Assembly: GCF_963662255.1 (NCBI RefSeq)
Contig: NW_026912163.1
Location: forward strand, 186,001 to 250,000
Source: Cinclus cinclus
Lineage: Eukaryota; Chordata; Aves; Passeriformes; Cinclidae
Length of the DNA: 64,000 bases
Direction: 5' to 3'
Part shown: one piece after another, positions 1 through 64,000 of the stretch
Position numbering within the stretch: the first letter of the stretch is position 1
How the letters are laid out: each line of letters starts with the position of its first letter
The notes under the pieces: model-generated
Told to the model about the DNA's origin: nothing
Database searches by the model: none
What the model saw: only the letters and a program-made list of their open reading frames with translations
Position numbers and translations under genes: made by a program

Positions 1-360
1 CATTTTGGGGGGACCAGGGGTTGGATTTGGGGCTGGTGGGATGGGGAGAGGAATTTTGGGCTTGGATTTGGGGTTGGTGGGACAGGGGAGGCATTTTGGG
101 GACTGAATTTGGGAGTGATGGGGTAGGGAGAATAATTTGGGTGGGTCCAGGAGCTGCATTTGCTGGCGGCATCATGCGGGAAGTCATTTTGGGGGGACCA
201 GGGGTTGGATTTGGGGCTGGTGGGATGGGGAGAGGAATTTTGGGCTTGGATTTGGTGTTGGTGGGACAGGGGAGGCATTTTGGGGACAGATTTGGGAGTG
301 ATGGGGTAGGGAGAATAATTTGGGTGGGTCCAGGAGCTGGATTTGAGGGTGGTGGTGGGA
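1..360. repeat. 184-bp G-rich tandem repeat, about 1.9 copies
   Basis: The block beginning CATTTTGGGGGGACCAGGGG at position 1 starts again at 185 with few changes, giving a period of 184 bp. The sequence is G/T-rich and looks like an intronic minisatellite. Reading frames through it are low-complexity Gly/Trp translations and are not annotated as genes. Confidence 0.85.
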
Positions 361-1630
361 AGCATCCCCAGCCTGGAATCCCCACCTTGAAGGGTCCCAA
401 ATTTCCTGACCACCCAGGGGTTCCAAATTTTTGGGTTCTCCTGCCCACCCATGCCAGCCTCCCGCAGCCTCCACCCCTGCTGGGGACAGGGTGACAGGTG
501 TCCCGCTACCCCTATGCCCCAAGTGCAGGAGGGACTGGAGGCATTTCTGTTGCGCCCCAACCACACTTCCCTTCCCCCCTACACCTTGGGGATACCCCTG
601 ACCACCTCTTTATCACCCTGGGGTGCCCCTCCGTCAGGGGGTGCTTGGTCACACCGCAGGACCCCCTCTCTGTGCAATCCCCGAGGTGGGGGTGGTGGCA
701 ACATTTTTGGGGTCACTCCCGACCATTTCCTTTTCCCTGCATCATCCTGAGGATGCTGCACCACCCCACATCACCCCCCCCCCCCCCAAACACTGCCCCT
801 GCCACAGCATTCCCTGAAGGGACCTTGGGGACTGTCCCCATGTCCTCCCCTCCCCCCTGACCCCCCGTGGTACCTCCACTGCTCCACCTGTGCTTGGCCC
901 CAGTTCCTGTCGCGACCTCCCCATGTAAACGGGCAGGAGTTTCAGTCACATCCTCACCTCCTCCTCCTTCTCCTGCGGTGGACTCACTGGTGACACCAGA
1001 AGAACACCACGGGTCACCCTTCGAGGGGACTGCAGAGTCACGGTGGCTCCTGGAGTCCCCCTGGTGTGACAGCTGAGGGGCCTGAGATCCTGCGGTGACA
1101 ATCTGGGGGTTGGGTGCTTGTTTTGGAATCTCCAGGGTGGATCCCTAGGTCCTGAAGTCCCCTCCCACCACCATACTCACCCCCCCCAGCTCATGCCTCA
1201 GTTTCCTCCTCACTCTGCAGGGACTACCCAGAGCTGATGTTCTGATACTGGGTTTATTTTGGGGTGTTTGGGGTTGGGGCAACTGGAATGGGCTGGTGGA
1301 CCAGTGAGGCTGGCCAGGACATTGCCAGGCTGGTGATCATCTGTGCTGGGGGCTGGCCAGGCTGGGGGTCTGCAGGACCAAGGGTTGTCCAGACCAATGT
1401 CCAGCTGGGATCTACCCAGAGCATTGTCCATCCAGAGTGGGATCCATGGCTCTGGTGTCCATCTGAACCAGTGTCCAGCTGGTATCCATGGCTCTGGTGT
1501 CCATCAGGACCAGTGTCTAACCTCTCCTGCCCCCATCCATCCCAGACTCCCTGGCCAGGGATACTCCTCACTGCAGAGTGGACAAGACCCACGGTCAGTC
1601 CCAAGATGACCCCAAACTCCCTCCCACCAG

Positions 1631-1700
1631 GAACTGCATTGAGCAGCGCTTTGCCATGGCCAAGATGAAGGTGCTGGTGGCACTGTGGTGGCACAAGTGG
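1631..1700 (+). pseudogene. CYP4-like terminal exon remnant, copy 1
   Basis: After a CCACCAG splice acceptor the + strand reads NCIEQRFAMAKMKVLVAL, which matches the cytochrome P450 family 4 heme-thiolate loop (consensus GPRNCIGQ.FAM.E.K). The cysteine is the axial heme ligand. The exon start after AG and just before Asn fits the last-exon boundary I recall for CYP4F-type genes. The next residues drift into Trp/His codons and a stop, and a CATGTCC minisatellite follows, so it is a dead fragment. Two sister copies are at 10,736 and 25,905. The family call rests on a short motif and is moderate; the subfamily cannot be decided. Confidence 0.6.
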
Positions 1701-1739
1701 TGGCATTGATGCCATCCCAGTTCATGTCCCCATCCACGT

Positions 1740-1960
1740 CCCCCCATATCCATATTCCCCATGTTCCTACTCATGTCCATGTACCCTCATGTCCATGTCC
1801 CCTTACCCAGGGCTGTGTCCTTACATGTCCTCACACATCCCCACCCATGTCTTTGTCCTGCCACGTCTCCATCCATGGCCATGTACCCATCCATGTCCAC
1901 GTCTCCCATTTCCCCATCCATGTCATTGTCCACCACGTGTCCTGATTCATGCCTTAGTAC
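1740..1960. repeat. CATGTCC(CCATC) minisatellite
   Basis: This is a degenerate array of CCCATCCATGTCC-like units. The same type of array follows the other two P450-like exon remnants at 10,800-10,970 and 25,930-26,000, so it belongs to the duplicated block. Confidence 0.75.
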
Positions 1961-2214
1961 AATGACTTTACCCCGATTTTGGGTGTTTTTAACGACAAAG
2001 AGAAATGAAAGAAAATCTAGGCCACGAGGAGCCAGGAGGATGTGGAGCCCCCAGCCGGGTGCCTTCTCAACATAGATGAGTGGCAACACAGATCACCAGA
2101 GCTCTGCCCACTGGGGGTCACTGGGGATCATCCAGCACAGATCCTGCCATGGGGGATGGAGCTGGAGCAGCACATGAAGCTTTTCCCACACTCGGGGCAC
2201 TCACAGAGCTTCTC

Positions 2215-2853
2215 TTAGTGGAAACTCTGTTGGTGTATGATCAAGTTAGAGTGCTGTGAGAATCTCCTCCCACACTCCCCACACCCGTAGGGCGTCTCCC
2301 CGGTGTGGATGCGCCGGTGCCTGACGAGGGTGCAGTTTTGCTTGACGCCCCTCCCACAGTCAGGGCAGCAGAAGGGCCTCTCATCCATGTGAATGCGATA
2401 GTGCTTGAGCAGATCAGAACTGCTCTGAAATCTCTTCCAGCACTTATCACACTCAAAGGGCCTCTCCCCTGTGTGGCTCCTTTGGTGGACAGTCAATTCT
2501 GAACTTATCCTGAAGTTCTTTCCGCATTCCCCACGTTCATAGGGCCGCTCCCCCGTGTGGATTCTCCAGTGGCAGATGAGGTTGGATTTCTGACTGAAGC
2601 TCTTCCCAACTTTTGAGCACTTGTGGGGCTTCTTCCCATCATGAAGCTGCTCATGGACCACCAGCTCCAAGCTCTGGCCGCGTCTTTCCTCCTGGGATCC
2701 CCGTGATCTGCACTTGCAGCCCCTCCTCATGCGGGATCTCCAGGGCTTTTCCTCCCCGTTGGATTGCTGCACCGTGGAGCTGCTCAAAACGGCCTCTTCC
2801 ACGAGGTTCTGCTGCGGGGATTTGTCCTTCCTGGTCTCCTTCCCCTGCTCCAT
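2215..2853 (-). CDS. C2H2 zinc-finger protein, copy 1 (decaying)
   Basis: A short zinc-finger gene of the type expanded in songbirds. I start it at the ATG at 2853 ([11 protein letters not shown]), which aligns with the ME start of the other two copies; the frame stays open upstream to 3000. The N-terminal linker ([12 protein letters not shown]) has no KRAB or BTB domain that I can see. Five finger units follow. Two have lost a zinc ligand: CSKVGKSF (second Cys to Val) and YERGECGK (first Cys to Arg). Fingers 3-5 keep C2H2. Unlike copies 2 and 3, the 186-bp intron is absent, apparently deleted with flanking exon sequence. A non-coding first exon probably ends near 3131 at a GCAG/GTGAGC donor. 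Function as a DNA-binding regulator is inference; the lost ligands suggest relaxed constraint. Confidence 0.7.
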
Positions 2854-3379
2854 CGGGCCAAGGTTGGGGAATGGGAAATCCTGGTTTGTGGGAAAACAAG
2901 GTCTGAGCACGCTGGGTTTGATGGTCCCTCTGCCCGAGGGCAGCTGGAGAAGCCAGGGCCCCTTGCAGCCTCGGGGAGCCCAGAGCCCGCTCAGCACCAA
3001 CCTCCCGCACCCCTCCAGGCTGCCGGGGGTCCCCCGGCTCCGGGTCCAGCAAGATCCCTGCCCTGCAAAAAACCCCTCCCGGAGACCCTTCCGCCGACTG
3101 ATTTGGGACGAGCTTCCCCTCCCAGCTCACCTGCGGAGTCCGAGGGGGGGTGATGCTGCCGCAGCCGAGGGAGTTGCTGCCTGAGGGGAAAACTGCGTGT
3201 TTCTGCGGCTGCTACTCTCCCTCCCGTTCTGCCCTGGGGAATTCCAAAGCAGCTGCGCCCGCGGGGCACTGGGAGCGATACTAGGAGCACTGGAAGCGAT
3301 ACTGAGAGCCCCAGAAAGGAATTGGCAGCGCTATCCCTGCCAGGACCGCTCTTACTGGGAGCACTGGCTGCAGCCGGCG

Positions 3380-3504
3380 GTGGGCGGGGCCACTTACAAG
3401 GGCATGGTTATGCAAATCCAGAGCGATCGCGCGCTGTAATTGGTCGGAGGGAGGACCGCGGGGTTTCCCCAGTCACGTGAGGATCGACGTGGGGGGGGCC
3501 GGGG
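3380..3504. promoter_or_regulatory. Bidirectional promoter, copy 1 (ZNF left, MAAAS exon right)
   Basis: This compact CpG-rich segment holds, in order, GGGCGGGG, octamer ATGCAAAT (3410-3417), CGATCGCGCGC (from 3424), an inverted CCAAT box (ATTGG, about 3439) and an E-box CACGTG (3474-3479). The same order recurs at 20.3 and 28.4 kb. A zinc-finger gene runs leftwards and a 16-nt ATG exon runs rightwards from each copy. Promoter function is inferred from motif conservation. Confidence 0.7.
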
Positions 3505-3520
3505 ATGGCGGCGGCGTCGG
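3505..3520 (+). CDS. Conserved 16-nt first coding exon (MAAAS), copy 1
   Basis: ATGGCGGCGGCGTCGG is followed at once by the splice donor GTGAGAGG. Start codon, Ala-rich start and phase-1 donor are kept in all three duplicates (20,402 and 28,476). The gene it belongs to is unknown. In copy 2 the next recognisable exons downstream are mucolipin-like, so it may be exon 1 of that gene, but no intervening exon is recognised. Confidence 0.5.
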
Positions 3521-3524
3521 GTGA

Positions 3525-4660
3525 GAGGGGACGGGAACCGGGAATGGGGACGGGGAATGGGAACCGGGTTCGGGAACGGGAAGTGTGACTGGGAATGGGG
3601 ACTTGGAATGGGACGGGGAATGGGACCGGGAATACGGGACAGGAACCGGGAATGAGAGCGGGGATGGGAATATGGGAGCAGGTCAGGGAATGTGGGAGCA
3701 GCAAGCAGAGAGAGAATATGGGATGGGGATTAGTGTTCAGAAGTGTTCCAGTGAAACACCCCGGGGCTGTGAGCTCTGCAGCTGGGCCTGCCCTGGGCTG
3801 CTGCGGCCCAGGGCCCCAAGGCTGGAGCTGCAGCCTTGCTCCTGTGTCAAGAACAGGAGCCTCGTGCAGGCCCATGGCCCTTGCATGGCCCCACTATGAG
3901 GGAGGGCTCTGACGCACAGGGGTGCTGGCAGGATGGGCTGCTGTGGCCAGCTGGGGGCCTCTGAGCAATGCCCAAAGCCTTGTACTCTCTGCAGCTGGCC
4001 AAGGAGAGCAGCAGGGCTGAAGGGTTCATGTGGCACGGCAGCCCCAGCTGTGAAACCCTCGGCCCCCATGGGAGAGGCGGCCCTCAGGAATGGGACTGGG
4101 AATACAGGACAGCACTGGGAATGGAACTGGGAATGGGACCAGGAATGGGGACCAAGATCTGGAATGAGACTGGGAATGGGGGTGGGAACTGAGAAAGGGC
4201 ACCGGGGAACAGGGACTGGAAATAAGGACAGCGACTGGCAATACAGGAATGGGACCGGGAATACAGGGCTGGGACTGGGATTGGAGACAGTGACTGGGAA
4301 TGGACCCCAAATATGGGACACAAGTGGGAATGGGACCAGGGATGCAAACATGGGTATGGGACAGGGAATATGGAAAGAGCAACCAGAGAGAGAATATGGG
4401 ATGTGGATTAGGAAGATTGGGAACCTGAGTACGGGAGCAGAACTAGGAATGTGAACTTTGGAACAAGACAGGGACTATAGAAATGGAAGTATGGAACTGG
4501 AGCAGAACTGGGAATATGTCAGTGGGAACAGGACAAGGAATATGGGCCTGGGAATTTGGGAAAGGCAACCAGACAGAGAATTCAGGACACTGACAGGGAA
4601 TGAGACCTCGAATGGGATCCAAACTGGCATGGGAGCAGGAGTGGGGTGACTTGGGAATGG
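3525..4660. repeat. GGGAATGGGAC-type minisatellite, intron 1 of copy 1
   Basis: Degenerate GGGAATGGGGAC/GGGAATACAGGAC units occupy 3525-3730 and 4080-4660, split by a non-repetitive insert (about 3740-4080) that contains no gene I recognise. The same array follows the MAA exon at 20,420 and 28,495. Confidence 0.8.
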
Positions 4661-4739
4661 GCTGGGGGCAAGGGAGCTGGCAGCAGGGACAGGGGGATCC
4701 TGGACAAGGCACACCAGGGACCAGGATGGGGGGACATGG

Positions 4740-5172
4740 GGACAGTTCCAGGGCAGGGGGTCCTTGGTCAGCTGCCCCAGAAACTCTGCCAGGGTGTCCC
4801 AGTGCCGACAGAGCTGCTGGGCCTGCAGTGCCCAAAGCCCTGAGCAACCCCCAAGTCCCTCTGAGGAACCCTGAAGTCCCACGAACCCAGCATCCCCCAC
4901 ATCCCCTGGAAGATCCCCCCATGTCCCCTTCCACATCTTAGTTCAACATCTTTATTTCTGCCCCAGTTTTGGGTGTTTGGAAAGGACAAAGAGAAATGCA
5001 AAGAAAATACAGGTAACGGGGAGCCAGGAGGATGTGGATCCCCCAGCCAGGTGTCTCCCCAACACGGATCAGTGGCACCACAGATCACCAGGACTCTGCC
5101 CACCCAGGGGTCACTGGAGATCATCCAATGCAGACCCTGCCATGGGGGATGGAGCTGGAGGAACACAGTCTT
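4740..5172 (-). pseudogene. ZNF 3'-flank fragment
   Basis: 4740-4960 matches 28,990-29,215, and 5020-5165 matches 2035-2175, the 3' flank of zinc-finger copy 1 (landmarks CCAGGAGGATGTGGA, GGATCATCCAGCACAG, ATGGGGGATGGAGCTGGAG). No finger is left. The fragment is cut at about 5172 by LTR sequence. Confidence 0.6.
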
Positions 5173-5330
5173 GGTTTAAAGACAGGTGTCTGCTGAGGAA
5201 GGCAGGAGCCTCTCTTGAAATGGAAAATGTAAACTCTCTCTCTCTCTGTTATAACTTTGAGATTAAGGAGCTCTCAGGCAAAGATATGGGAATAGGAATA
5301 TCAGATTTTTACTGGGAAAATTAAAAGTAT
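5173..5330 (-). repeat. ERVL-type LTR 3'-end fragment, reversed
   Basis: Read on the minus strand, this is the end of the LTR flanking the 11-17.7 kb provirus: the terminal CACCTGTC stretch, the GGAAGCTTCTG-type stretch and CATATCTTTGCCTGAGAGCTC are recognisable but diverged. Only about 160 bp remain, so it is an old fragment. Confidence 0.65.
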
Positions 5331-5334
5331 AGTA

Positions 5335-5740
5335 ATATTAAAAAGAAAACACTGATAGAGTTAGAATGCAACCTGACACCCTATTGGTCACAGTGTTGGT
5401 AGCAGTCTGATTACATGCAGGCTATAGTTTTACTGGAGTGACAGATGTGGTTTTGTTGAAGCAATGATTTTGGAGAAGGGTGTGTTCTTTTTGATTTTTT
5501 TTTTTTTAAGATTTACTGGTGATGAAGATGGGCCTGGTCTTTCTGGTCTTTCTCTAGGAATTTAGTGGGAAAAGGTTGCTGTGATATTTCAAATTTTAGA
5601 TTTTATTTAGGTAGGAAATGCTTGGCTCTTCCCCTTGGGTGGGGCATTTCAAATGGGATGATGTAATTTGATTAATCATGCAGCGAGACTTAATGGCTTA
5701 TTAACAGAAAATACCTTTGTTATAAATGAGAAAGAAAGTC
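5335..5740. repeat. Old LTR-like repeat, sister of 32.2/41.85 kb
   Basis: Stretches such as TTAGAATGCAACCTGACACCCT, GGAAAAGGTTGC, TAGGTAGGAAATGCTTGGCT, GGGATGATGTAAT and TTATTAACAGAAAATACC recur in diverged form at 32,205-32,372 plus 41,848-42,075. There the copy is split by the second provirus. It is an interspersed repeat of LTR type; the family is not named. Confidence 0.5.
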
Positions 5741-5749
5741 TCCATATTT

Positions 5750-6290
5750 AGCAAAATTTAAGTTGCTTTATTTGATATAGACGGAGCAAGCAGCGCTGGG
5801 GAACGTGAGGGGTCAGCGCCCACTCCACGCTCTGTCAAACCTTGGTTTGCAGCTCCTTTTTATAGGATGTTTTTCCTCGTAGTAATCAATAACTGTTATT
5901 TTTTTTGTTGTCATAATTCTGCCAGGTAAGCGGTGGTGGTCAAAAAAACATCCATGGGACCGCTTGTGAAATCTCCGGACAATTTGTCAAGTAACCATCT
6001 GGTTTTGGTAGATAAAGAACAGCAGAAGTGGGAAGTCTGGTCTTAGCAGATAGGTTGCAATTGATTACACAAAGGCAGGAAATCTGATTTTGCAAAATCT
6101 TTCAGGCTGTGGGAAATCCTCATTTTGCAAACTGGTATTGAATACAATTTACTAAAAAACACAATATTCATAACAGGGGTATTTAAAGAGAATGATTTAA
6201 TCATATATATTTTTCTCTATTTTTCTCTATCTAATGTCCATGCTTCATTTCAGACCTAAGTATTCTGGTTTATACAAACCCCACTACTTT
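5750..6290 (-). repeat. Probable LTR, minus orientation
   Basis: On the minus strand a TATAAAAAG box (about 5855-5863) is followed roughly 90 bp later by AATAAAGC (5767-5772 region), the spacing expected for a retroviral R region. The U3 side would extend to about 6.2-6.3 kb; ends and target duplication are not resolved. No coding sequence is seen here. 6300-6540 holds another LTR-like scrap (CTATTAACAGAAGATA). Confidence 0.4.
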
Positions 6291-6540
6291 TATGATTGAC
6301 ACGAATCTTTTATCAATTATCACACCTTCCTGGACAAAGGATGGGTCCTGAAAGGGGTAAACAAAACTACCCCACCTGGCTTTAACAGCTGGCCTATTAA
6401 CAGAAGATATTTCCCCCTGCCCCCTGGAGTTATGATGGATGGGTCATGGAAGAGAGAAGGAACACTGCTCCACCTGCTTTTAACAGATGGTGATAGAATA
6501 TATACTTGTGGTTAACATCTTACATTGCAACCTTAGACTG

Positions 6541-6665
6541 GCACAAAGCTCTTCTTGCACTCCGGGCACTTGCAGGGCTTCCCTCAGTGGTGCATCTTGG
6601 TATCTGGTGAAATGAGAGCTCTGTGAGAAGCTCTTCCCACACTTGGGGCACTCATGGGGCCTGAG
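6541..6665 (-). pseudogene. Zinc-finger gene C-terminal scrap
   Basis: Read on the minus strand it contains a [14 protein letters not shown] half finger (HECPKCGKSF) and the terminal sequence seen after the last finger of copy 2. Only one partial finger remains. It is a leftover of a further zinc-finger copy. Confidence 0.6.
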
Positions 6666-7420
6666 ACATCACAAGGGGCAGGGCTGTGATGTGCTCTGGT
6701 ACCTGTGACTGAAGGCTGGTAGGGGGTCTTTTGAGATTCAATGCTTCAGACCCAGGAAGCTGCCAGCCTTCCCAGAGAGAGAGAGTCCTGCAAGGAACTG
6801 CCTTCTAGGGGATCTTCTGTCTGTTCTCCTGGCCACTGGATAAGCCTCAGGAAGGGGTAGCTGTGGCCACAAGTCATCAGCTCTGGTCAGTGATTTAATC
6901 TCAGCGATTCCAGCTCTGCTTGCAAGGCTTTCCCAGGCTGCCTCAGGGACAGAGAGACGGGAAGCGTCTTATGGCAAATTCCACAAAGATTCCTTTATTA
7001 TTCAGCAGCTCTGTGAAGGGAGCCAGGAACGACTGCTCCCTAGAGAACTGAGGGAAATAACTGAGGTTTTTATGGGAGAGAGCAAGGGGGAAAGACCAAT
7101 TGGTTACAAAGGATTAACATGGATACTAGGGCATGGTGGGATAAGAGAAGCTATTCAGTAGCTCACCATGACAAGAAAAGGTGTGCTAACCTAATGAGCA
7201 TCCTTCTAGGAGGGTTGAGATAAGCTAATCACAGCCCACTCAAGGGAAATTCCTCTAAGGCAAAGCCATGGGCCTCCACATTTGACATCACAAGGAGCAG
7301 GGCTGTGATGTGCTCTGGAGCCTGTGACATCACAAGGGGCAGGACTGTGATGTGCTCTGGTGCCTGTGACATCACAAGGAGCAGGGCTGGCTGTGATTTG
7401 TTTGGTGCCTGTGAAATCCC
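6666..7420. repeat. 45-bp GACATCACAAGG tandem repeat split by a solo LTR
   Basis: Units GACATCACAAGGRGCAGGGCTGTGATGTGCTCTGG...CCTGT occur once at 6666-6709 and about three times at 7285-7420, the last degenerating. The array is interrupted by the element at 6710-7280. Confidence 0.7.
6710..7280 (-). mobile_element. Solo LTR (571 bp), minus orientation
   Basis: The element interrupts a 45-bp tandem repeat, so its ends can be read. On the minus strand it begins TGTGGAGG (from 7280) and ends CCAGCCTTCA (6710). Flanks are TGTGAC (6704-6709) and TTTGAC (7281-7286), a 6-bp duplication with one mismatch. Minus-strand signals are an ATAAAAAC TATA-like box near 7066-7073 and AATAAAGG at about 6994-6999. 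No internal genes are present. Confidence 0.6.
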
Positions 7421-7439
7421 AAGGGCAGTGTCACAGTGG

Positions 7440-9790
7440 GGGCAGCTCTCAATGTCCCCACAGGTCACTCTGTCCAGTGCAGCCGTGCCAGCGGTCACTG
7501 CGCACTCGGGGGAGGCTGGGCTGGACGGGGATCCGGGCAGAGACGCCGCCCCCGGGACTGGAGTCTCCCCCTGCCTCTGGGCCCAGCCCCTGGTGGGAGC
7601 GCCTTGGGCACAGCACGGGGCTGCTGCTGGGCCAGGGGGAGAGCCCCTGCCAGCTGCCTGGGCCCTTCTGATGCCTGTGCCACATCCCTGTGGCTCCTGT
7701 CCCTGCTGCTCCCTGCCACCTTCACTCCCTCCATCAAAGCACCACTCAACCTCTTCACAGTGACCTGTGAAAAGAAAGAGAGAAAGAAAGAATGAGAGAA
7801 AGGAAGTGTTGTCAGATGACCCTGGCTGGATGGCCGACACCCACCAAAGCTGCTCTCTCACTCCTCTCCAGATACGGACAGGAGACAGAAAACAGAATGA
7901 AGGCTTACTGGGTTGAGATAAGGACTGGGACATATCACTTAGCAAATGTCACAATGGGTGAAACAGGTCTGAAATTGGTGATATTAATTGAATTAACTGC
8001 TCTCCAAATCAGACCAGGAGAGTGAGAAGTAAGATAACTGTATCTTCTGCCCATCCCTCCCTCTTTCCCAGCTCTGCCTCCTCCCCCAGTGGGTGCAGGG
8101 AGATGGGGAATGGGGGTTCTGGTCAGTTCATCACATGTTGTTTCTCCTGCTGCTGCTCAGGGAGAGGAGCCGTTCCCCTGCTGCACCATGGGGTCCCTCC
8201 CTGAGACGCTTCTCCATGAACTTCTCCAAGGTGAGTTCATCTCAGGGACAGCAGTTCTTCATAAACTGCTGCAATGTGGGTCACGTTCCTATGGGCTCGC
8301 AAGTCCTACCAGGACCCTGCTCCAGCGTGGGCTTCTCTCTCCACGGGTTGCTGGTCCCTGCCAGGTCCCTGCTCCAGCACGGGTTTCTCATGGGGTCACA
8401 GCCTCCACTCAGGCGTCCCCCTGCTCTGGCATGGACCCCTCCAGGCGCTGCAGGTGCACCTCTGCACTCTGTGCCCTCCATGGGCTGCAGGGGCCCAGCT
8501 GCCTCACCAGGGACTGCACCACAGAATCTCAGGGCAATCAGCTCCAGCACCTGCAGTAGCTCCTGCCCCTCCTCCTGCCCTGCCCTGGCTGTGTGCACAG
8601 TTGTTCCTCTCATGTTCTCGCCCTGCTCTTCCCTGGCCACAGTTACAACTGCACGAGAACTGCTTTTCTTCAGTCTGTTTTCCCAAAGGTGTTCCCACCA
8701 TTTCTACCTGGCCCAGCCTTGGCCAGCGGCTGGTCCGTCCTGGAGCCAGCTGGCGTTGACTCTGCAGGACATGGAGGAGCAGGTGCTTCCAGCAGCCTCT
8801 CACAGAAGGTGCTTCTAGAGACCCCCCATACCAAAACCTGGCCTGGCAAACCTAGTATAAGTGTGGTAGGGTTTTTATTACCATGATTAATTCTTATTAT
8901 CGCTATTAGCTCTATTATTACTATCAATAGTACAGTTATTCTTAGTTGTGTTATAATTAGTACAGGTATTTTTAGTCTTTTTGACTATTAATCGTTGCTT
9001 TATTAGACATCAGAATAAAAGTTCTTAATTGCAAGTAGAAGGTAGGAGTTTGGCAGCTGCTCTCCCTGCCCTATTCTGTGTCATTGCTGCGTGTGAAGCG
9101 GCAGCTGCCAGGACCCCCCATTTCCCTGGTTTGGGAAATTGGATGGCATTGCTCACATGTCAGAAAGAGAGGCCTGATTCCAATTAAATGCATTGCCTGA
9201 GCTCTTGTAGTCGCAATGCTCAAAGCTTGTTTTCTAACGTTGCTGACTTGCTCAGCTTCTGTTCATATTTGCGATTTTGGACCAAAATGTTGTCAGATGT
9301 GATTTTGCAAGGTTTTCTGTAATGAGCTGTCTGTTTTGCTCTTGGATTTCTTAATGGTGGGTCAGAACGGAATGCAGCATTTTGGGTGGGAGCCCTTCAG
9401 TCTGATCTGGGACTGTCTGAGCAGCAGCTGGTTTTGCACCTGTAAGCAGAGATAGCAAAGATTGCATGAAGTGAATATTGTGCCCGGTTGCGGAAGCCGT
9501 AGCGCCTGGCGAGCGCGGGGCAGCTGCCGGGATCTTCGGGGCACGGAGGAGCCACAGACGGACGTTGCAAGTGGCTCCTTCGGGGCAGGATTTTGTCCCG
9601 ATGCGGGGGAATTGCCGCGGGCTGGGCGGGCTGGGGCCTCTGCCGAGCGCCGTCGCCTTTCCCCGGGAGCCCCCGGGCAGAGCTCTGTGTTCAGGGCCGA
9701 GGGCCAGGCACCCGCTCGGCGGCTCCGAGACGGCAGAGTTTTGGGGGTGCTGCTGTTGGGGGCAGTGCCGGGGGAGTTGCCCCGGGCTGG
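7440..9790. other. No gene recognised; mixed repeats
   Basis: 7440-8100 is GC-rich at first and then has purine runs. 8080-8870 is Cys/Ser/Pro-biased in all frames and contains an internal direct repeat (CCTGCTCCAGCGTGGG at about 8319 and CCTGCTCCAGCACGGG at about 8368), suggesting an interspersed repeat. 8880-9000 is AT-rich. 9360-9790 is CpG-rich with overlapping frames on both strands but no known domain. Confidence 0.4.
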
Positions 9791-9794
9791 AGAC

Positions 9795-10979
9795 TCAAGG
9801 GCGCCGAGGATGGCGAGCACCCAGTCCATGTGGCATGGGACAGCTGCGGACATGCCTGGGGGGCAACCTGTGTGGGGGCTGAGGAGGTTTAAGAAGTTGG
9901 AGAGGATTGGAGGAGGGGGAAGGCACCCAAAAACGTACCAGAAGCAAGAAGGTGCCTGAATTTAGGGGAAAGGATGGAAAATGGGGGAAAGGATCCAAAA
10001 GATGAGGAAGGGAAGCAAAATAAGGGGAAAGGAAACAAAATAAATGGTAAAGACTCAAAAGAGGGGGAAAGACACAAAATAGGGGATAAAGTATCCAGAA
10101 TAGGGAGAAAGTATCCAAAATAAGGGGGGAAGACCCAAAATCCAAGGAGAAAAGGTTTCATGGGGTGTCATAACTGTCATGGCGTGTCCCTACGTGTGCT
10201 GGGGTGGGTGCAGACACTCAGCACCAGGAGCAGCCACGGAAACATCCTGAGGGACACAGGGAGACTCTGCAGGACATGGGCTGGGGACCTTGGAGGATCA
10301 GGCCCCACCAGGGGTGGAGGACAGGAACATAGGAGGAGACATGGGGGCACATGGAAGGGGACAGGGACACACAGAGGTAATGGCCACAGTGGAGGATGAG
10401 GACAAATGGAGGGGAAGGGACACAGTGCCACCAGGACACACAGCAGGGGACAACATTGCCACACCTGTGGGGACACTGCCACTAGGACACCACTGGTGAC
10501 ACCCTGCATGGGACACTGCTGGTGGCACTGACATTTGCGCTGTCCTCAGAGGTGGTTGGGCTCCCCTGAGGGTGGTGGCCCTGGTACACTGTGGTGGCTG
10601 TCACTTGCTTCCACACCCCTTGTCACCAACTGAACAAGCCCTGACAACAACTTGTCGACAACCCTCCCGCCCTGGTGGATGGTGACATTCAGCTGGGATA
10701 CTGCAGCAGTGATGGTGGGAATGTGGTGGCAGGAACTGCATTAGGCAGTGCTTTGCCATGGCTGAGATGAAGGTGCTGGTGGCATTGATGCTGTCCCAGT
10801 TCGTGTCCCCACCCATGTCCATGTACCTTCATGTCCCCAGCTGGGTCTGTGTCCCCATCCATGTCTATGTCTCCATGAAAGGCTGTGTCCCCTCACGTCC
10901 CCATCCATGACCTCACCCATGTCCTTGTCCGCCACATGTCCCCATCCATGCCTTACTTCAACATTTTATTTTAACCCCA
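9795..10979 (+). other. Segmental duplicate of 25.07-26.02 kb
   Basis: From GAGGATGGCGAGCACCCAGTC (9806 region) the sequence follows 25,075 onwards. It includes the purine-rich AAAATAGGGG array (about 9950-10,150), a GGGACAC array (10,230-10,540), the P450-like exon remnant and the CATGTCC minisatellite. It is cut at 10,979 by the ERVL-like provirus. Confidence 0.7.
10736..10805 (+). pseudogene. CYP4-like terminal exon remnant, copy 2
   Basis: The + strand reads GGRNCIRQCFAMAEMKVLVALM, close to the P450 family 4 heme loop. The heme-ligand Cys and the FAMAEMKV helix are kept. The Gly two residues after the Cys is changed to Arg, and the residue before GRNC is Gly rather than Pro. It is followed by Ser/Gln drift and the CATGTCC array. 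No other P450 exon is seen within 10 kb on either side, so it is a fragment. Confidence 0.6.
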
Positions 10980-11673
10980 TGTTGAGGGTTAGTTCTTTCT
11001 ATTTTTTTTTTCCCTCTGTGGAATTTTCCCCATTGTCATGCTAAGATACCTGTTGACTGGGCCCTGGTGACAAGGGGGAGGGGACGGGAGGGAAGAAGCA
11101 AGCCCTGCGAGATTCAAACAGCCAGAAGAGGAAGAGGAAGGCTGGGCCTCGGCCCATTTCTCCCGCGGAGTTCGGACGAGAAGGACGATCGCCGTCTGTG
11201 TCCCATCCCAGCGTCGGGAAACCACCATCGGACCCTGCCCGGCTGTCTTCTCGCTGTGAACTACCACCATCCAGCACTCTACTGAGCACCGGGACCGACA
11301 CCGTGAGCGGAGAGCTCTCTCTCCATCTCTCTCTCCCCCTGGGACAGCTCTGCCATCACCCCCAGCCCTCCTGCAGCTCTGCGGGAGCCACCCGCCCCCA
11401 GCACCGGGAACTGCAGCTCAGGGAAAAGGTGCCTGCAGCCAAAAAACACTGGGACTGAGTTACTGTTCTGTTTGTGGGTAATTTCATAGCTGTTGTTGTT
11501 CTTGTTTGTCTTGTTAAATATACTAGTAAAGAACTGTTATTCCTACCCCCATATCTTTGCCTGAGAGCTCTCTTAATTCCGAAATTATAATAATCGGAAG
11601 AATCATATTTTCTTTCAGTCCAAGGGGAAGCTTCTGCTTTCCTTGGCAAACACCTGTCCTTCAAACCAGGACA
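10980..11673 (+). repeat. 5' LTR of ERVL-like provirus (694 bp)
   Basis: Begins TGTTGAGGGTTAG and ends AACCAGGACA, and is equal in length to the 3' copy. I see three differences between the copies: A/T in the early T-run, T/C at about 11,104 and G/A at about 11,257. Very short LTR-shadow reading frames are not genes. Confidence 0.93.
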
Positions 11674-11678
11674 GATTT

Positions 11679-11696
11679 TGGCGCCCAACGTGGGGC
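11679..11696 (+). other. Primer-binding site, lysine tRNA type
   Basis: TGGCGCCCAACGTGGGGC lies 5 bases after the 5' LTR. It is the complement expected for the 3' end of tRNA-Lys(1,2), known from betaretroviruses and lentiviruses. HERV-L, by contrast, is named for a leucine primer. Confidence 0.85.
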
Positions 11697-11739
11697 CCGA
11701 GGGCATTGAGAGAAAAGGGTGAAAAAGGAATAACAGTTC

Positions 11740-13173
11740 TTGAGTTACCTCAGTTTTGTGTTAGGTGGCATCATGTTGTCCAGCTTACCGTGGTTTGGGC
11801 TCCATGTGGCCACAGCTCTATCTCTCCCATTTGCAATCCCTTACTTGAACATGGGTCCTATAACTCAGGCTGCTGTAACTATTATCCAGTTCCTTTTGTG
11901 GGCTGATAACATGAGAAATTCATGGATTTTTAACTTCCTCTGGAAGGTGGGCACATGGATTCGGAGCTATCACACTCTAACTGTATGTTTTTGGGGCTAC
12001 TTTAATAATGGTACATACTGTGAGGATATGACACCAGGGAAAATTTTGTCCCAACACCTTACACAGTTTTTTGGGTCTGCTCCACCAGCTTTTGAGGGGT
12101 TCAAATCTCTTCTAAGCAGTAATGATATCATACAGTGGCTGACATTGCTAATAGGCCTTGTAAACCTGTTCTATTTAACATTCCGAGATGAGGGGAGATT
12201 GACTTGGATGACAACCCTGATACGTCCCCCAAGGAATAGGGATCCTGCCCCAGAGCCTGGCCCTGCCCCAGAGCCTGGCTCTGCCCCAGAGACTAAGGAC
12301 TCTGCCCCAGAGCCTGACCCTGCCCCTGCCCCAGAGACTAAGGATTCTCCCCCAGAGACTAAGGATTCTGTCCCAGAGCCTGACTCTGCCCCTGCCCCAG
12401 AGACTAAGGATTCTGCCCCAGAGACTAAGGATTCTGCCCCAGAGACTAAGGATGTTGCCCCTGAGCCTGATTCTGCCCCAGAGCTCACCTCAGAAAGGAA
12501 CCATCCAGAGTGGGTGGGGTTTCTAGTGAAGGAGATGGGCCAAATGCTGAAGGAGTACCTTTCCCCAGCTCTTGAGAAACTCTCCCTCTGCCTTAAAGAG
12601 GGAGAACCTGATGGTGCAGCAGTGGAACCCACAAATGTTACATCTCTCCAGGCTCCAGCTGAACTGCAAGGGCACTCACAGCCAGCAGCAGTTGCCCCCG
12701 TGGAAACTAGAAAGTCTAAGGTGAAAACAAAGCACCTAGATAATAATGATCAGAAAGCAGGGCCCTCACAACCAGCAGGGGAGCCAGAGGTTGAGATCGT
12801 CACAGAGTCCCTGTCATACGAGAGTCTCCGTAATCTCCGTAAGGATGTTGTACGAAGGGGCCGTGAGGCTTTTACAACGTGGTTACTGCGGGTCTGGGAC
12901 CTTATGGGTACAGGTGTGCAGCTGGATGGTACTGAGGCAAGGAATTTGGGACCCCTAACCCAAGACTCAGGTGTGGATCACATATTCGTAAGGGAACGAG
13001 GCCCCCTTTCCCTCTGGGAGCGGCTTTTAATGAGTGTAAGAGAGAGGTTTGTCCATAGAGAGAGAATGCAGGAGCACCACCATAGAATGTGCTGGAAAAC
13101 CGCTGAGGAGGGGATCCAACAGCTGAGAGAAGTAGCAATACTGGAAGTACTCTTTGGGACGGGTGGACAATGA
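11740..13173 (+). CDS. ERVL-like ORF1 (gag-like), membrane-type N terminus
   Basis: 477 codons. The first about 65 residues and residues about 130-150 (LLIGLVNLFYLTF) are strongly hydrophobic, resembling membrane spans, unlike a classical myristoylated matrix. Residues about 167-247 are an acidic/Pro repeat built from PAPEPG and SAPETKD units (12,240-12,490). The rest is charged and helical. The frame ends where the gag-like sequence continues in the next frame (13,154 onwards), so a frameshift near 13,140-13,173 truncates it. No zinc knuckle is seen. Assignment to gag is by position and composition; the first in-frame ATG is used. Confidence 0.65.
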   Translation: MSYLSFVLGGIMLSSLPWFGLHVATALSLPFAIPYLNMGPITQAAVTIIQFLLWADNMRNSWIFNFLWKVGTWIRSYHTLTVCFWGYFNNGTYCEDMTPGKILSQHLTQFFGSAPPAFEGFKSLLSSNDIIQWLTLLIGLVNLFYLTFRDEGRLTWMTTLIRPPRNRDPAPEPGPAPEPGSAPETKDSAPEPDPAPAPETKDSPPETKDSVPEPDSAPAPETKDSAPETKDSAPETKDVAPEPDSAPELTSERNHPEWVGFLVKEMGQMLKEYLSPALEKLSLCLKEGEPDGAAVEPTNVTSLQAPAELQGHSQPAAVAPVETRKSKVKTKHLDNNDQKAGPSQPAGEPEVEIVTESLSYESLRNLRKDVVRRGREAFTTWLLRVWDLMGTGVQLDGTEARNLGPLTQDSGVDHIFVRERGPLSLWERLLMSVRERFVHRERMQEHHHRMCWKTAEEGIQQLREVAILEVLFGTGGQ

Positions 13174-13774
13174 CAATGACCCCGACAAGGTCAGGTGCAC
13201 AGGGCAGATGTTGTGGAATCTGGCACACCTGGGGCCATCTCAATACACCACATTCATTGCAGCCATTAATGCTGACACCAACCACGAGACAGTGGGTTCT
13301 GTTGCCGATAAGCTCAGAAATTTTGAGAGTATAATGAATGGCCCAATGCAGGCTCAGGTCTCTGCCGTGATTAGGGAACTCAGATAGGAGTTCAAGGAGG
13401 AGATAAGAGGGGTGAGGGAGGAGATGAGGAAGGTCAATGCAGCACCAGTGCGAGTCACAGATCCCAGAGTTAGAGCCCAACGTCCCCCAGCTAAGGAGAG
13501 AGGATACACCCCACGAGCTGACCTGTGGTTCTTTCTGCGTGACCATGGGGAAGACATGAGGAGGTGGGATGGGAAACCCACTTCTGCCCTGGCAGCACGG
13601 GTGCGTCAACTCAAGGAGGGAAACACTAACCAAAGGAGCTCCACTAAAGTGAAGGTAGCCTCAACTTCCCATAACCAAGATGCAGGGTATTACAAAAGGG
13701 AGGATGATTTGTCAGATCCCCTTGAGGGAACCTCCAACATGTATGCCCAGGAAGGAAATAATAACCAGTGCTAG
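13154..13774 (+). pseudogene. ERVL-like gag C-terminal part, frameshifted, with stop
   Basis: Continuation of gag in the +1 frame. It is interrupted by TAG at 13,385-13,387 and ends at TAG 13,772-13,774, upstream of the protease in the same frame. The second stop may be the natural gag/pro boundary; the first is probably damage. The region is helical and basic with no CCHC knuckle. Confidence 0.6.
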
Positions 13775-13828
13775 AGGGGCCCTGCCTCTAGCCAGGGAGA
13801 GGCACGGGAAAACTGGGTCTTTTGGACG

Positions 13829-16024
13829 GTGTGGATCCGATGGCCTGGCACATCAGAGCCACAAAAACATAGGGCCTTAGTTGATACTGGTTCACAGGTC
13901 ACCCTAATACCATCAGAACATGTGGGGGAAGAGCCTGTTTCTATTGCTGGGGTGACAGGGGGATCACAGGAATTGACTTTGCTGGAGGCTGAGGTGAGCC
14001 TGACTGGGAAAGAGTGGCAGAAACATCCAATTGTGACTGGCCCAGAGGCACCGTGTATTCTAGGCATAGACTTCCTGAGGAATGGCTATTACAAAGACCC
14101 AAAGGGACTCAGGTGGGCTTTTGGAATAGCTGCTGTAGAGGCAGAAAACATTAAGCAATTGAACACCTTGCTTGGACTGTCAGAGAACCCATCTGTAGTG
14201 GGACTCCTGAAGGTGAAGGAGCAGCAAGTGCCAATTGCCACCTCCACAGTGCACCACCGGCAGTACAGGAAAAATCGAGATGCCGTGATCCCCATCCACA
14301 AGATGATCCGTGAGCTGGAGGGCCAAGGGGTGGTCAGCAGAACCCACTCACCCTTCAACAGCCCCATCTGGCCTGTGCGCAAGTCTGATGGAGAATGGAG
14401 ATTGACTGTGGACTATCGTGCATTGAATGAAGTGACTCCACCGCTGAGCGCTGCCGTGCCGGACATGCTGGAACTCCAGTACGCGCTGGAGTCCAAGGCA
14501 GCAAAGTGGTACGCCACCATTGACATTGCCAATGCATTTTTCTCCATTCCTCTGGCAGCAGAGTGCAGGCCTCAGTTTGCTTTCACCTGGAGGGGCGTGC
14601 AGTACACCTGGAACCGACTGCCCCAGGGGTGGAAACACAGCCCCACCATCTGCCATGGACTGATCCAGGCTGCACTGGAAAAGGGTGAAGCTCCAGAACA
14701 TCTGCAATACATTGATGACATCATTGTGTGGGGGAACACGGCAATGGAATTATTTGAGAAAGGAGAAAAGATCATCCAGATTCTGCTGGGAGCCGGTTTT
14801 GCCATCAAGAGGAGCAAAGTCAAAGGTCCTGCCCGAGAGATCCAGTTCCTGGGAGTAAAGTGGCAAGACGGGCGGCGCCAAATCCCCACTGAGGTCATCA
14901 ATAAGATCACCGCGATGTCTCCACCAACCAACAAGAAGGAAACACAAGCTTTCCTAGGTGCCATAGGCTTTTGGAGAATGCACATTCCTGAGTACAGCCA
15001 GATCGTGAGCCCTCTCTACCTGGTCACCCGGAAGAAGAACGAATTCCACTGGGGCCCTGAGCAGCAGCAAGCCTTTGCCCAGATCAAGCAGGAGATCGCT
15101 CATGCTGTAGCCCTCGGCCCAGTCAGGACGGGACCAGAGGTGAAGAATGTGCTCTACTCTGCAGCCGGGAACAAGGGCTTGTCCTGGAGCCTTTGGCAGA
15201 AGGTACCTGGTGAGACCCGAGGCCGACCTCTGGGATTCTGGAGTCGAAGTTACAGAGGATCTGAAGCCAACTACACCCCAACAGAGAATGAGATCTTGGC
15301 TGCTTATGAAGGAGTTCAAGCTGCCTCAGAAGTGATTGGCACAGAAGCACAGCTCCTCCTGGCACCCCGACTACCAGTGCTGGGGTGGATGTTTAAAGGG
15401 AAGGTCCCCTCTACCCACCACGCCACCGATGCCACATGGAGCAAGTGGATTGCCCTCATCACACAGCGCGCCCGTATCGGAAACCCAAATCGCCCTGGGA
15501 TTTTGGAAATAATTACAAACTGGCCAGAAGGTGAAAATTTTGGTCTTGCCGATGAAGAGGAGCAAGAACAAGTGACCCGGGCTGATGAAGCCCCGCCATA
15601 CAACCAACTGCCAGCAGATGAAACTCGCTACGCTCTTTTCACTGACGGTTCCTGTCGCATCGTGGGGATGAACCGGAAGTGGAAAGCAGCCGTATGGAGC
15701 CGCACACGACAGGTTGCACAAGCTACTGAAGGAGAAGGTGGATCAAGTCAACTTGCTGAACTCAAAGCTGTTCAGCTGGCCCTGGACATTGCTGAAAGAG
15801 AGAAGTGGCCAAAGCTTTACCTTTACACTGATTCATGGATGGTAGCCAATGCTCTGTGGGGCTGGCTGGAAAGATGGAAAAAAGCTAACTGGCAACGTAG
15901 GGGAAAGCCAATCTGGGCTGCTGATGAGTGGAAAGACATTGCCAGTCGGGTAGAGAAGCTACCCGTAAAGGTCCATCATGTAGATGCCCATGTCCCCAAG
16001 AGTCGGGCTAATGTGGAGCACTGA
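13829..16024 (+). pseudogene. ERVL-like protease-RT-RNase H, broken pol
   Basis: 731 open codons. An aspartic protease core DTGSQVTL is at residues 19-26. Reverse transcriptase has LPQG at 264-267 and catalytic YIDD at 294-297. RNase H has catalytic Asp606 (FTDGS), Glu644 and Asp668 (YTDSW). The frame is closed by TGA at 16,022-16,024, just before the RNase H/integrase linker; the same frame continues as pol, so this is a premature stop. The first ATG lies close to the protease, and the real product is probably made by fusion from gag. Enzyme motifs look intact up to the stop. Confidence 0.85.
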
Positions 16025-16957
16025 CACAACGAGCAGGCAGATCAGGCTGCAAGGATAGAGGTGTCACAGATAGACTTAGACTGGCAACACAAAGGAGAGT
16101 TGTTCCTGGCTCGATGGGCCCACGATGCCTCAGGTCACCAAGGCAGAGATGCTACCTATAAGTGGGTATGAGATAGAGGGGTGGATCTCACCATGGACAG
16201 TATTTCCCAGGTTATCCATGACTATGAGATGTGTGCTGCCATCAAGCAAGCCAAGCGAGTGAAGCCCCTCTGGTATGGGGGGCGGTGGTCCAAATATAAG
16301 TATGGGGAGGCCTGGCAGATTGACTACATCACACTGCCTCAGACACGCCAAGGCAAGTGTTACGTGCTGACCATGGTAGAAGCCACCACTGGATGGTTGG
16401 AGACCTACCCTGTGCCTCATGCCACTGCCCGCAACACCATCCTGGGCCTGGAAAAACAAGTCCTTTGGAGACATGGTACCCCTGAGAGAATTGAGTCAGA
16501 CAATGGGACTCATTTCAAGAACAGCCTCATAAGCACCTGGGCCAGAGAACACGGCATCGAGTGGGTGTACCACATTCCTTATCACGCACCAGCGGCTGGG
16601 AAAGTGGAACGGTGCAATGGGCTGCTTAAAACCACCTTGAAGGCACTGGGCGGGGGGACTTTCAAAAACTGAGAGATTAATCTACCAAAGGCCACATGGT
16701 TAGTGAACACCCGAGGTTCCACTAATCGAGCAGGCCCTGCCCAGTCTGAGCCCTTGAGAACACCAGATGGGGACAAGGTTCCAGTGGTGCATATGAGAGG
16801 TATGCTAGGAAAAACTGTTTGGGTGAACCCTGCCTCCAGCAAAGACAATCCAATTCAGGGGGTGGTTTTTGCTCAAGGGCCAGGGTGTACCTGGTGGATC
16901 ATGCAAAGGGATGGAAAGACCAGATGCATACCCCAAGGAGACATTGTTTTAGGGTGA
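16025..16957 (+). pseudogene. ERVL-like integrase, two more stops
   Basis: The same frame as the preceding pol carries an HDASGH zinc-binding half, TGA at 16,169-16,171, then CAAIKQ (only one of the two expected cysteines), the catalytic core (Asp in QIDYITLP, Asp in ESDNGTHF, Glu in GKVERCNG), TGA at 16,671-16,673, and a C-terminal domain ending at 16,957. Integrase cannot be made in one piece from this copy. Confidence 0.85.
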
Positions 16958-17063
16958 ACTACCTACAATACTGTGCCTGTATCTGTAACTGTATGGATGT
17001 CTATAATTTGAAGGTTTTTAATTTGATTTGGCATGATGGTAGGGGAAAATTCGGGGTGGATAA

Positions 17064-17757
17064 TGTTGAGGGTTAGTTCTTTCTTTTTTTTTTTTCCCTC
17101 TGTGGAATTTTCCCCATTGTCATGCTAAGATACCTGTTGACTGGGCCCTGGTGACAAGGGGGAGGGGACGGGAGGGAAGAAGCAAGCCCCGCGAGATTCA
17201 AACAGCCAGAAGAGGAAGAGGAAGGCTGGGCCTCGGCCCATTTCTCCCGCGGAGTTCGGACGAGAAGGACGATCGCCGTCTGTGTCCCATCCCAGCGTCG
17301 GGAAACCACCATCGGACCCTGCCCGGCTGTCTTCTCGCTGTAAACTACCACCATCCAGCACTCTACTGAGCACCGGGACCGACACCGTGAGCGGAGAGCT
17401 CTCTCTCCATCTCTCTCTCCCCCTGGGACAGCTCTGCCATCACCCCCAGCCCTCCTGCAGCTCTGCGGGAGCCACCCGCCCCCAGCACCGGGAACTGCAG
17501 CTCAGGGAAAAGGTGCCTGCAGCCAAAAAACACTGGGACTGAGTTACTGTTCTGTTTGTGGGTAATTTCATAGCTGTTGTTGTTCTTGTTTGTCTTGTTA
17601 AATATACTAGTAAAGAACTGTTATTCCTACCCCCATATCTTTGCCTGAGAGCTCTCTTAATTCCGAAATTATAATAATCGGAAGAATCATATTTTCTTTC
17701 AGTCCAAGGGGAAGCTTCTGCTTTCCTTGGCAAACACCTGTCCTTCAAACCAGGACA
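17064..17757 (+). repeat. 3' LTR of ERVL-like provirus (694 bp)
   Basis: Same ends and length as the 5' copy. It is preceded by a purine stretch AGGGGAAAA (about 17,041-17,049) that may be part of the polypurine tract, although the last bases before the LTR are not purine-pure. It is followed by target duplication CCCCA. Confidence 0.93.
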
Positions 17758-18300
17758 CCCCAGTTACAGGGCTTTCAAAGGAATGAACAGAAACCTTTTT
17801 GTTTCAAGGCCAAAACAAAAGAATTTATGTGTCCCTGCTGGCAAAGCATCCACATGCTTGGCTGGGTGGGAAGAACCCTTTTTGAAGGGGTTTCCACCCC
17901 ACCATCTCCAAAATTGCGGGGTTTGCCCCAATATGTTCCCATTTGGCTGTGGAAGATGCCCATGAGCCAGAAAGGATTAAAATGATGGATTTCTATTGGA
18001 GAAGACCTCCAAGGCCATTCAGTGTTGCTTGATGCCACCAGAAGATGCAAAGAGTGAGATTTTTCTCGGGTCAGAAGTCGACAAACGTGCTCTTCACAAT
18101 GGATTTCTGATGTTGATCTGTGGATATGTCCAGGTGCTCAAGGGAAGCCAGGAGGATGAAGAGCCGCCCAGCCAGGTGTCTTCCTGACATGGATCACCGG
18201 GGCTCTGCCCACCAGGGGTCACTCGGCATCATCCAGCACAGATCCTGCCATGGAGAATGGAGCTGGAGCAGCACATGAAGCTCTTCCTGCACTTGATTTG
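17758..18300. other. ZNF 3' flank duplicated at 26.03-26.58 kb
   Basis: From CAGTTACAGGGCTTTCAAAG onwards it matches 26,031-26,440 nearly base for base for about 400 bp. 18,185-18,300 carries the zinc-finger 3'-flank landmarks seen at 2035-2215. No separate gene is recognised. Confidence 0.8.
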
Positions 18301-18311
18301 CAGGGCTTCCC

Positions 18312-19496
18312 TTAGTGGTGCCTCCATTGGTGTTTGGTCAGGTGAGAGCTCTGTGAAAAGCTCTTCCCACACTCAGAACACTCATAGGGCCTCTCCCCAG
18401 TGTGGATGCGCCGGTGGGTGACGAGGTTGGAGTTGTGCCTGAAGCCCTTCCCGTAGTCGGGGCAGCAGAAGGGCCTCTCCTCTATGTGAATGCGCTGGTG
18501 CAGGAGGAGACTGGAGCTGGTCAGAAACCTCTTGCTGCATTTATCACACTCATAGGGCTGTTCCCCTGTGTGGATCCTTTGGTGGACAATCAGTTCAGAG
18601 CTTGTCCTGAAGCACTTCCCACACTGCCCACACTCATAGGGCATCTCCCCAGTGTGGATGCGCCTGTGGGAGACAAGGCGGGAGTTGTATTTGAAGCCCT
18701 TCCCACAGTCAGGGCAGCGGAAGGGCCTCTCTTCTGTGTGAATCCGCTGATGCATGACGAGATTGGAGCTGGTCTGAAACCTCTTCCTGCGTATGTCACA
18801 TTCATAGGGCCTCTCCCCAGTGTGGATCATCTGGTGGCGGATCAGTTTGAATCTCGTACTGAAGCTCTTTCCACACTCCCCACACTCATAGGGCCGTTCC
18901 CCCATGTGGATTCTCCAGTGCCAGATCAGGGAGGATCTCTTGCTGAAGCTCTTCCCACAATTTGAACACTTGTGGGGCTTATCCGCATCATGAAGATGCT
19001 CATGGAACCCCAGCTCTGAGCTCTGGCTGCAGCTCTGTCCGGTTCTTTGGCCCTGGTTCTCCTCCTCGGATACCCAAGAACTGTGTTTGCAGCCCATCCT
19101 CATGTGGGATCTCCCGGGCTTTTCCTCCTCGCTGGTTTCCTGTGCAATGGAGCTGCTCCAAACAGCCTCTTCCACAAGGTTCTGCTGCAGGGATTTGTCC
19201 TCCCTGGTCTCCATCCTCAGCTCCTTGTCTAGAGGGGGAAGGACAAGGAGAAGATGGGATTTGCCTCTGTTCCAGAGGGAGGGGGAAGGAGATCCCCCCA
19301 GCACGTCCCTGGCAGGACGGCGTCGGCAGCGGGGCTGTCCTGCAGCCGGGGGCCGTGCTGGGCTGGGAGATGGAGCAGGACAGAGGGTGAAAGGGGCAGG
19401 GACTTCCTCCTCACCTGCCTGGGGCTCCGGGGGCATGTTCTTCTTCCTCACGGCCTCATCCTCCATCGGGCCAAGGTTTAGGAATGGGAAATCCAT
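18312..19496 (-). CDS. C2H2 zinc-finger protein, copy 2 (best preserved)
   Basis: Open from ATG at 19,496 ([15 protein letters not shown]) to the stop at 18,312, 394 codons if unspliced. A likely intron lies at 19,229-19,414: donor GCAG/GTGAGG and acceptor CCCCTCTAG/ACAAGG. It is 186 bp, so retention keeps the frame. After the linker ([12 protein letters not shown]) come eight finger units joined by HTGE(R/K)P(Y/F)-like linkers. Six keep C2H2. The third has lost its second Cys ([10 protein letters not shown]) and the seventh likewise ([10 protein letters not shown]). No KRAB, SCAN or BTB domain is seen. A non-coding first exon probably ends at 19,910 (GCAG/GTGAGC), next to the shared promoter. 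The protein is probably nuclear and DNA-binding; its targets are unknown. Confidence 0.8.
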
Positions 19497-20269
19497 TTTT
19501 GGGGGAAAAGAAGGGTTGAGCGCGTTGGGTTTATGTTCCTGCGGGCCAAGTTCAGCTGGACAAGCCAGTGCCCCTTTCAGCCTCAGAGAGCCTGGGGCTG
19601 CTTATCACCAACCTCCCACACCCCTCCAGGCTGCCGGGGGTCCCCCGGCTCCGGGATCGCCCCTCTGCGCTCTCCCCGCTCCGGGGTTCCCGTATTCCCC
19701 CACGGCTCTCCCGGATATCCCCAGAACCGATCTCGCCCCCTCTCCGCCAGAACGAGCGATAGCAATGTGGGACCCGCCAAGATCCCTCCCGGGGCATTTC
19801 CGGCTGAGCTTCGGGGTCCTGCAAGATCCAAACATCTCCTGCCCCACAAAGAAACCTCCAGGAGACCTCCCCACGATGGATTTGGGGCGAGCTCCCCCTC
19901 CCAGCTCACCTGCGGCTTCCGGGGGGAGGGGTGATGCCGGGGAAGTCGGGGAAGCTGCGGCCTAGAGCGGGCGAGCGAGTGAGCCGCTCGGTTCTGCTGC
20001 TGCTCTTCCTTCCACTACTCTTCTTCCTTCCGCTCCTCCTCCCCCAGCCCGGCCCGGCCCGGTGCCGACGCGCAAAAGCAGCCGCGCTCCGCCCTGGGGG
20101 ATTGCAAAGCGGTTGCGCCCCGCGCGGCACTGGGAAGTGATACTGGGAGCACTGGTAACGATCCTGACAGCACCTAGAAGCAACTGGGAGCGCTCTCCCT
20201 GCCAGTACCGCTCTTACTGGGAGCACTGGGAGGGAACTGGGAGCAAACTGCGCCTAGACCCGGCTACAG

Positions 20270-20401
20270 CCGGTGGTGGGCGGTGTCGGAGCAGAGGGCG
20301 TGGTTATGCAAATCTAGGAGCGATCGCGCGCTGTGATTGGTGTGCGGAAGCAGCGCGGGGTTCTCCCTGGTCACGTGAGGGCGGGAGCGGTGGGCAGAGC
20401 G
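20270..20401. promoter_or_regulatory. Bidirectional promoter, copy 2
   Basis: Same motif order as at 3.4 kb: octamer ATGCAAAT (20,306-20,313), CGATCGCGCGC (20,321 on), ATTGG (about 20,336) and CACGTG (about 20,373). It lies between the zinc-finger gene and the MAAAC exon. Confidence 0.7.
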
Positions 20402-20417
20402 ATGGCGGCGGCGTGCG
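20402..20417 (+). CDS. Conserved 16-nt first coding exon (MAAAC), copy 2
   Basis: ATGGCGGCGGCGTGCG followed by GTGAGAGG, in phase 1 as in copies 1 and 3. The gene is unknown. Mucolipin-like exons start 1.77 kb downstream on the same strand, making them the leading candidate for the rest of the transcript. Confidence 0.5.
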
Positions 20418-20716
20418 GTGAGAGGGAACGGGAATGGGAGCGGGAGCGGGAACGGGACTGGGAACGGGGACTGGAATGGGGACTGGAATGGGGACAGGGA
20501 CCGAGAATGGAAACAGGGAATGGGGACAGGGACCGGGAATACAGGACCGGGAATGGGGACAGGGACTGGGATAGGGACAGCCCCGTGTCATGCCCTGGGG
20601 ACCGAGGAGGGGACAGGGACAGGGGAGGAGCCAGGGACTGGGCTGTCGCACCGTGACCTTGCTGAACTGGGAGCTCGCGTGTCTCATTTTCGGGGCTCCT
20701 GCCCCCCACCTCCCCC

Positions 20717-20747
<31 letters not shown>

Positions 20748-22140
20748 GGTTCCTCTCGTCGTGTTCTGGGGGGGAAGCAGTCAGCACCCACAGTACCCCT
20801 CCAGTAGCTCCCAGTATCCCCAGTAACCTCAGTGCTGCCAGACCAGTATGGGGGCTTAAGATAGATCCTGGTTTGGTGTCCAGTTCCAGTGCCCAGCCCC
20901 AGACCCGGTGTCCATTGTCTAGTCCCAGTCCCCACCACGTTTCCAGCTGCTGTGTCATGATGCCAGGCATTGTCCCAGGTGGCTTCCAGCCCCAGTGCCA
21001 GTCCCAGTTCCCAGGGCCATGATGCCAAGATTGGGCTTGGTGTAGGGCCCTGGGCATGACTGGGGCACAGCGTGAAGGGTTTCATGGGACATGGGACTAA
21101 AGACATGAAACATGGGACATGGGGCATATAGGACATGACACAGGGTGCAGGGTGTGGTATAGGACACAGGACATGACCTTGAGCATGGCACAGGACACGG
21201 AACAGGACACAGGGACAGGGGACATGATTTTGGAGCATGGTACCTGCCCCAGCCCGTGATGCATGAGTTCCTGTGCCCACATGTGCCCCACACGTCACCT
21301 GCCACCCCCCCTGCGGCACCACCATGTTCTCACCGGTGTCCCTCCTGCCTGCTGGGTACAGTTTGGTGGCCTCGGATGTGGCCTTCCCAGTGTGGGTCCT
21401 GCTCTGCCACAAGCCCTGGGGACATCATCCCTGCCCAGTGGCACCAGGTGTCTATCCATCAGCGATAACTGGGACAAGTCCCACACGGTGGCATCAGGTG
21501 GCACCTGTGCCACTGGCAGCAGAGATGTCTACAAGGGGGTAACTGAAGGGACAGAACAGGGTGCAGGTGCTCACAGTGTCCCTGTCATCCACAGGGGGTG
21601 GTGATCAGGGGTGTCAGGATGAGGTGGTCATAGAGGTGCCACCAGGGGTGTGGTGATACCAAGGCACACATGGCCATGGAAGTGCCGCCGCAGGTGCTGG
21701 AATGCCCGTGGAGATGCCACCACGAGCACGGCAGTGCCAGGGGACACATTAGTCTATGGTGTGGCAATGCTGGTGGGCATGGCAGTGACAGGCCAGGCGT
21801 GGGGCCAGGCTGGGGTGGCTCCGTGCCCACCCCATGGGTGGCCCTGCTGGTTGCAAGCCGTTTTGGTTGGTGTCTGTGCCAGTGCCTGGCCCGGTGCTAC
21901 CGTTAATGCCAGCCCTGGCACAGGGACATGCACAGGTGTGGGAGTGACAAGGGGGACTGGGCATCCCGAGGGCTGTGCCAGGCCAGCACCTCCCACCCCA
22001 TGCCTTTGTCCTCAAGAAGGTGGCACACGGACACCGAAAGGGGTTAGAAGAGTTGGGGACACAGTGGTCATCTGGGGACATGAAGGACCTCAGCCTATGG
22101 AGGTGATTTGGGACACTGGTGTGATTTGAGGACGCTGAGG
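20418..22140. other. Intron-like tract: minisatellites and 28-bp poly-C
   Basis: GGGAATGGGGAC repeats (20,420-20,600) are followed by an uninterrupted C run at 20,712-20,739. Then come ACATGGGACAC-type repeats (about 21,070-21,240) and GTGCCAC-rich sequence. I looked for the mucolipin N-terminal exons expected here and could not identify one. Confidence 0.6.
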
Positions 22141-22699
22141 TGCCCCAGTGCTATCCCCAGCACTGTTTCCCTGTCCCCACAGTACCTGGCTGTCCTCAAC
22201 AAGACCCTGGGCCACTACCCCTATGCTGGCACTGCAGGTGTCACCAGAGATGGCACCAGGCACAGCACTTCTTCCGCACAGGGGACATTGACCCTGGTAA
22301 TGACACCTTCGACATTGCCTCCAGCGTCATCACTGGTGGGGACACTTGGGGTTTGGGTTTTAGAGTTAGGGTTGGGATTTGAGATTTGGGATACTCTAAA
22401 GGCATTTGGGATGGTCCCAAGAGGTTTAGGAGTAGGGTTTTGGTTTGGGGTTTGGGGTTTGGGTTTGAGGTGCAAGGTTTGGGATGGTCCTGGAGTATAT
22501 GTGATTCAGGATTTGGGAAGTCCCAGGGTTTCTGGGCTCTCAGCATTCCCTGACCCCAGTCCCAAGCCCACAGAGTGCCTGGGGGTGTACCCTGGAGACC
22601 CCCAGCTGCTGGTGCTGGATTGCACTGACAGCAATTTCACCCTCCAATTCCACAGGTAAATCCCACAAGTCCCACCCAGGGAAGTTTCCCATCCCTAAA

Positions 22700-23230
22700 A
22701 TCCAAGTGTTGGATTTGCGACCCCTTTTTCCGAATTCCTGTGTGGGATTATGGGATGAAATTTTCCCTTTCCCAGGGTAATTTTTGGGGATTTTGTGGCC
22801 AAGTTTTCCCTTTCCTGATGTTTTCTGGGGGATTTTGGTGCAGAATTTTTCCTTTTCTAGAATGTTTTTTTTTTTTTTTGTTATTTTGGGAACTCCTGAG
22901 GTTTTTGGGGATTTCAGGTGGAATTTTCCATTAGCATTGGATTTTTTGAGATTTTGGGGTGGAAATTTTCCTTTTTTTTTTTTTAGGATTTTGGGGTGGA
23001 ATTTTAATTTCTGGGGGATTTTTGGGGTCAAATTTTTCCTTTTCCAGGTTTTTTTTTGAACTTGGGGAACTCACAGGGTTTTTTGGGGATTTATGGGCAG
23101 ATTTGTTCTCTTTTTTGGGGATTTTTTGCGGCGGAGTTTTCCCTTTTGCATTGGTTTCTTTGGGATTTTGAGGTGGATTTTTTCCTATTTTATTTTTTAG
23201 TGATTTTGAGGCCTCTTGTAGTGTTTTTTG
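22700..23230. repeat. T/G-rich intronic low-complexity tract
   Basis: TTTTGGGGATTTT-like units fill the intron between mucolipin-like exons b and c. The resulting Phe/Gly-rich or Lys/Pro-rich frames are not genes. Confidence 0.7.
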
Positions 23231-23519
23231 TCCCCTCAGGCTGATCAGTGTCATCATGGAGTTCCAGCTCAAGGCCATCAACATCCAAACGCTACTAAAA
23301 CAGAAAATCCCCGACTGCTACACCTTCAGTGATATTGTGAGTGTCCGCAAGTGTCCCAGTGTCCCCTGAGTGTCCTTCTGGTATCTTCTCATGTCCCTTT
23401 TGTGTGCCTTATGTCTCTCCTGGTGTCTCACTCATGTCCTTCTGTCCCACATCTATCCATCTGTCCCCTGGCTGTTCCCCAGTACCTCTGCGGACCCTGG
23501 GGAGCAGCCAGTGAGTGCT

Positions 23520-23640
23520 ATGACAGTGATGGTGATGGTGACAGTGACAGTGCTAAGGACAGTGACAGTGACAATAACAGTGACAAATGGCAGTGGCACT
23601 GACAGTGATGGTGACAATGACAGTGAAATGCCAATGACAG
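23520..23640. repeat. GACAGTGACAGTGATGG minisatellite
   Basis: GACAGTGAYRGT units directly precede mucolipin-like exon d, in the intron. Confidence 0.75.
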
Positions 23641-23799
23641 TGCAACCCAGTGTCCCCACATCACGTTTGACAACTCTGTCCATAGCAGGTGAGTGCAGAT
23701 CCACCTGGACACCCATCCAGGAGTGCCACCACCCCTTGCTGCCCAGCAAAAGGGACAGTGGGGTACAGTGGATGATGGGAGACAGGGGGACACAGTGAC

Positions 23800-25070
23800 A
23801 GGGTAACAGGTGCCATGTCCCCCTCGTGCTCCGGACACCGGCAGGACTGGACGCATTTCTGTTGCGCCCCAACCACACTTCCCCATAAAACCTGCTCCCC
23901 TCACACCTTGGGGACACCCCTGACCCCCCCCCCCTTTGTCACCCTGGGGTGCCCCTCAGTCAGGGGGGTCTTGGTCATGCTGCAGGACCCTCTCTCTGTG
24001 CAATCCCCGAGGTGGCACCTGCGCTTTTTGTCACCGCCATCTGCCAATTTGTTACCAGCACCCCAAAGAAGGGGGCGGCCCACATGTTACAGGAGGAGGT
24101 GGTGAAAACATTTCTGGGGTCACTCCCAGCCATTTCCATCTCCCCACATCCCCCTGAAGATGCTGCTCCACCCTGCACCCCCTCCCCCCCGCCCCCACCA
24201 CAGCATCCCCTGAGGGGACCTTGGGGACTGTCCCCATGTCCCCCCCCAGTCCCCATGGTACCTCCGCTGCTCCACCTGTGCTTGGCCCCCGTTCGTGTGG
24301 CGACCTCCCCATGTGAACGGGCAGGAGTTTCAGTCACATCCTCACCTCCTTCTCGTCTTCCTCCTGCTGAGGAGGTGATGTTGCTTCTGCTGGGGACTCG
24401 CCAGTGACACCAGAGGGACACCACAGGTCACCCCTCGAGGGGCCTGGGGTTGCAGTGGCTCCTGGAGTCGCCCCAGTGTGACAGCTGGGGGGCCTGAGAT
24501 GCTGCAGTGACAATTTGGGGGGTGGGTGCTCGTTTTGGGGTCTCCAGGGTGAGTCTCAAAGTCTCCTCCCATCACCTCATCCCGTGCCTCAGTTTCCCCC
24601 TCACTCTGCAGGGAGCATCCAGAATTGATGTTCTGGAATTGGGTTTGTTTTGGGGGGTTTTGGGGTTGGGGCTACTGGGATGGGCTGGTGGGCCAGTTAG
24701 GTGATACACACCCAAGGTGTGTATCAAGGCTGGTGGTTATCTGGGCTCGGAGCTGCCTAGGCTGGGGGGCTGCAGGGCCAAGAGCTATCCAGACAAGTGT
24801 CAAGCTGGGATCCATGACTCAGGTGTCCATCAAGTGTCCACCAGTGTCCAATCTCTCCTGCCCCCATCCATCCCAGACTCCCTGGCCAGGGCTGCTTCTC
24901 ACTGCAGAGTGGACAAGCCCCTGGTCAGTCCCAAGATGACCCCAAACCCCCTCCCACCAACCTCACCAGGCCACCCACCCTGAGCTCTGGTGCCATCGGC
25001 ATCCCCTGGCAGCCGGTCCAGCTCTGAATCTCTTGGAAGAGGAAATCCACAGTCCCAGGCCGGGGACTCA
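23800..25070 (+). other. Segmental duplicate of 0.48-1.6 kb
   Basis: Matches the left-hand block (see 480-1960). No intact exon recognised. Contains CpG and poly-C runs (24,184-24,250). Confidence 0.65.
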
Positions 25071-25904
25071 AGGGTATCCAGGATGGTGAGCACTGAGTCC
25101 ATGTGGCATAGGGGGACAGTTGGGGACACAGCTGGGGAGATGTCTGTGGGGAAGGGAGTTGGGGTGTAGGGGAGTGAGGGGCGCCTAAAAGGTGCGGAGG
25201 GGGTTGGAAGGGAGGGATGCACCCAAAAATGTGCCAAAGTGAAGGCGAGGGTGCATAAAATTGGGGTAAAGGATGGAAAGAATCCAAACAAGCACAGAAA
25301 AGACTCAAAATAGGGGGCACTGAACCCAAAAAAGGGGAAAAGGACTGAAAATGGAGGGGAGAAGGACCTAAAATCAGAGGACAAGGATGTCATGGGGTGT
25401 TACAGTGTTTTCCTACCTGTGCCAGGGTGAGTGCAGATGCTCCGTGCCAGAAGCAGCCATGGGGACATCCTGAGGGACATGGGCACACATTGAGGGACAC
25501 AGGGACACTACAGGATGGGTCCCCTCAGACAGCCCAGGACCTCATGGTTTTTGGCCCCACTGGGGGCAGGGGACACATGGAAGGCGAGAGGAAGATATGG
25601 TAGGGAATTTGGACATACAGAGGGGAAAGGACATGATGCCACCAGGACAGATAGCAGGGGGACAATGTCACCAGGACACCCCTGGTGACATGTAGCATGG
25701 GGCCACATGACACTGTGGGTGGCACTGACCCTTGTGCTGTACCTTGGGCCATTGGGGTCCTCTGAGCGTGGAGTCCCTAGGACGCCCTGGTGACTGTCAC
25801 TCACCTCCGGGCCACTTGTCAACAGCCGAACAAGTTCCACCTCCTGCCCTGCTGGGTGATGACATCTGGCTGGTGCACTGTGGTGGTGATAGTGGGGATG
25901 TGGT

Positions 25905-25945
25905 GGCAGTACCTGCATTGGACAGCACTTCGCAATGTCCCCATC
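25905..25945 (+). pseudogene. CYP4-like terminal exon remnant, copy 3
   Basis: The + strand reads CIGQHFAMS after GTGGCAGTAC, keeping the heme-ligand Cys and the CIGQ turn better than the other two copies. The rest of the exon has been replaced by the CATGTTCC/CATCC minisatellite. Confidence 0.5.
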
Positions 25946-26015
25946 CATGTTCCTCACATCCTCATCCATCTCCCCCCATGGCCCCACCCATGTCTTAGTT
26001 CCTTGTCGTTATTTT

Positions 26016-26040
26016 TAACCCCAGTTACAGGGCTTTCAAA
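26016..26040. other. Empty integration site matching the ERVL-like provirus
   Basis: TTATTTTTAACCCCAGTTACAGG reads through without interruption. It joins the left flank (TTTTAACCCCA, ending 10,979) and right flank (CCCCAGTTACAGGG, from 17,758) of the provirus, with a single CCCCA. Confidence 0.9.
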
Positions 26041-26639
26041 GGAATGAACAGAAACCTTTTTGTTTCAAGGCCAAAACAAAAGAATTTATGTGTCCCTGCT
26101 GGCAAAGCATCCACATGCTTGGCTGGGTGGGAAGAACCCTTTTTGAAGGGGTTTCCACCCCACCATCTCCAAAATTGTGGGGTTTGCCCCAGTATGTTCC
26201 CATTTGGCTGTGGAAGATGCCCATGAGCCAGAAAGGATTAAAATGATGGATTTCTATTGGAGAAGACCTCCAAGGCCATTCAGTGTTGCTTGATACCACC
26301 AGAAGATGCAAAGAGTGAGATTTTTCTCGGGTCAGAAGTCGACAAACGTGCTCTTCACAATGGATTTCTGATGTTGATCTGTGGATATGTCCAGGTGCCC
26401 ATGGGGAGCCAGGAGGATGTGGAGCCACCCAGCCAGGTGTATTTCTAACATAGATCACGGGCACCATGGACCAGCAATGCTCTGCCCACTGGGGGCCACA
26501 GGAACATCCAGCACAGATCCTGCCACGGGGGATGGAGCTGGAGCAGCACATGAAGCTCTTCCTGCACTTGATTTGCAGGGCTTCCCTTAGTGGTGCCTTC
26601 ATTGGTGTAGGGTAAAGTGAGAGCTTCTGGAACAGGACT

Positions 26640-27482
<843 letters not shown>

Positions 27483-28339
27483 CTGACCATGATTTGGGAA
27501 TGGGAAATCCTGGTTTTGGGGAAAAACAAGGGCTGAGCACATTGGTTTTGATGTTCCTGCGGGCCAAGGGTAGCTGGAGATGTCATCACCCCTTTCAACC
27601 TCAGAGAGCCTGGGGCTGCTCATCACCAACCTCTTGCACTCCTCCAGGCTGCCGGGGGTTCCCTGGCTCTGGGAATGCCCCTCTGCGCTCTCCCCTCTCC
27701 GGGGCTCCCGCATTCCCCCACGGCTCTCCTGGGGATCCCCAAACCCCATACTGGCCCTCTGCCCACCAGTACTGGGTGATCACCACGTGGGACCTGCCAA
27801 GATCCCTCCCGGGGCATTTCCGGCTGAGCTTCGGGGTCCTTCAAGATCCAAACGTACCCTGGCCCCTCAAAAAGAAAACCTTCCAGAGACGCCCCCGCTG
27901 GTTTTGGGGCGAGGTTCCCCTTCCTGCTCACCTGTGGGTTCCGGGGGGGCAGGGTGATGCTGCCAGAGTTGGGGGAACTGCAGCCTGAGCGGGCGGGCGG
28001 GGGAGCCGAGTGGTTGGTTCTGCTGCTGCTCTTTCTCTTGCAGCTCCTCTTCCTCATGTTCCTGACTTTCCCCTTCTTGTTCTTCCCGCTCCTCTTTCCT
28101 TCCTCCCCCTCCTCCGCTCCCAGCCCGGCCCAGGTCGGTGCCGACACTGAAAAGCAGCCGTGCTCTGCCCTGGGGGGTTCCAAAGTGGCCGTGCCCTGCA
28201 CAGTGCTGGAACCAATACTGGGAGCACTCGAAGCGATCCTGAGAGAACCCGGAAGGAATTGGGAGCGCTTTCCGTGCTAGGACCGCTCTTACTGGGAGCA
28301 CTGGGACGGAACTGGGAATAAACAGCGCCCGGACGCGGC

Positions 28340-28475
28340 TTCAGCCGGCGGTGGGCGGGGTCAGGACCGAAAGCGTGGTTATGCAAATCCAGGAGCGATC
28401 GCGCGCTGTGATTGGTGGGCGGAAGCAGCGCGGGGTTCTCCCTGGTCACGTGTGGGCCGCGGGGGGGCCGGAGCG
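28340..28475. promoter_or_regulatory. Bidirectional promoter, copy 3
   Basis: GGTGGGCGGGG, octamer ATGCAAAT (28,381-28,388), CGATCGCGCGC (about 28,395), ATTGG (about 28,411) and CACGTG (28,448-28,453), in the same order as the other two copies. Confidence 0.7.
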
Positions 28476-28491
28476 ATGGCGGCGGGGCCTG
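28476..28491 (+). CDS. Conserved 16-nt first coding exon (MAAGP), copy 3
   Basis: ATGGCGGCGGGGCCTG followed by GTGAGAGG. Start codon and phase-1 donor are kept although two residues differ from copies 1 and 2. No downstream exon of the gene is recognised before the minisatellites. Confidence 0.45.
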
Positions 28492-28494
28492 GTG

Positions 28495-28930
28495 AGAGGG
28501 AACAGGGAATGGGGACAGGGAATGGGAACGGGAACCAGGAACAGAAACAAGAATACAGGACTGGGACGGGGAATACAGGACACGAACTGGGAATGGAAAT
28601 GTGGGAACAGGACAGGGAATACAGATACAGCAACTGGAGAGAGAATATGGGATAGGGATTAGAAAGATGGGACCGGGATTAGAAATAGGGCTGGGAATGG
28701 AAATACGGAAATGGGACAGGAAATATGGAAATGGAAATGCGGGACCAGCATGAGGACTGGGAATATGAGAACGGGAACAGGACAGGGAATATGGGACCGG
28801 GATTATGAGAATGACAACCAGACAGAGAATACGGGACAGGGAATGAGACCAAGAGTGGGATCCAGACTGGGATGGGAGCAGGGTGGGACCAGGAGCGAGG
28901 TAACATGAGAATGAGCAGGGGGCAAGGAGA
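28495..28930. repeat. GGGAATGGGAC-type minisatellite, copy 3
   Basis: Sister of the arrays at 3.5-4.7 kb and 20.4-20.6 kb. 28,990-29,300 then matches 4740-5040. Confidence 0.8.
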
Positions 28931-29349
28931 ATGACAGCGAGGAGAGGGGGATCCAGGACAGGAGAAACCCAAAACTGGTACAGGGGATATGTGGACAGTT
29001 CCTGGGCAGGGGATCCTTGATCAACTGCCCCAGAACCTCTGCCAGAGTTTCCCAAAGCAATTAGAACTGCTCAGCCTAGAATATCCAAGACCCTGAGCGA
29101 CCCCCAAATCCCTCCCAGGAACCCTCAACCCTCTTGAACACAGCACCCCCCACATCCCCTGGAAGATCCCCCCCCATGTTGCCATCGTTGTCTTAGCTCA
29201 ACATCTTCACCCTGGGTTTGGGTATTTTGAAAGAACAATGAGAAATGCAAAGAAAATTAAGGCAGGAGGATGTGGAGCCCTCAGCCAGGTGTCTCCCCCA
29301 CATGCGTTGTAGAGGAGACAAATCCCTCTGCAGATATACAAGGGACTGC

Positions 29350-30770
29350 AAGGTCCCTTGTTCCCATGAGGCCTTGCAGTGTCACAGGGGTCTCCTTGGT
29401 GATGCAGTGTCACAATGGACCCTTGGTTCTGTGGGGACTCACAATGGCAGAATGGTCTCCTTGGTTCCACGAGGCCCTGCAGAGCCCCTTGATTCAACGT
29501 GGCCTCAAAGTGTCATCATGGTCTCCAGAATTCCATGAGGCCCTGCTGTGTCACAGTGGATCTTTGGTTCCATGGGGTCCGCACTGTTCCATGAATCCTT
29601 AGTTCCATGGGGCCCTGCAGTGTCACCATGGACTCCTTAATTCAATGGTGTCACACAGTGACACAATCACCCCTTAGCACAACAAGACCCCAGAGTGTCA
29701 CAATGGTTCCTTGCTTCCATGAGGCCTTGTAGCGTCACAATGGACTCCTTGGTTCCATGGGGCCACAAAGTGTCACAGTGGCCCCTTGGTTCAGTGAGGC
29801 CTGTCATGGCATAAGATTTTAGCCTTTATATTTTTGAAATCCTGTTATGCATCAATGCATAACTCTAAACTCCATAGAAAGTATTAGTTAACTATCTTCA
29901 CATTTTGGTCAGACAAAAAGATTCCTCTGAAACTCAAGGACACCCTACAGCCTCAGGTTCCAAATACAATAAACAAAAGTGAATTGGGAGGGGGGAGCAA
30001 ACTGAGGGAATATGACTTCATTAGCGGAAGCTGTAATTGGAGGATTAACCCCTTATATGCAAACAGACCAAACTTATATCTGTCTGAAAAAGTCATGACC
30101 ACCATCCACCTTGGGTGTAGCCTCTGGGAAGCTTTTCACTGTCCAAGGTGTATCTGTTGAAGGCCTTTAATAAGCACCGACTTTATTCCCTTAACCTTGT
30201 CTAGCCTGTGTTCTAGGTAGCCACTCCAAGACATCACCTGCAGTGCCACAATAGTCTCTGTGATTCGTTAAGGCCTGCAGTGTCAAAACAGACCATTGAT
30301 TCCATGACACCCAAAGTGTCACAATGGCCCCTTGGTTCCACTGAGTCCAACAGTGTCACTAGGGTCCTGTTTGCTCCACAAGGCTCTGAAGTGCCACCAT
30401 GGCCCTTTGGTTTCACAAGGCCTCAATGTGTAAAAATGGCCTCGATGGTTTCATGAGGTCCTGCTCTGTCACAATGCACCTTTGTTTCCATGGTGCCCCA
30501 TAGTGTTACAATGGTATCCTGGGTTCCACGGTGTCAGAATGAACCCTTCATCCTGTGCAGACCCACAGTGTTCACTGCCGTGCCCTTGATTCCATGAGGC
30601 CCTGCCAAGCTGTAACAGTCCCTTGTTCCAGTGGGTCCCAGAGTGTCAGAATAGTCTCCAATGTTCCATGAGGCCCCGCAATGTCACTGTGCTCCCCTTG
30701 GTTCCACAGGCTGCACAGTGTAGCAATGGACTCTTGGTTCCATGAGGTTCCTCAGTCACAATGCTCTTGG
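29350..30770. repeat. 44-bp TGTCACAATGG minisatellite, interstitial
   Basis: Units of roughly 44 bp carry TGTCACAATGG...CTTGGTTCCATGAGGCC(CTGCAG). They occupy 29,350-29,800 and 30,240-30,770, interrupted by an LTR-like insert. The core motif and unit length are shared with the subtelomeric array at 58.24-60.88 kb. Confidence 0.75.
29802..30236 (+). repeat. LTR-like insert within the 44-bp array
   Basis: Non-repetitive sequence starting TGTCATGGCATAAG and ending near CCAAGACATCA inside the minisatellite. It has TTATAT (about 30,053) and AATAAGCACCGACTTTATT (about 30,170-30,190), resembling a retroviral R/U5. Exact ends and target duplication are not clear. Confidence 0.5.
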
Positions 30771-30774
30771 ATCC

Positions 30775-30815
30775 CCAGTGTCAGTGTCAGTGTCAGTGTC
30801 AGTGTCAGTGTCAGC
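30775..30815. repeat. (GTGTCA)n microsatellite
   Basis: About six and a half tandem copies of GTGTCA, continuing the GTGTCA motif of the adjoining minisatellite. Confidence 0.85.
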
Positions 30816-30894
30816 GTTAAGGAGAGAGAGTTCAAAGTGCACCTCATGATTTTTGGTTTTAATCAAGTGAATATTTTTTTTAATTTTTCAATTC

Positions 30895-31066
30895 AGAGAA
30901 GAGGTGACCGAAGCATTCCCCAGGTGATCTTGATGATGAATGTCACCTTAGAAGGTCTGGGCACAGAGAAGAATGATCCCTTTCAGGGTTGACCCTATTT
31001 GGACAACCTGCTTCTCACCTCCAACCTCACCATGTCAGACATTGCCCACCTGGGACTGACATCCTA
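30895..31066 (+). other. Exon-like stretch, unrecognised
   Basis: After a TTTTTCAATTCAG acceptor-like site the frame reads IPQVILMMNVTLEGLG...NDPFQG, then TGA, then LDNLLLTSNLTMSDIAHLG. It looks like a decayed coding exon, but I do not recognise the protein. Everything after it (31,070-31,330) is AT-rich with no gene. Confidence 0.3.
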
Positions 31067-31639
31067 AAACATAAAAAAAATCCCTGCATGTTTATTATTA
31101 TAATTATATATTAATAAAATAATAAAATTACAAAGATGTTTTTCTTTTAATAATAAAAATAATATTTTTATTACCTAATTTTTCATTTATGTGTTAAAAA
31201 ATCGATACGGTTTTAGCAATCATAAAAATTCTTGGTGATTGGTTCTAAGTAACACAATTCCCTTCATTAATTAATTGAAAACTACTGGCTATTGCTTTCT
31301 CCTTCTGTATGATAAGTAGACTTTTTTCAGTCCTTCTCTAATCCTTGTTATCATTTTCTCAGACAGGGTAAAAGGGGCCACTCTGGAGTCAAGGGAGACA
31401 TTTCTGGGGTACATTTGGGGCAGTCTTGGGTCTACACAGGGAATTTAGAACTTGAGGGTATGTAGGACACTTCAATGGGCCGGGTGGGCACTGGGCAGGG
31501 CACTGAGGGATTCTGACGGACACCTCGGAGGCTGGGAGAGCTCTTGGGGGTCCAGGGCGAAAACTTGGAGGTCAGGGAGGGGAATGTGGAGCGCTTCGGG
31601 GTCCGGGCGGGCACCTGGGGGGCTAGAACGGGGCTCTCT

Positions 31640-31825
31640 GGGGCGCGGGGGATGATGGGAATTGTAGGCACGGGCATAATACGATTGAATACAGCCGCGG
31701 AGCATCACAGGAGGGCGCATCCGCATTGTCTCTTTGTGGGTCGCGGTGCCTGATGGGAGATGTAGTCACGGCTGGAATAGCACTCTAACGGGACTGCGGA
31801 GCATGATGGGAGCTGTAGTCCCGGA
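31640..31825. promoter_or_regulatory. Cluster of ZNF143/THAP11-type promoter motifs
   Basis: Three near copies of the reverse-oriented ACTACAATTCCCAGCATGC-type element: ATGATGGGAATTGTAGG (31,653 region), CTGATGGGAGATGTAGTC (31,750 region) and GCATGATGGGAGCTGTAGTC (31,801-31,820). They sit in a CpG-rich stretch. This motif is typical of vertebrate housekeeping promoters. No adjoining coding exon is recognised on either side. Confidence 0.55.
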
Positions 31826-32204
31826 AGTGGCTCGGACGAAGCATTTGGGGTCCGGGAAAGCACCTGGGGGACACTTTTGAGTCCGAGCCGTGACTTGAGG
31901 TCCCCAGGGCAGAACGCATGTGGTTCTGGAGCACTTGGGGGAAGCTTGGGGGGCTCTAACCAGGCTTTTTGGGCACCGAACTTTGCAGGTGTTTTTGGTG
32001 CCGAACTGTATTATGAGGGGCTGTGAGGCTGTGGCGGATGAGACACTGTTCCCTGTGTCCCCAGTTGGTCCCACTATACCTCGTATCACTCACAGTATCC
32101 TCAGTTTGCTACATTATTGCCCAGTATCATTCCCAGTATGTCCCAGTATGTCCCAGTGGGTCTCTGTGTACCCTCACAGTCCAACCCACCTGTACTGGAT
32201 CAAA

Positions 32205-32372
32205 AGCAAAACCAGTGAGACTTCAAGTCAGTAATACAATTTTTAATAGGGAAGAGAAAAAGGAAAAACAAAATACATGCAATTAAAAAAAAAATACAAC
32301 CACTAACAGAGTCAGAATACAACCTGATACCCTGTCAGTCAGGGTGCTGGTGCAGTTTTCCTCCAAAGGGTC
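32205..32372. repeat. Left part of an old LTR-like repeat, split by provirus 2
   Basis: CAGAGTCAGAATACAACCTGAT and following bases match 5350-5400. The remainder is at 41,848-42,075, on the other side of the provirus. Confidence 0.6.
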
Positions 32373-32915
32373 TGTTAGCATATACATATACATTTAATAG
32401 TTAGTGGTAGTAATGCTAAGGCTGCAGTTTGTAGCTAGTGCAAGGTAGGCCCTGGGAACTAAGCCAGGGAATGTGCTGAGCTACAGAATAATGAGTTAAG
32501 GGCCAGTGGGGCGAAGAAGGACCAACTGGTTATTTATAGGAACAGTAGGGAATTTACTGATGAAGTACAATAAACAGGTGTGGGATTAATCTATAGTTCT
32601 AGTTTAGACAAGCATGTAGGATTTATAACCGTTAGAAAGGTATCTTATTGTCTTAACTTAGGCAGGCGTGCAAGAGTTATAACCTTTAGAAATATTATCT
32701 CGAAAATGACTGCTGCCTTTGATGTGAAGTATGTGGACCATAGCATGTAGCCATGGTGAAGCAAGATTTGTAAAAGGGTATAAAACTGTGTAAGATTCAC
32801 TAAGGGGTTGGGACTTTGACTTTGGACGCTAGTCCTCAGGTCCCCGGGCCCTGAATAAAGCACCGCACAAAACAACTTTGTTGATTTGTGTTTTACTCTT
32901 TGGGATCGGGCAGCG
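32373..32915 (+). repeat. 5' LTR of provirus 2
   Basis: Starts TGTTAGCATATAC. TATAAAA lies at 32,779-32,785 and AATAAA at 32,854-32,859, giving a short R of roughly 50-80 bp. The last base is G (GGCAGCG) where the 3' LTR has A (GGCAGCA), so this copy has lost its terminal CA. Confidence 0.92.
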
Positions 32916-32920
32916 GTTTT

Positions 32921-32938
32921 TGGCGACCGCGGCAGGAC
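32921..32938 (+). other. Primer-binding site, probably arginine tRNA
   Basis: TGGCGACCGCGGCAGGAC lies 5 bases after the LTR. Its complement ends in GGTCGCCA, an acceptor end typical of some tRNA-Arg species. The assignment is from memory of acceptor sequences and is tentative. Confidence 0.5.
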
Positions 32939-33235
32939 TCCGGAGGTGGCTGGGGCGGTTCGCGAGCTGATCCACTCCACGCCGGCACCAGGTGATTCCT
33001 GGGGAGTCATCGACCGGCGCCCGACCCCGCGCCTGACGGACAACTGTAACAGGTAAGCCCGAAGGTGCTTTATTATTTGGTTTAGGTGCCTGCCTGATAA
33101 GTCGAGGCGGCGATCCTCGCAGGGTTGGGCAGAAGACGTCTCTGGTTGGTAAAGCCTAGGCGCCGACCGTTAGACGCGGCGAAAGCTGCGCAGGATCGGC
33201 ACTTGCCCCTCGCGGCGTCGAGAAGTGGCAAGTTT

Positions 33236-33585
33236 GGTTGGTTATTGGTTTATTGGTTAATAATTTGATAATCACTGTCTGTTGGTTTGTTGGTTAAATA
33301 ATTTGATAATTAGTGTCTGTTGGTTTATTGGTTAATAATTTGATAATCACTGTCTGTTGGTTTGTTGGTTAAATAATTTGATAATTAGTGTCTGTTGGTT
33401 TATTGGTTAGTAATTTGATAATCACTGTCTGTTGGTTTGTTGGTTGATAATTTGATAATCAGTGTCTGTTAGTTTGTTGGTTGATGATTCGATGATCAGT
33501 GTCTGTTGGTTTGTTGGTTAATAATTCGATAATCAGTATCCGTTGGTTTATTGGTTAATAATTTGATAATCAATATCTGTTGTAG
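33236..33585 (+). repeat. Tandem repeat in the gag leader of provirus 2
   Basis: About seven units of roughly 46-48 bp, of the form TTGGTTNATTGGTTAATAATTTGATAATCANTGTCTG. They sit between the primer site and gag, where packaging and dimer signals normally lie. The last unit runs into the start of the long gag frame. Confidence 0.85.
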
Positions 33586-33637
33586 CCGTGACTGTTGGAA
33601 GTGTGTTTGTGAGATAGTATTGTGTGATTGTGTTATT

Positions 33638-35335
33638 ATGATGCCATTTAAAACGTTTAAAGCTTTGGTTCAATCTAATGAAAAGGTTCCGGAAAATACT
33701 CCGTTAGGATGTTTGTTGGGGCGTTGGAAAAGAGAAGGGTTCCATCAAGAGTTAAAAAGGGAAAGGATGATTGATTATTGTAATCATTTGTGGCCACAAT
33801 ATGAAACTGGAAGTTCGGGGTGGCCCCTTAATGGGTCTATTGACCCTGGTGTGATATCCCCGTTAATGCAGTTTTTACGGGAAAATGAAAAATGGGATGA
33901 GATTCCTTATTTGGATTTGTTTTATACCCTAAAAGGCAAACCCGAATGGCAGAAAGAATGTGGTATTATGGTATTACAGGTAGAGGAAAAAAATTGTCAA
34001 GGTTGTAGGCAAAGGAATAGGTGTAATGGTTGTTTGACAAAGCTGACAAGCCAGGAAGAGGACCTATCTTTGCTTGTAGCTCCTAGTGCCCCTCCTGCAG
34101 AATTAGCTTCGGAAGAGGAAGATAGTGATAAAGAAGAAAGAGAAATAATACAAACCCCAGAAATGGGGAAGGGCTCCCCGGAATCGATAATACCTTGTCC
34201 TGGGGAGCCATCTCCCGGTCATACCCGTAATATACCGAGAACCCCTATTGCAGAAAGAACTAGACAAGGGAGGAAAAATAGGGAAAAACCCCAACTGATA
34301 GCCCCTTTAAGGGAAGCTATGGGACCTCAGGGTGAGAAGGTGTTTATTAAAGTCCCGTTCTCACCTGGGGATCTGATAATTTGGAAACAAGCAGCAGGGT
34401 CATACCGGGAGGATCCGGACAAGGTTGCTCGAGTGGTAAAAATGATAATAAAAACACAAAATCCTGATTGGAATGATTTACAGGTGTTACTAGATACCTT
34501 GATGGATTCAACCGAGAAAGAGATGGTGTTACGGGCAATGACAGAACGAGCCAGGGAAATGTTGAGGGTACAAATGATGGATGGAACTCTAAATGACTTG
34601 GTCCCGAGAGAGGACCCCGGGTGGGATCCTAACACCAGTCGGGGTTGGAAAAGACTTCAAGTTTATCAAGAATTAATAATAGAAGGGATTAGAACGGGGA
34701 TGCCAAAAACAATGAATTGGTCAAAACTGTATTCCATAAGACAGGATAAAAGTGAGTCCCCGTCAGCATTCCTGGAGCGGCTGAAGGAAACTGCACGCAG
34801 ATTTACTAATTTAGAGGTTGATGGGGAGGCAGGGAAATTACAGTTGGCTTTGATTTTTATGGGGCAATCTCAGGATGATATTAGGAAAAAGCTGCAAAAG
34901 TTAGAAGGGGAGGACACTCGGAACCTAGAGAAAATGCTAGAAGTGGCATGGAAGGTATATAATAATAGAGAAAAAGAGACAGCAAAGAGACATCAGGCAA
35001 ATATTTTAGCAGTATTGCAACACGCTACGGGAGGAAGCCCAAGAGGACGAGGACGGGGCCGGGGTGGTATGGGTCGAGGAAGGGGCATAATTCAGCAGAA
35101 TTTGGGAAGGGGAGCAATGGGAGGATTGGGAAATCCCTTCGGGGGGCAAGGAAAATTGGGTCCTAATCAATGCGCCTTTTGCAGACAGTTAGGTCACTGG
35201 AAAAATGAATGTCCAGTCAAATGGGGAGTGGGTAATGTGGGGAATGTAAATCCTATGGGAAACGCAGGAGCTACCACGGGGCCGGTAGATGTCGCTCAAG
35301 CATTTGTGTTAGGCAACTATCAAAATCAGAGCTGA
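33638..35335 (+). CDS. gag: Gag polyprotein of provirus 2
   Basis: The frame is open from 33,551 (594 codons), but the first 29 codons lie in the leader repeat and are Cys-rich, so I start at the ATG pair at 33,638/33,641 (MMPFKTFKAL). There is no MG myristoylation start. With residues counted from 33,551: a matrix-like region to about 170, late-domain motif PSAP at 178-181, an acidic linker, a capsid from about 266 (VPFSPGDLIIW, gammaretroviral style), a major-homology-like block SPSAFLERLKETARRF at 403-418, an Arg/Gly-rich stretch 497-512, and one zinc knuckle (C541, C544, H549, C554). It ends at UGA followed by CUAG, a strong readthrough context. It appears intact. Confidence 0.92.
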   Translation: MMPFKTFKALVQSNEKVPENTPLGCLLGRWKREGFHQELKRERMIDYCNHLWPQYETGSSGWPLNGSIDPGVISPLMQFLRENEKWDEIPYLDLFYTLKGKPEWQKECGIMVLQVEEKNCQGCRQRNRCNGCLTKLTSQEEDLSLLVAPSAPPAELASEEEDSDKEEREIIQTPEMGKGSPESIIPCPGEPSPGHTRNIPRTPIAERTRQGRKNREKPQLIAPLREAMGPQGEKVFIKVPFSPGDLIIWKQAAGSYREDPDKVARVVKMIIKTQNPDWNDLQVLLDTLMDSTEKEMVLRAMTERAREMLRVQMMDGTLNDLVPREDPGWDPNTSRGWKRLQVYQELIIEGIRTGMPKTMNWSKLYSIRQDKSESPSAFLERLKETARRFTNLEVDGEAGKLQLALIFMGQSQDDIRKKLQKLEGEDTRNLEKMLEVAWKVYNNREKETAKRHQANILAVLQHATGGSPRGRGRGRGGMGRGRGIIQQNLGRGAMGGLGNPFGGQGKLGPNQCAFCRQLGHWKNECPVKWGVGNVGNVNPMGNAGATTGPVDVAQAFVLGNYQNQS

Positions 35336-35339
35336 CTAG
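35333..35339 (+). promoter_or_regulatory. Gag/pol readthrough stop, UGA-CUAG
   Basis: Gag ends TGA and pol continues in the same frame. The stop is followed by CTAG, the known high-readthrough context (UGA CUA G) of some viral and animal mRNAs. Murine-leukaemia-type viruses use UAG with a downstream pseudoknot; no structure was tested here. Confidence 0.75.
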
Positions 35340-35359
35340 ATCAGGATCTGAAGGTAGTA

Positions 35360-37612
35360 TTGGAGGTAGGGGGACAAGAACGAGAATTTAGAGTTGATAC
35401 GGGAGCAACACATTCGGTTTTGAATACAAAATTAGGGTTATTAAGTGATGCAAAAATTCAAGTAATAGGGGCAACTGGGCAAGTAGAAGAGAGGACATTT
35501 TTGCAGCCGTTAGACATAAAATTCGGAGGAAAAGAATTTGATCATCAATTCCTGTATATGCCTAATTGCCCAGAGTCACTGTTTGGAAGAGATCTGTTAT
35601 CTCTTCTAAATATGAGAATATTATTTGAAGGAGGACGAGTGAAATTAGAAATTCCTGATAAAGAAATATCTAGACTATTTGTGATTAAGGAGGTAGAGCC
35701 CACCCCAATTCCTGAAGAGGTTGAACAGGCAGTGGTACCTTGGGTTTGGGAAACCGGCACTCCAGGTAAGTCTAAGGCAGCTCAACCAGTAGTGGTTGAG
35801 CTAAAGGAGGGAGTCCAACCGGTAAGGATTAGACAATATCCGATTAAGTTAGAAGCTAGGAAAGGAGTAGCCCCCATGATTGCTCAATTCTTAATCCAAG
35901 GTATTTTGCAAGAATGTGAGTCAGAATTTAATACCCCAATTTTTCCAGTACGAAAACCCAATGGTAAATATAGGTTAGTTCAGGATCTGAGAGCTATAAA
36001 TAATATAACCAAGGATATCCACCCAGTGGTGGCAAACCCCTATACTTTGTTAACATCTGTGTCTGAAAGATTTCAATGGTTTACAGTAATTGATTTAAAA
36101 GACGCTTTCTTCTGCATCCCTCTGGCATTTGAAAGTAGGAAATATTTTGCATTCGAGTGGGAAGACCCTGACTCTGGCCGGAAGAAACAGCTTACTTGGA
36201 CACGACTTCCGCAAGGATTCAAGAATTCCCCCACAATATTTGGGAACCAGTTAGCCAAGGAATTGGAGGAATGGAAAACAACACAGGTAAAAGAATCTCC
36301 CTTTTCTCATGTAATACTTCAATATGTAGATGACATTTTCCTGGCCACAGAAGAAAGGGACATTTGCCTAAATTTAACTATAAGCTTATTGAACATGCTA
36401 GGCCAGGCTGGATATCGGGTCTCGAAAGAAAAGGCCCAGCTCATCCGGACAAGTGTGTTATATTTGGGCTGTGAAATAACACAAGGAGTAAGGCGATTAG
36501 GAGCAAATAGAATTGAAGCCATCTGCACCATACCTATTCCCCGAAATCATCAGGAACTAAGATCCTTTCTAGGAATGGTAGGATGGTGCCGGCTGTGGAT
36601 ACCGAATTTCGGACTCCTGGCCAAACCCTTATATGAGGCACTAAAAGAGACACAGTTACGGTGGGACAAGCCACAGCAGAATGCGTTCCAAGGGCTAAAG
36701 CAAGCACTAAAAGAAGCCCCGGCATTGGGACTACCCGATTTAACTAAGGACTTTCAATTATATGTAAATGAGAGACAGAGACTGGCTTTAGGAGTACTCA
36801 CGCAAAAGTTGGGATCATGGAAGCGTCCGGTCGGCTATTTTTCGAAACAACTAGATGCAGTCAGCTCTGGATGGCCATCCTGTTTGCGAGCCGTGGCAGC
36901 TACTGTACTATTGATTCAGGAATCAAGAAAATTGACTTTGGGTAAGAAAATAGAAGTGTTTGTGCCTCACATGATGATAACAGTTCTGGAACAAAAAGGG
37001 GGGCATTGGTTGTCCTCCAGCAGAATGTTGCAATATCAAGCAATATTAAGGGAACAAGATGATGTTGAGCTAAAAGTAACTAACCATATCAATCCAGCAG
37101 AATTTCTCCGCAGTGAGCAAGAAGAAGGCGAATTGACCCACGACTGTGTGGAAGTCATTGAACAAGTCTTCGCTAGCCGCACTGACCTGAAAGACGTGCC
37201 ATTGGAGTCTCCGGACTGGGAACTGTTTACAGATGGATCCAGTTTCGTCGAGAATGGGACCAGGTATGCGGGTTATGCGGTGGTAACGCTCCTCCAGGTC
37301 GTGGAAGCTAAAGCCCTCACCCCGGGAACATCAGCGCAGAAAGCAGAGATTGTGGCTTTGATTCGCGCCTTGGTTTTGAGTCAAGGAAAGAAGGTAAATA
37401 TATGGACTGACTCTAAATATGCATTTGGAGTTCTGCATGTCCATGGAGCATTATGGAAAGAAAGAGGACTGTTAAGTTCCCAAGGGACATCTATAAAACA
37501 TCGAAACGAAATCCTATCTCTTTTGGATGCTGTGCATAAACCAGCTGCAGTAGCAGTAATGCATGTGAGAGGACATCAGAAGGAAGAAGGAAAAAATCTA
37601 CCAAGGAAATAA
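35360..37612 (+). CDS. pol: Pol of provirus 2: protease, RT, RNase H
   Basis: 750 codons from the first ATG after the readthrough stop; the true product would start inside gag-pol. Residues from 35,360: protease active site DTGA 13-16 (flap region not examined), RT with LPQG 283-286 and catalytic YVDD 322-325, a connection domain, and RNase H with Asp625 (FTDGS), Glu663 and Asp684 (WTDSK). The frame shifts at the A6 run 37,591-37,596, just before the RNase H/integrase linker, and ends at TAA 37,610-37,612. All enzyme motifs upstream are intact. The A-run break could be a one-base slippage mutation or a consensus error. Confidence 0.92.
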   Translation: MEVGGQEREFRVDTGATHSVLNTKLGLLSDAKIQVIGATGQVEERTFLQPLDIKFGGKEFDHQFLYMPNCPESLFGRDLLSLLNMRILFEGGRVKLEIPDKEISRLFVIKEVEPTPIPEEVEQAVVPWVWETGTPGKSKAAQPVVVELKEGVQPVRIRQYPIKLEARKGVAPMIAQFLIQGILQECESEFNTPIFPVRKPNGKYRLVQDLRAINNITKDIHPVVANPYTLLTSVSERFQWFTVIDLKDAFFCIPLAFESRKYFAFEWEDPDSGRKKQLTWTRLPQGFKNSPTIFGNQLAKELEEWKTTQVKESPFSHVILQYVDDIFLATEERDICLNLTISLLNMLGQAGYRVSKEKAQLIRTSVLYLGCEITQGVRRLGANRIEAICTIPIPRNHQELRSFLGMVGWCRLWIPNFGLLAKPLYEALKETQLRWDKPQQNAFQGLKQALKEAPALGLPDLTKDFQLYVNERQRLALGVLTQKLGSWKRPVGYFSKQLDAVSSGWPSCLRAVAATVLLIQESRKLTLGKKIEVFVPHMMITVLEQKGGHWLSSSRMLQYQAILREQDDVELKVTNHINPAEFLRSEQEEGELTHDCVEVIEQVFASRTDLKDVPLESPDWELFTDGSSFVENGTRYAGYAVVTLLQVVEAKALTPGTSAQKAEIVALIRALVLSQGKKVNIWTDSKYAFGVLHVHGALWKERGLLSSQGTSIKHRNEILSLLDAVHKPAAVAVMHVRGHQKEEGKNLPRK

Positions 37613-37637
37613 TCTAGCAGATGCTACTGCTCGGAAA

Positions 37638-38879
37638 GTGGCACGTGAGGTTTGGACACAATTGGCATTGATTCCGACAAAGGTAAGCCCAGTCACTCCT
37701 CACCTAGAGCAGAAGCCAAATTACTCCTTAGAAGATGAAAGACTGGCCAGACTTGTGAATGCCCAGAAGAACGCGTTAGGGTGGTATGTGACCGACATAG
37801 GGCAAGTATTAGTACCTGTCAAGATCATGAAAATAATTTTAGAAGCAGAACACAACAAATGCCACTGGGTGGCAGAGGTATTGGTTAAATTTTTAAAGAA
37901 AGAAATCATTTCTAACCAGATGTTGACTTTAGCTAAACGAGTTAATGCAATGTGCCCAGTCTGTATAAAGAACAATCCTGTAGTGAGGAAGCAGATTCAA
38001 TTAGGAAAATTACAGGTAGGACCAGAGCCAGGTGATTATTGGCAAGTTGACTTTTCAGAGTTGCCCAGGGCTCAAGGTTACAGATACCTTCTGGTATATG
38101 TATGTACTTTTTCGGGATGGCCCGAGGCTTTTCCGTGCAGAACTAACCAGGCTAAGGAGGTGGTCAAAACCTTATTAAGGGAAATTATTCCTAGGTTTGG
38201 AGTACCCCTGGGAATTTCATCAGATAGGGGACCACATTTTGTGGCCGGAATAGTACAAAACATAGCACGAGTGCTCGATGTTAAATGGAATTTACATACC
38301 CCATGGAGACCTCAATCAAGTGGGCAGGTAGAAAGAATGAATCAGACATTGAAAGGTCAGATCAAGAAAATCTGTCAAGAAGCTAAGATTCAATGGCCGC
38401 AAGCATTACCATTGGCTTTGTTAAGAATCAGGATTAAACCCAGGGAAAAGGTAGGAGTAAGTCCATATGAAATACTATATGGCAGACCATATCATGCAAC
38501 AACATTAAAAGGTGATCCTCACGTGGTTGGGGACCAAATGCTCTTTAACTATGTTCTATCTCTTAACAAGACTCTTACAGCTTTGAGAGGTGCTTTGCAG
38601 TGGAACCGCCCTCTGCCGCTGGAAAATCCAGTCCATGATATCCAACCAGGAGACCGGGTGTATGTAAAGAACTGGAGCACGGACCCCTTGAAGGAATCAT
38701 GGGAGGGTCCACGTCAGGTGATTATGACAACCTTCACGGCGGCAAAAGTCGAGGGCATCAACAACTGGATCCACTACACCCGGATCAAGAAAGTCCCTAC
38801 TCATTGGGAAGTGCAGCCACGGTCTTCCACCAAGATGGTTATTCGAGCCAAACCCACCGACCCAAGGCCTACATCTTAA
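37638..38879 (+). CDS. Integrase of provirus 2
   Basis: 413 codons in the frame one base on from pol. Zinc-binding HHCC: H72, H76, C106, C109. Catalytic D,D-35-E: D138 (QVDFSEL), D196 (SSDRGPH) and E232 (GQVERMN). A C-terminal basic domain follows. It overlaps env by 181 nt, a layout shared with gammaretroviruses. The ATG used is internal to pol; the product is normally cut from gag-pol, so the frame break at 37,591 would prevent it in this copy. Confidence 0.92.
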   Translation: MAREVWTQLALIPTKVSPVTPHLEQKPNYSLEDERLARLVNAQKNALGWYVTDIGQVLVPVKIMKIILEAEHNKCHWVAEVLVKFLKKEIISNQMLTLAKRVNAMCPVCIKNNPVVRKQIQLGKLQVGPEPGDYWQVDFSELPRAQGYRYLLVYVCTFSGWPEAFPCRTNQAKEVVKTLLREIIPRFGVPLGISSDRGPHFVAGIVQNIARVLDVKWNLHTPWRPQSSGQVERMNQTLKGQIKKICQEAKIQWPQALPLALLRIRIKPREKVGVSPYEILYGRPYHATTLKGDPHVVGDQMLFNYVLSLNKTLTALRGALQWNRPLPLENPVHDIQPGDRVYVKNWSTDPLKESWEGPRQVIMTTFTAAKVEGINNWIHYTRIKKVPTHWEVQPRSSTKMVIRAKPTDPRPTS

Positions 38880-41164
38880 TCATTGGACTGATCATGTCAT
38901 GTCAAGTAACTTTAACTCATGAATCTGTTGTGATTACTGTTCTAGAGCCGGTGACTATGGCGGTTGAAGGAATGAATGTAAATCTGACTTGTTCATTCAC
39001 CAATGACCAGGGAGCTGGATCCGAAGAAGTCAATGTAAGATGGAAAAAGGATATGGATTGGGTAGACACAGGTATTGTCACAACTTGGGATATGAAAACA
39101 CAAATGGGAAACACTACCCTACAATTGATAAATGTAACTTCGGGATCTGAAGACAAGTATTTATGTGGAGTCTGGATCAGAGATAGTTTCGACTACGGTA
39201 ACTTGAAATTACGGGTAATGTCATTATTAGGGGATGGTACCAAGAAGGGGGATGTTGAGGTCATTCCAGCCTCAACCTATGTAGACATGTGGGACAGTCC
39301 TCCTTTGCGAATGAATTGTACTTTCCGATTGAAAAACGAGTGTGAATATGGGATACAAGTTAAGTGGTGGAGGGAAAATTCTCAGGGAATGTGGAATCAA
39401 ATCAGCGAAGGAGTTAGCTGGTGGTCCGAAGGAACCGTGGGAGGAGGATGGTTAAATATTACTGATCTGAAGATTGGGAAATTCGGAAGTAGATACTTGT
39501 GTATAGTCTCATGTGGAGAAATGGGTGACTTTGGAATACGAAACGTCAGGGCTTGGTCGCATTTGAGAGGTGGAATCACTGGCCAACGTGGGGTCTATAG
39601 TGGGCGGGGACATGCAATAACTGCAGTTTATCTTAATAGCATCAGAGGAACTCACAGAAGAACTCGAGCCATAGATGTAACATTTCCCCGCAGTCAGGAA
39701 CAGGAAAATTTGATAGTAGGATTAATTCGGGACTTTGGTAAAGTGCAGAATGTTTCCTCGATTACAGCCTGTTTACCTTTACCACAGGCAGCCGGGGAGC
39801 TGATACCGTGGGGAATCATCCCAGTAAAAACTTTACCCAGGGCATTCGTGGATTTTACTTGGAGTTGTAAATTGATACCAAAGGAGTATGTAGAAAAGAA
39901 GGAAGGATGCCAATTAATTAGGAATATGTTGGAAAAAGATTGCCAGCAAATGCCAGGCTACTATGCGTGGGTTAGTAAAATGAACAAATGCATTGTGGAA
40001 GGACCAATAAGGGAACCCTGTAATAAGGTTTGGATGCAGGTAAAACGCACAAGAAATGAAGAAGTATGTCAAAACATTACGCAATCACAGTCTTTAGAAG
40101 ACGATTGGGGAGCAATTTGGGGACCAAGTTTATTAGAGACATATAGTTACCTAGGAACTGTGAATTGGTGCATTCAATGGACAGGAAATAAGAACCAGAC
40201 TTATACTAGAGTATTAACAACAGAGACAGCTCAGAGGACATCAACTGGGACAACAGAGACATGGAATTGTTCACGAGTTATTACTTGTGATACTCCAGAA
40301 GCAGAAATAGGTTTGGTACCAGTAAGAGTGTTACTCAAGTGGGGATGTGAATGTAGAGGGTACAATCATACAATTAGGGGAGAGATGGCCGGTAACAAAC
40401 AAGTAGATTGCAAAACTACCACTATCAGAAGCCCTGGTAACTTGGTCTGGGTAATGGGACATGGGAAATGGACCACTCATATACCGATCGATGGGATGGT
40501 AACTCAAATAATTTTAGGAGTTCCTACCTTATGTCCATTCTGGAAACAATCTAAACTTAATAAACAAGAAATACAGGCCAGGCAAAGGAGAGACATAGGA
40601 GATGAAATTATTGAAGAAAATGAGTGGCATGAACCGTCAGGGGGAGTAAAATTCGGATGGGCACTAGAATCTTTATTTGCACCTATCTCCACATATCGAA
40701 ATAGGGAAATGTTGTATAGACTCCTGGGACAGACCGAAAGATTAGCAGCAGCCACCAAGAAGGGATTTAAAGATTTAAATTCACAATTACAGGCAACCAC
40801 TCGGATGACATTGCAAAACCGGATGGCATTAGATATGCTGTTACTAAGAGAGCATGGAGTTTGTGGATATCTGCATGGGAAGACAGATCATTGCTGTATT
40901 CATATCCCAAATGTGACAAAGGAAGTAGAAAAAGATAGAGATCAATTGGAGAATATTGAATCTAAAACTAGGGAAATAGCAAAAGATGCGGAATATAACT
41001 GGATTGGAGCAATATTCAGCTCTCTAGGGATCCAGGTCTCTGGTTGGATATCCTCAATTGTTCAATATGCAATAATATTGTTGATATTAATTGGAGTTGT
41101 GTATGGAGTTTACAGATGTCTTCTAGGAGTAATCACCAGAGAAGGAATTCATACCGGAGAATAA
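38699..41164 (+). CDS. env: Env of provirus 2 with two Ig-like domains
   Basis: 821 codons, intact. A short hydrophobic stretch at 58-66 (YILIIGLIM) fits a signal peptide after a 56-residue leader read over integrase. Ig-like domain 1: Cys98, Trp115, and D152-x-Y154-x-C156, the canonical F-strand signature; it resembles pIgR/CD300-type V domains (YLCGVW). Ig-like domain 2: Cys207, Trp223/224, Y266-x-C268, plus extra Cys215 and Cys272. The rest of the surface subunit is Cys-rich, with about 10 N-glycosylation sequons; no CXXC isomerase motif is seen, only CEC. Furin site RQRR 628-631. TM subunit: heptad region, ISU-like LQNRMALDMLLLREHG 705-720, then C722-X9-C732C733 (gamma-type is CX6CC), membrane span about 787-806, short tail. 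It would bind a cell receptor and fuse membranes; receptor unknown. The Ig-domain call is from sequence signatures only. Confidence 0.88.
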   Translation: MGGSTSGDYDNLHGGKSRGHQQLDPLHPDQESPYSLGSAATVFHQDGYSSQTHRPKAYILIIGLIMSCQVTLTHESVVITVLEPVTMAVEGMNVNLTCSFTNDQGAGSEEVNVRWKKDMDWVDTGIVTTWDMKTQMGNTTLQLINVTSGSEDKYLCGVWIRDSFDYGNLKLRVMSLLGDGTKKGDVEVIPASTYVDMWDSPPLRMNCTFRLKNECEYGIQVKWWRENSQGMWNQISEGVSWWSEGTVGGGWLNITDLKIGKFGSRYLCIVSCGEMGDFGIRNVRAWSHLRGGITGQRGVYSGRGHAITAVYLNSIRGTHRRTRAIDVTFPRSQEQENLIVGLIRDFGKVQNVSSITACLPLPQAAGELIPWGIIPVKTLPRAFVDFTWSCKLIPKEYVEKKEGCQLIRNMLEKDCQQMPGYYAWVSKMNKCIVEGPIREPCNKVWMQVKRTRNEEVCQNITQSQSLEDDWGAIWGPSLLETYSYLGTVNWCIQWTGNKNQTYTRVLTTETAQRTSTGTTETWNCSRVITCDTPEAEIGLVPVRVLLKWGCECRGYNHTIRGEMAGNKQVDCKTTTIRSPGNLVWVMGHGKWTTHIPIDGMVTQIILGVPTLCPFWKQSKLNKQEIQARQRRDIGDEIIEENEWHEPSGGVKFGWALESLFAPISTYRNREMLYRLLGQTERLAAATKKGFKDLNSQLQATTRMTLQNRMALDMLLLREHGVCGYLHGKTDHCCIHIPNVTKEVEKDRDQLENIESKTREIAKDAEYNWIGAIFSSLGIQVSGWISSIVQYAIILLILIGVVYGVYRCLLGVITREGIHTGE

Positions 41165-41288
41165 TGAAGGCTATGACCAGGAACGGACAACCGGCTGGGA
41201 ACACACCGCCTCCTTCGTGCTTAGAGACGGTTACATGAAGAATGGAGGGAAGAAGTTGAGCATCCTTGCAGAAGATTGAAGGATGCTC

Positions 41289-41301
41289 AAAAGGGGGGAG
41301 T
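41289..41301 (+). other. Polypurine tract of provirus 2
   Basis: AAAAGGGGGGAGT directly precedes the 3' LTR start, the expected plus-strand primer. Confidence 0.85.
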
Positions 41302-41847
41302 TGTTAGCATATACATATACATTTAATAGTTAGTGGTAGTAATGCTAAGGCTGCAGTTTGTAGCTAGTGCAAGGTAGGCCCGGGGAACTAAGCCAGGGAA
41401 TGTGCTGAGCTACAGAATAATGAGTTAAGGGCCAGTGGGGCGAAGAAGGACCAACTGGTTATTTATAGGAACAGTAGGGAATTTACTGATGAAGTACAAT
41501 AAACAGGTGTGGGATTAATCTATAGTTCTAGTTTAGACAAGCATGTAGGATTTATAACCGTTAGAAAGGTATCTTCTTATTGTCTTAACTTAGGCAGGCG
41601 TGCAAGAGTTATAACCTTTAGAAATGTTATCTCGAAAATGACTGCTGCCTTTGATGTGAAGTATGTGGACCATAGCATGCAGCCATGGTGAAGCAAGATT
41701 TGTAAAAGGGTATAAAACTGTGTAAGATTCACTAAGGGGTTGGGACTTTGACTTTGGACGCTAGTCCGCAGGTCCCCGGGCCCTGAATAAAGCACCGCAC
41801 AAAACAACTTTGTTGATTTGTGTTTTACTCTTTGGGATCGGGCAGCA
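41302..41847 (+). repeat. 3' LTR of provirus 2
   Basis: 546 bp, TGTTAGC...GGCAGCA, longer than the 5' LTR by a CTT-type triplet near 41,573. Followed by GGTC. Confidence 0.93.
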
Positions 41848-42075
41848 GGTCCAGTAATGATGTGGAAAAAAAGCCTGGTTCTTCCTCTGGAATCCAGTGG
41901 AAAAAGGTTGCCTTTGGCGTTCTAAGCCTCAGTTTTTTATCTAGGTAGGAAAGGCTTGGCTAGTCCTCCTGGCTGGAGTATCTCCCAATAGGATGATGTA
42001 ATCTCATCAGTTATACAGTAGGACTCAATGGCCCATTAACAGAAGATACTTCCTACAGAGATAAGGATGATCACC
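41848..42075. repeat. Right part of the split LTR-like repeat
   Basis: Continues the sequence left at 32,372. TAGGTAGGAAAGGCTTGGCT, GGATGATGTAAT and CCATTAACAGAAGATAC match 5580-5720. Confidence 0.6.
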
Positions 42076-42754
42076 TGTTGGGGGTTGGTTCTTTCCTTTT
42101 TCCCTCTGTGGAATTTTCCCCATTGTCATGCTAAGATATCTGTTGACTAGGCCCTGGTGGCAAGGGGGAGGGGAGAGAAGAGGGAAACCCCCCGAGATTC
42201 AAACATCCAGAAGAGGAAGCGGAAGGCGGGGCCTCGGCCCATTCTCCCCTCGGAGTTCAGAGGAGAAGGACAATCGCTGCCTCTTTCCCATCACCGCCAT
42301 CCCAGCGTCGGGAACCATCCTCACTGCTGTCGGACCTTGCCCTGCTGTCTTCTTGCTGTAAACTACCACCATCCAGCACTCTGTCGAGCACCAGGACTGA
42401 CACCGTGAGCGGAGGGCTCTCTCCATCTCTCTCTCCCCCTGGGACAACGCTGCCATCACCCCCAGCCCTCCTGCGGCTCTGCAGGACCTGCCCGCCCCCA
42501 GCACCGCGAACTGCAGCTCAGAAAGGACTGGGACTGAGTTACTGTTCTGTTTGTGGGTAATTTCATAGCTGTTGTTCTTGTTTGTCTTGTTAGGTATACT
42601 AGTAAAGAACTGTTATTCCTACCCCCATATCTTTGGCTGAGAGCTCCCTTAATTTCAAAATCATTATAATCGGAAGGAAGGAAGCATCACATTTTTCAGT
42701 CCAAAGGGAAGCTTCTGCTTTCCTTAGCAAACACCTGTCTTTCAAAAAAGGACA
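42076..42754 (+). mobile_element. Solo LTR of the ERVL-like family (679 bp)
   Basis: Same start (TGTTGGGGGTTGG) and end (AAAAGGACA) as the LTRs at 10,980 and 17,064, with many substitutions and small indels, so it is an older, different subfamily copy. No clear target duplication is visible (TCACC left, CCCAG right). Confidence 0.85.
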
Positions 42755-45700
42755 CCCAGGGACCTGATCCTTTATGTGCAATGTGTTACCGACGATGTTG
42801 CAAACACCTGGGCTTTTATGTGGCAATTTTTATGGAGGGTGTTGTTCCAAGGGAAATGGTGCTTCACATGTGAAGTTTTGCTTTTCTGTCACAAAGCCTT
42901 GGGCATGCTCGGGGTGGCAGTGTGGGATATTTGTCCTCTGAAATGGGTCCTGTTTGGTGTAAAATAACCATTTTTTTTACTGGTTTTTGGTTTTTTTGTC
43001 CCTGAGGAGTATGAGGCTGACCAGTCCGGTTGGTGTCTGGGAATGGGGGGGGGGGGGGGAGGGGGGGGGGGGGGGGTGTGTTCTGGGTTCCAGCAGCACT
43101 CCCAGGGCTGCTGCTTTGAGATGTAATATGGAACCCAGCAATCTCTGTGCTCTGCAGATGCGGGAAGGAGTGGAAGAGCAAGTGGCAAAGCTGGGCTTTG
43201 CTCCTTAAATCCCAGAACAGCTGGGTTTAAGTTCCATCAGCCAGGGGAGGGAATGAATCCTGGTGCCAGCTGTTGGGGGGCACTGGACTGGTGTTAGCAT
43301 CTTCTCTCTTATTTTTTGCATGATGTGATTGTCCCTTGATGAGAGAAGTCAGAAAACGAGGCAGGAGGGGGAGCTCATTTTGTTTCTGTGAACTCCAGGC
43401 TTGGGGCAGCTGCAGAGCACTTTGGTTTCAAATAATGCTGCCCAAACACAGTGAACTTGAATCTCTCTTGGGCACTTTGGGATCCCTCTGTGCCACTCTT
43501 CCTCAGATCCTTCACCTGCGAGGTGGGGGCTCAGAAACCCCTGCCCCTACTTGACAGGTTTTTACATGTACAAATTGATTTTCTTAGAGAAGCCATCAGG
43601 CATAATGAGAATCTATGGAAAACAGGGGGTTGGTACACTAGCTGATAGTAGGTCTTGGGCTTTTCTTCTTTTCTTTAACTTGTTCTTAAAAGGATCCCTC
43701 CACTGGAAAACTGAATGGGGAGGGGAGGGAGTTGCTTTTCATTTTTGGAAGTATTGCTTTGGATTTTGGTATGTCAAGTGACACCACCAAAATAAGATTG
43801 GAAGAACTGAGCTTCAGGACTCAGCACTTAATTATTTTAATGTGTTTGTGTGGGTGCAGGAAATGCCAAATCCCAAAGCAATTCTGTTATCTGTAACATG
43901 AAGTGCAATAACAGCTTTAAAACCAAGTGCTCGGTGTGGGGTTTTCACATATGTTTTTATGGTGTAAAAGCTTTTCTTGTGCCCCAAAAGCCACAAGGAA
44001 CCTGCCAGAAGCCGGCCTGCATTGAATATGTGGGATTTCATTTTGCTCTTGGATTCTTCCCTGCAGTCTTCTCTCGAGTTCTTGTTCCAGAGGGGCTCTT
44101 ACTCCAGAGCCATACGGGGGGGGGGGGGGGGGGGGGGAGGGGGGCGGGGGTGCGTTGCCTTGATAAATGGGAATGAGATTGCCCAAGTCTGTCAGGAAAG
44201 CAAAACCATGCCCGAGGTTTGTTTGGCCAAAGATGGACCATGAAGACATCCGTACTGGCACTGGGTGTGAGCGCTGATGCTTTTGGGTGGTGTGGTGCCT
44301 CTGGCCCCTCAGAAGTCAGGGCGAGGCTGAAGGAAGGAGGGAAGCTGCCACAGCTGCAGGTGAGGGCAGTGCTGGCTGTTTCCAGCTGCTTGGTGCAGAA
44401 CTGGGAGAAGTGGGAGAACAGCTTTCCTCCTTCTTTCTCTCCATCACTGGGCAGAATATTAGGATGAAGCTGCACTAAGCTATGTCAACAAATGTGGGTT
44501 GTTGTTTGGTTATTTTTCTTCTGGCTCTTTTATGTATTTCCAAGTGATCCAGTGAGGAGCAAGTTGCTGGCTTACATGATTTCTGAGTGACCTGTCACGG
44601 AAACGGGCATCTCTGTGTGCACGTGCTTCCTGGCAAATCCAGATGAGACATGGAAATCCTAAGGGAGGATTTACAGCCTTGACCACACGTGACACAGGCT
44701 TGTGAAAATGGAAGTGACCTTGACAGAATAGCAGCTGTGAAGTGAAGCAGAACTGAAATCCACATAAGCAGAAAAACCAAGTGAAGTGGTACTTCTCGGT
44801 CATGCGTGCACCTCGTGCCTCTGCCTGCTGCCAACACTCGGTGGTGCAGCTCGACAGAGTCCCTTTCAGTGTTTGTTGGGTTTGATTTTTGTGGTCAGTT
44901 CCTATAAACAACTCCCCTCCTTTAGTGGATACATCCCTGGAGTGGGACCAGACTCACCTTTAGCCTGGAGGAATTCTCTGCTCCCCTGGTGTTGTAATGC
45001 ACATTTCTGTTTTTGTGTTGCACTGAGGATGGTTCGTTCTGTTTCACTCTCGGTTTGTATCGTGGTTGTCCCCTTCCCTTAACCCCTCCCTTTCCCCTGG
45101 CCAGCCCTGAGTGGCTGTGATACGGGATTCCTCCGCCCCTGAGTTGGGATTGAAAATACCCCGTGTTTCCCATGCTATCTCTCTTCTCCCTGGAACCCTT
45201 CAGGACAATAAACTTGGATCATCCCAGGAAAGAGAGCCTCCTCTCATCTTTTACCTTTGTCCATGTCAGATAAAAAATCCCCCATCTCTCTGACCCTGAG
45301 CTAGCCGAGGCAGGTCAGAGAGACCAGGGGGAAGATCTGACACCCTGGAAAGGGGGTGAAGCCAAGGCTTATGAGTAAAGGGAAGACAACCACAGCATGG
45401 GCATTGTGTCCTCGATGCATGCAGCACCACGTGTTTTCCAAGTTCCCAGCACTGATGAATGTAAACAAGAAAATACCTGTTCCTTCAAGTGTCCAGCTCT
45501 CCCCCGCCACCTCCCCTGCTTCCCCTGCTCTTATCCCTCGCTTGCCAAGGTCCTGCATCTCCCTGCTCTCCAGCTTCAAGTCACCTTGTCCTGCCTGTGG
45601 CTGAGAAAATACGGGCCTGAGGTTCTTTTAGCAGCAATCCATTCATTTAAAGAGCACAAAGAGCATAAAGTGCAGAAGAGTCTTTAGACATCCAAAGAAG

Positions 45701-48700
45701 GGACTCTGCTTTTCCTGTAGTTCTCCTTCCTGTTTTCACATGGGCCGGAAGGATGGGCATGGCCAGTATTTATCATATGAAAGTGATGTTACTAAATTTG
45801 TCAGGAGTTCTGATTATTATTATTATCATTATTATTATTCATTTTCTGACAGAAAACATTCTCATTTTGCCTTTCCCACATTGTTTACAGGTGCTGCCCA
45901 GGGCGGACATCTGTGGCTTCAGACAGCAATTGCCTGGGAGGAAGGGGAGCCTTTGCACAGCTCACCTGCACAGCTCAGGTGGATAGGACAGGGTTGGTGT
46001 GGCCTGAGAAGGCATGAACAGCCGTCTGTGTTCTGGAGTGACTTGAAACCTTTCTCTGTCAGGTTTTGGAGGCATTTCTCTTTGGGATTTCTTGCAATGC
46101 AGCACCCTGGGTGTCCCTTTGTGCAAAGTCCAGTGGAGGGCTCCCGGTCCTGCCTGTGCTGTGAGGTCAGTCAGAGGATACAGGGTTCCCCTTTTCCTCC
46201 CTGCTGGGATGAAGTGCCTTGGGAATCTGGAATCTGGGTGAAACTCCAGCTCTGCTGGTGTCCAGGGATTCGAAGTCCGGGGGACTGGGTTTACCTGTGG
46301 CTTTCCAGGTCAGCAGGAGCAAGAGGAAGTGGAGTGCCAGAGCCGTGTCCCATCAGGCTGTGTTTCCCTCTGAGGACAGAGAGTCCAGGCTGAGGTGAGG
46401 TTGCCAGGAGCGCTTGGGTGGGCAATCCAGGGAACGGGGAGCTTGGAATTGCAGCTGCTGCTGGATCCATTGCCTTAGGTCTGCTCCGTTTTATCTGTGC
46501 CAAGTGGGATTTGTGCTGAGGAGAGAGGTGCTGTGGTGAACGAAAGGTGGAGTAAATCCTCTCTGGGGATGTGCAGTGAAGAACTAAGCAGCAGGGAAGG
46601 AGAAGATTTGTAAACAATATGACTGTTTCTGACAAAAGTGGGGTGGAGCAGTGATGGGGTGGTTGGGTTTGGCCTGGGTCTGTTATTCTTTGTGCAAATT
46701 TTAAATTCTGTAGTATGATTTACTGTCCGGGATCTTTCTAACAAAAGCTGACGGAAATTTAGGTTTGCATTAGAAGTTGGGTCCATTCACGGCAGAAACT
46801 TGCTGAGGCTGGAGGACTGGAGTGATGGCTACTCACAGGAAAGGTCACTTGTATTAATACTGTCTCAGATTTCCCTCGGTGGCTGCCAGCCCTGAATGGC
46901 TGTGAGTCTGTGCTCTTCTCATTGGGGAATTGGAAATAATTTCAGTATAATTAGAAATTTTAGAAAAATCCAGCTAAAAATTTCACCTTGGTCCCGCCTA
47001 AGAGCAGCTGTAAATTCAAAGGCAGAGAGAGAAGATGTACCAGCAAAGGACAGGAAAGGGGAAAGGTTTCAGAAAGCATTTCTGTGGTGTAATTAATGAC
47101 AATTTCTGACGACCAAGGGAGAAGAAGATGAACTCCCAGCCATTCGGGCCTGACAGTCCCCTGCAGCGAGAGCTCAGCACATATCCCCAGAGGCAAGTCC
47201 AGCATGTGAAAGAAGAAAAAAGATTATTTCTTTTGCTTCAAAGTTATTTCAGGTTCTTAAAGGCCAACCAGCATTTGCTCTTGATTGTGGTTGGGTGACC
47301 CATGAGCAGTAGGCGGCACGGGTCATGCCATTGATTTAGCTGAAAGCCCCGGTGTCATTTAGAGGGGAGACAAGAAGTGTTTGTGTAGGAAAATGCGAGG
47401 GGATGTCCAGGGGAGTGAGGAGGCATTTTTGAGGGGATTGCTGAGGTAGTTGAAGGGAGCCCGGCAGGCGGTTCCTCAGGGAAATTTCTCCGAGGCCCAT
47501 GGAGAGCGCAGCCAGGACTCTCCAGGGCTAGCAGGCAGGGCTCAGCCCTCGGGACTCTGTGTCCTCCTTCCCTGGCAGCAGCCGGCGAGAAAGGGAGGAG
47601 AGGCTCCGTGTAGGATGAGGCCCGTGGGAGAGAGCAAGCAGAGGAGCGGCCTGGGGCTGGAGAGGGGCAGGAGAAAGGCAAAGGGACCTTGCTGGGGTCA
47701 CTGGGGGAACAGAATGGACACTTGGATGACCAGTGGAGGTGAAGAGTGGATCTGAGTTCACCTACAGGGAAATAAGGAGGGGATCTTTTGGAGGGAAAAG
47801 GTGAGGTGATGAGTTCAGTGACCTTGGCACAAGTTGTGTTTGCAAAAAGTGGGACCAGAGGTACAGGCGATGCAAAGCCAACCCTGCTTGACCTCTGAAT
47901 TCCGGGATAGTCTGTCAGCACACCAAGCTAGGAACTGATGGGAAAAATAAAGCAGAACTACCATTCTGGACCTCTGCATGGTATTCACCCAGAACTTGCT
48001 TCTCAAGGACTAAAATGGAACAAAAGCTATAAAAGAAATGTAATTCCAAGAGGGAAAATGGTCTGCAAGAAACAAATCCACGTAGGCCTGGATGCTGATC
48101 CCTATTGCTGGTCCATGAGAGCATCTGACAGGTCATATTTCAAATGGTTTGATTTGACAGGGAGCTGGTTTGTTCCTTCTCATGAATAGGATCATTGGCT
48201 TGGCATGGGCCAAGCCACTTGACCTTTTCCATCTAGGTAAAGAGTTAGGGAACTGTTTGAAAACCTGGTCCTGGACGTAGACAGCTTGGCTCGGTATTGC
48301 TGTGTAGAAATAGGAGAATATCTCTTCTGATTTTTCTCTCATCTTTCTTGCACAGCTGTTTTTGTACTCCTGACTTGCGTTCGCGTCGGGGCCGTGTGGC
48401 TTGGAGCTCGGGAGCCGGATCTGTTACTTACCCACGTCAGATTGGTCTGCACTGGTGCAGGAGATGAACTACAGGCTGACTTGGGAGCTCGGAAACAAGG
48501 AGAAGAAACTCTTTTGTCTCTCTGCAAAATGGTTTGGCTCCATCCGGGCATTAAGTCAGGGAACTAACACTTCATTTTTAATGTTCTGTGCTCTGCCATC
48601 ATCGCTGTGAGCCCTGAAAGCCTCCTGAGCTGTTCTCATACAGACCTAACTTATTTGGTCCAAAAAAAAAAATCTTAGTTTTGTTTGTTAAAAAAAATGC

Positions 48701-49555
48701 TATTACTGTGTGCAAACTCAGGGAGAAGATTTTATTCAACACCTCTCATTAAAGGGACATTAAAGCTCCGTTTTCCTTTTTATTGAACAGTCTGAGACAC
48801 ATTATTGCTTTATATCATTTTTCTTACAGGCGTTTTTAACTTTTTGAAGAGCCAGAAAGACAGTTTGTGCATATGTGTGTCACTCATACGCATCCTCTCT
48901 CCAATGTAGGATGGAAAAAAAGGCTGCAGAGCTTCCTGCAAGGGGCTGTAAGTGCAAATCAAGAGGAGCCAGAGGTTTAGATGCTACAAATTACCATTTC
49001 TTAAAAGAACCCTATGTATTTCATGCTATCAAAACCAGTACGAATAGGAGACTGAACTCGGGCATTGTGATAATCTCCTTGGGTTTTAAAAAGCTTTAAT
49101 GGCCTTAAAAGACATATCACACTTAGTTTATTTTTAATACCCTTTCATTAAATTTAACAAAAGCCCTGATCCATCACTGCTGTTGTGATGTGTGACAAAA
49201 GCCCATCTTCCCTGCATTTGGAACAGGTGAGAGATGGAACTAAACCCCAAGAGATTTTCTGCTCCCGGACTGTGAGTTTTATTGGCTGTTCTCTGCCAGA
49301 TCTGGTCAGTTGTTCGTGAATGTGTCCATGAGGGGAGATGAACATGCCAGTCCAGATAGGCAAGCATGCAGTGCCAGAAGGAGAACCCTTGAAATGTAAA
49401 CAGGGATTTATTCAACTGACTCACAGGTGTGTGCTGAGCCCAGGCCCTGTGTACAAACGGAGGGCCAAACGTACCCTACAAAAAGACATCAGCATTGTGG
49501 GCTCTTGAGTTTGGTTTCCTGGGGGAAAGTGCCACCTATGTCTAGCTCTAGGTTT
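42755..49555. other. No gene recognised (6.8 kb)
   Basis: Moderate-GC, apparently non-repetitive sequence. It contains two G runs: 43,045-43,076 (one A inside) and 44,116-44,150 (one A and one C inside), which could form G-quadruplexes. A (TTA)n-like microsatellite lies at 45,810-45,842. The longest frames (for example 45,740-46,393) have no domain, no splice framework and biased Ser/Trp composition, so none is called. It could be an intron or a gene desert. Confidence 0.5.
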
Positions 49556-49905
49556 CAGGTTAAGTTTAGGTTAATGTTATTATTAAGCTTAGGCTTAGCG
49601 TTAGAGTTAGGGTGCGGGGTTAGGTTTAGGGATGAGGTTTAGGGTCAGGGTTAGGATTAGTGTTAATATTACTCTTAGGGTTAGTGTTGGGTTTAGTGTT
49701 AGGGTTAGCGTTGGTGTTGGGGTTAGTGTTCGGGTACAGGTATGGGTTAGGTTTAGTTTAGGGAGAGGGATAGGGATAGGGATAGGGATAGGGATAGGGA
49801 TAGGGATAGGGATAGGGATAGGGATAGGGATAGGGATAGGGATAGGGATAGAGTTGGGGTTATGGTTAGGGTTAGGGTTCGGGTACGGGTTAGGGTGACG
49901 GTTAT
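49556..49905 (+). repeat. Degenerate telomere-like block with (GGGATA)n core
   Basis: Scattered TTAGGG, TTAGGTT and GTTAGGGTTCGGG units on the same strand as the terminal telomere enclose about 14 tandem GGGATA hexamers (49,767-49,852). This is an interstitial telomeric sequence. It marks the border between the unique region and the subtelomeric arrays. Confidence 0.85.
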
Positions 49906-50039
49906 GTTCTGTCAGAGCTTAGCAAGAGAAGCTGTCCTAGAGCGGGCTTTACATGAGATAGTTGCCCAATTCCTGAAATTCTCTCCATTCCTTGGACAGA
50001 ATGGAGTGACACCACAGCAAACTAGCACGGAAGTTAGTT

Positions 50040-50815
50040 ATTAGAACCTGGAAGTAAAAGGCAGGGACAAGAAATCAAAGACGGTGAAGGGCAATACCTT
50101 CCTGCTTGGCCCGCGTAAGTCGCATCACACCCACCAGGTTATTGTGTCTTTTCCTTATTCACTGCATCTGCCGAGGAGTTCTTTGCATTTCGAAACCTAA
50201 TGGCAAAGCGCTTCCACGTAAGGCTCAGAGATGTCTCCCAGAGAAAAATGTTCCAGCGGAGAAACTTGCCCTGCTATGTTTCCTCCTCGTTTCCCACATG
50301 CTGTTGTTGTGGTGATTGCCTTGGCCATGGAAACGAGTAATCCAGCAAGTACTCCTCACCGGCCACTTCTCGCTGGTCGGCAGTTACGTGGCCTACGGGA
50401 ACAGTGCCAATTAGAAAACACAGCAGTGGAGCTAAAGGCAGGAGAAAGCATGCACGACTCGCGGTATTCCTGTATAGTGCCCTCCGTGCTGAAACGCGGA
50501 AAAGCTAAATGCCCTGCCCGAGCTTCACTTATCGATGTTTCACAGAAAGCCAAGAATGAAGCGGCAGAAAACACAGATGGTTTCAGCAGCCTCCGGAACT
50601 GCAAAACTGCAGCAATATTTCTATCAAAGCAGTACTCAAGCGAGAATGCTTTTGCAGCTTGGCAAAGTAAGGTGCAGCTGTTGACAAGATATGCCCGCAG
50701 CGATAAGCGACTCCCTACCCATTCACTGTTGAAGAGGTCTGAAACAAAAACAAGCACACTACCTCCCCCTTACCGGCTTTCTCCCAGCAGACGTGCAGCA
50801 CCGCCTACATTCTGC
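50040..50815. repeat. Diverged first unit of the macrosatellite
   Basis: Recognisable relatives of the unit (CTGCTTGGCCCGC..AAG, ACTGCATCTGCCGAGG, AAACTTGCCCTGCTATGTT) but with many substitutions, and the block corresponding to 51,063-51,540 is missing. It is an edge unit that escaped homogenisation. Confidence 0.75.
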
Positions 50816-53800
50816 ACTCTGGCAGCCTAGTTGCCAGCTTTCGGCAGCTGCTGTCCTAGCAAGGAAGCTCAGGGAGTCAAAGCCAGTGCCGGGCGGCACC
50901 TTTCTGCTTTGCCCGCCTAAGCGGCGTCACGCTCCCTCGGATACTGTGTCCTTTCCCTCTGCACTGCGTCTGGCGAGGTGCTCTCTGTCTCTCGGAGCAT
51001 AAGGGCATAGGACAATGTTATCCACAGCAGGGTAGAAATGGCATTGCTAGCAGGAAAGCTAGATGCCTTGGAACTGTCCCCTTAGCCCTTGCCACTCACT
51101 TCAGGCTCGTACGCTGAGCAGAACAGCCTGCTGTTCTGAAGCTTCGCTGGCTGCCGTTCGTGCCCAGACGCGATTTCCTTCCCAAGGAGGCGAAGCGCCG
51201 TCTACTGCTCGCAGCGAGCACGCTGCTCCTGGCTTTCGCTTCTGCCGCAACCATTGCGTTCTGCTTTTCTTGTCTCGTGAATGGAGATGGAAAGCTTCTC
51301 GGCTTCAATCTCGCCTAGAACAACTGCGGCTACACATTATGCTCGCCCGGAACGCCCTGCTGAAACTTGCCTTCTGGCACCACATTCGCGGGGCAGCCGT
51401 CTTTCTTCGGCCACCTGCCAAGTGGCCCCATATCGCCGCGCTCGTTGCACTCCGCTTGTCAGATTGGCTTCCCGTGGCGCTGATTTCAGCCTGGCCAAAT
51501 ACTAGCGCTGCGGAGAGCTGTCTCGCAGACAATCCTGTTCCAGCATAGAAATTTGTCCTGCAATGTTCCCCCCTCTTTTCCCCCATGGTGTTGCTCTGAT
51601 GAATGCCTTGAGCATGGAACGACTTAAGCCAGCAAGTATTCCTCGCCGGCCACCTCTCGCTGTGCAAGAGGTATGCCGTGGACCCTTGGAACGCTGCCAA
51701 GCAAAAAGCAGAGCAGTGACCATAAAAGCGAGGAGAGAGCATGCATGAAGCACACTAGTTCTGTCTAGTGCTTTCCGTGCAGAGAGGCGGCAAAGCTGAA
51801 TGCCGTGCCAGAGCTTCACTTCTCGCTGGAGCACAGGAAGGCAAGAATGAAGAGGCAGAACACAGCCTTGGTTTCAGCAGCCTCCGGGACTGCAAAAGTT
51901 CAGCAATAGCTCTGTCAAAGCAGAACTCGGCTGAGAATGCTCTCGCAGCTTGGGAAAGTTAGGCGCAGCTGTTGACCAGCTCTGCCCGTGGCCACAGGCT
52001 GCTTCTTCCACCTTCACTGTGGCAGAGCTTTTGCGGAACAGAGACGGCATTCTTCAAGGGCGTGTTCTCCAAGGTGCTGTGAAACAGAGCCTAGCACGCT
52101 GTCTCGCTGATCCTGGCTTTCGGCAAGCAGGCGAGCCAGACCGCTGACATTCTGCACTCTGGCAGCCTAGTTGCCAGCTTTCGGCAGCTGCTGTCCTAGC
52201 AAGGAAGCTCAGGGAGTCAAAGCCAGTGCCGGGCGGCACCTTTCTGCTTTGCCCGCCTAAGCGGCGCCACGCTCCCTCGGATACTGTGTCCTTTCCCTCT
52301 GCACTGCGTCTGCCGAGGTGCTCTGTGCCTCTCGGAGCAGAAGGGCAAAGGACAATGTTTTCCACAGCAGGGTAGAAATGGCATTGCTAGCAGGAAAGCT
52401 AGATGCCTTGGAACTGTCCCCTTAGCCCTTGCCACTCACTTCAGGCTCGTACGCTGAGCAGAACAGCCTGCTGTTCTGAAGCTTCGCTGGCTGCCGTTCG
52501 TGCCCAGACGCCATTTCCTTCCCAAGGAGGCGAAGCGCCGTCTACTTCTGGCAGCGAGCACGCTGCTCCTGGCTTTCGCTTCTGCCGCAACGAGCTCGCT
52601 ACGAGCACTTTTCTTCTCAACCCTCTAGACCATTGCGTTCTGCTTTTCTTGTCTCGTGAATGGAGACGGAAAGCTTCTCGGCTACAATCTCGCCTAGAAC
52701 AACTGCGGCTACACATTAAGCTCGCCCGGAACGCCCTGCTGAAACTTGCCTTCTGGCACCCCATTCGCGGGGCAGCCGTCTTTCTTTGGCCACCTGCCAT
52801 GTGGCCCCATATCGCCGCGCTCGTTGCACTCCGCTTGTCAGATTGGCTTCCCGTGGCGCTGATTTCAGCCTGGCCAAATACTAGCGCTGCGGAGAGCTGT
52901 CTCGCAGACAATCATGTTCCAGCATAGAAATTTGTCCTGCAATGTTCCCCCCTCTTTTCCCGCATTGTGTTGCTCTGATGAATGCCTTGAGCATGGAACG
53001 ACTTAAGCCAGCAAGTATTCCTCGCCGGCCACCTCTCGCTGTGCAAGAGGTATGCCGTGGACCCTTGGAACGCTGCCAAGCAAAAAGCAGAGCAGTGACC
53101 ATAAAAGCGAGGAGAGAGCATGCACGAAGCACACTAGTTCTGTCTAGTGCTTTCCGTGCAGAGAGGCGGCAAAGCTGAATGCCGTGCCAGAGCTTCACTT
53201 CTCGCTGGAGCACAGGAAGGCAAGAATGAAGAGGCAGAACACAGCCTTGGTTTCAGCAGCCTCCGGGACTGCAAAAGTTCAGCAATAGCTCTGTCAAAGC
53301 AGAACTCGGCTGAGAATGCTCTCGCAGCTTGGGAAAGTTAGGCGCAGCTGTTGACCAGCTCTGCCCGTGGCCACAGGCTGCTTCTTCCACCTTCACTGTG
53401 GCAGAGCTTTTGCGGAGCAGAGACGGCATTCTTCAAGGGCGTGTTCTCCAAGGTGCTGTGAAACAGAGCCTAGCACGCTGTCTCGCTGATCCTGGCTTTC
53501 GGCAAGCAGGCGTGCCAGACCGCTGACATTCTGCACTCTGGCAGCCTAGTTGCCAGCTTTCGGCAGCTGCTGTCCTAGCAAGGAAGCTCAGGGAGTCAAA
53601 GCCAGTGCCGGGCGGCACCTTTCTGCTTTGCCCGCCTAAGCGGCGCCACGCTCCCTCGGATACTGTGTCCTTTCCCTCTGCACTGCGTCTGCCGAGGTGC
53701 TCTGTGCCTCTCGGAGCAGAAGGGCAAAGGACAATGTTTTCCACAGCAGGGTAGAAATGGCATTGCTAGCAGGAAAGCTAGATGCCTTGGAACTGTCCCC

Positions 53801-56800
53801 TTAGCCCTTGCCACTCACTTCAGGCTCGTACGCTGAGCAGAACAGCCTGCTGTTCTGAAGCTTCGCTGGCTGCCGTTCGTGCCCAGACGCCATTTCCTTC
53901 CCAAGGAGGCGAAGCGCCGTCTACTTCTGGCAGCGAGCACGCTGCTCCTGGCTTTCGCTTCTGCCGCAACGAGCTCGCTACGAGCACTTTTCTTCTCAAC
54001 CCTCTAGACCATTGCGTTCTGCTTTTCTTGTCTCGTGAATGGAGACGGAAAGCTTCTCGGCTACAATCTCGCCTAGAACAACTGCGGCTACACATTAAGC
54101 TCGCCCGGAACGCCCTGCTGAAACTTGCCTTCTGGCACCACATTCGCGGGGCAGCCGTCTTTCTTTGGCCACCTGCCATGTGGCCCCATATCGCCGCGCT
54201 CGTTGCACTCCGCTTGTCAGATTGGCTTCCCGTGGCGCTGATTTCAGCCTGGCCAAATACTAGCGCTGCGGAGAGCTGTCTCGCAGACAATCATGTTCCA
54301 GCATAGAAATTTGTCCTGCAATGTTCCCCCCTCTTTTCCCGCATTGTGTTGCTCTGATGAATGCCTTGAGCATGGAACGACTTAAGCCAGCAAGTATTCC
54401 TCGCCGGCCACCTCTCGCTGTGCAAGAGGTATGCCGTGGACCCTTGGAACGCTGCCAAGCAAAAAGCAGAGCAGTGACCATAAAAGCGAGGAGAGAGCAT
54501 GCACGAAGCACACTAGTTCTGTCTAGTGCTTTCCGTGCAGAGAGGCGGCAAAGCTGAATGCCGTGCCAGAGCTTCACTTCTCGCTGGAGCACAGGAAGGC
54601 AAGAATGAAGAGGCAGAACACAGCCTTGGTTTCAGCAGCCTCCGGGACTGCAAAAGTTCAGCAATAGCTCTGTCAAAGCAGAACTCGGCTGAGAATGCTC
54701 TCGCAGCTTGGGAAAGTTAGGCGCAGCTGTTGACCAGCTCTGCCCGTGGCCACAGGCTGCTTCTTCCACCTTCACTGTGGCAGAGCTTTTGCGGAGCAGA
54801 GACGGCATTCTTCAAGGGCGTGTTCTCCAAGGTGCTGTGAAACAGAGCCTAGCACGCTGTCTCGCTGATCCTGGCTTTCGGCAAGCAGGCGTGCCAGACC
54901 GCTGACATTCTGCACTCTGGCAGCCTAGTTGCCAGCTTTCGGCAGCTGCTGTCCTAGCAAGGAAGCTCAGGGAGTCAAAGCCAGTGCCGGGCGGCACCTT
55001 TCTGCTTTGCCCGCCTAAGCGGCGCCACGCTCCCTCGGATACTGTGTCCTTTCCCTCTGCACTGCGTCTGCCGAGGTGCTCTGTGCCTCTCGGAGCAGAA
55101 GGGCAAAGGACAATGTTTTCCACAGCAGGGTAGAAATGGCATTGCTAGCAGGAAAGCTAGATGCCTTGGAACTGTCCCCTTAGCCCTTGCCACTCACTTC
55201 AGGCTCGTACGCTGAGCAGAACAGCCTGCTGTTCTGAAGCTTCGCTGGCTGCCGTTCGTGCCCAGACGCCATTTCCTTCCCAAGGAGGCGAAGCGCCGTC
55301 TACTTCTGGCAGCGAGCACGCTGCTCCTGGCTTTCGCTTCTGCCGCAACCATTGCGTTCTGCTTTTCTTGTCTCGTGAATGGAGACGGAAAGCTTCTCGG
55401 CTACAATCTCGCCTAGAACAACTGCGGCTACACATTATGCTCGCCCGGAACGCCCTGCTGAAACTTGCCTTCTGGCACCACATTCGCGGGGCAGCCGTCT
55501 TTCTTTGGCCACCTGCCATGTGGCCCCATATCGCCGCGCTCGTTGCACTCCGCTTGTCAGATTGGCTTCCCGTGGCGCTGATTTCAGCCTGGCCAAATAC
55601 TAGCGCTGCGGAGAGCTGTCTCGCAGACAATCATGTTCCAGCATAGAAATTTGTCCTGCAATGTTCCCCCCTCTTTTCCCCCATGGTGTTGCTCTGATGA
55701 ATGCCTTGAGCATGGAACGACTTAAGCCAGCAAGTATTCCTCGCCGGCCACCTCTCGCTGTGCAAGAGGTATGCCGTGGACCCTTGGAACGCTGCCAAGC
55801 AAAAAGCAGAGCAGTGACCATAAAAGCGAGGAGAGAGCATGCATGAAGCACACTAGTTCTGTCTAGTGCTTTCCGTGCAGAGAGGCGGCAAAGCTGAATG
55901 CCGTGCCAGAGCTTCACTTCTCGCTGGAGCACAGGAAGGCAAGAATGAAGAGGCAGAACACAGCCTTGGTTTCAGCAGCCTCCGGGACTGCAAAAGTTCA
56001 GCAATAGCTCTGTCAAAGCAGAACTCGGCTGAGAATGCTCTCGCAGCTTGGGAAAGTTAGGCGCAGCTGTTGACCAGCTCTGCCCGTGGCCACAGGCTGC
56101 TTCTTCCACCTTCACTGTGGCAGAGCTTTTGCGGAGCAGAGACGGCATTCTTCAAGGGCGTGTTCTCCAAGGTGCTGTGAAACAGAGCCTAGCACGCTGT
56201 CTCGCTGATCCTGGCTTTCGGCAAGCAGGCGAGCCAGACCGCTGACATTCTGCACTCTGGCAGCCTAGTTGCCAGCTTTCGGCAGCTGCTGTCCTAGCAA
56301 GGAAGCTCAGGGAGTCAAAGCCAGTGCCGGGCGGCACCTTTCTGCTTTGCCCGCCTAAGCGGCGCCACGCTCCCTCGGATACTGTGTCCTTTCCCTCTGC
56401 ACTGCGTCTGGCGAGGTGCTCTCTGTCTCTCGGAGCATAAGGGCATAGGACAATGTTATCCACAGCAGGGTAGAAATGGCATTGCTAGCAGGAAAGCTAG
56501 ATGCCTTGGAACTGTCCCCTTAGCCCTTGCCACTCACTTCAGGCTCGTACGCTGAGCAGAACAGCCTGCTGTTCTGAAGCTTCGCTGGCTGCCGTTCGTG
56601 CCCAGACGCCATTTCCTTCCCAAGGAGGCGAAGCGCCGTCTACTTCTGGCAGCGAGCACGCTGCTCCTGGCTTTCGCTTCTGCCGCAACGAGCTCGCTAC
56701 GAGCACTTTTCTTCTCAACCCTCTAGACCATTGCGTTCTGCTTTTCTTGTCTCGTGAATGGAGACGGAAAGCTTCTCGGCTACAATCTCGCCTAGAACAA

Positions 56801-58238
56801 CTGCGGCTACACATTAAGCTCGCCCGGAACGCCCTGCTGAAACTTGCCTTCTGGCACCACATTCGCGGGGCAGCCGTCTTTCTTTGGCCACCTGCCATGT
56901 GGCCCCATATCGCCGCGCTCGTTGCACTCCGCTTGTCAGATTGGCTTCCCGTGGCGCTGATTTCAGCCTGGCCAAATACTAGCGCTGCGGAGAGCTGTCT
57001 CGCAGACAATCATGTTCCAGCATAGAAATTTGTCCTGCAATGTTCCCCCCTCTTTTCCCGCATTGTGTTGCTCTGATGAATGCCTTGAGCATGGAACGAC
57101 TTAAGCCAGCAAGTATTCCTCGCCGGCCACCTCTCGCTGTGCAAGAGGTATGCCGTGGACCCTTGGAACGCTGCCAAGCAAAAAGCAGAGCAGTGACCAT
57201 AAAAGCGAGGAGAGAGCATGCACGAAGCACACTAGTTCTGTCTAGTGCTTTCCGTGCAGAGAGGCGGCAAAGCTGAATGCCGTGCCAGAGCTTCACTTCT
57301 CGCTGGAGCACAGGAAGGCAAGAATGAAGAGGCAGAACACAGCCTTGGTTTCAGCAGCCTCCGGGACTGCAAAAGTTCAGCAATAGCTCTGTCAAAGCAG
57401 AACTCGGCTGAGAATGCTCTCGCAGCTTGGGAAAGTTAGGCGCAGCTGTTGACCAGCTCTGCCCGTGGCCACAGGCTGCTTCTTCCACCTTCACTGTGGC
57501 AGAGCTTTTGCGGAGCAGAGACGGCATTCTTCAAGGGCGTGTTCTCCAAGGTGCTGTGAAACAGAGCCTAGCACGCTGTCTTGCTGATACTGGCTTTCGG
57601 CAAGCAGGCGTGCCAGACCGCTGACATTCTGCACTCTGGCAGCCTAGTTGCCAGCTTTCGGCAGCTGCTGTCCTAGCAAGGAAGCTCAGGGAGTCAAAGC
57701 CAGTGCCGGGCGGCATCTTTCTGCTTTGCCCGCCTAAGCGGCGTCACGCTCCCTCGGATACTGTGTCCTTTCCCTCTGCACTGCGTCTGCCGAGGTGCTC
57801 TCTGTCTCTCGGAGCATAAGGGCATAGGACAATGTTATCCACAGCAGGGTAGAAATGGCATTGCTAGCAGGAAAGCTAGATGCCTTGGAACTGTCCCCTT
57901 AGCCCTTGCCACTCACTTCAGGCTCGTACGCTGAGCAGAACAGCCTGCTGTTCTGAAGCTTCGCTGGCTGCCGTTCGTGCCCAGACGCCATTTCCTTCCC
58001 AAGGAGGCGAAGCGCCGTCTACTTCTGGCAGCGAGCACGCTGCTCCTGGCTTTCGCTTCTGCCGCAACGAGCTCGCTACGAGCACTTTTCTTCTCAACCC
58101 TCTAGACCATTGCGTTCTGCTTTTCTTGTCTCGTGAATGGAGACGGAAAGCTTCTCGGCTACAATCTCGCCTAGAACAACTGCGGCTACACATTAAGCTC
58201 GCCCGGAACGCCCTGCTGAAACTTGCCTTCTGGCACCA
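50816..58238. repeat. 1.34/1.38-kb subtelomeric macrosatellite, trimeric higher order
   Basis: Nearly identical units whose equivalent points fall at 51,063, 52,403, 53,782, 55,161, 56,501 and 57,880, spacings 1340, 1379, 1379, 1340, 1379. The two lengths differ by a 39-bp block (GAGCTCGCTACGAGC...). Order by length is A-B-B-A-B-B, so every third unit is 4,098 bp apart. The last unit is truncated at 58,238, where the 44-bp array begins. CpG-rich. Overlapping open frames on both strands (up to 174 aa) recur because the DNA recurs; none has a recognisable domain. Confidence 0.93.
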
Positions 58239-60880
58239 ACTTGCCTCCATTGCGTCACAATGGTTCCTTTCTTCGCTTAACCCCTGTGGTGTCACAATGC
58301 ATCCCATGCCCTTATAGACCGCTTGATGTCACAATGTATCATTTGATTCTTGGCGTCTATGGTGTCATAATATTTCCATGTGTTTATTGGGAACCATGCT
58401 TTCACAATCCATCCCTGGCCCTTTTACTCCCCTTGGCGTCACAAAAGGATCAGTAGAATATTAGCCCCCACTGGGTCACAATGGTTCCTTGCTTCTCTTA
58501 ACCCCTGTGGTGTCACAATGCATCCCATGCCCTTTTAGACCACTTGGTGTCACAATGGAACATTTGATTCTTGGCCTCTATGGTGTCATAATATTTCCAT
58601 GTTTTTATTGGGAACCATGCTTTCACAATCCATTCCTGGCCCTTTCACATCCCCTTGTGAAAAGGGATCATTACATTGTTAGCCTCCATTGAGTCACAAT
58701 GGTTCCTAGCTTCGCTTAACGCCTGTGGTGCCACAATGCAACCCATACCCTTTTAGACAACTTGGTGTCACAATGAATCATTTGATTCTTGGCCTCCATC
58801 GTGTCATAATAGTTCCTTGCTGGTATTAGGCTCCATGCGGTCACAATTCATCCCTGGCCCTTTTAGGACCCCTGGTGTCACAAGGGATCAGTAGAATATT
58901 AGCCTCCCTTGCGTCACAATGGTTCCTTGCTTCTCTTAACCCCTGTGGTTTCACAATTCATCCCATGTCCTTTTAGGCCCATTGGTGTCACAAGGGATCA
59001 TTAGAATGTTATCTTCCATTGGCTCACAATGGTTCCTTGCTTCTCTTGACCCCTATGGTGTCACAATGCATCCCATGTCCTTTTAGGCCACGTGATGTAA
59101 CAATGAATAATTTGATTCTTGGCCTCCATGGTGTCATAATAGTTCCTAGGCTCTATTGGGCGCCATGCTGCCACAATTCATCCCTGGCCCTTTTAGGACC
59201 ATTGGTGTCACAATGGACCATTAGATTGTTAGCCTCCAATGTGTCACAATGGTTCCTTGCTTCTCTTAATCCCTGTGTTGTCACAATGCATCCCATGCCC
59301 CTTTAGGTGACTTCATGTCGCAATGAATCGTTTCATTCTTGGCCTCCAAGGTGTTATAATTGCTCCTACGTTCTATTGGGCCCCATGTTGTCACAATTCA
59401 GTCCATGCACTTTTAGGCCCATTGGTGTCAGAATGGACCATTAGATTGTTAGCCTCCACTGGGTCACAATGGTTCTTTTCTTCTCTTAACCCCTGTGGTG
59501 TCACAATGCATCCCATGCCCTTATAGACCGCTTGATGACAGAATGTACCATTTGATTCTTGGTGTCTATGGTGTCATAATATTTCCATGTGTTTATTGGG
59601 CACCATGCTTTCACAATTCATCCCTGGCCCTTTTAGGACCCCTGGAGTCACAAGGGATCAGTAGAATATTAGACTCCATTGGGTCACAATGGTTCCTTGC
59701 TTCTCTTTACCCCTGTGGTTTCACAATTCATCCCATGTCCTTTTAGGCTCATTGGTGTCACAAGGGATCATTAGAATGTTAGCCTCCAGTGGGTCACAAT
59801 GATTCCTTGCTTCTCCTAACCCCTATGGTGTGACAATGCATCCCATTCACTTTTAGGCCACTTCATGTCACAATGAATCATTTGATTCTTGGACTCCATG
59901 ATGTCATAATAGTTCCTTGCTTCTATTGGGCGCCATGCTGTCACAACTCATCCCTGGCCCTTTTAGGACCATTGGTGTCGCAATGGATCATTAGGTGGTT
60001 GGCCTCCACAGGGTCACAATGGTTCCTTGCTTCTCCTAACCTCTATGGTGTGGCAATGCATCCCATGCCCATTTAGGCCACTTGATGTCACAATGGAACA
60101 TTTGATTCTTGGCCTCTATGGTGTCATAATATTTCCATGTTTTTATTGGGAACCATGCTTTCACAATCCATCCCTGGCCCTTTTACATCCCCTGATGTCA
60201 AAAGGGATCATTAGATTGTTAGCCTCCATTGGGTCACAATGGTTCCTAGCTTCACTTAACCCCTGTGGTGCCACAATGCAACCCATGCCCTTTTAGACAA
60301 CTTGGTGTCACAATGAATCATTTGATTCTTGGCCTCCATGGTGTCATAATAGTTCCTAGGTTCTATTGGGCACCATGCTGTCACAATTCATCCCTGGCCC
60401 TTTTAGGACCATTGGTGTCACAATGGATCATTAGACTGTTAGCCTCCAATGGGTCACAATGGTTCCTTGCTTCTCTTAACCCCTGTGGTGTCACAATGCA
60501 TCCCATGCCCTTTTAGGTCACTTGATGTCGCAATGAATCGTTTCATTCTTGGCCTCCATGGTGTTATAATTGTTCCTAGGTTCTATTGGGCCCCATGTTG
60601 TCACAATTCATCCCATGCACTTTTAGGCCCATTGGTGTCAGAATGGACCATTAGATTGTTAACCTCCACTGGGTCACAATGGTTCTTTTCTTCTCTTGAC
60701 CCCTATGGTGTCACAAATGCATCCCATGCCATTTTAGGCCACTTCATGTCACAGTGAATCATTTGATTCTTGGCCTATATGGTGTCCTAATATTTCCTTG
60801 TGTTTATTGGGAACCATGCTTTCACAATTCATCCCTGGCCCTTTTACGCCCCGTGGCGTCACAAAGGATCAGTAGAATAT
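58239..60880. repeat. 44-bp minisatellite in about 220-bp higher-order units
   Basis: About 12 copies of a unit of 218-221 bp (the CTTAACCCCTGTGG landmark recurs at 58,276, 58,497, 58,715 and 58,935). Each unit is made of five diverged 44-bp monomers with a GTGTCACAATG core. It directly abuts the telomere. Confidence 0.9.
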
Positions 60881-63800
60881 TAGGGTTAGGGTTCGGGTTC
60901 GGGTTCGGGTTCGGGTTAGGGTTCGGGTTAGGGTTAGGGTTAGGGTTCGGGTTCGGGTTAGGGTTAGGGTTAGGGTTCGGGTTAGGGTTCGGGTTAGGGT
61001 TAGGGTTAGGGTTAGGGTTAGGGTTAGGGTTCGGGTTAGGGTTAGGGTTCGGGTTAGGGTTCGGGTTAGGGTTAGGGTTAGGGTTAGGGTTCGGGTTAGG
61101 GTTAGGGTTAGGGTTAGGGTTAGGGTTAGGGTTCGGGTTAGGGTTCGGGTTAGGGTTCGGGTTAGGGTTCGGGTTCGGGTTCGGGTTCGGGTTAGGGTTA
61201 GGGTTCGGGTTAGGGTTAGGGTTAGGGTTAGGGTTAGGGTTAGGGTTAGGGTTAGGGTTCGGGTTAGGGTTCGGGTTCGGGTTCGGGTTAGGGTTCGGGT
61301 TCGGGTTAGGGTTAGGGTTAGGGTTAGGGTTAGGGTTAGGGTTCGGGTTAGGGTTAGGGTTAGGGTTCGGGTTCGGGTTAGGGTTAGGGTTAGGGTTAGG
61401 GTTAGGGTTCGGGTTCGGGTTCGGGTTCGGGTTCGGGTTCGGGTTAGGGTTCGGGTTCGGGTTAGGGTTAGGGTTAGGGTTAGGGTTAGGGTTAGGGTTA
61501 GGGTTAGGGTTCGGGTTCGGGTTAGGGTTCGGGTTCGGGTTCGGGTTAGGGTTAGGGTTCGGGTTAGGGTTAGGGTTAGGGTTAGGGTTAGGGTTAGGGT
61601 TAGGGTTAGGGTTAGGGTTAGGGTTAGGGTTAGGGTTAGGGTTAGGGTTAGGGTTAGGGTTAGGGTTAGGGTTAGGGTTAGGGTTCGGGTTCGGGTTCGG
61701 GTTCGGGTTCGGGTTCGGGTTCGGGTTCGGGTTCGGGTTCGGGTTAGGGTTAGGGTTAGGGTTAGGGTTAGGGTTAGGGTTAGGGTTAGGGTTCGGGTTA
61801 GGGTTAGGGTTAGGGTTAGGGTTAGGGTTAGGGTTAGGGTTAGGGTTCGGGTTAGGGTTAGGGTTAGGGTTAGGGTTAGGGTTAGGGTTAGGGTTCGGGT
61901 TAGGGTTAGGGTTAGGGTTAGGGTTAGGGTTAGGGTTCGGGTTAGGGTTCGGGTTAGGGTTAGGGTTAGGGTTAGGGTTAGGGTTCGGGTTAGGGTTAGG
62001 GTTCGGGTTAGGGTTAGGGTTCGGGTTCGGGTTAGGGTTAGGGTTAGGGTTAGGGTTAGGGTTAGGGTTAGGGTTCGGGTTCGGGTTAGGGTTAGGGTTC
62101 GGGTTAGGGTTAGGGTTAGGGTTAGGGTTAGGGTTAGGGTTAGGGTTAGGGTTCGGGTTAGGGTTAGGGTTAGGGTTAGGGTTAGGGTTAGGGTTAGGGT
62201 TAGGGTTAGGGTTAGGGTTAGGGTTAGGGTTAGGGTTAGGGTTAGGGTTAGGGTTAGGGTTAGGGTTAGGGTTAGGGTTAGGGTTAGGGTTAGGGTTAGG
62301 GTTAGGGTTAGGGTTAGGGTTAGGGTTAGGGTTAGGGTTAGGGTTAGGGTTAGGGTTAGGGTTAGGGTTAGGGTTAGGGTTAGGGTTAGGGTTAGGGTTA
62401 GGGTTAGGGTTAGGGTTAGGGTTAGGGTTAGGGTTAGGGTTAGGGTTAGGGTTAGGGTTAGGGTTAGGGTTAGGGTTAGGGTTAGGGTTAGGGTTAGGGT
62501 TAGGGTTAGGGTTAGGGTTAGGGTTAGGGTTAGGGTTAGGGTTAGGGTTAGGGTTAGGGTTAGGGTTAGGGTTAGGGTTAGGGTTAGGGTTAGGGTTAGG
62601 GTTAGGGTTAGGGTTAGGGTTAGGGTTAGGGTTAGGGTTAGGGTTAGGGTTAGGGTTAGGGTTAGGGTTAGGGTTAGGGTTAGGGTTAGGGTTAGGGTTA
62701 GGGTTAGGGTTAGGGTTAGGGTTAGGGTTAGGGTTAGGGTTAGGGTTAGGGTTAGGGTTAGGGTTAGGGTTAGGGTTAGGGTTAGGGTTAGGGTTAGGGT
62801 TAGGGTTAGGGTTAGGGTTAGGGTTAGGGTTAGGGTTAGGGTTAGGGTTAGGGTTAGGGTTAGGGTTAGGGTTAGGGTTAGGGTTAGGGTTAGGGTTAGG
62901 GTTAGGTTAGGGTTAGGGTTAGGGTTAGGGTTCGGGTTCGGGTTCGGGTTAGGGTTCGGGTTAGGGTTAGGTTAGGGTTAGGGTTAGGGTTAGGGTTAGG
63001 GTTAGGGTTAGGGTTAGGGTTAGGGTTAGGGTTAGGGTTAGGGTTAGGGTTAGGGTTAGGGTTAGGGTTAGGGTTAGGGTTAGGGTTAGGGTTAGGGTTA
63101 GGGTTAGGGTTAGGGTTAGGGTTAGGGTTAGGGTTAGGGTTAGGGTTAGGGTTAGGGTTAGGGTTAGGGTTAGGGTTAGGGTTAGGGTTAGGGTTAGGGT
63201 TAGGGTTAGGGTTAGGGTTAGGGTTAGGGTTAGGTTAGGGTTAGGGTTAGGGTTAGGGTTAGGGTTAGGGTTAGGGTTAGGGTTAGGGTTAGGGTTAGGG
63301 TTAGGGTTAGGGTTAGGGTTAGGGTTAGGGTTAGGGTTAGGGTTAGGGTTAGGGTTAGGGTTAGGGTTAGGGTTAGGGTTAGGGTTAGGGTTAGGGTTAG
63401 GGTTAGGGTTAGGGTTAGGGTTAGGGTTAGGGTTAGGGTTAGGGTTAGGGTTAGGGTTAGGGTTAGGGTTAGGGTTAGGGTTAGGGTTAGGGTTAGGGTT
63501 AGGGTTAGGGTTAGGGTTAGGGTTAGGGTTAGGGTTAGGGTTAGGGTTAGGGTTAGGGTTAGGGTTAGGGTTAGGGTTAGGGTTAGGGTTAGGGTTAGGG
63601 TTAGGGTTAGGGTTAGGGTTAGGGTTAGGGTTAGGGTTAGGGTTAGGGTTAGGGTTAGGGTTAGGTTAGGGTTAGGGTTAGGGTTAGGGTTAGGGTTAGG
63701 GTTAGGTTAGGGTTAGGGTTAGGGTTAGGGTTAGGGTTAGGGTTAGGGTTAGGGTTAGGGTTAGGGTTAGGGTTAGGGTTAGGGTTAGGGTTAGGGTTAG

Positions 63801-64000
63801 GGTTAGGGTTAGGGTTAGGTTAGGGTTAGGGTTAGGGTTAGGGTTAGGGTTAGGGTTAGGGTTAGGGTTAGGGTTAGGGTTAGGGTTAGGGTTAGGGTTA
63901 GGGTTAGGGTTAGGGTTAGGGTTAGGGTTAGGGTTAGGGTTAGGGTTAGGGTTAGGGTTAGGGTTAGGGTTAGGGTTAGGGTTAGGGTTAGGGTTAGGGT
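60880..64000 (+). repeat. Telomere, (TTAGGG)n with TTCGGG variants
   Basis: About 3.1 kb of hexamer repeat reaching the end of the window. TTCGGG variants are frequent from 60,890 to about 62,155 and reappear in a small cluster at 62,930-62,960. The rest is almost pure TTAGGG. Six 5-base TTAGG units break the register (about 62,903, 62,969, 63,232, 63,663, 63,704, 63,817). G-rich strand 5'-3' points to the right, as at a right chromosome end. The long Leu/Gly frame through it is not a gene. Confidence 0.98.

What the first reader, a model, noticed from the sequence alone, without database searches (positions are those of the whole stretch)
38940..39580. Retroviral Env with two tandem immunoglobulin-like domains
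The N-terminal part of this intact 821-aa Env has two Cys...Trp...Y-x-C modules: C98/W115/D152-x-Y154-x-C156, and C207/W223/Y266-x-C268. The first looks like pIgR/CD300-type V domains. I know of no described retroviral Env whose surface subunit carries recognisable tandem Ig domains at sequence level; gammaretroviral receptor-binding domains have a sandwich fold but no such signatures. Possible explanations are capture of a host immune-receptor gene, or convergent evolution of a receptor-mimicking surface. Residues outside the modules look like ordinary gamma-type Env.
Basis: partly seen in the sequence, partly recalled or inferred. Interest (0 to 1): 0.87.

Follow-up and report, generated by a model that had tools for sequence, protein, structure and literature searches.

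The report
Bird retrovirus coat carrying immune-receptor-like domains
A young bird retrovirus family carries antibody-like (immunoglobulin) domains at the front of its coat protein, set off by a likely cutting site, and a bird poxvirus carries the same module alone, suggesting a shared viral module that may act on the host immune system.

Summary
Confirmed and larger than reported. Env (38699-41164, + strand, 821 aa open) belongs to a young gamma-like provirus (LTRs: 4 mismatches and one gap in 545 columns; GGTC on both sides). Residues 75-178 pass Pfam's Ig cut-off. Residues 184-290 are a second Ig by profile match and AlphaFold model, not by Pfam. A third Ig is a remnant here and intact in relatives. 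Relatives in passerines, a mousebird and a parrot carry one to three Igs; two passerine Envs and an emu Env have none. A furin-type site lies 10-20 residues before the SU core in 26 of 27 Envs tested, Ig-less ones included, so the Igs sit between signal peptide and an apparently ancestral site. The module's cysteines can pair internally, so cleavage should free it (inference). Shearwaterpox protein SWPV1-183 is the three-Ig module alone, ending where the site would begin. The host genome has 80 match rows; 69 are full length, 63 of them without a stop. pN/pS in Ig1+Ig2 is 0.44 (0.23-1.01) among 21 copies, 20 of them picked for open frames. Ig1's nearest solved domains include CD276 and PD-L2. 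No host donor found. Best reading: furin-released immune decoy, untested. No fold search could be run.

The parts
32373..32914 (+). 5' LTR; preceded by GGTC (4-bp target repeat)
33245..33582 (+). 37-bp tandem repeat, about 9 copies, in the leader region
33551..35335 (+). gag frame (Gag_p30; one zinc knuckle below cut-off)
35360..37612 (+). pro-pol frame: protease, reverse transcriptase, RNase H
37638..38879 (+). integrase frame (rve, MLVIN_C), in another frame than 35360-37612, so pol is interrupted in this copy
38699..41164 (+). env, 821 aa, open; its stop-to-stop frame is 841 codons, against 866 in 57 of the 80 genomic match rows
38861..38914 (+). hydrophobic signal-peptide-like stretch, residues 55-72
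   Evidence: hydropathy maximum at 59; inference
38921..39232 (+). Ig domain 1, residues 75-178 (C98, C156)
39248..39568 (+). Ig domain 2, residues 184-290 (C207, C268; extra pair C215, C272 inferred)
39569..39649 (+). remnant of a third Ig domain, first and last strands only; complete in P0001, P0002, P0003, P0005, P0016-P0019
39656..39667 (+). furin-type site RRTR (residues 320-323) between Ig module and SU core
39704..40591 (+). SU core, residues 336-631
40580..40591 (+). SU/TM cleavage site RQRR (residues 628-631)
40592..41161 (+). TM subunit (TLV_coat match, 16.3 bits, below Pfam cut-off 22.5 in this copy)
40862..40897 (+). CX9CC motif (residues 722-733) in place of CX6CC
41302..41847 (+). 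3' LTR; followed by GGTC

Best explanation
The Env of a class I retrovirus lineage, so far seen only in birds, has an N-terminal module of one to three Ig domains between signal peptide and an apparently ancestral furin-type site (anatomy: shown by sequence). In the producing cell furin would cut that site as well as the SU/TM site, giving three products: Ig module, SU and TM (inferred). Since the module's cysteines can all pair inside it, it would not be disulfide-held to SU and would be shed or only loosely held (inferred). Shed, it would act on the host as a secreted decoy or ligand, perhaps engaging an immune receptor of the B7 kind (inferred, weakest step). An avipoxvirus keeps the same three-Ig module as a stand-alone protein with a signal-peptide-like start and no fusion machinery, which argues that the module has a use apart from cell entry.
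For: Ig by Pfam, profiles and model. Furin-type site in 26 of 27 Envs in the 24 residues tested upstream of the core, against 58 of 798 (overlapping) same-size windows inside SU cores (the test stretch was chosen after seeing the alignment); also in P0026, P0027 and P0032, where I see no Ig (Pfam finds only TLV_coat plus, in P0032, a weak GP41 in the two scanned, P0026 and P0032). Module cysteines conserved 20/21 and 22/22 (Ig1), 14/14 at four positions (Ig2), 10/10 at two (Ig3). SWPV1-183 matches the module profile at E 1e-109, 45% identity over 99%, groups with the Pipra Env module (96/93), and ends at the last Ig3 strand. CNPV081, SWPV2-076 and ALPV-085 are tabulated as its relatives. Genome: 80 match rows, 69 full length, 63 of those without a stop (lower bounds). 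In the window and 20 further env copies all six Ig cysteines are kept, and pN/pS is 0.44 for Ig1+Ig2 (95% 0.23-1.01) against 1.40 (0.42 to no upper bound) for the Ig3 remnant plus linker.
Against: No cleavage, secretion or binding was shown. P0011 lacks the site. P0008 and P0010 have lost half of Ig1, and several Envs have one Ig only, so the module is dispensable. The pN/pS interval reaches 1.01, and all 20 further copies were picked by me from rows listed with an 866-codon frame and no stop, so their openness is no finding and they may lean to constrained copies. The B7 likeness is a ranking among distant Ig domains with other Ig families in between; titin and CEA lead for the whole module. 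No fold search was possible. Only one poxvirus sequence was seen; its relatives are table entries.
Confidence: 0.55

Rival explanations
1. The Igs are an added attachment or receptor-binding head that stays on the virion and decides which cells are bound; the furin-type site primes the spike.
For: They sit at the N-terminus, where the receptor-binding domain of gamma-type Envs sits (recalled); Ig domains often mediate cell-cell adhesion (general knowledge); they diverge faster than the SU core (median pairwise identity 0.38, 0.44 and 0.42 against 0.52, over different sets of pairs).
Against: Cleavage site between module and core in 26 of 27; no obvious unpaired cysteine to hold it; module absent or broken in open-frame relatives P0008, P0010, P0026, P0027; the poxvirus copy has no Env core.
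Confidence: 0.25
2. The module is a removable cap or glycan shield that keeps SU inactive during transport, like a leader; its Ig nature is incidental.
For: Ig-less sisters keep a short leader and the same site, so a cleaved leader looks ancestral; five N-glycosylation motifs lie before the core in the window Env.
Against: A cap would not explain a stand-alone poxvirus copy nor the near-complete conservation of Ig cysteines.
Confidence: 0.15
3. On origin: transfer ran the other way, an avipoxvirus immune decoy was captured into env, perhaps when a retrovirus integrated into a poxvirus genome. (This concerns origin and can hold together with any of the functions above.)
For: Avipoxviruses hold several Ig-like genes, and REV insertions in fowlpox virus are reported; no host exon close to Ig1 or Ig2 was found in this genome.
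Against: The poxvirus protein nests among Env modules: next to Pipra (96/93, midpoint root), and within groups of 93/91 and 83/87 with Strigops as a very long outgroup branch; a parrot Env already has a matching Ig1 (37 bits, E 3e-6 in a single comparison).
Confidence: 0.2

Closest known systems
CrocERV31 nectin3 capture (PMC4299795, passages read)
   Same: An endogenous retrovirus with a host-derived protein of three Ig-like domains at the env position.
   Different: There nectin3 replaces env; here the Igs are fused to a complete Env in a gamma-like lineage, with a cleavage site between.
FeLV T-cell-receptor-beta-like protein (PMC12474240, passages and one section read)
   Same: A retrovirus-carried protein with two Ig domains.
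   Different: Resembles TCR beta and is not described as part of Env; here the module belongs to many bird Envs.
[quoted passage not shown]
   Same: SU and TM with furin-type site, LQNRMALD motif in TM, TLV_coat match in relatives.
   Different: CX9CC instead of CX6CC, no CxxC in the window SU core, no cysteine-flanked fusion peptide, extra cleavage site, Ig module.
Avipoxvirus Ig-like domain proteins SWPV1-183, CNPV081, SWPV2-076, ALPV-085 (PMC5390406 and PMC8151833, passages read)
   Same: SWPV1-183 is the same three-Ig module (45% identity over 99%); the others are its tabulated relatives.
   Different: Stand-alone gene in a DNA virus; PMC5390406 has no word beginning 'retrovir' in its main text.
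B7 family (CD276, PD-L2, PD-L1)
   Same: Leading profile-spanning solved domains for Ig1; PD-L2 is also the best, weak, hit for Ig2 (E 0.15).
   Different: Low identity; receptor binding untested; no B7 protein with this three-Ig order is known to me (recalled).

Membership tests
Immunoglobulin domain (Ig1) | Curated Pfam score and canonical Cys-Trp-Tyr-x-Cys | tested here: met
   25.0 bits against cut-off 21.8; C98, W115, Y154, C156
Immunoglobulin domain (Ig2) | Curated Pfam score | tested here: not met
   No Ig model above cut-off in the window; each Ig model hit by one of 9 rows at most
Immunoglobulin domain (Ig2) | Profile likeness to Ig and strand-rich domain | tested here: met
   hhalign to Ig1 E 3.7e-6; AlphaFold strands; fold comparison not possible
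Gamma-type Env | CX6CC in TM | tested here: not met
   CX9CC in 23 of 24 rows with a three-cysteine motif; the other, the distant P0033, has CX6CC; P0004 has lost the first cysteine
Gamma-type Env | CxxC (CWLC) motif in SU | tested here: not met
   None in residues 336-632 of the window Env
Gamma-type Env | TLV_coat TM and SU/TM furin-type site | tested here: met
   TLV_coat above cut-off in P0024, P0025, P0026, P0032; 16.3 of 22.5 bits in the window; RQRR
Avian gamma-type Env (alpharetrovirus) | Fusion peptide flanked by two cysteines | tested here: not met
   No cysteine between residues 632 and 721 of the window Env (list)
B7 family | V domain nearest to B7 members | tested here: inconclusive
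   CD276 6e-20 (summed over domains), PD-L2 6.1e-9, PD-L1 1.4e-6, with other Ig families ranked in between
B7 family | Binds PD-1, CD28 or related receptor | not testable with these tools
   Needs a binding assay
Gammaretrovirus-like (class I) provirus | Gag_p30, MLV-type integrase C-terminus, 4-bp target repeat | tested here: met
   123.3 and 51.4 bits; GGTC on both sides; no pol tree was made

The most novel reading that the evidence does not exclude
A retroviral Env that is really a three-product polyprotein whose first product is a secreted checkpoint-ligand (B7/PD-L-like) mimic, and whose module has passed between retroviruses and poxviruses of birds as a ready-made immune modulator.
Probability: 0.2. 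Interest if true: 0.95.

Novelty: new variant of a known kind. Interest (0 to 1): 0.86.

Why it matters
I found no described retroviral Env with recognisable tandem Ig domains in the ten searches named. If the module is freed by furin, one retroviral gene would make both a fusion machine and a soluble immune effector, a layout better known from large DNA viruses. The poxvirus copy is an independent witness of a stand-alone role and evidence of sharing between a retrovirus lineage and a poxvirus. With 63 full-length matches without a stop in one living bird's genome, cleavage, shedding and binding can be tested directly.

Tried and rejected
Host donor: the three-Ig poxvirus query against the whole host genome gave 85 rows; 79 are Env rows, none reaching Ig3, and the other 6 (E 0.04-0.1, Ig3 part only) read to me as titin-, obscurin- and VEGFR-like exons (names are my reading, not tested). 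So no donor, within a search that scores only best candidates. IMG/VR scans with the module profile and with P0034 found nothing. pIgR/CD300 origin: not favoured. Duplication of one Ig into three: Ig1-Ig3 2.4e-8, Ig1-Ig2 3.7e-6, Ig2-Ig3 0.001, which does not separate duplication from general Ig likeness. A script with a wrong motif gave an empty table (its cysteine lists are sound) and was redone; one script failed and was replaced. Rows left out: the site test used 27 rows (window, P0001-P0019, P0024-P0027, P0032, P0035, P0037), the rest lacking the start of the core or not being close Envs; the three-Ig tree used 12 of 25 rows (at least 170 aa, P0019 left out); the core tree used 27 rows and left out P0018-P0020, P0029-P0031 and P0033 onwards. 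OVEX1 (PMC2717909, passages) was considered: its larger-than-usual ORF3 lacks CX6CC and CWLC too, but no sequence was compared. The search of this genome with the SU core alone did not complete, so Envs of this genome without the Igs were not counted.

Full report
What is there. The window holds a provirus at 32373-41847 (+ strand): LTRs with 4 mismatches and one gap in 545 aligned columns, flanked by GGTC on both sides; a gag frame with Gag_p30; a protease-RT-RNase H frame and an integrase frame with an MLV-type C-terminus, the two in different frames, so that pol is interrupted in this copy; and an open env of 821 aa. The window ends in a telomere-repeat array.

The Ig domains. Domain 1 passes Pfam's own cut-off (25.0 against 21.8 bits). 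Domain 2 does not, but its family profile matches that of domain 1 (E 3.7e-6), and its four cysteines are kept in 14 of 14 aligned rows. The AlphaFold2 model of residues 68-325, built with 18 sequences, has mean pLDDT 80 and shows two strand-rich domains, with the stretch from about Env residue 288 on at low confidence. That stretch is what is left of a third Ig: P0001, P0002, P0003, P0005 and P0016-P0019 have it complete. Fold searches were busy and then switched off, so 'Ig fold' for domain 2 rests on profile and model.

The family. Searches of a large protein collection with the whole Env and with its SU core gave 20 and 32 overlapping hits. Named sources are passerines for the most part (orders recalled), one mousebird (Colius), one parrot (Strigops), one duck and one emu; several rows bear no organism. 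Three-Ig, two-Ig, one-Ig and broken-Ig Envs occur. The parrot Env has one Ig that aligns to window Ig1 (37 bits, E 3e-6 for that single comparison; its Pfam Ig scores stay below cut-off). Two passerine Envs (P0026, P0027) and the emu Env (P0032) have a short leader with no Ig that I can see. In the core tree the clade that holds the Ig-bearing passerine and mousebird Envs has 21 rows and 96/94 support (some of its rows are cut short or have a broken Ig), and the window Env pairs with the mousebird's, which has a complete third Ig (97/89); so the window lineage most likely lost the middle of Ig3.

The cleavage site. Upstream of the SU core, 26 of 27 Envs carry a furin-type site (R-x-x-R or K/R-x-K/R-R) whose end lies 10-20 residues before the core; 58 of 798 overlapping windows of the same size inside SU cores do. 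I chose the 24-residue test stretch after seeing the alignment. The exception is P0011. The site is present in the Ig-less Envs and kept in Envs whose module is short or broken (P0006-P0010, P0037). The simplest reading is that a cleaved leader is ancestral and the Igs were inserted into it. The window module has cysteines 98, 156, 207, 215, 268 and 272 (68 lies in the signal peptide stretch), an even number with conserved partners, so nothing obvious would hold it to SU after cleavage (inference).

The poxvirus copy. A profile of the module finds SWPV1-183 of shearwaterpox virus (332 aa) at E 1e-109. It has a signal-peptide-like start and three Igs and stops at the last strand of Ig3, where Envs have the furin site. 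In a tree of the module it pairs with the Pipra Env (96/93). The paper that reports it lists CNPV081, an 'Ig-like domain protein', as its best match (54%), with SWPV2-076 97% identical to CNPV081; a later paper lists ALPV-085 as 98.8% identical to SWPV2-076. I saw passages of both papers, and no sequence of CNPV081, SWPV2-076 or ALPV-085. Env to poxvirus is the favoured direction, but with one poxvirus sequence and a distant, long-branched outgroup the reverse is not excluded.

The copies in this genome. Env residues 1-291 gave 80 match rows, a lower bound; 69 cover the query (1-290 or 1-291), and 63 of these have no stop. I took env-gene stretches of 20 of them, all picked from rows listed with an 866-codon frame and no stop. 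That they and the window are open over 821 codons is therefore no finding; that all 21 carry the same Ig3 remnant, all six Ig cysteines and an RRTR or RRNR site is (20 distinct sequences among 21). Summed pN/pS over all pairs with codon bootstrap: Ig1 0.41 (0.14-1.31), Ig2 0.46 (0.18-1.90), both 0.44 (0.23-1.01), SU core 0.22 (0.11-0.45), TM 0.38 (0.16-1.03), Ig3 remnant with linker 1.40 (0.42 to no upper bound). So constraint on the Igs is likely and resembles TM; the remnant shows none, but with few changes, and pairs share history. None of the 79 Env rows found with the three-Ig query reaches Ig3.

What it resembles. Profile-spanning solved matches of Ig1 are led by CD276, then PD-L2, with PD-L1 lower; CEA, Dpr-interacting protein, DSCAM and CEACAM1 stand in between with partial or summed matches, and JAM-A spans the profile further down. 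For Ig2, PD-L2 and BTLA lead among Ig proteins, weakly (E 0.15 and 0.36). For the whole module titin and CEA lead, through Ig3. The alignment of Ig2 with PD-L2 shares the extra cysteine after the F-strand cysteine and a following 'DY'; from recall, that strand of PD-L1 and PD-L2 touches PD-1. This is a lead, not a test. The known Ig-carrying retroviruses that I met are the crocodilian ERV with nectin3 in place of env and a TCR-beta-like protein of FeLV; neither is an Env with Igs.

How it most likely works. Shown: Ig module, site motif, conservation, stand-alone poxvirus copy. Inferred: furin cuts it, it is shed, and it acts on host immunity. Alternatives are an attachment head on the virion and a removable cap. 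I give the decoy reading 0.55.

What else sets this Env apart. TM has CX9CC in 23 of 24 rows with a three-cysteine motif; the other, the distant P0033, has CX6CC, and P0004 has lost the first cysteine; the window SU core has no CxxC. The review passages I read call CX6CC rigidly conserved in gamma and avian gamma types. This lineage may deserve its own Env type whatever the Igs do.

Noticed in passing
window 40862-40897: TM motif is CX9CC in 23 of 24 rows with a three-cysteine motif, not the CX6CC described as rigidly conserved.
   Followed up: partly
window 33245-33582: A 37-bp unit repeated about 9 times in the provirus leader region between 5' LTR and the gag core.
   Followed up: no
window 60880-64000 and 49589-49904: Telomere repeat TTAGGG, about 521 copies up to the window end, and an internal stretch of about 52 copies: the provirus is probably subtelomeric.
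   Followed up: no
window 51063-57022: Five near-identical copies of a 161-174-codon frame spaced about 1.3-1.4 kb, a tandem duplication.
   Followed up: no
window 11734-16669: A second, different retroelement with protease-like and integrase-like frames (reading by eye).
   Followed up: no
protein P0025 (Anas): A reverse transcriptase with RVT_thumb, class II-like to my eye, joined in one gene model to an Env of this family: env exchange between retrovirus classes, or a faulty gene model.
   Followed up: no
window 18315-19601 (- strand): Zinc-finger-like repeat coding sequence with 84-bp and 252-bp units (reading by eye).
   Followed up: no
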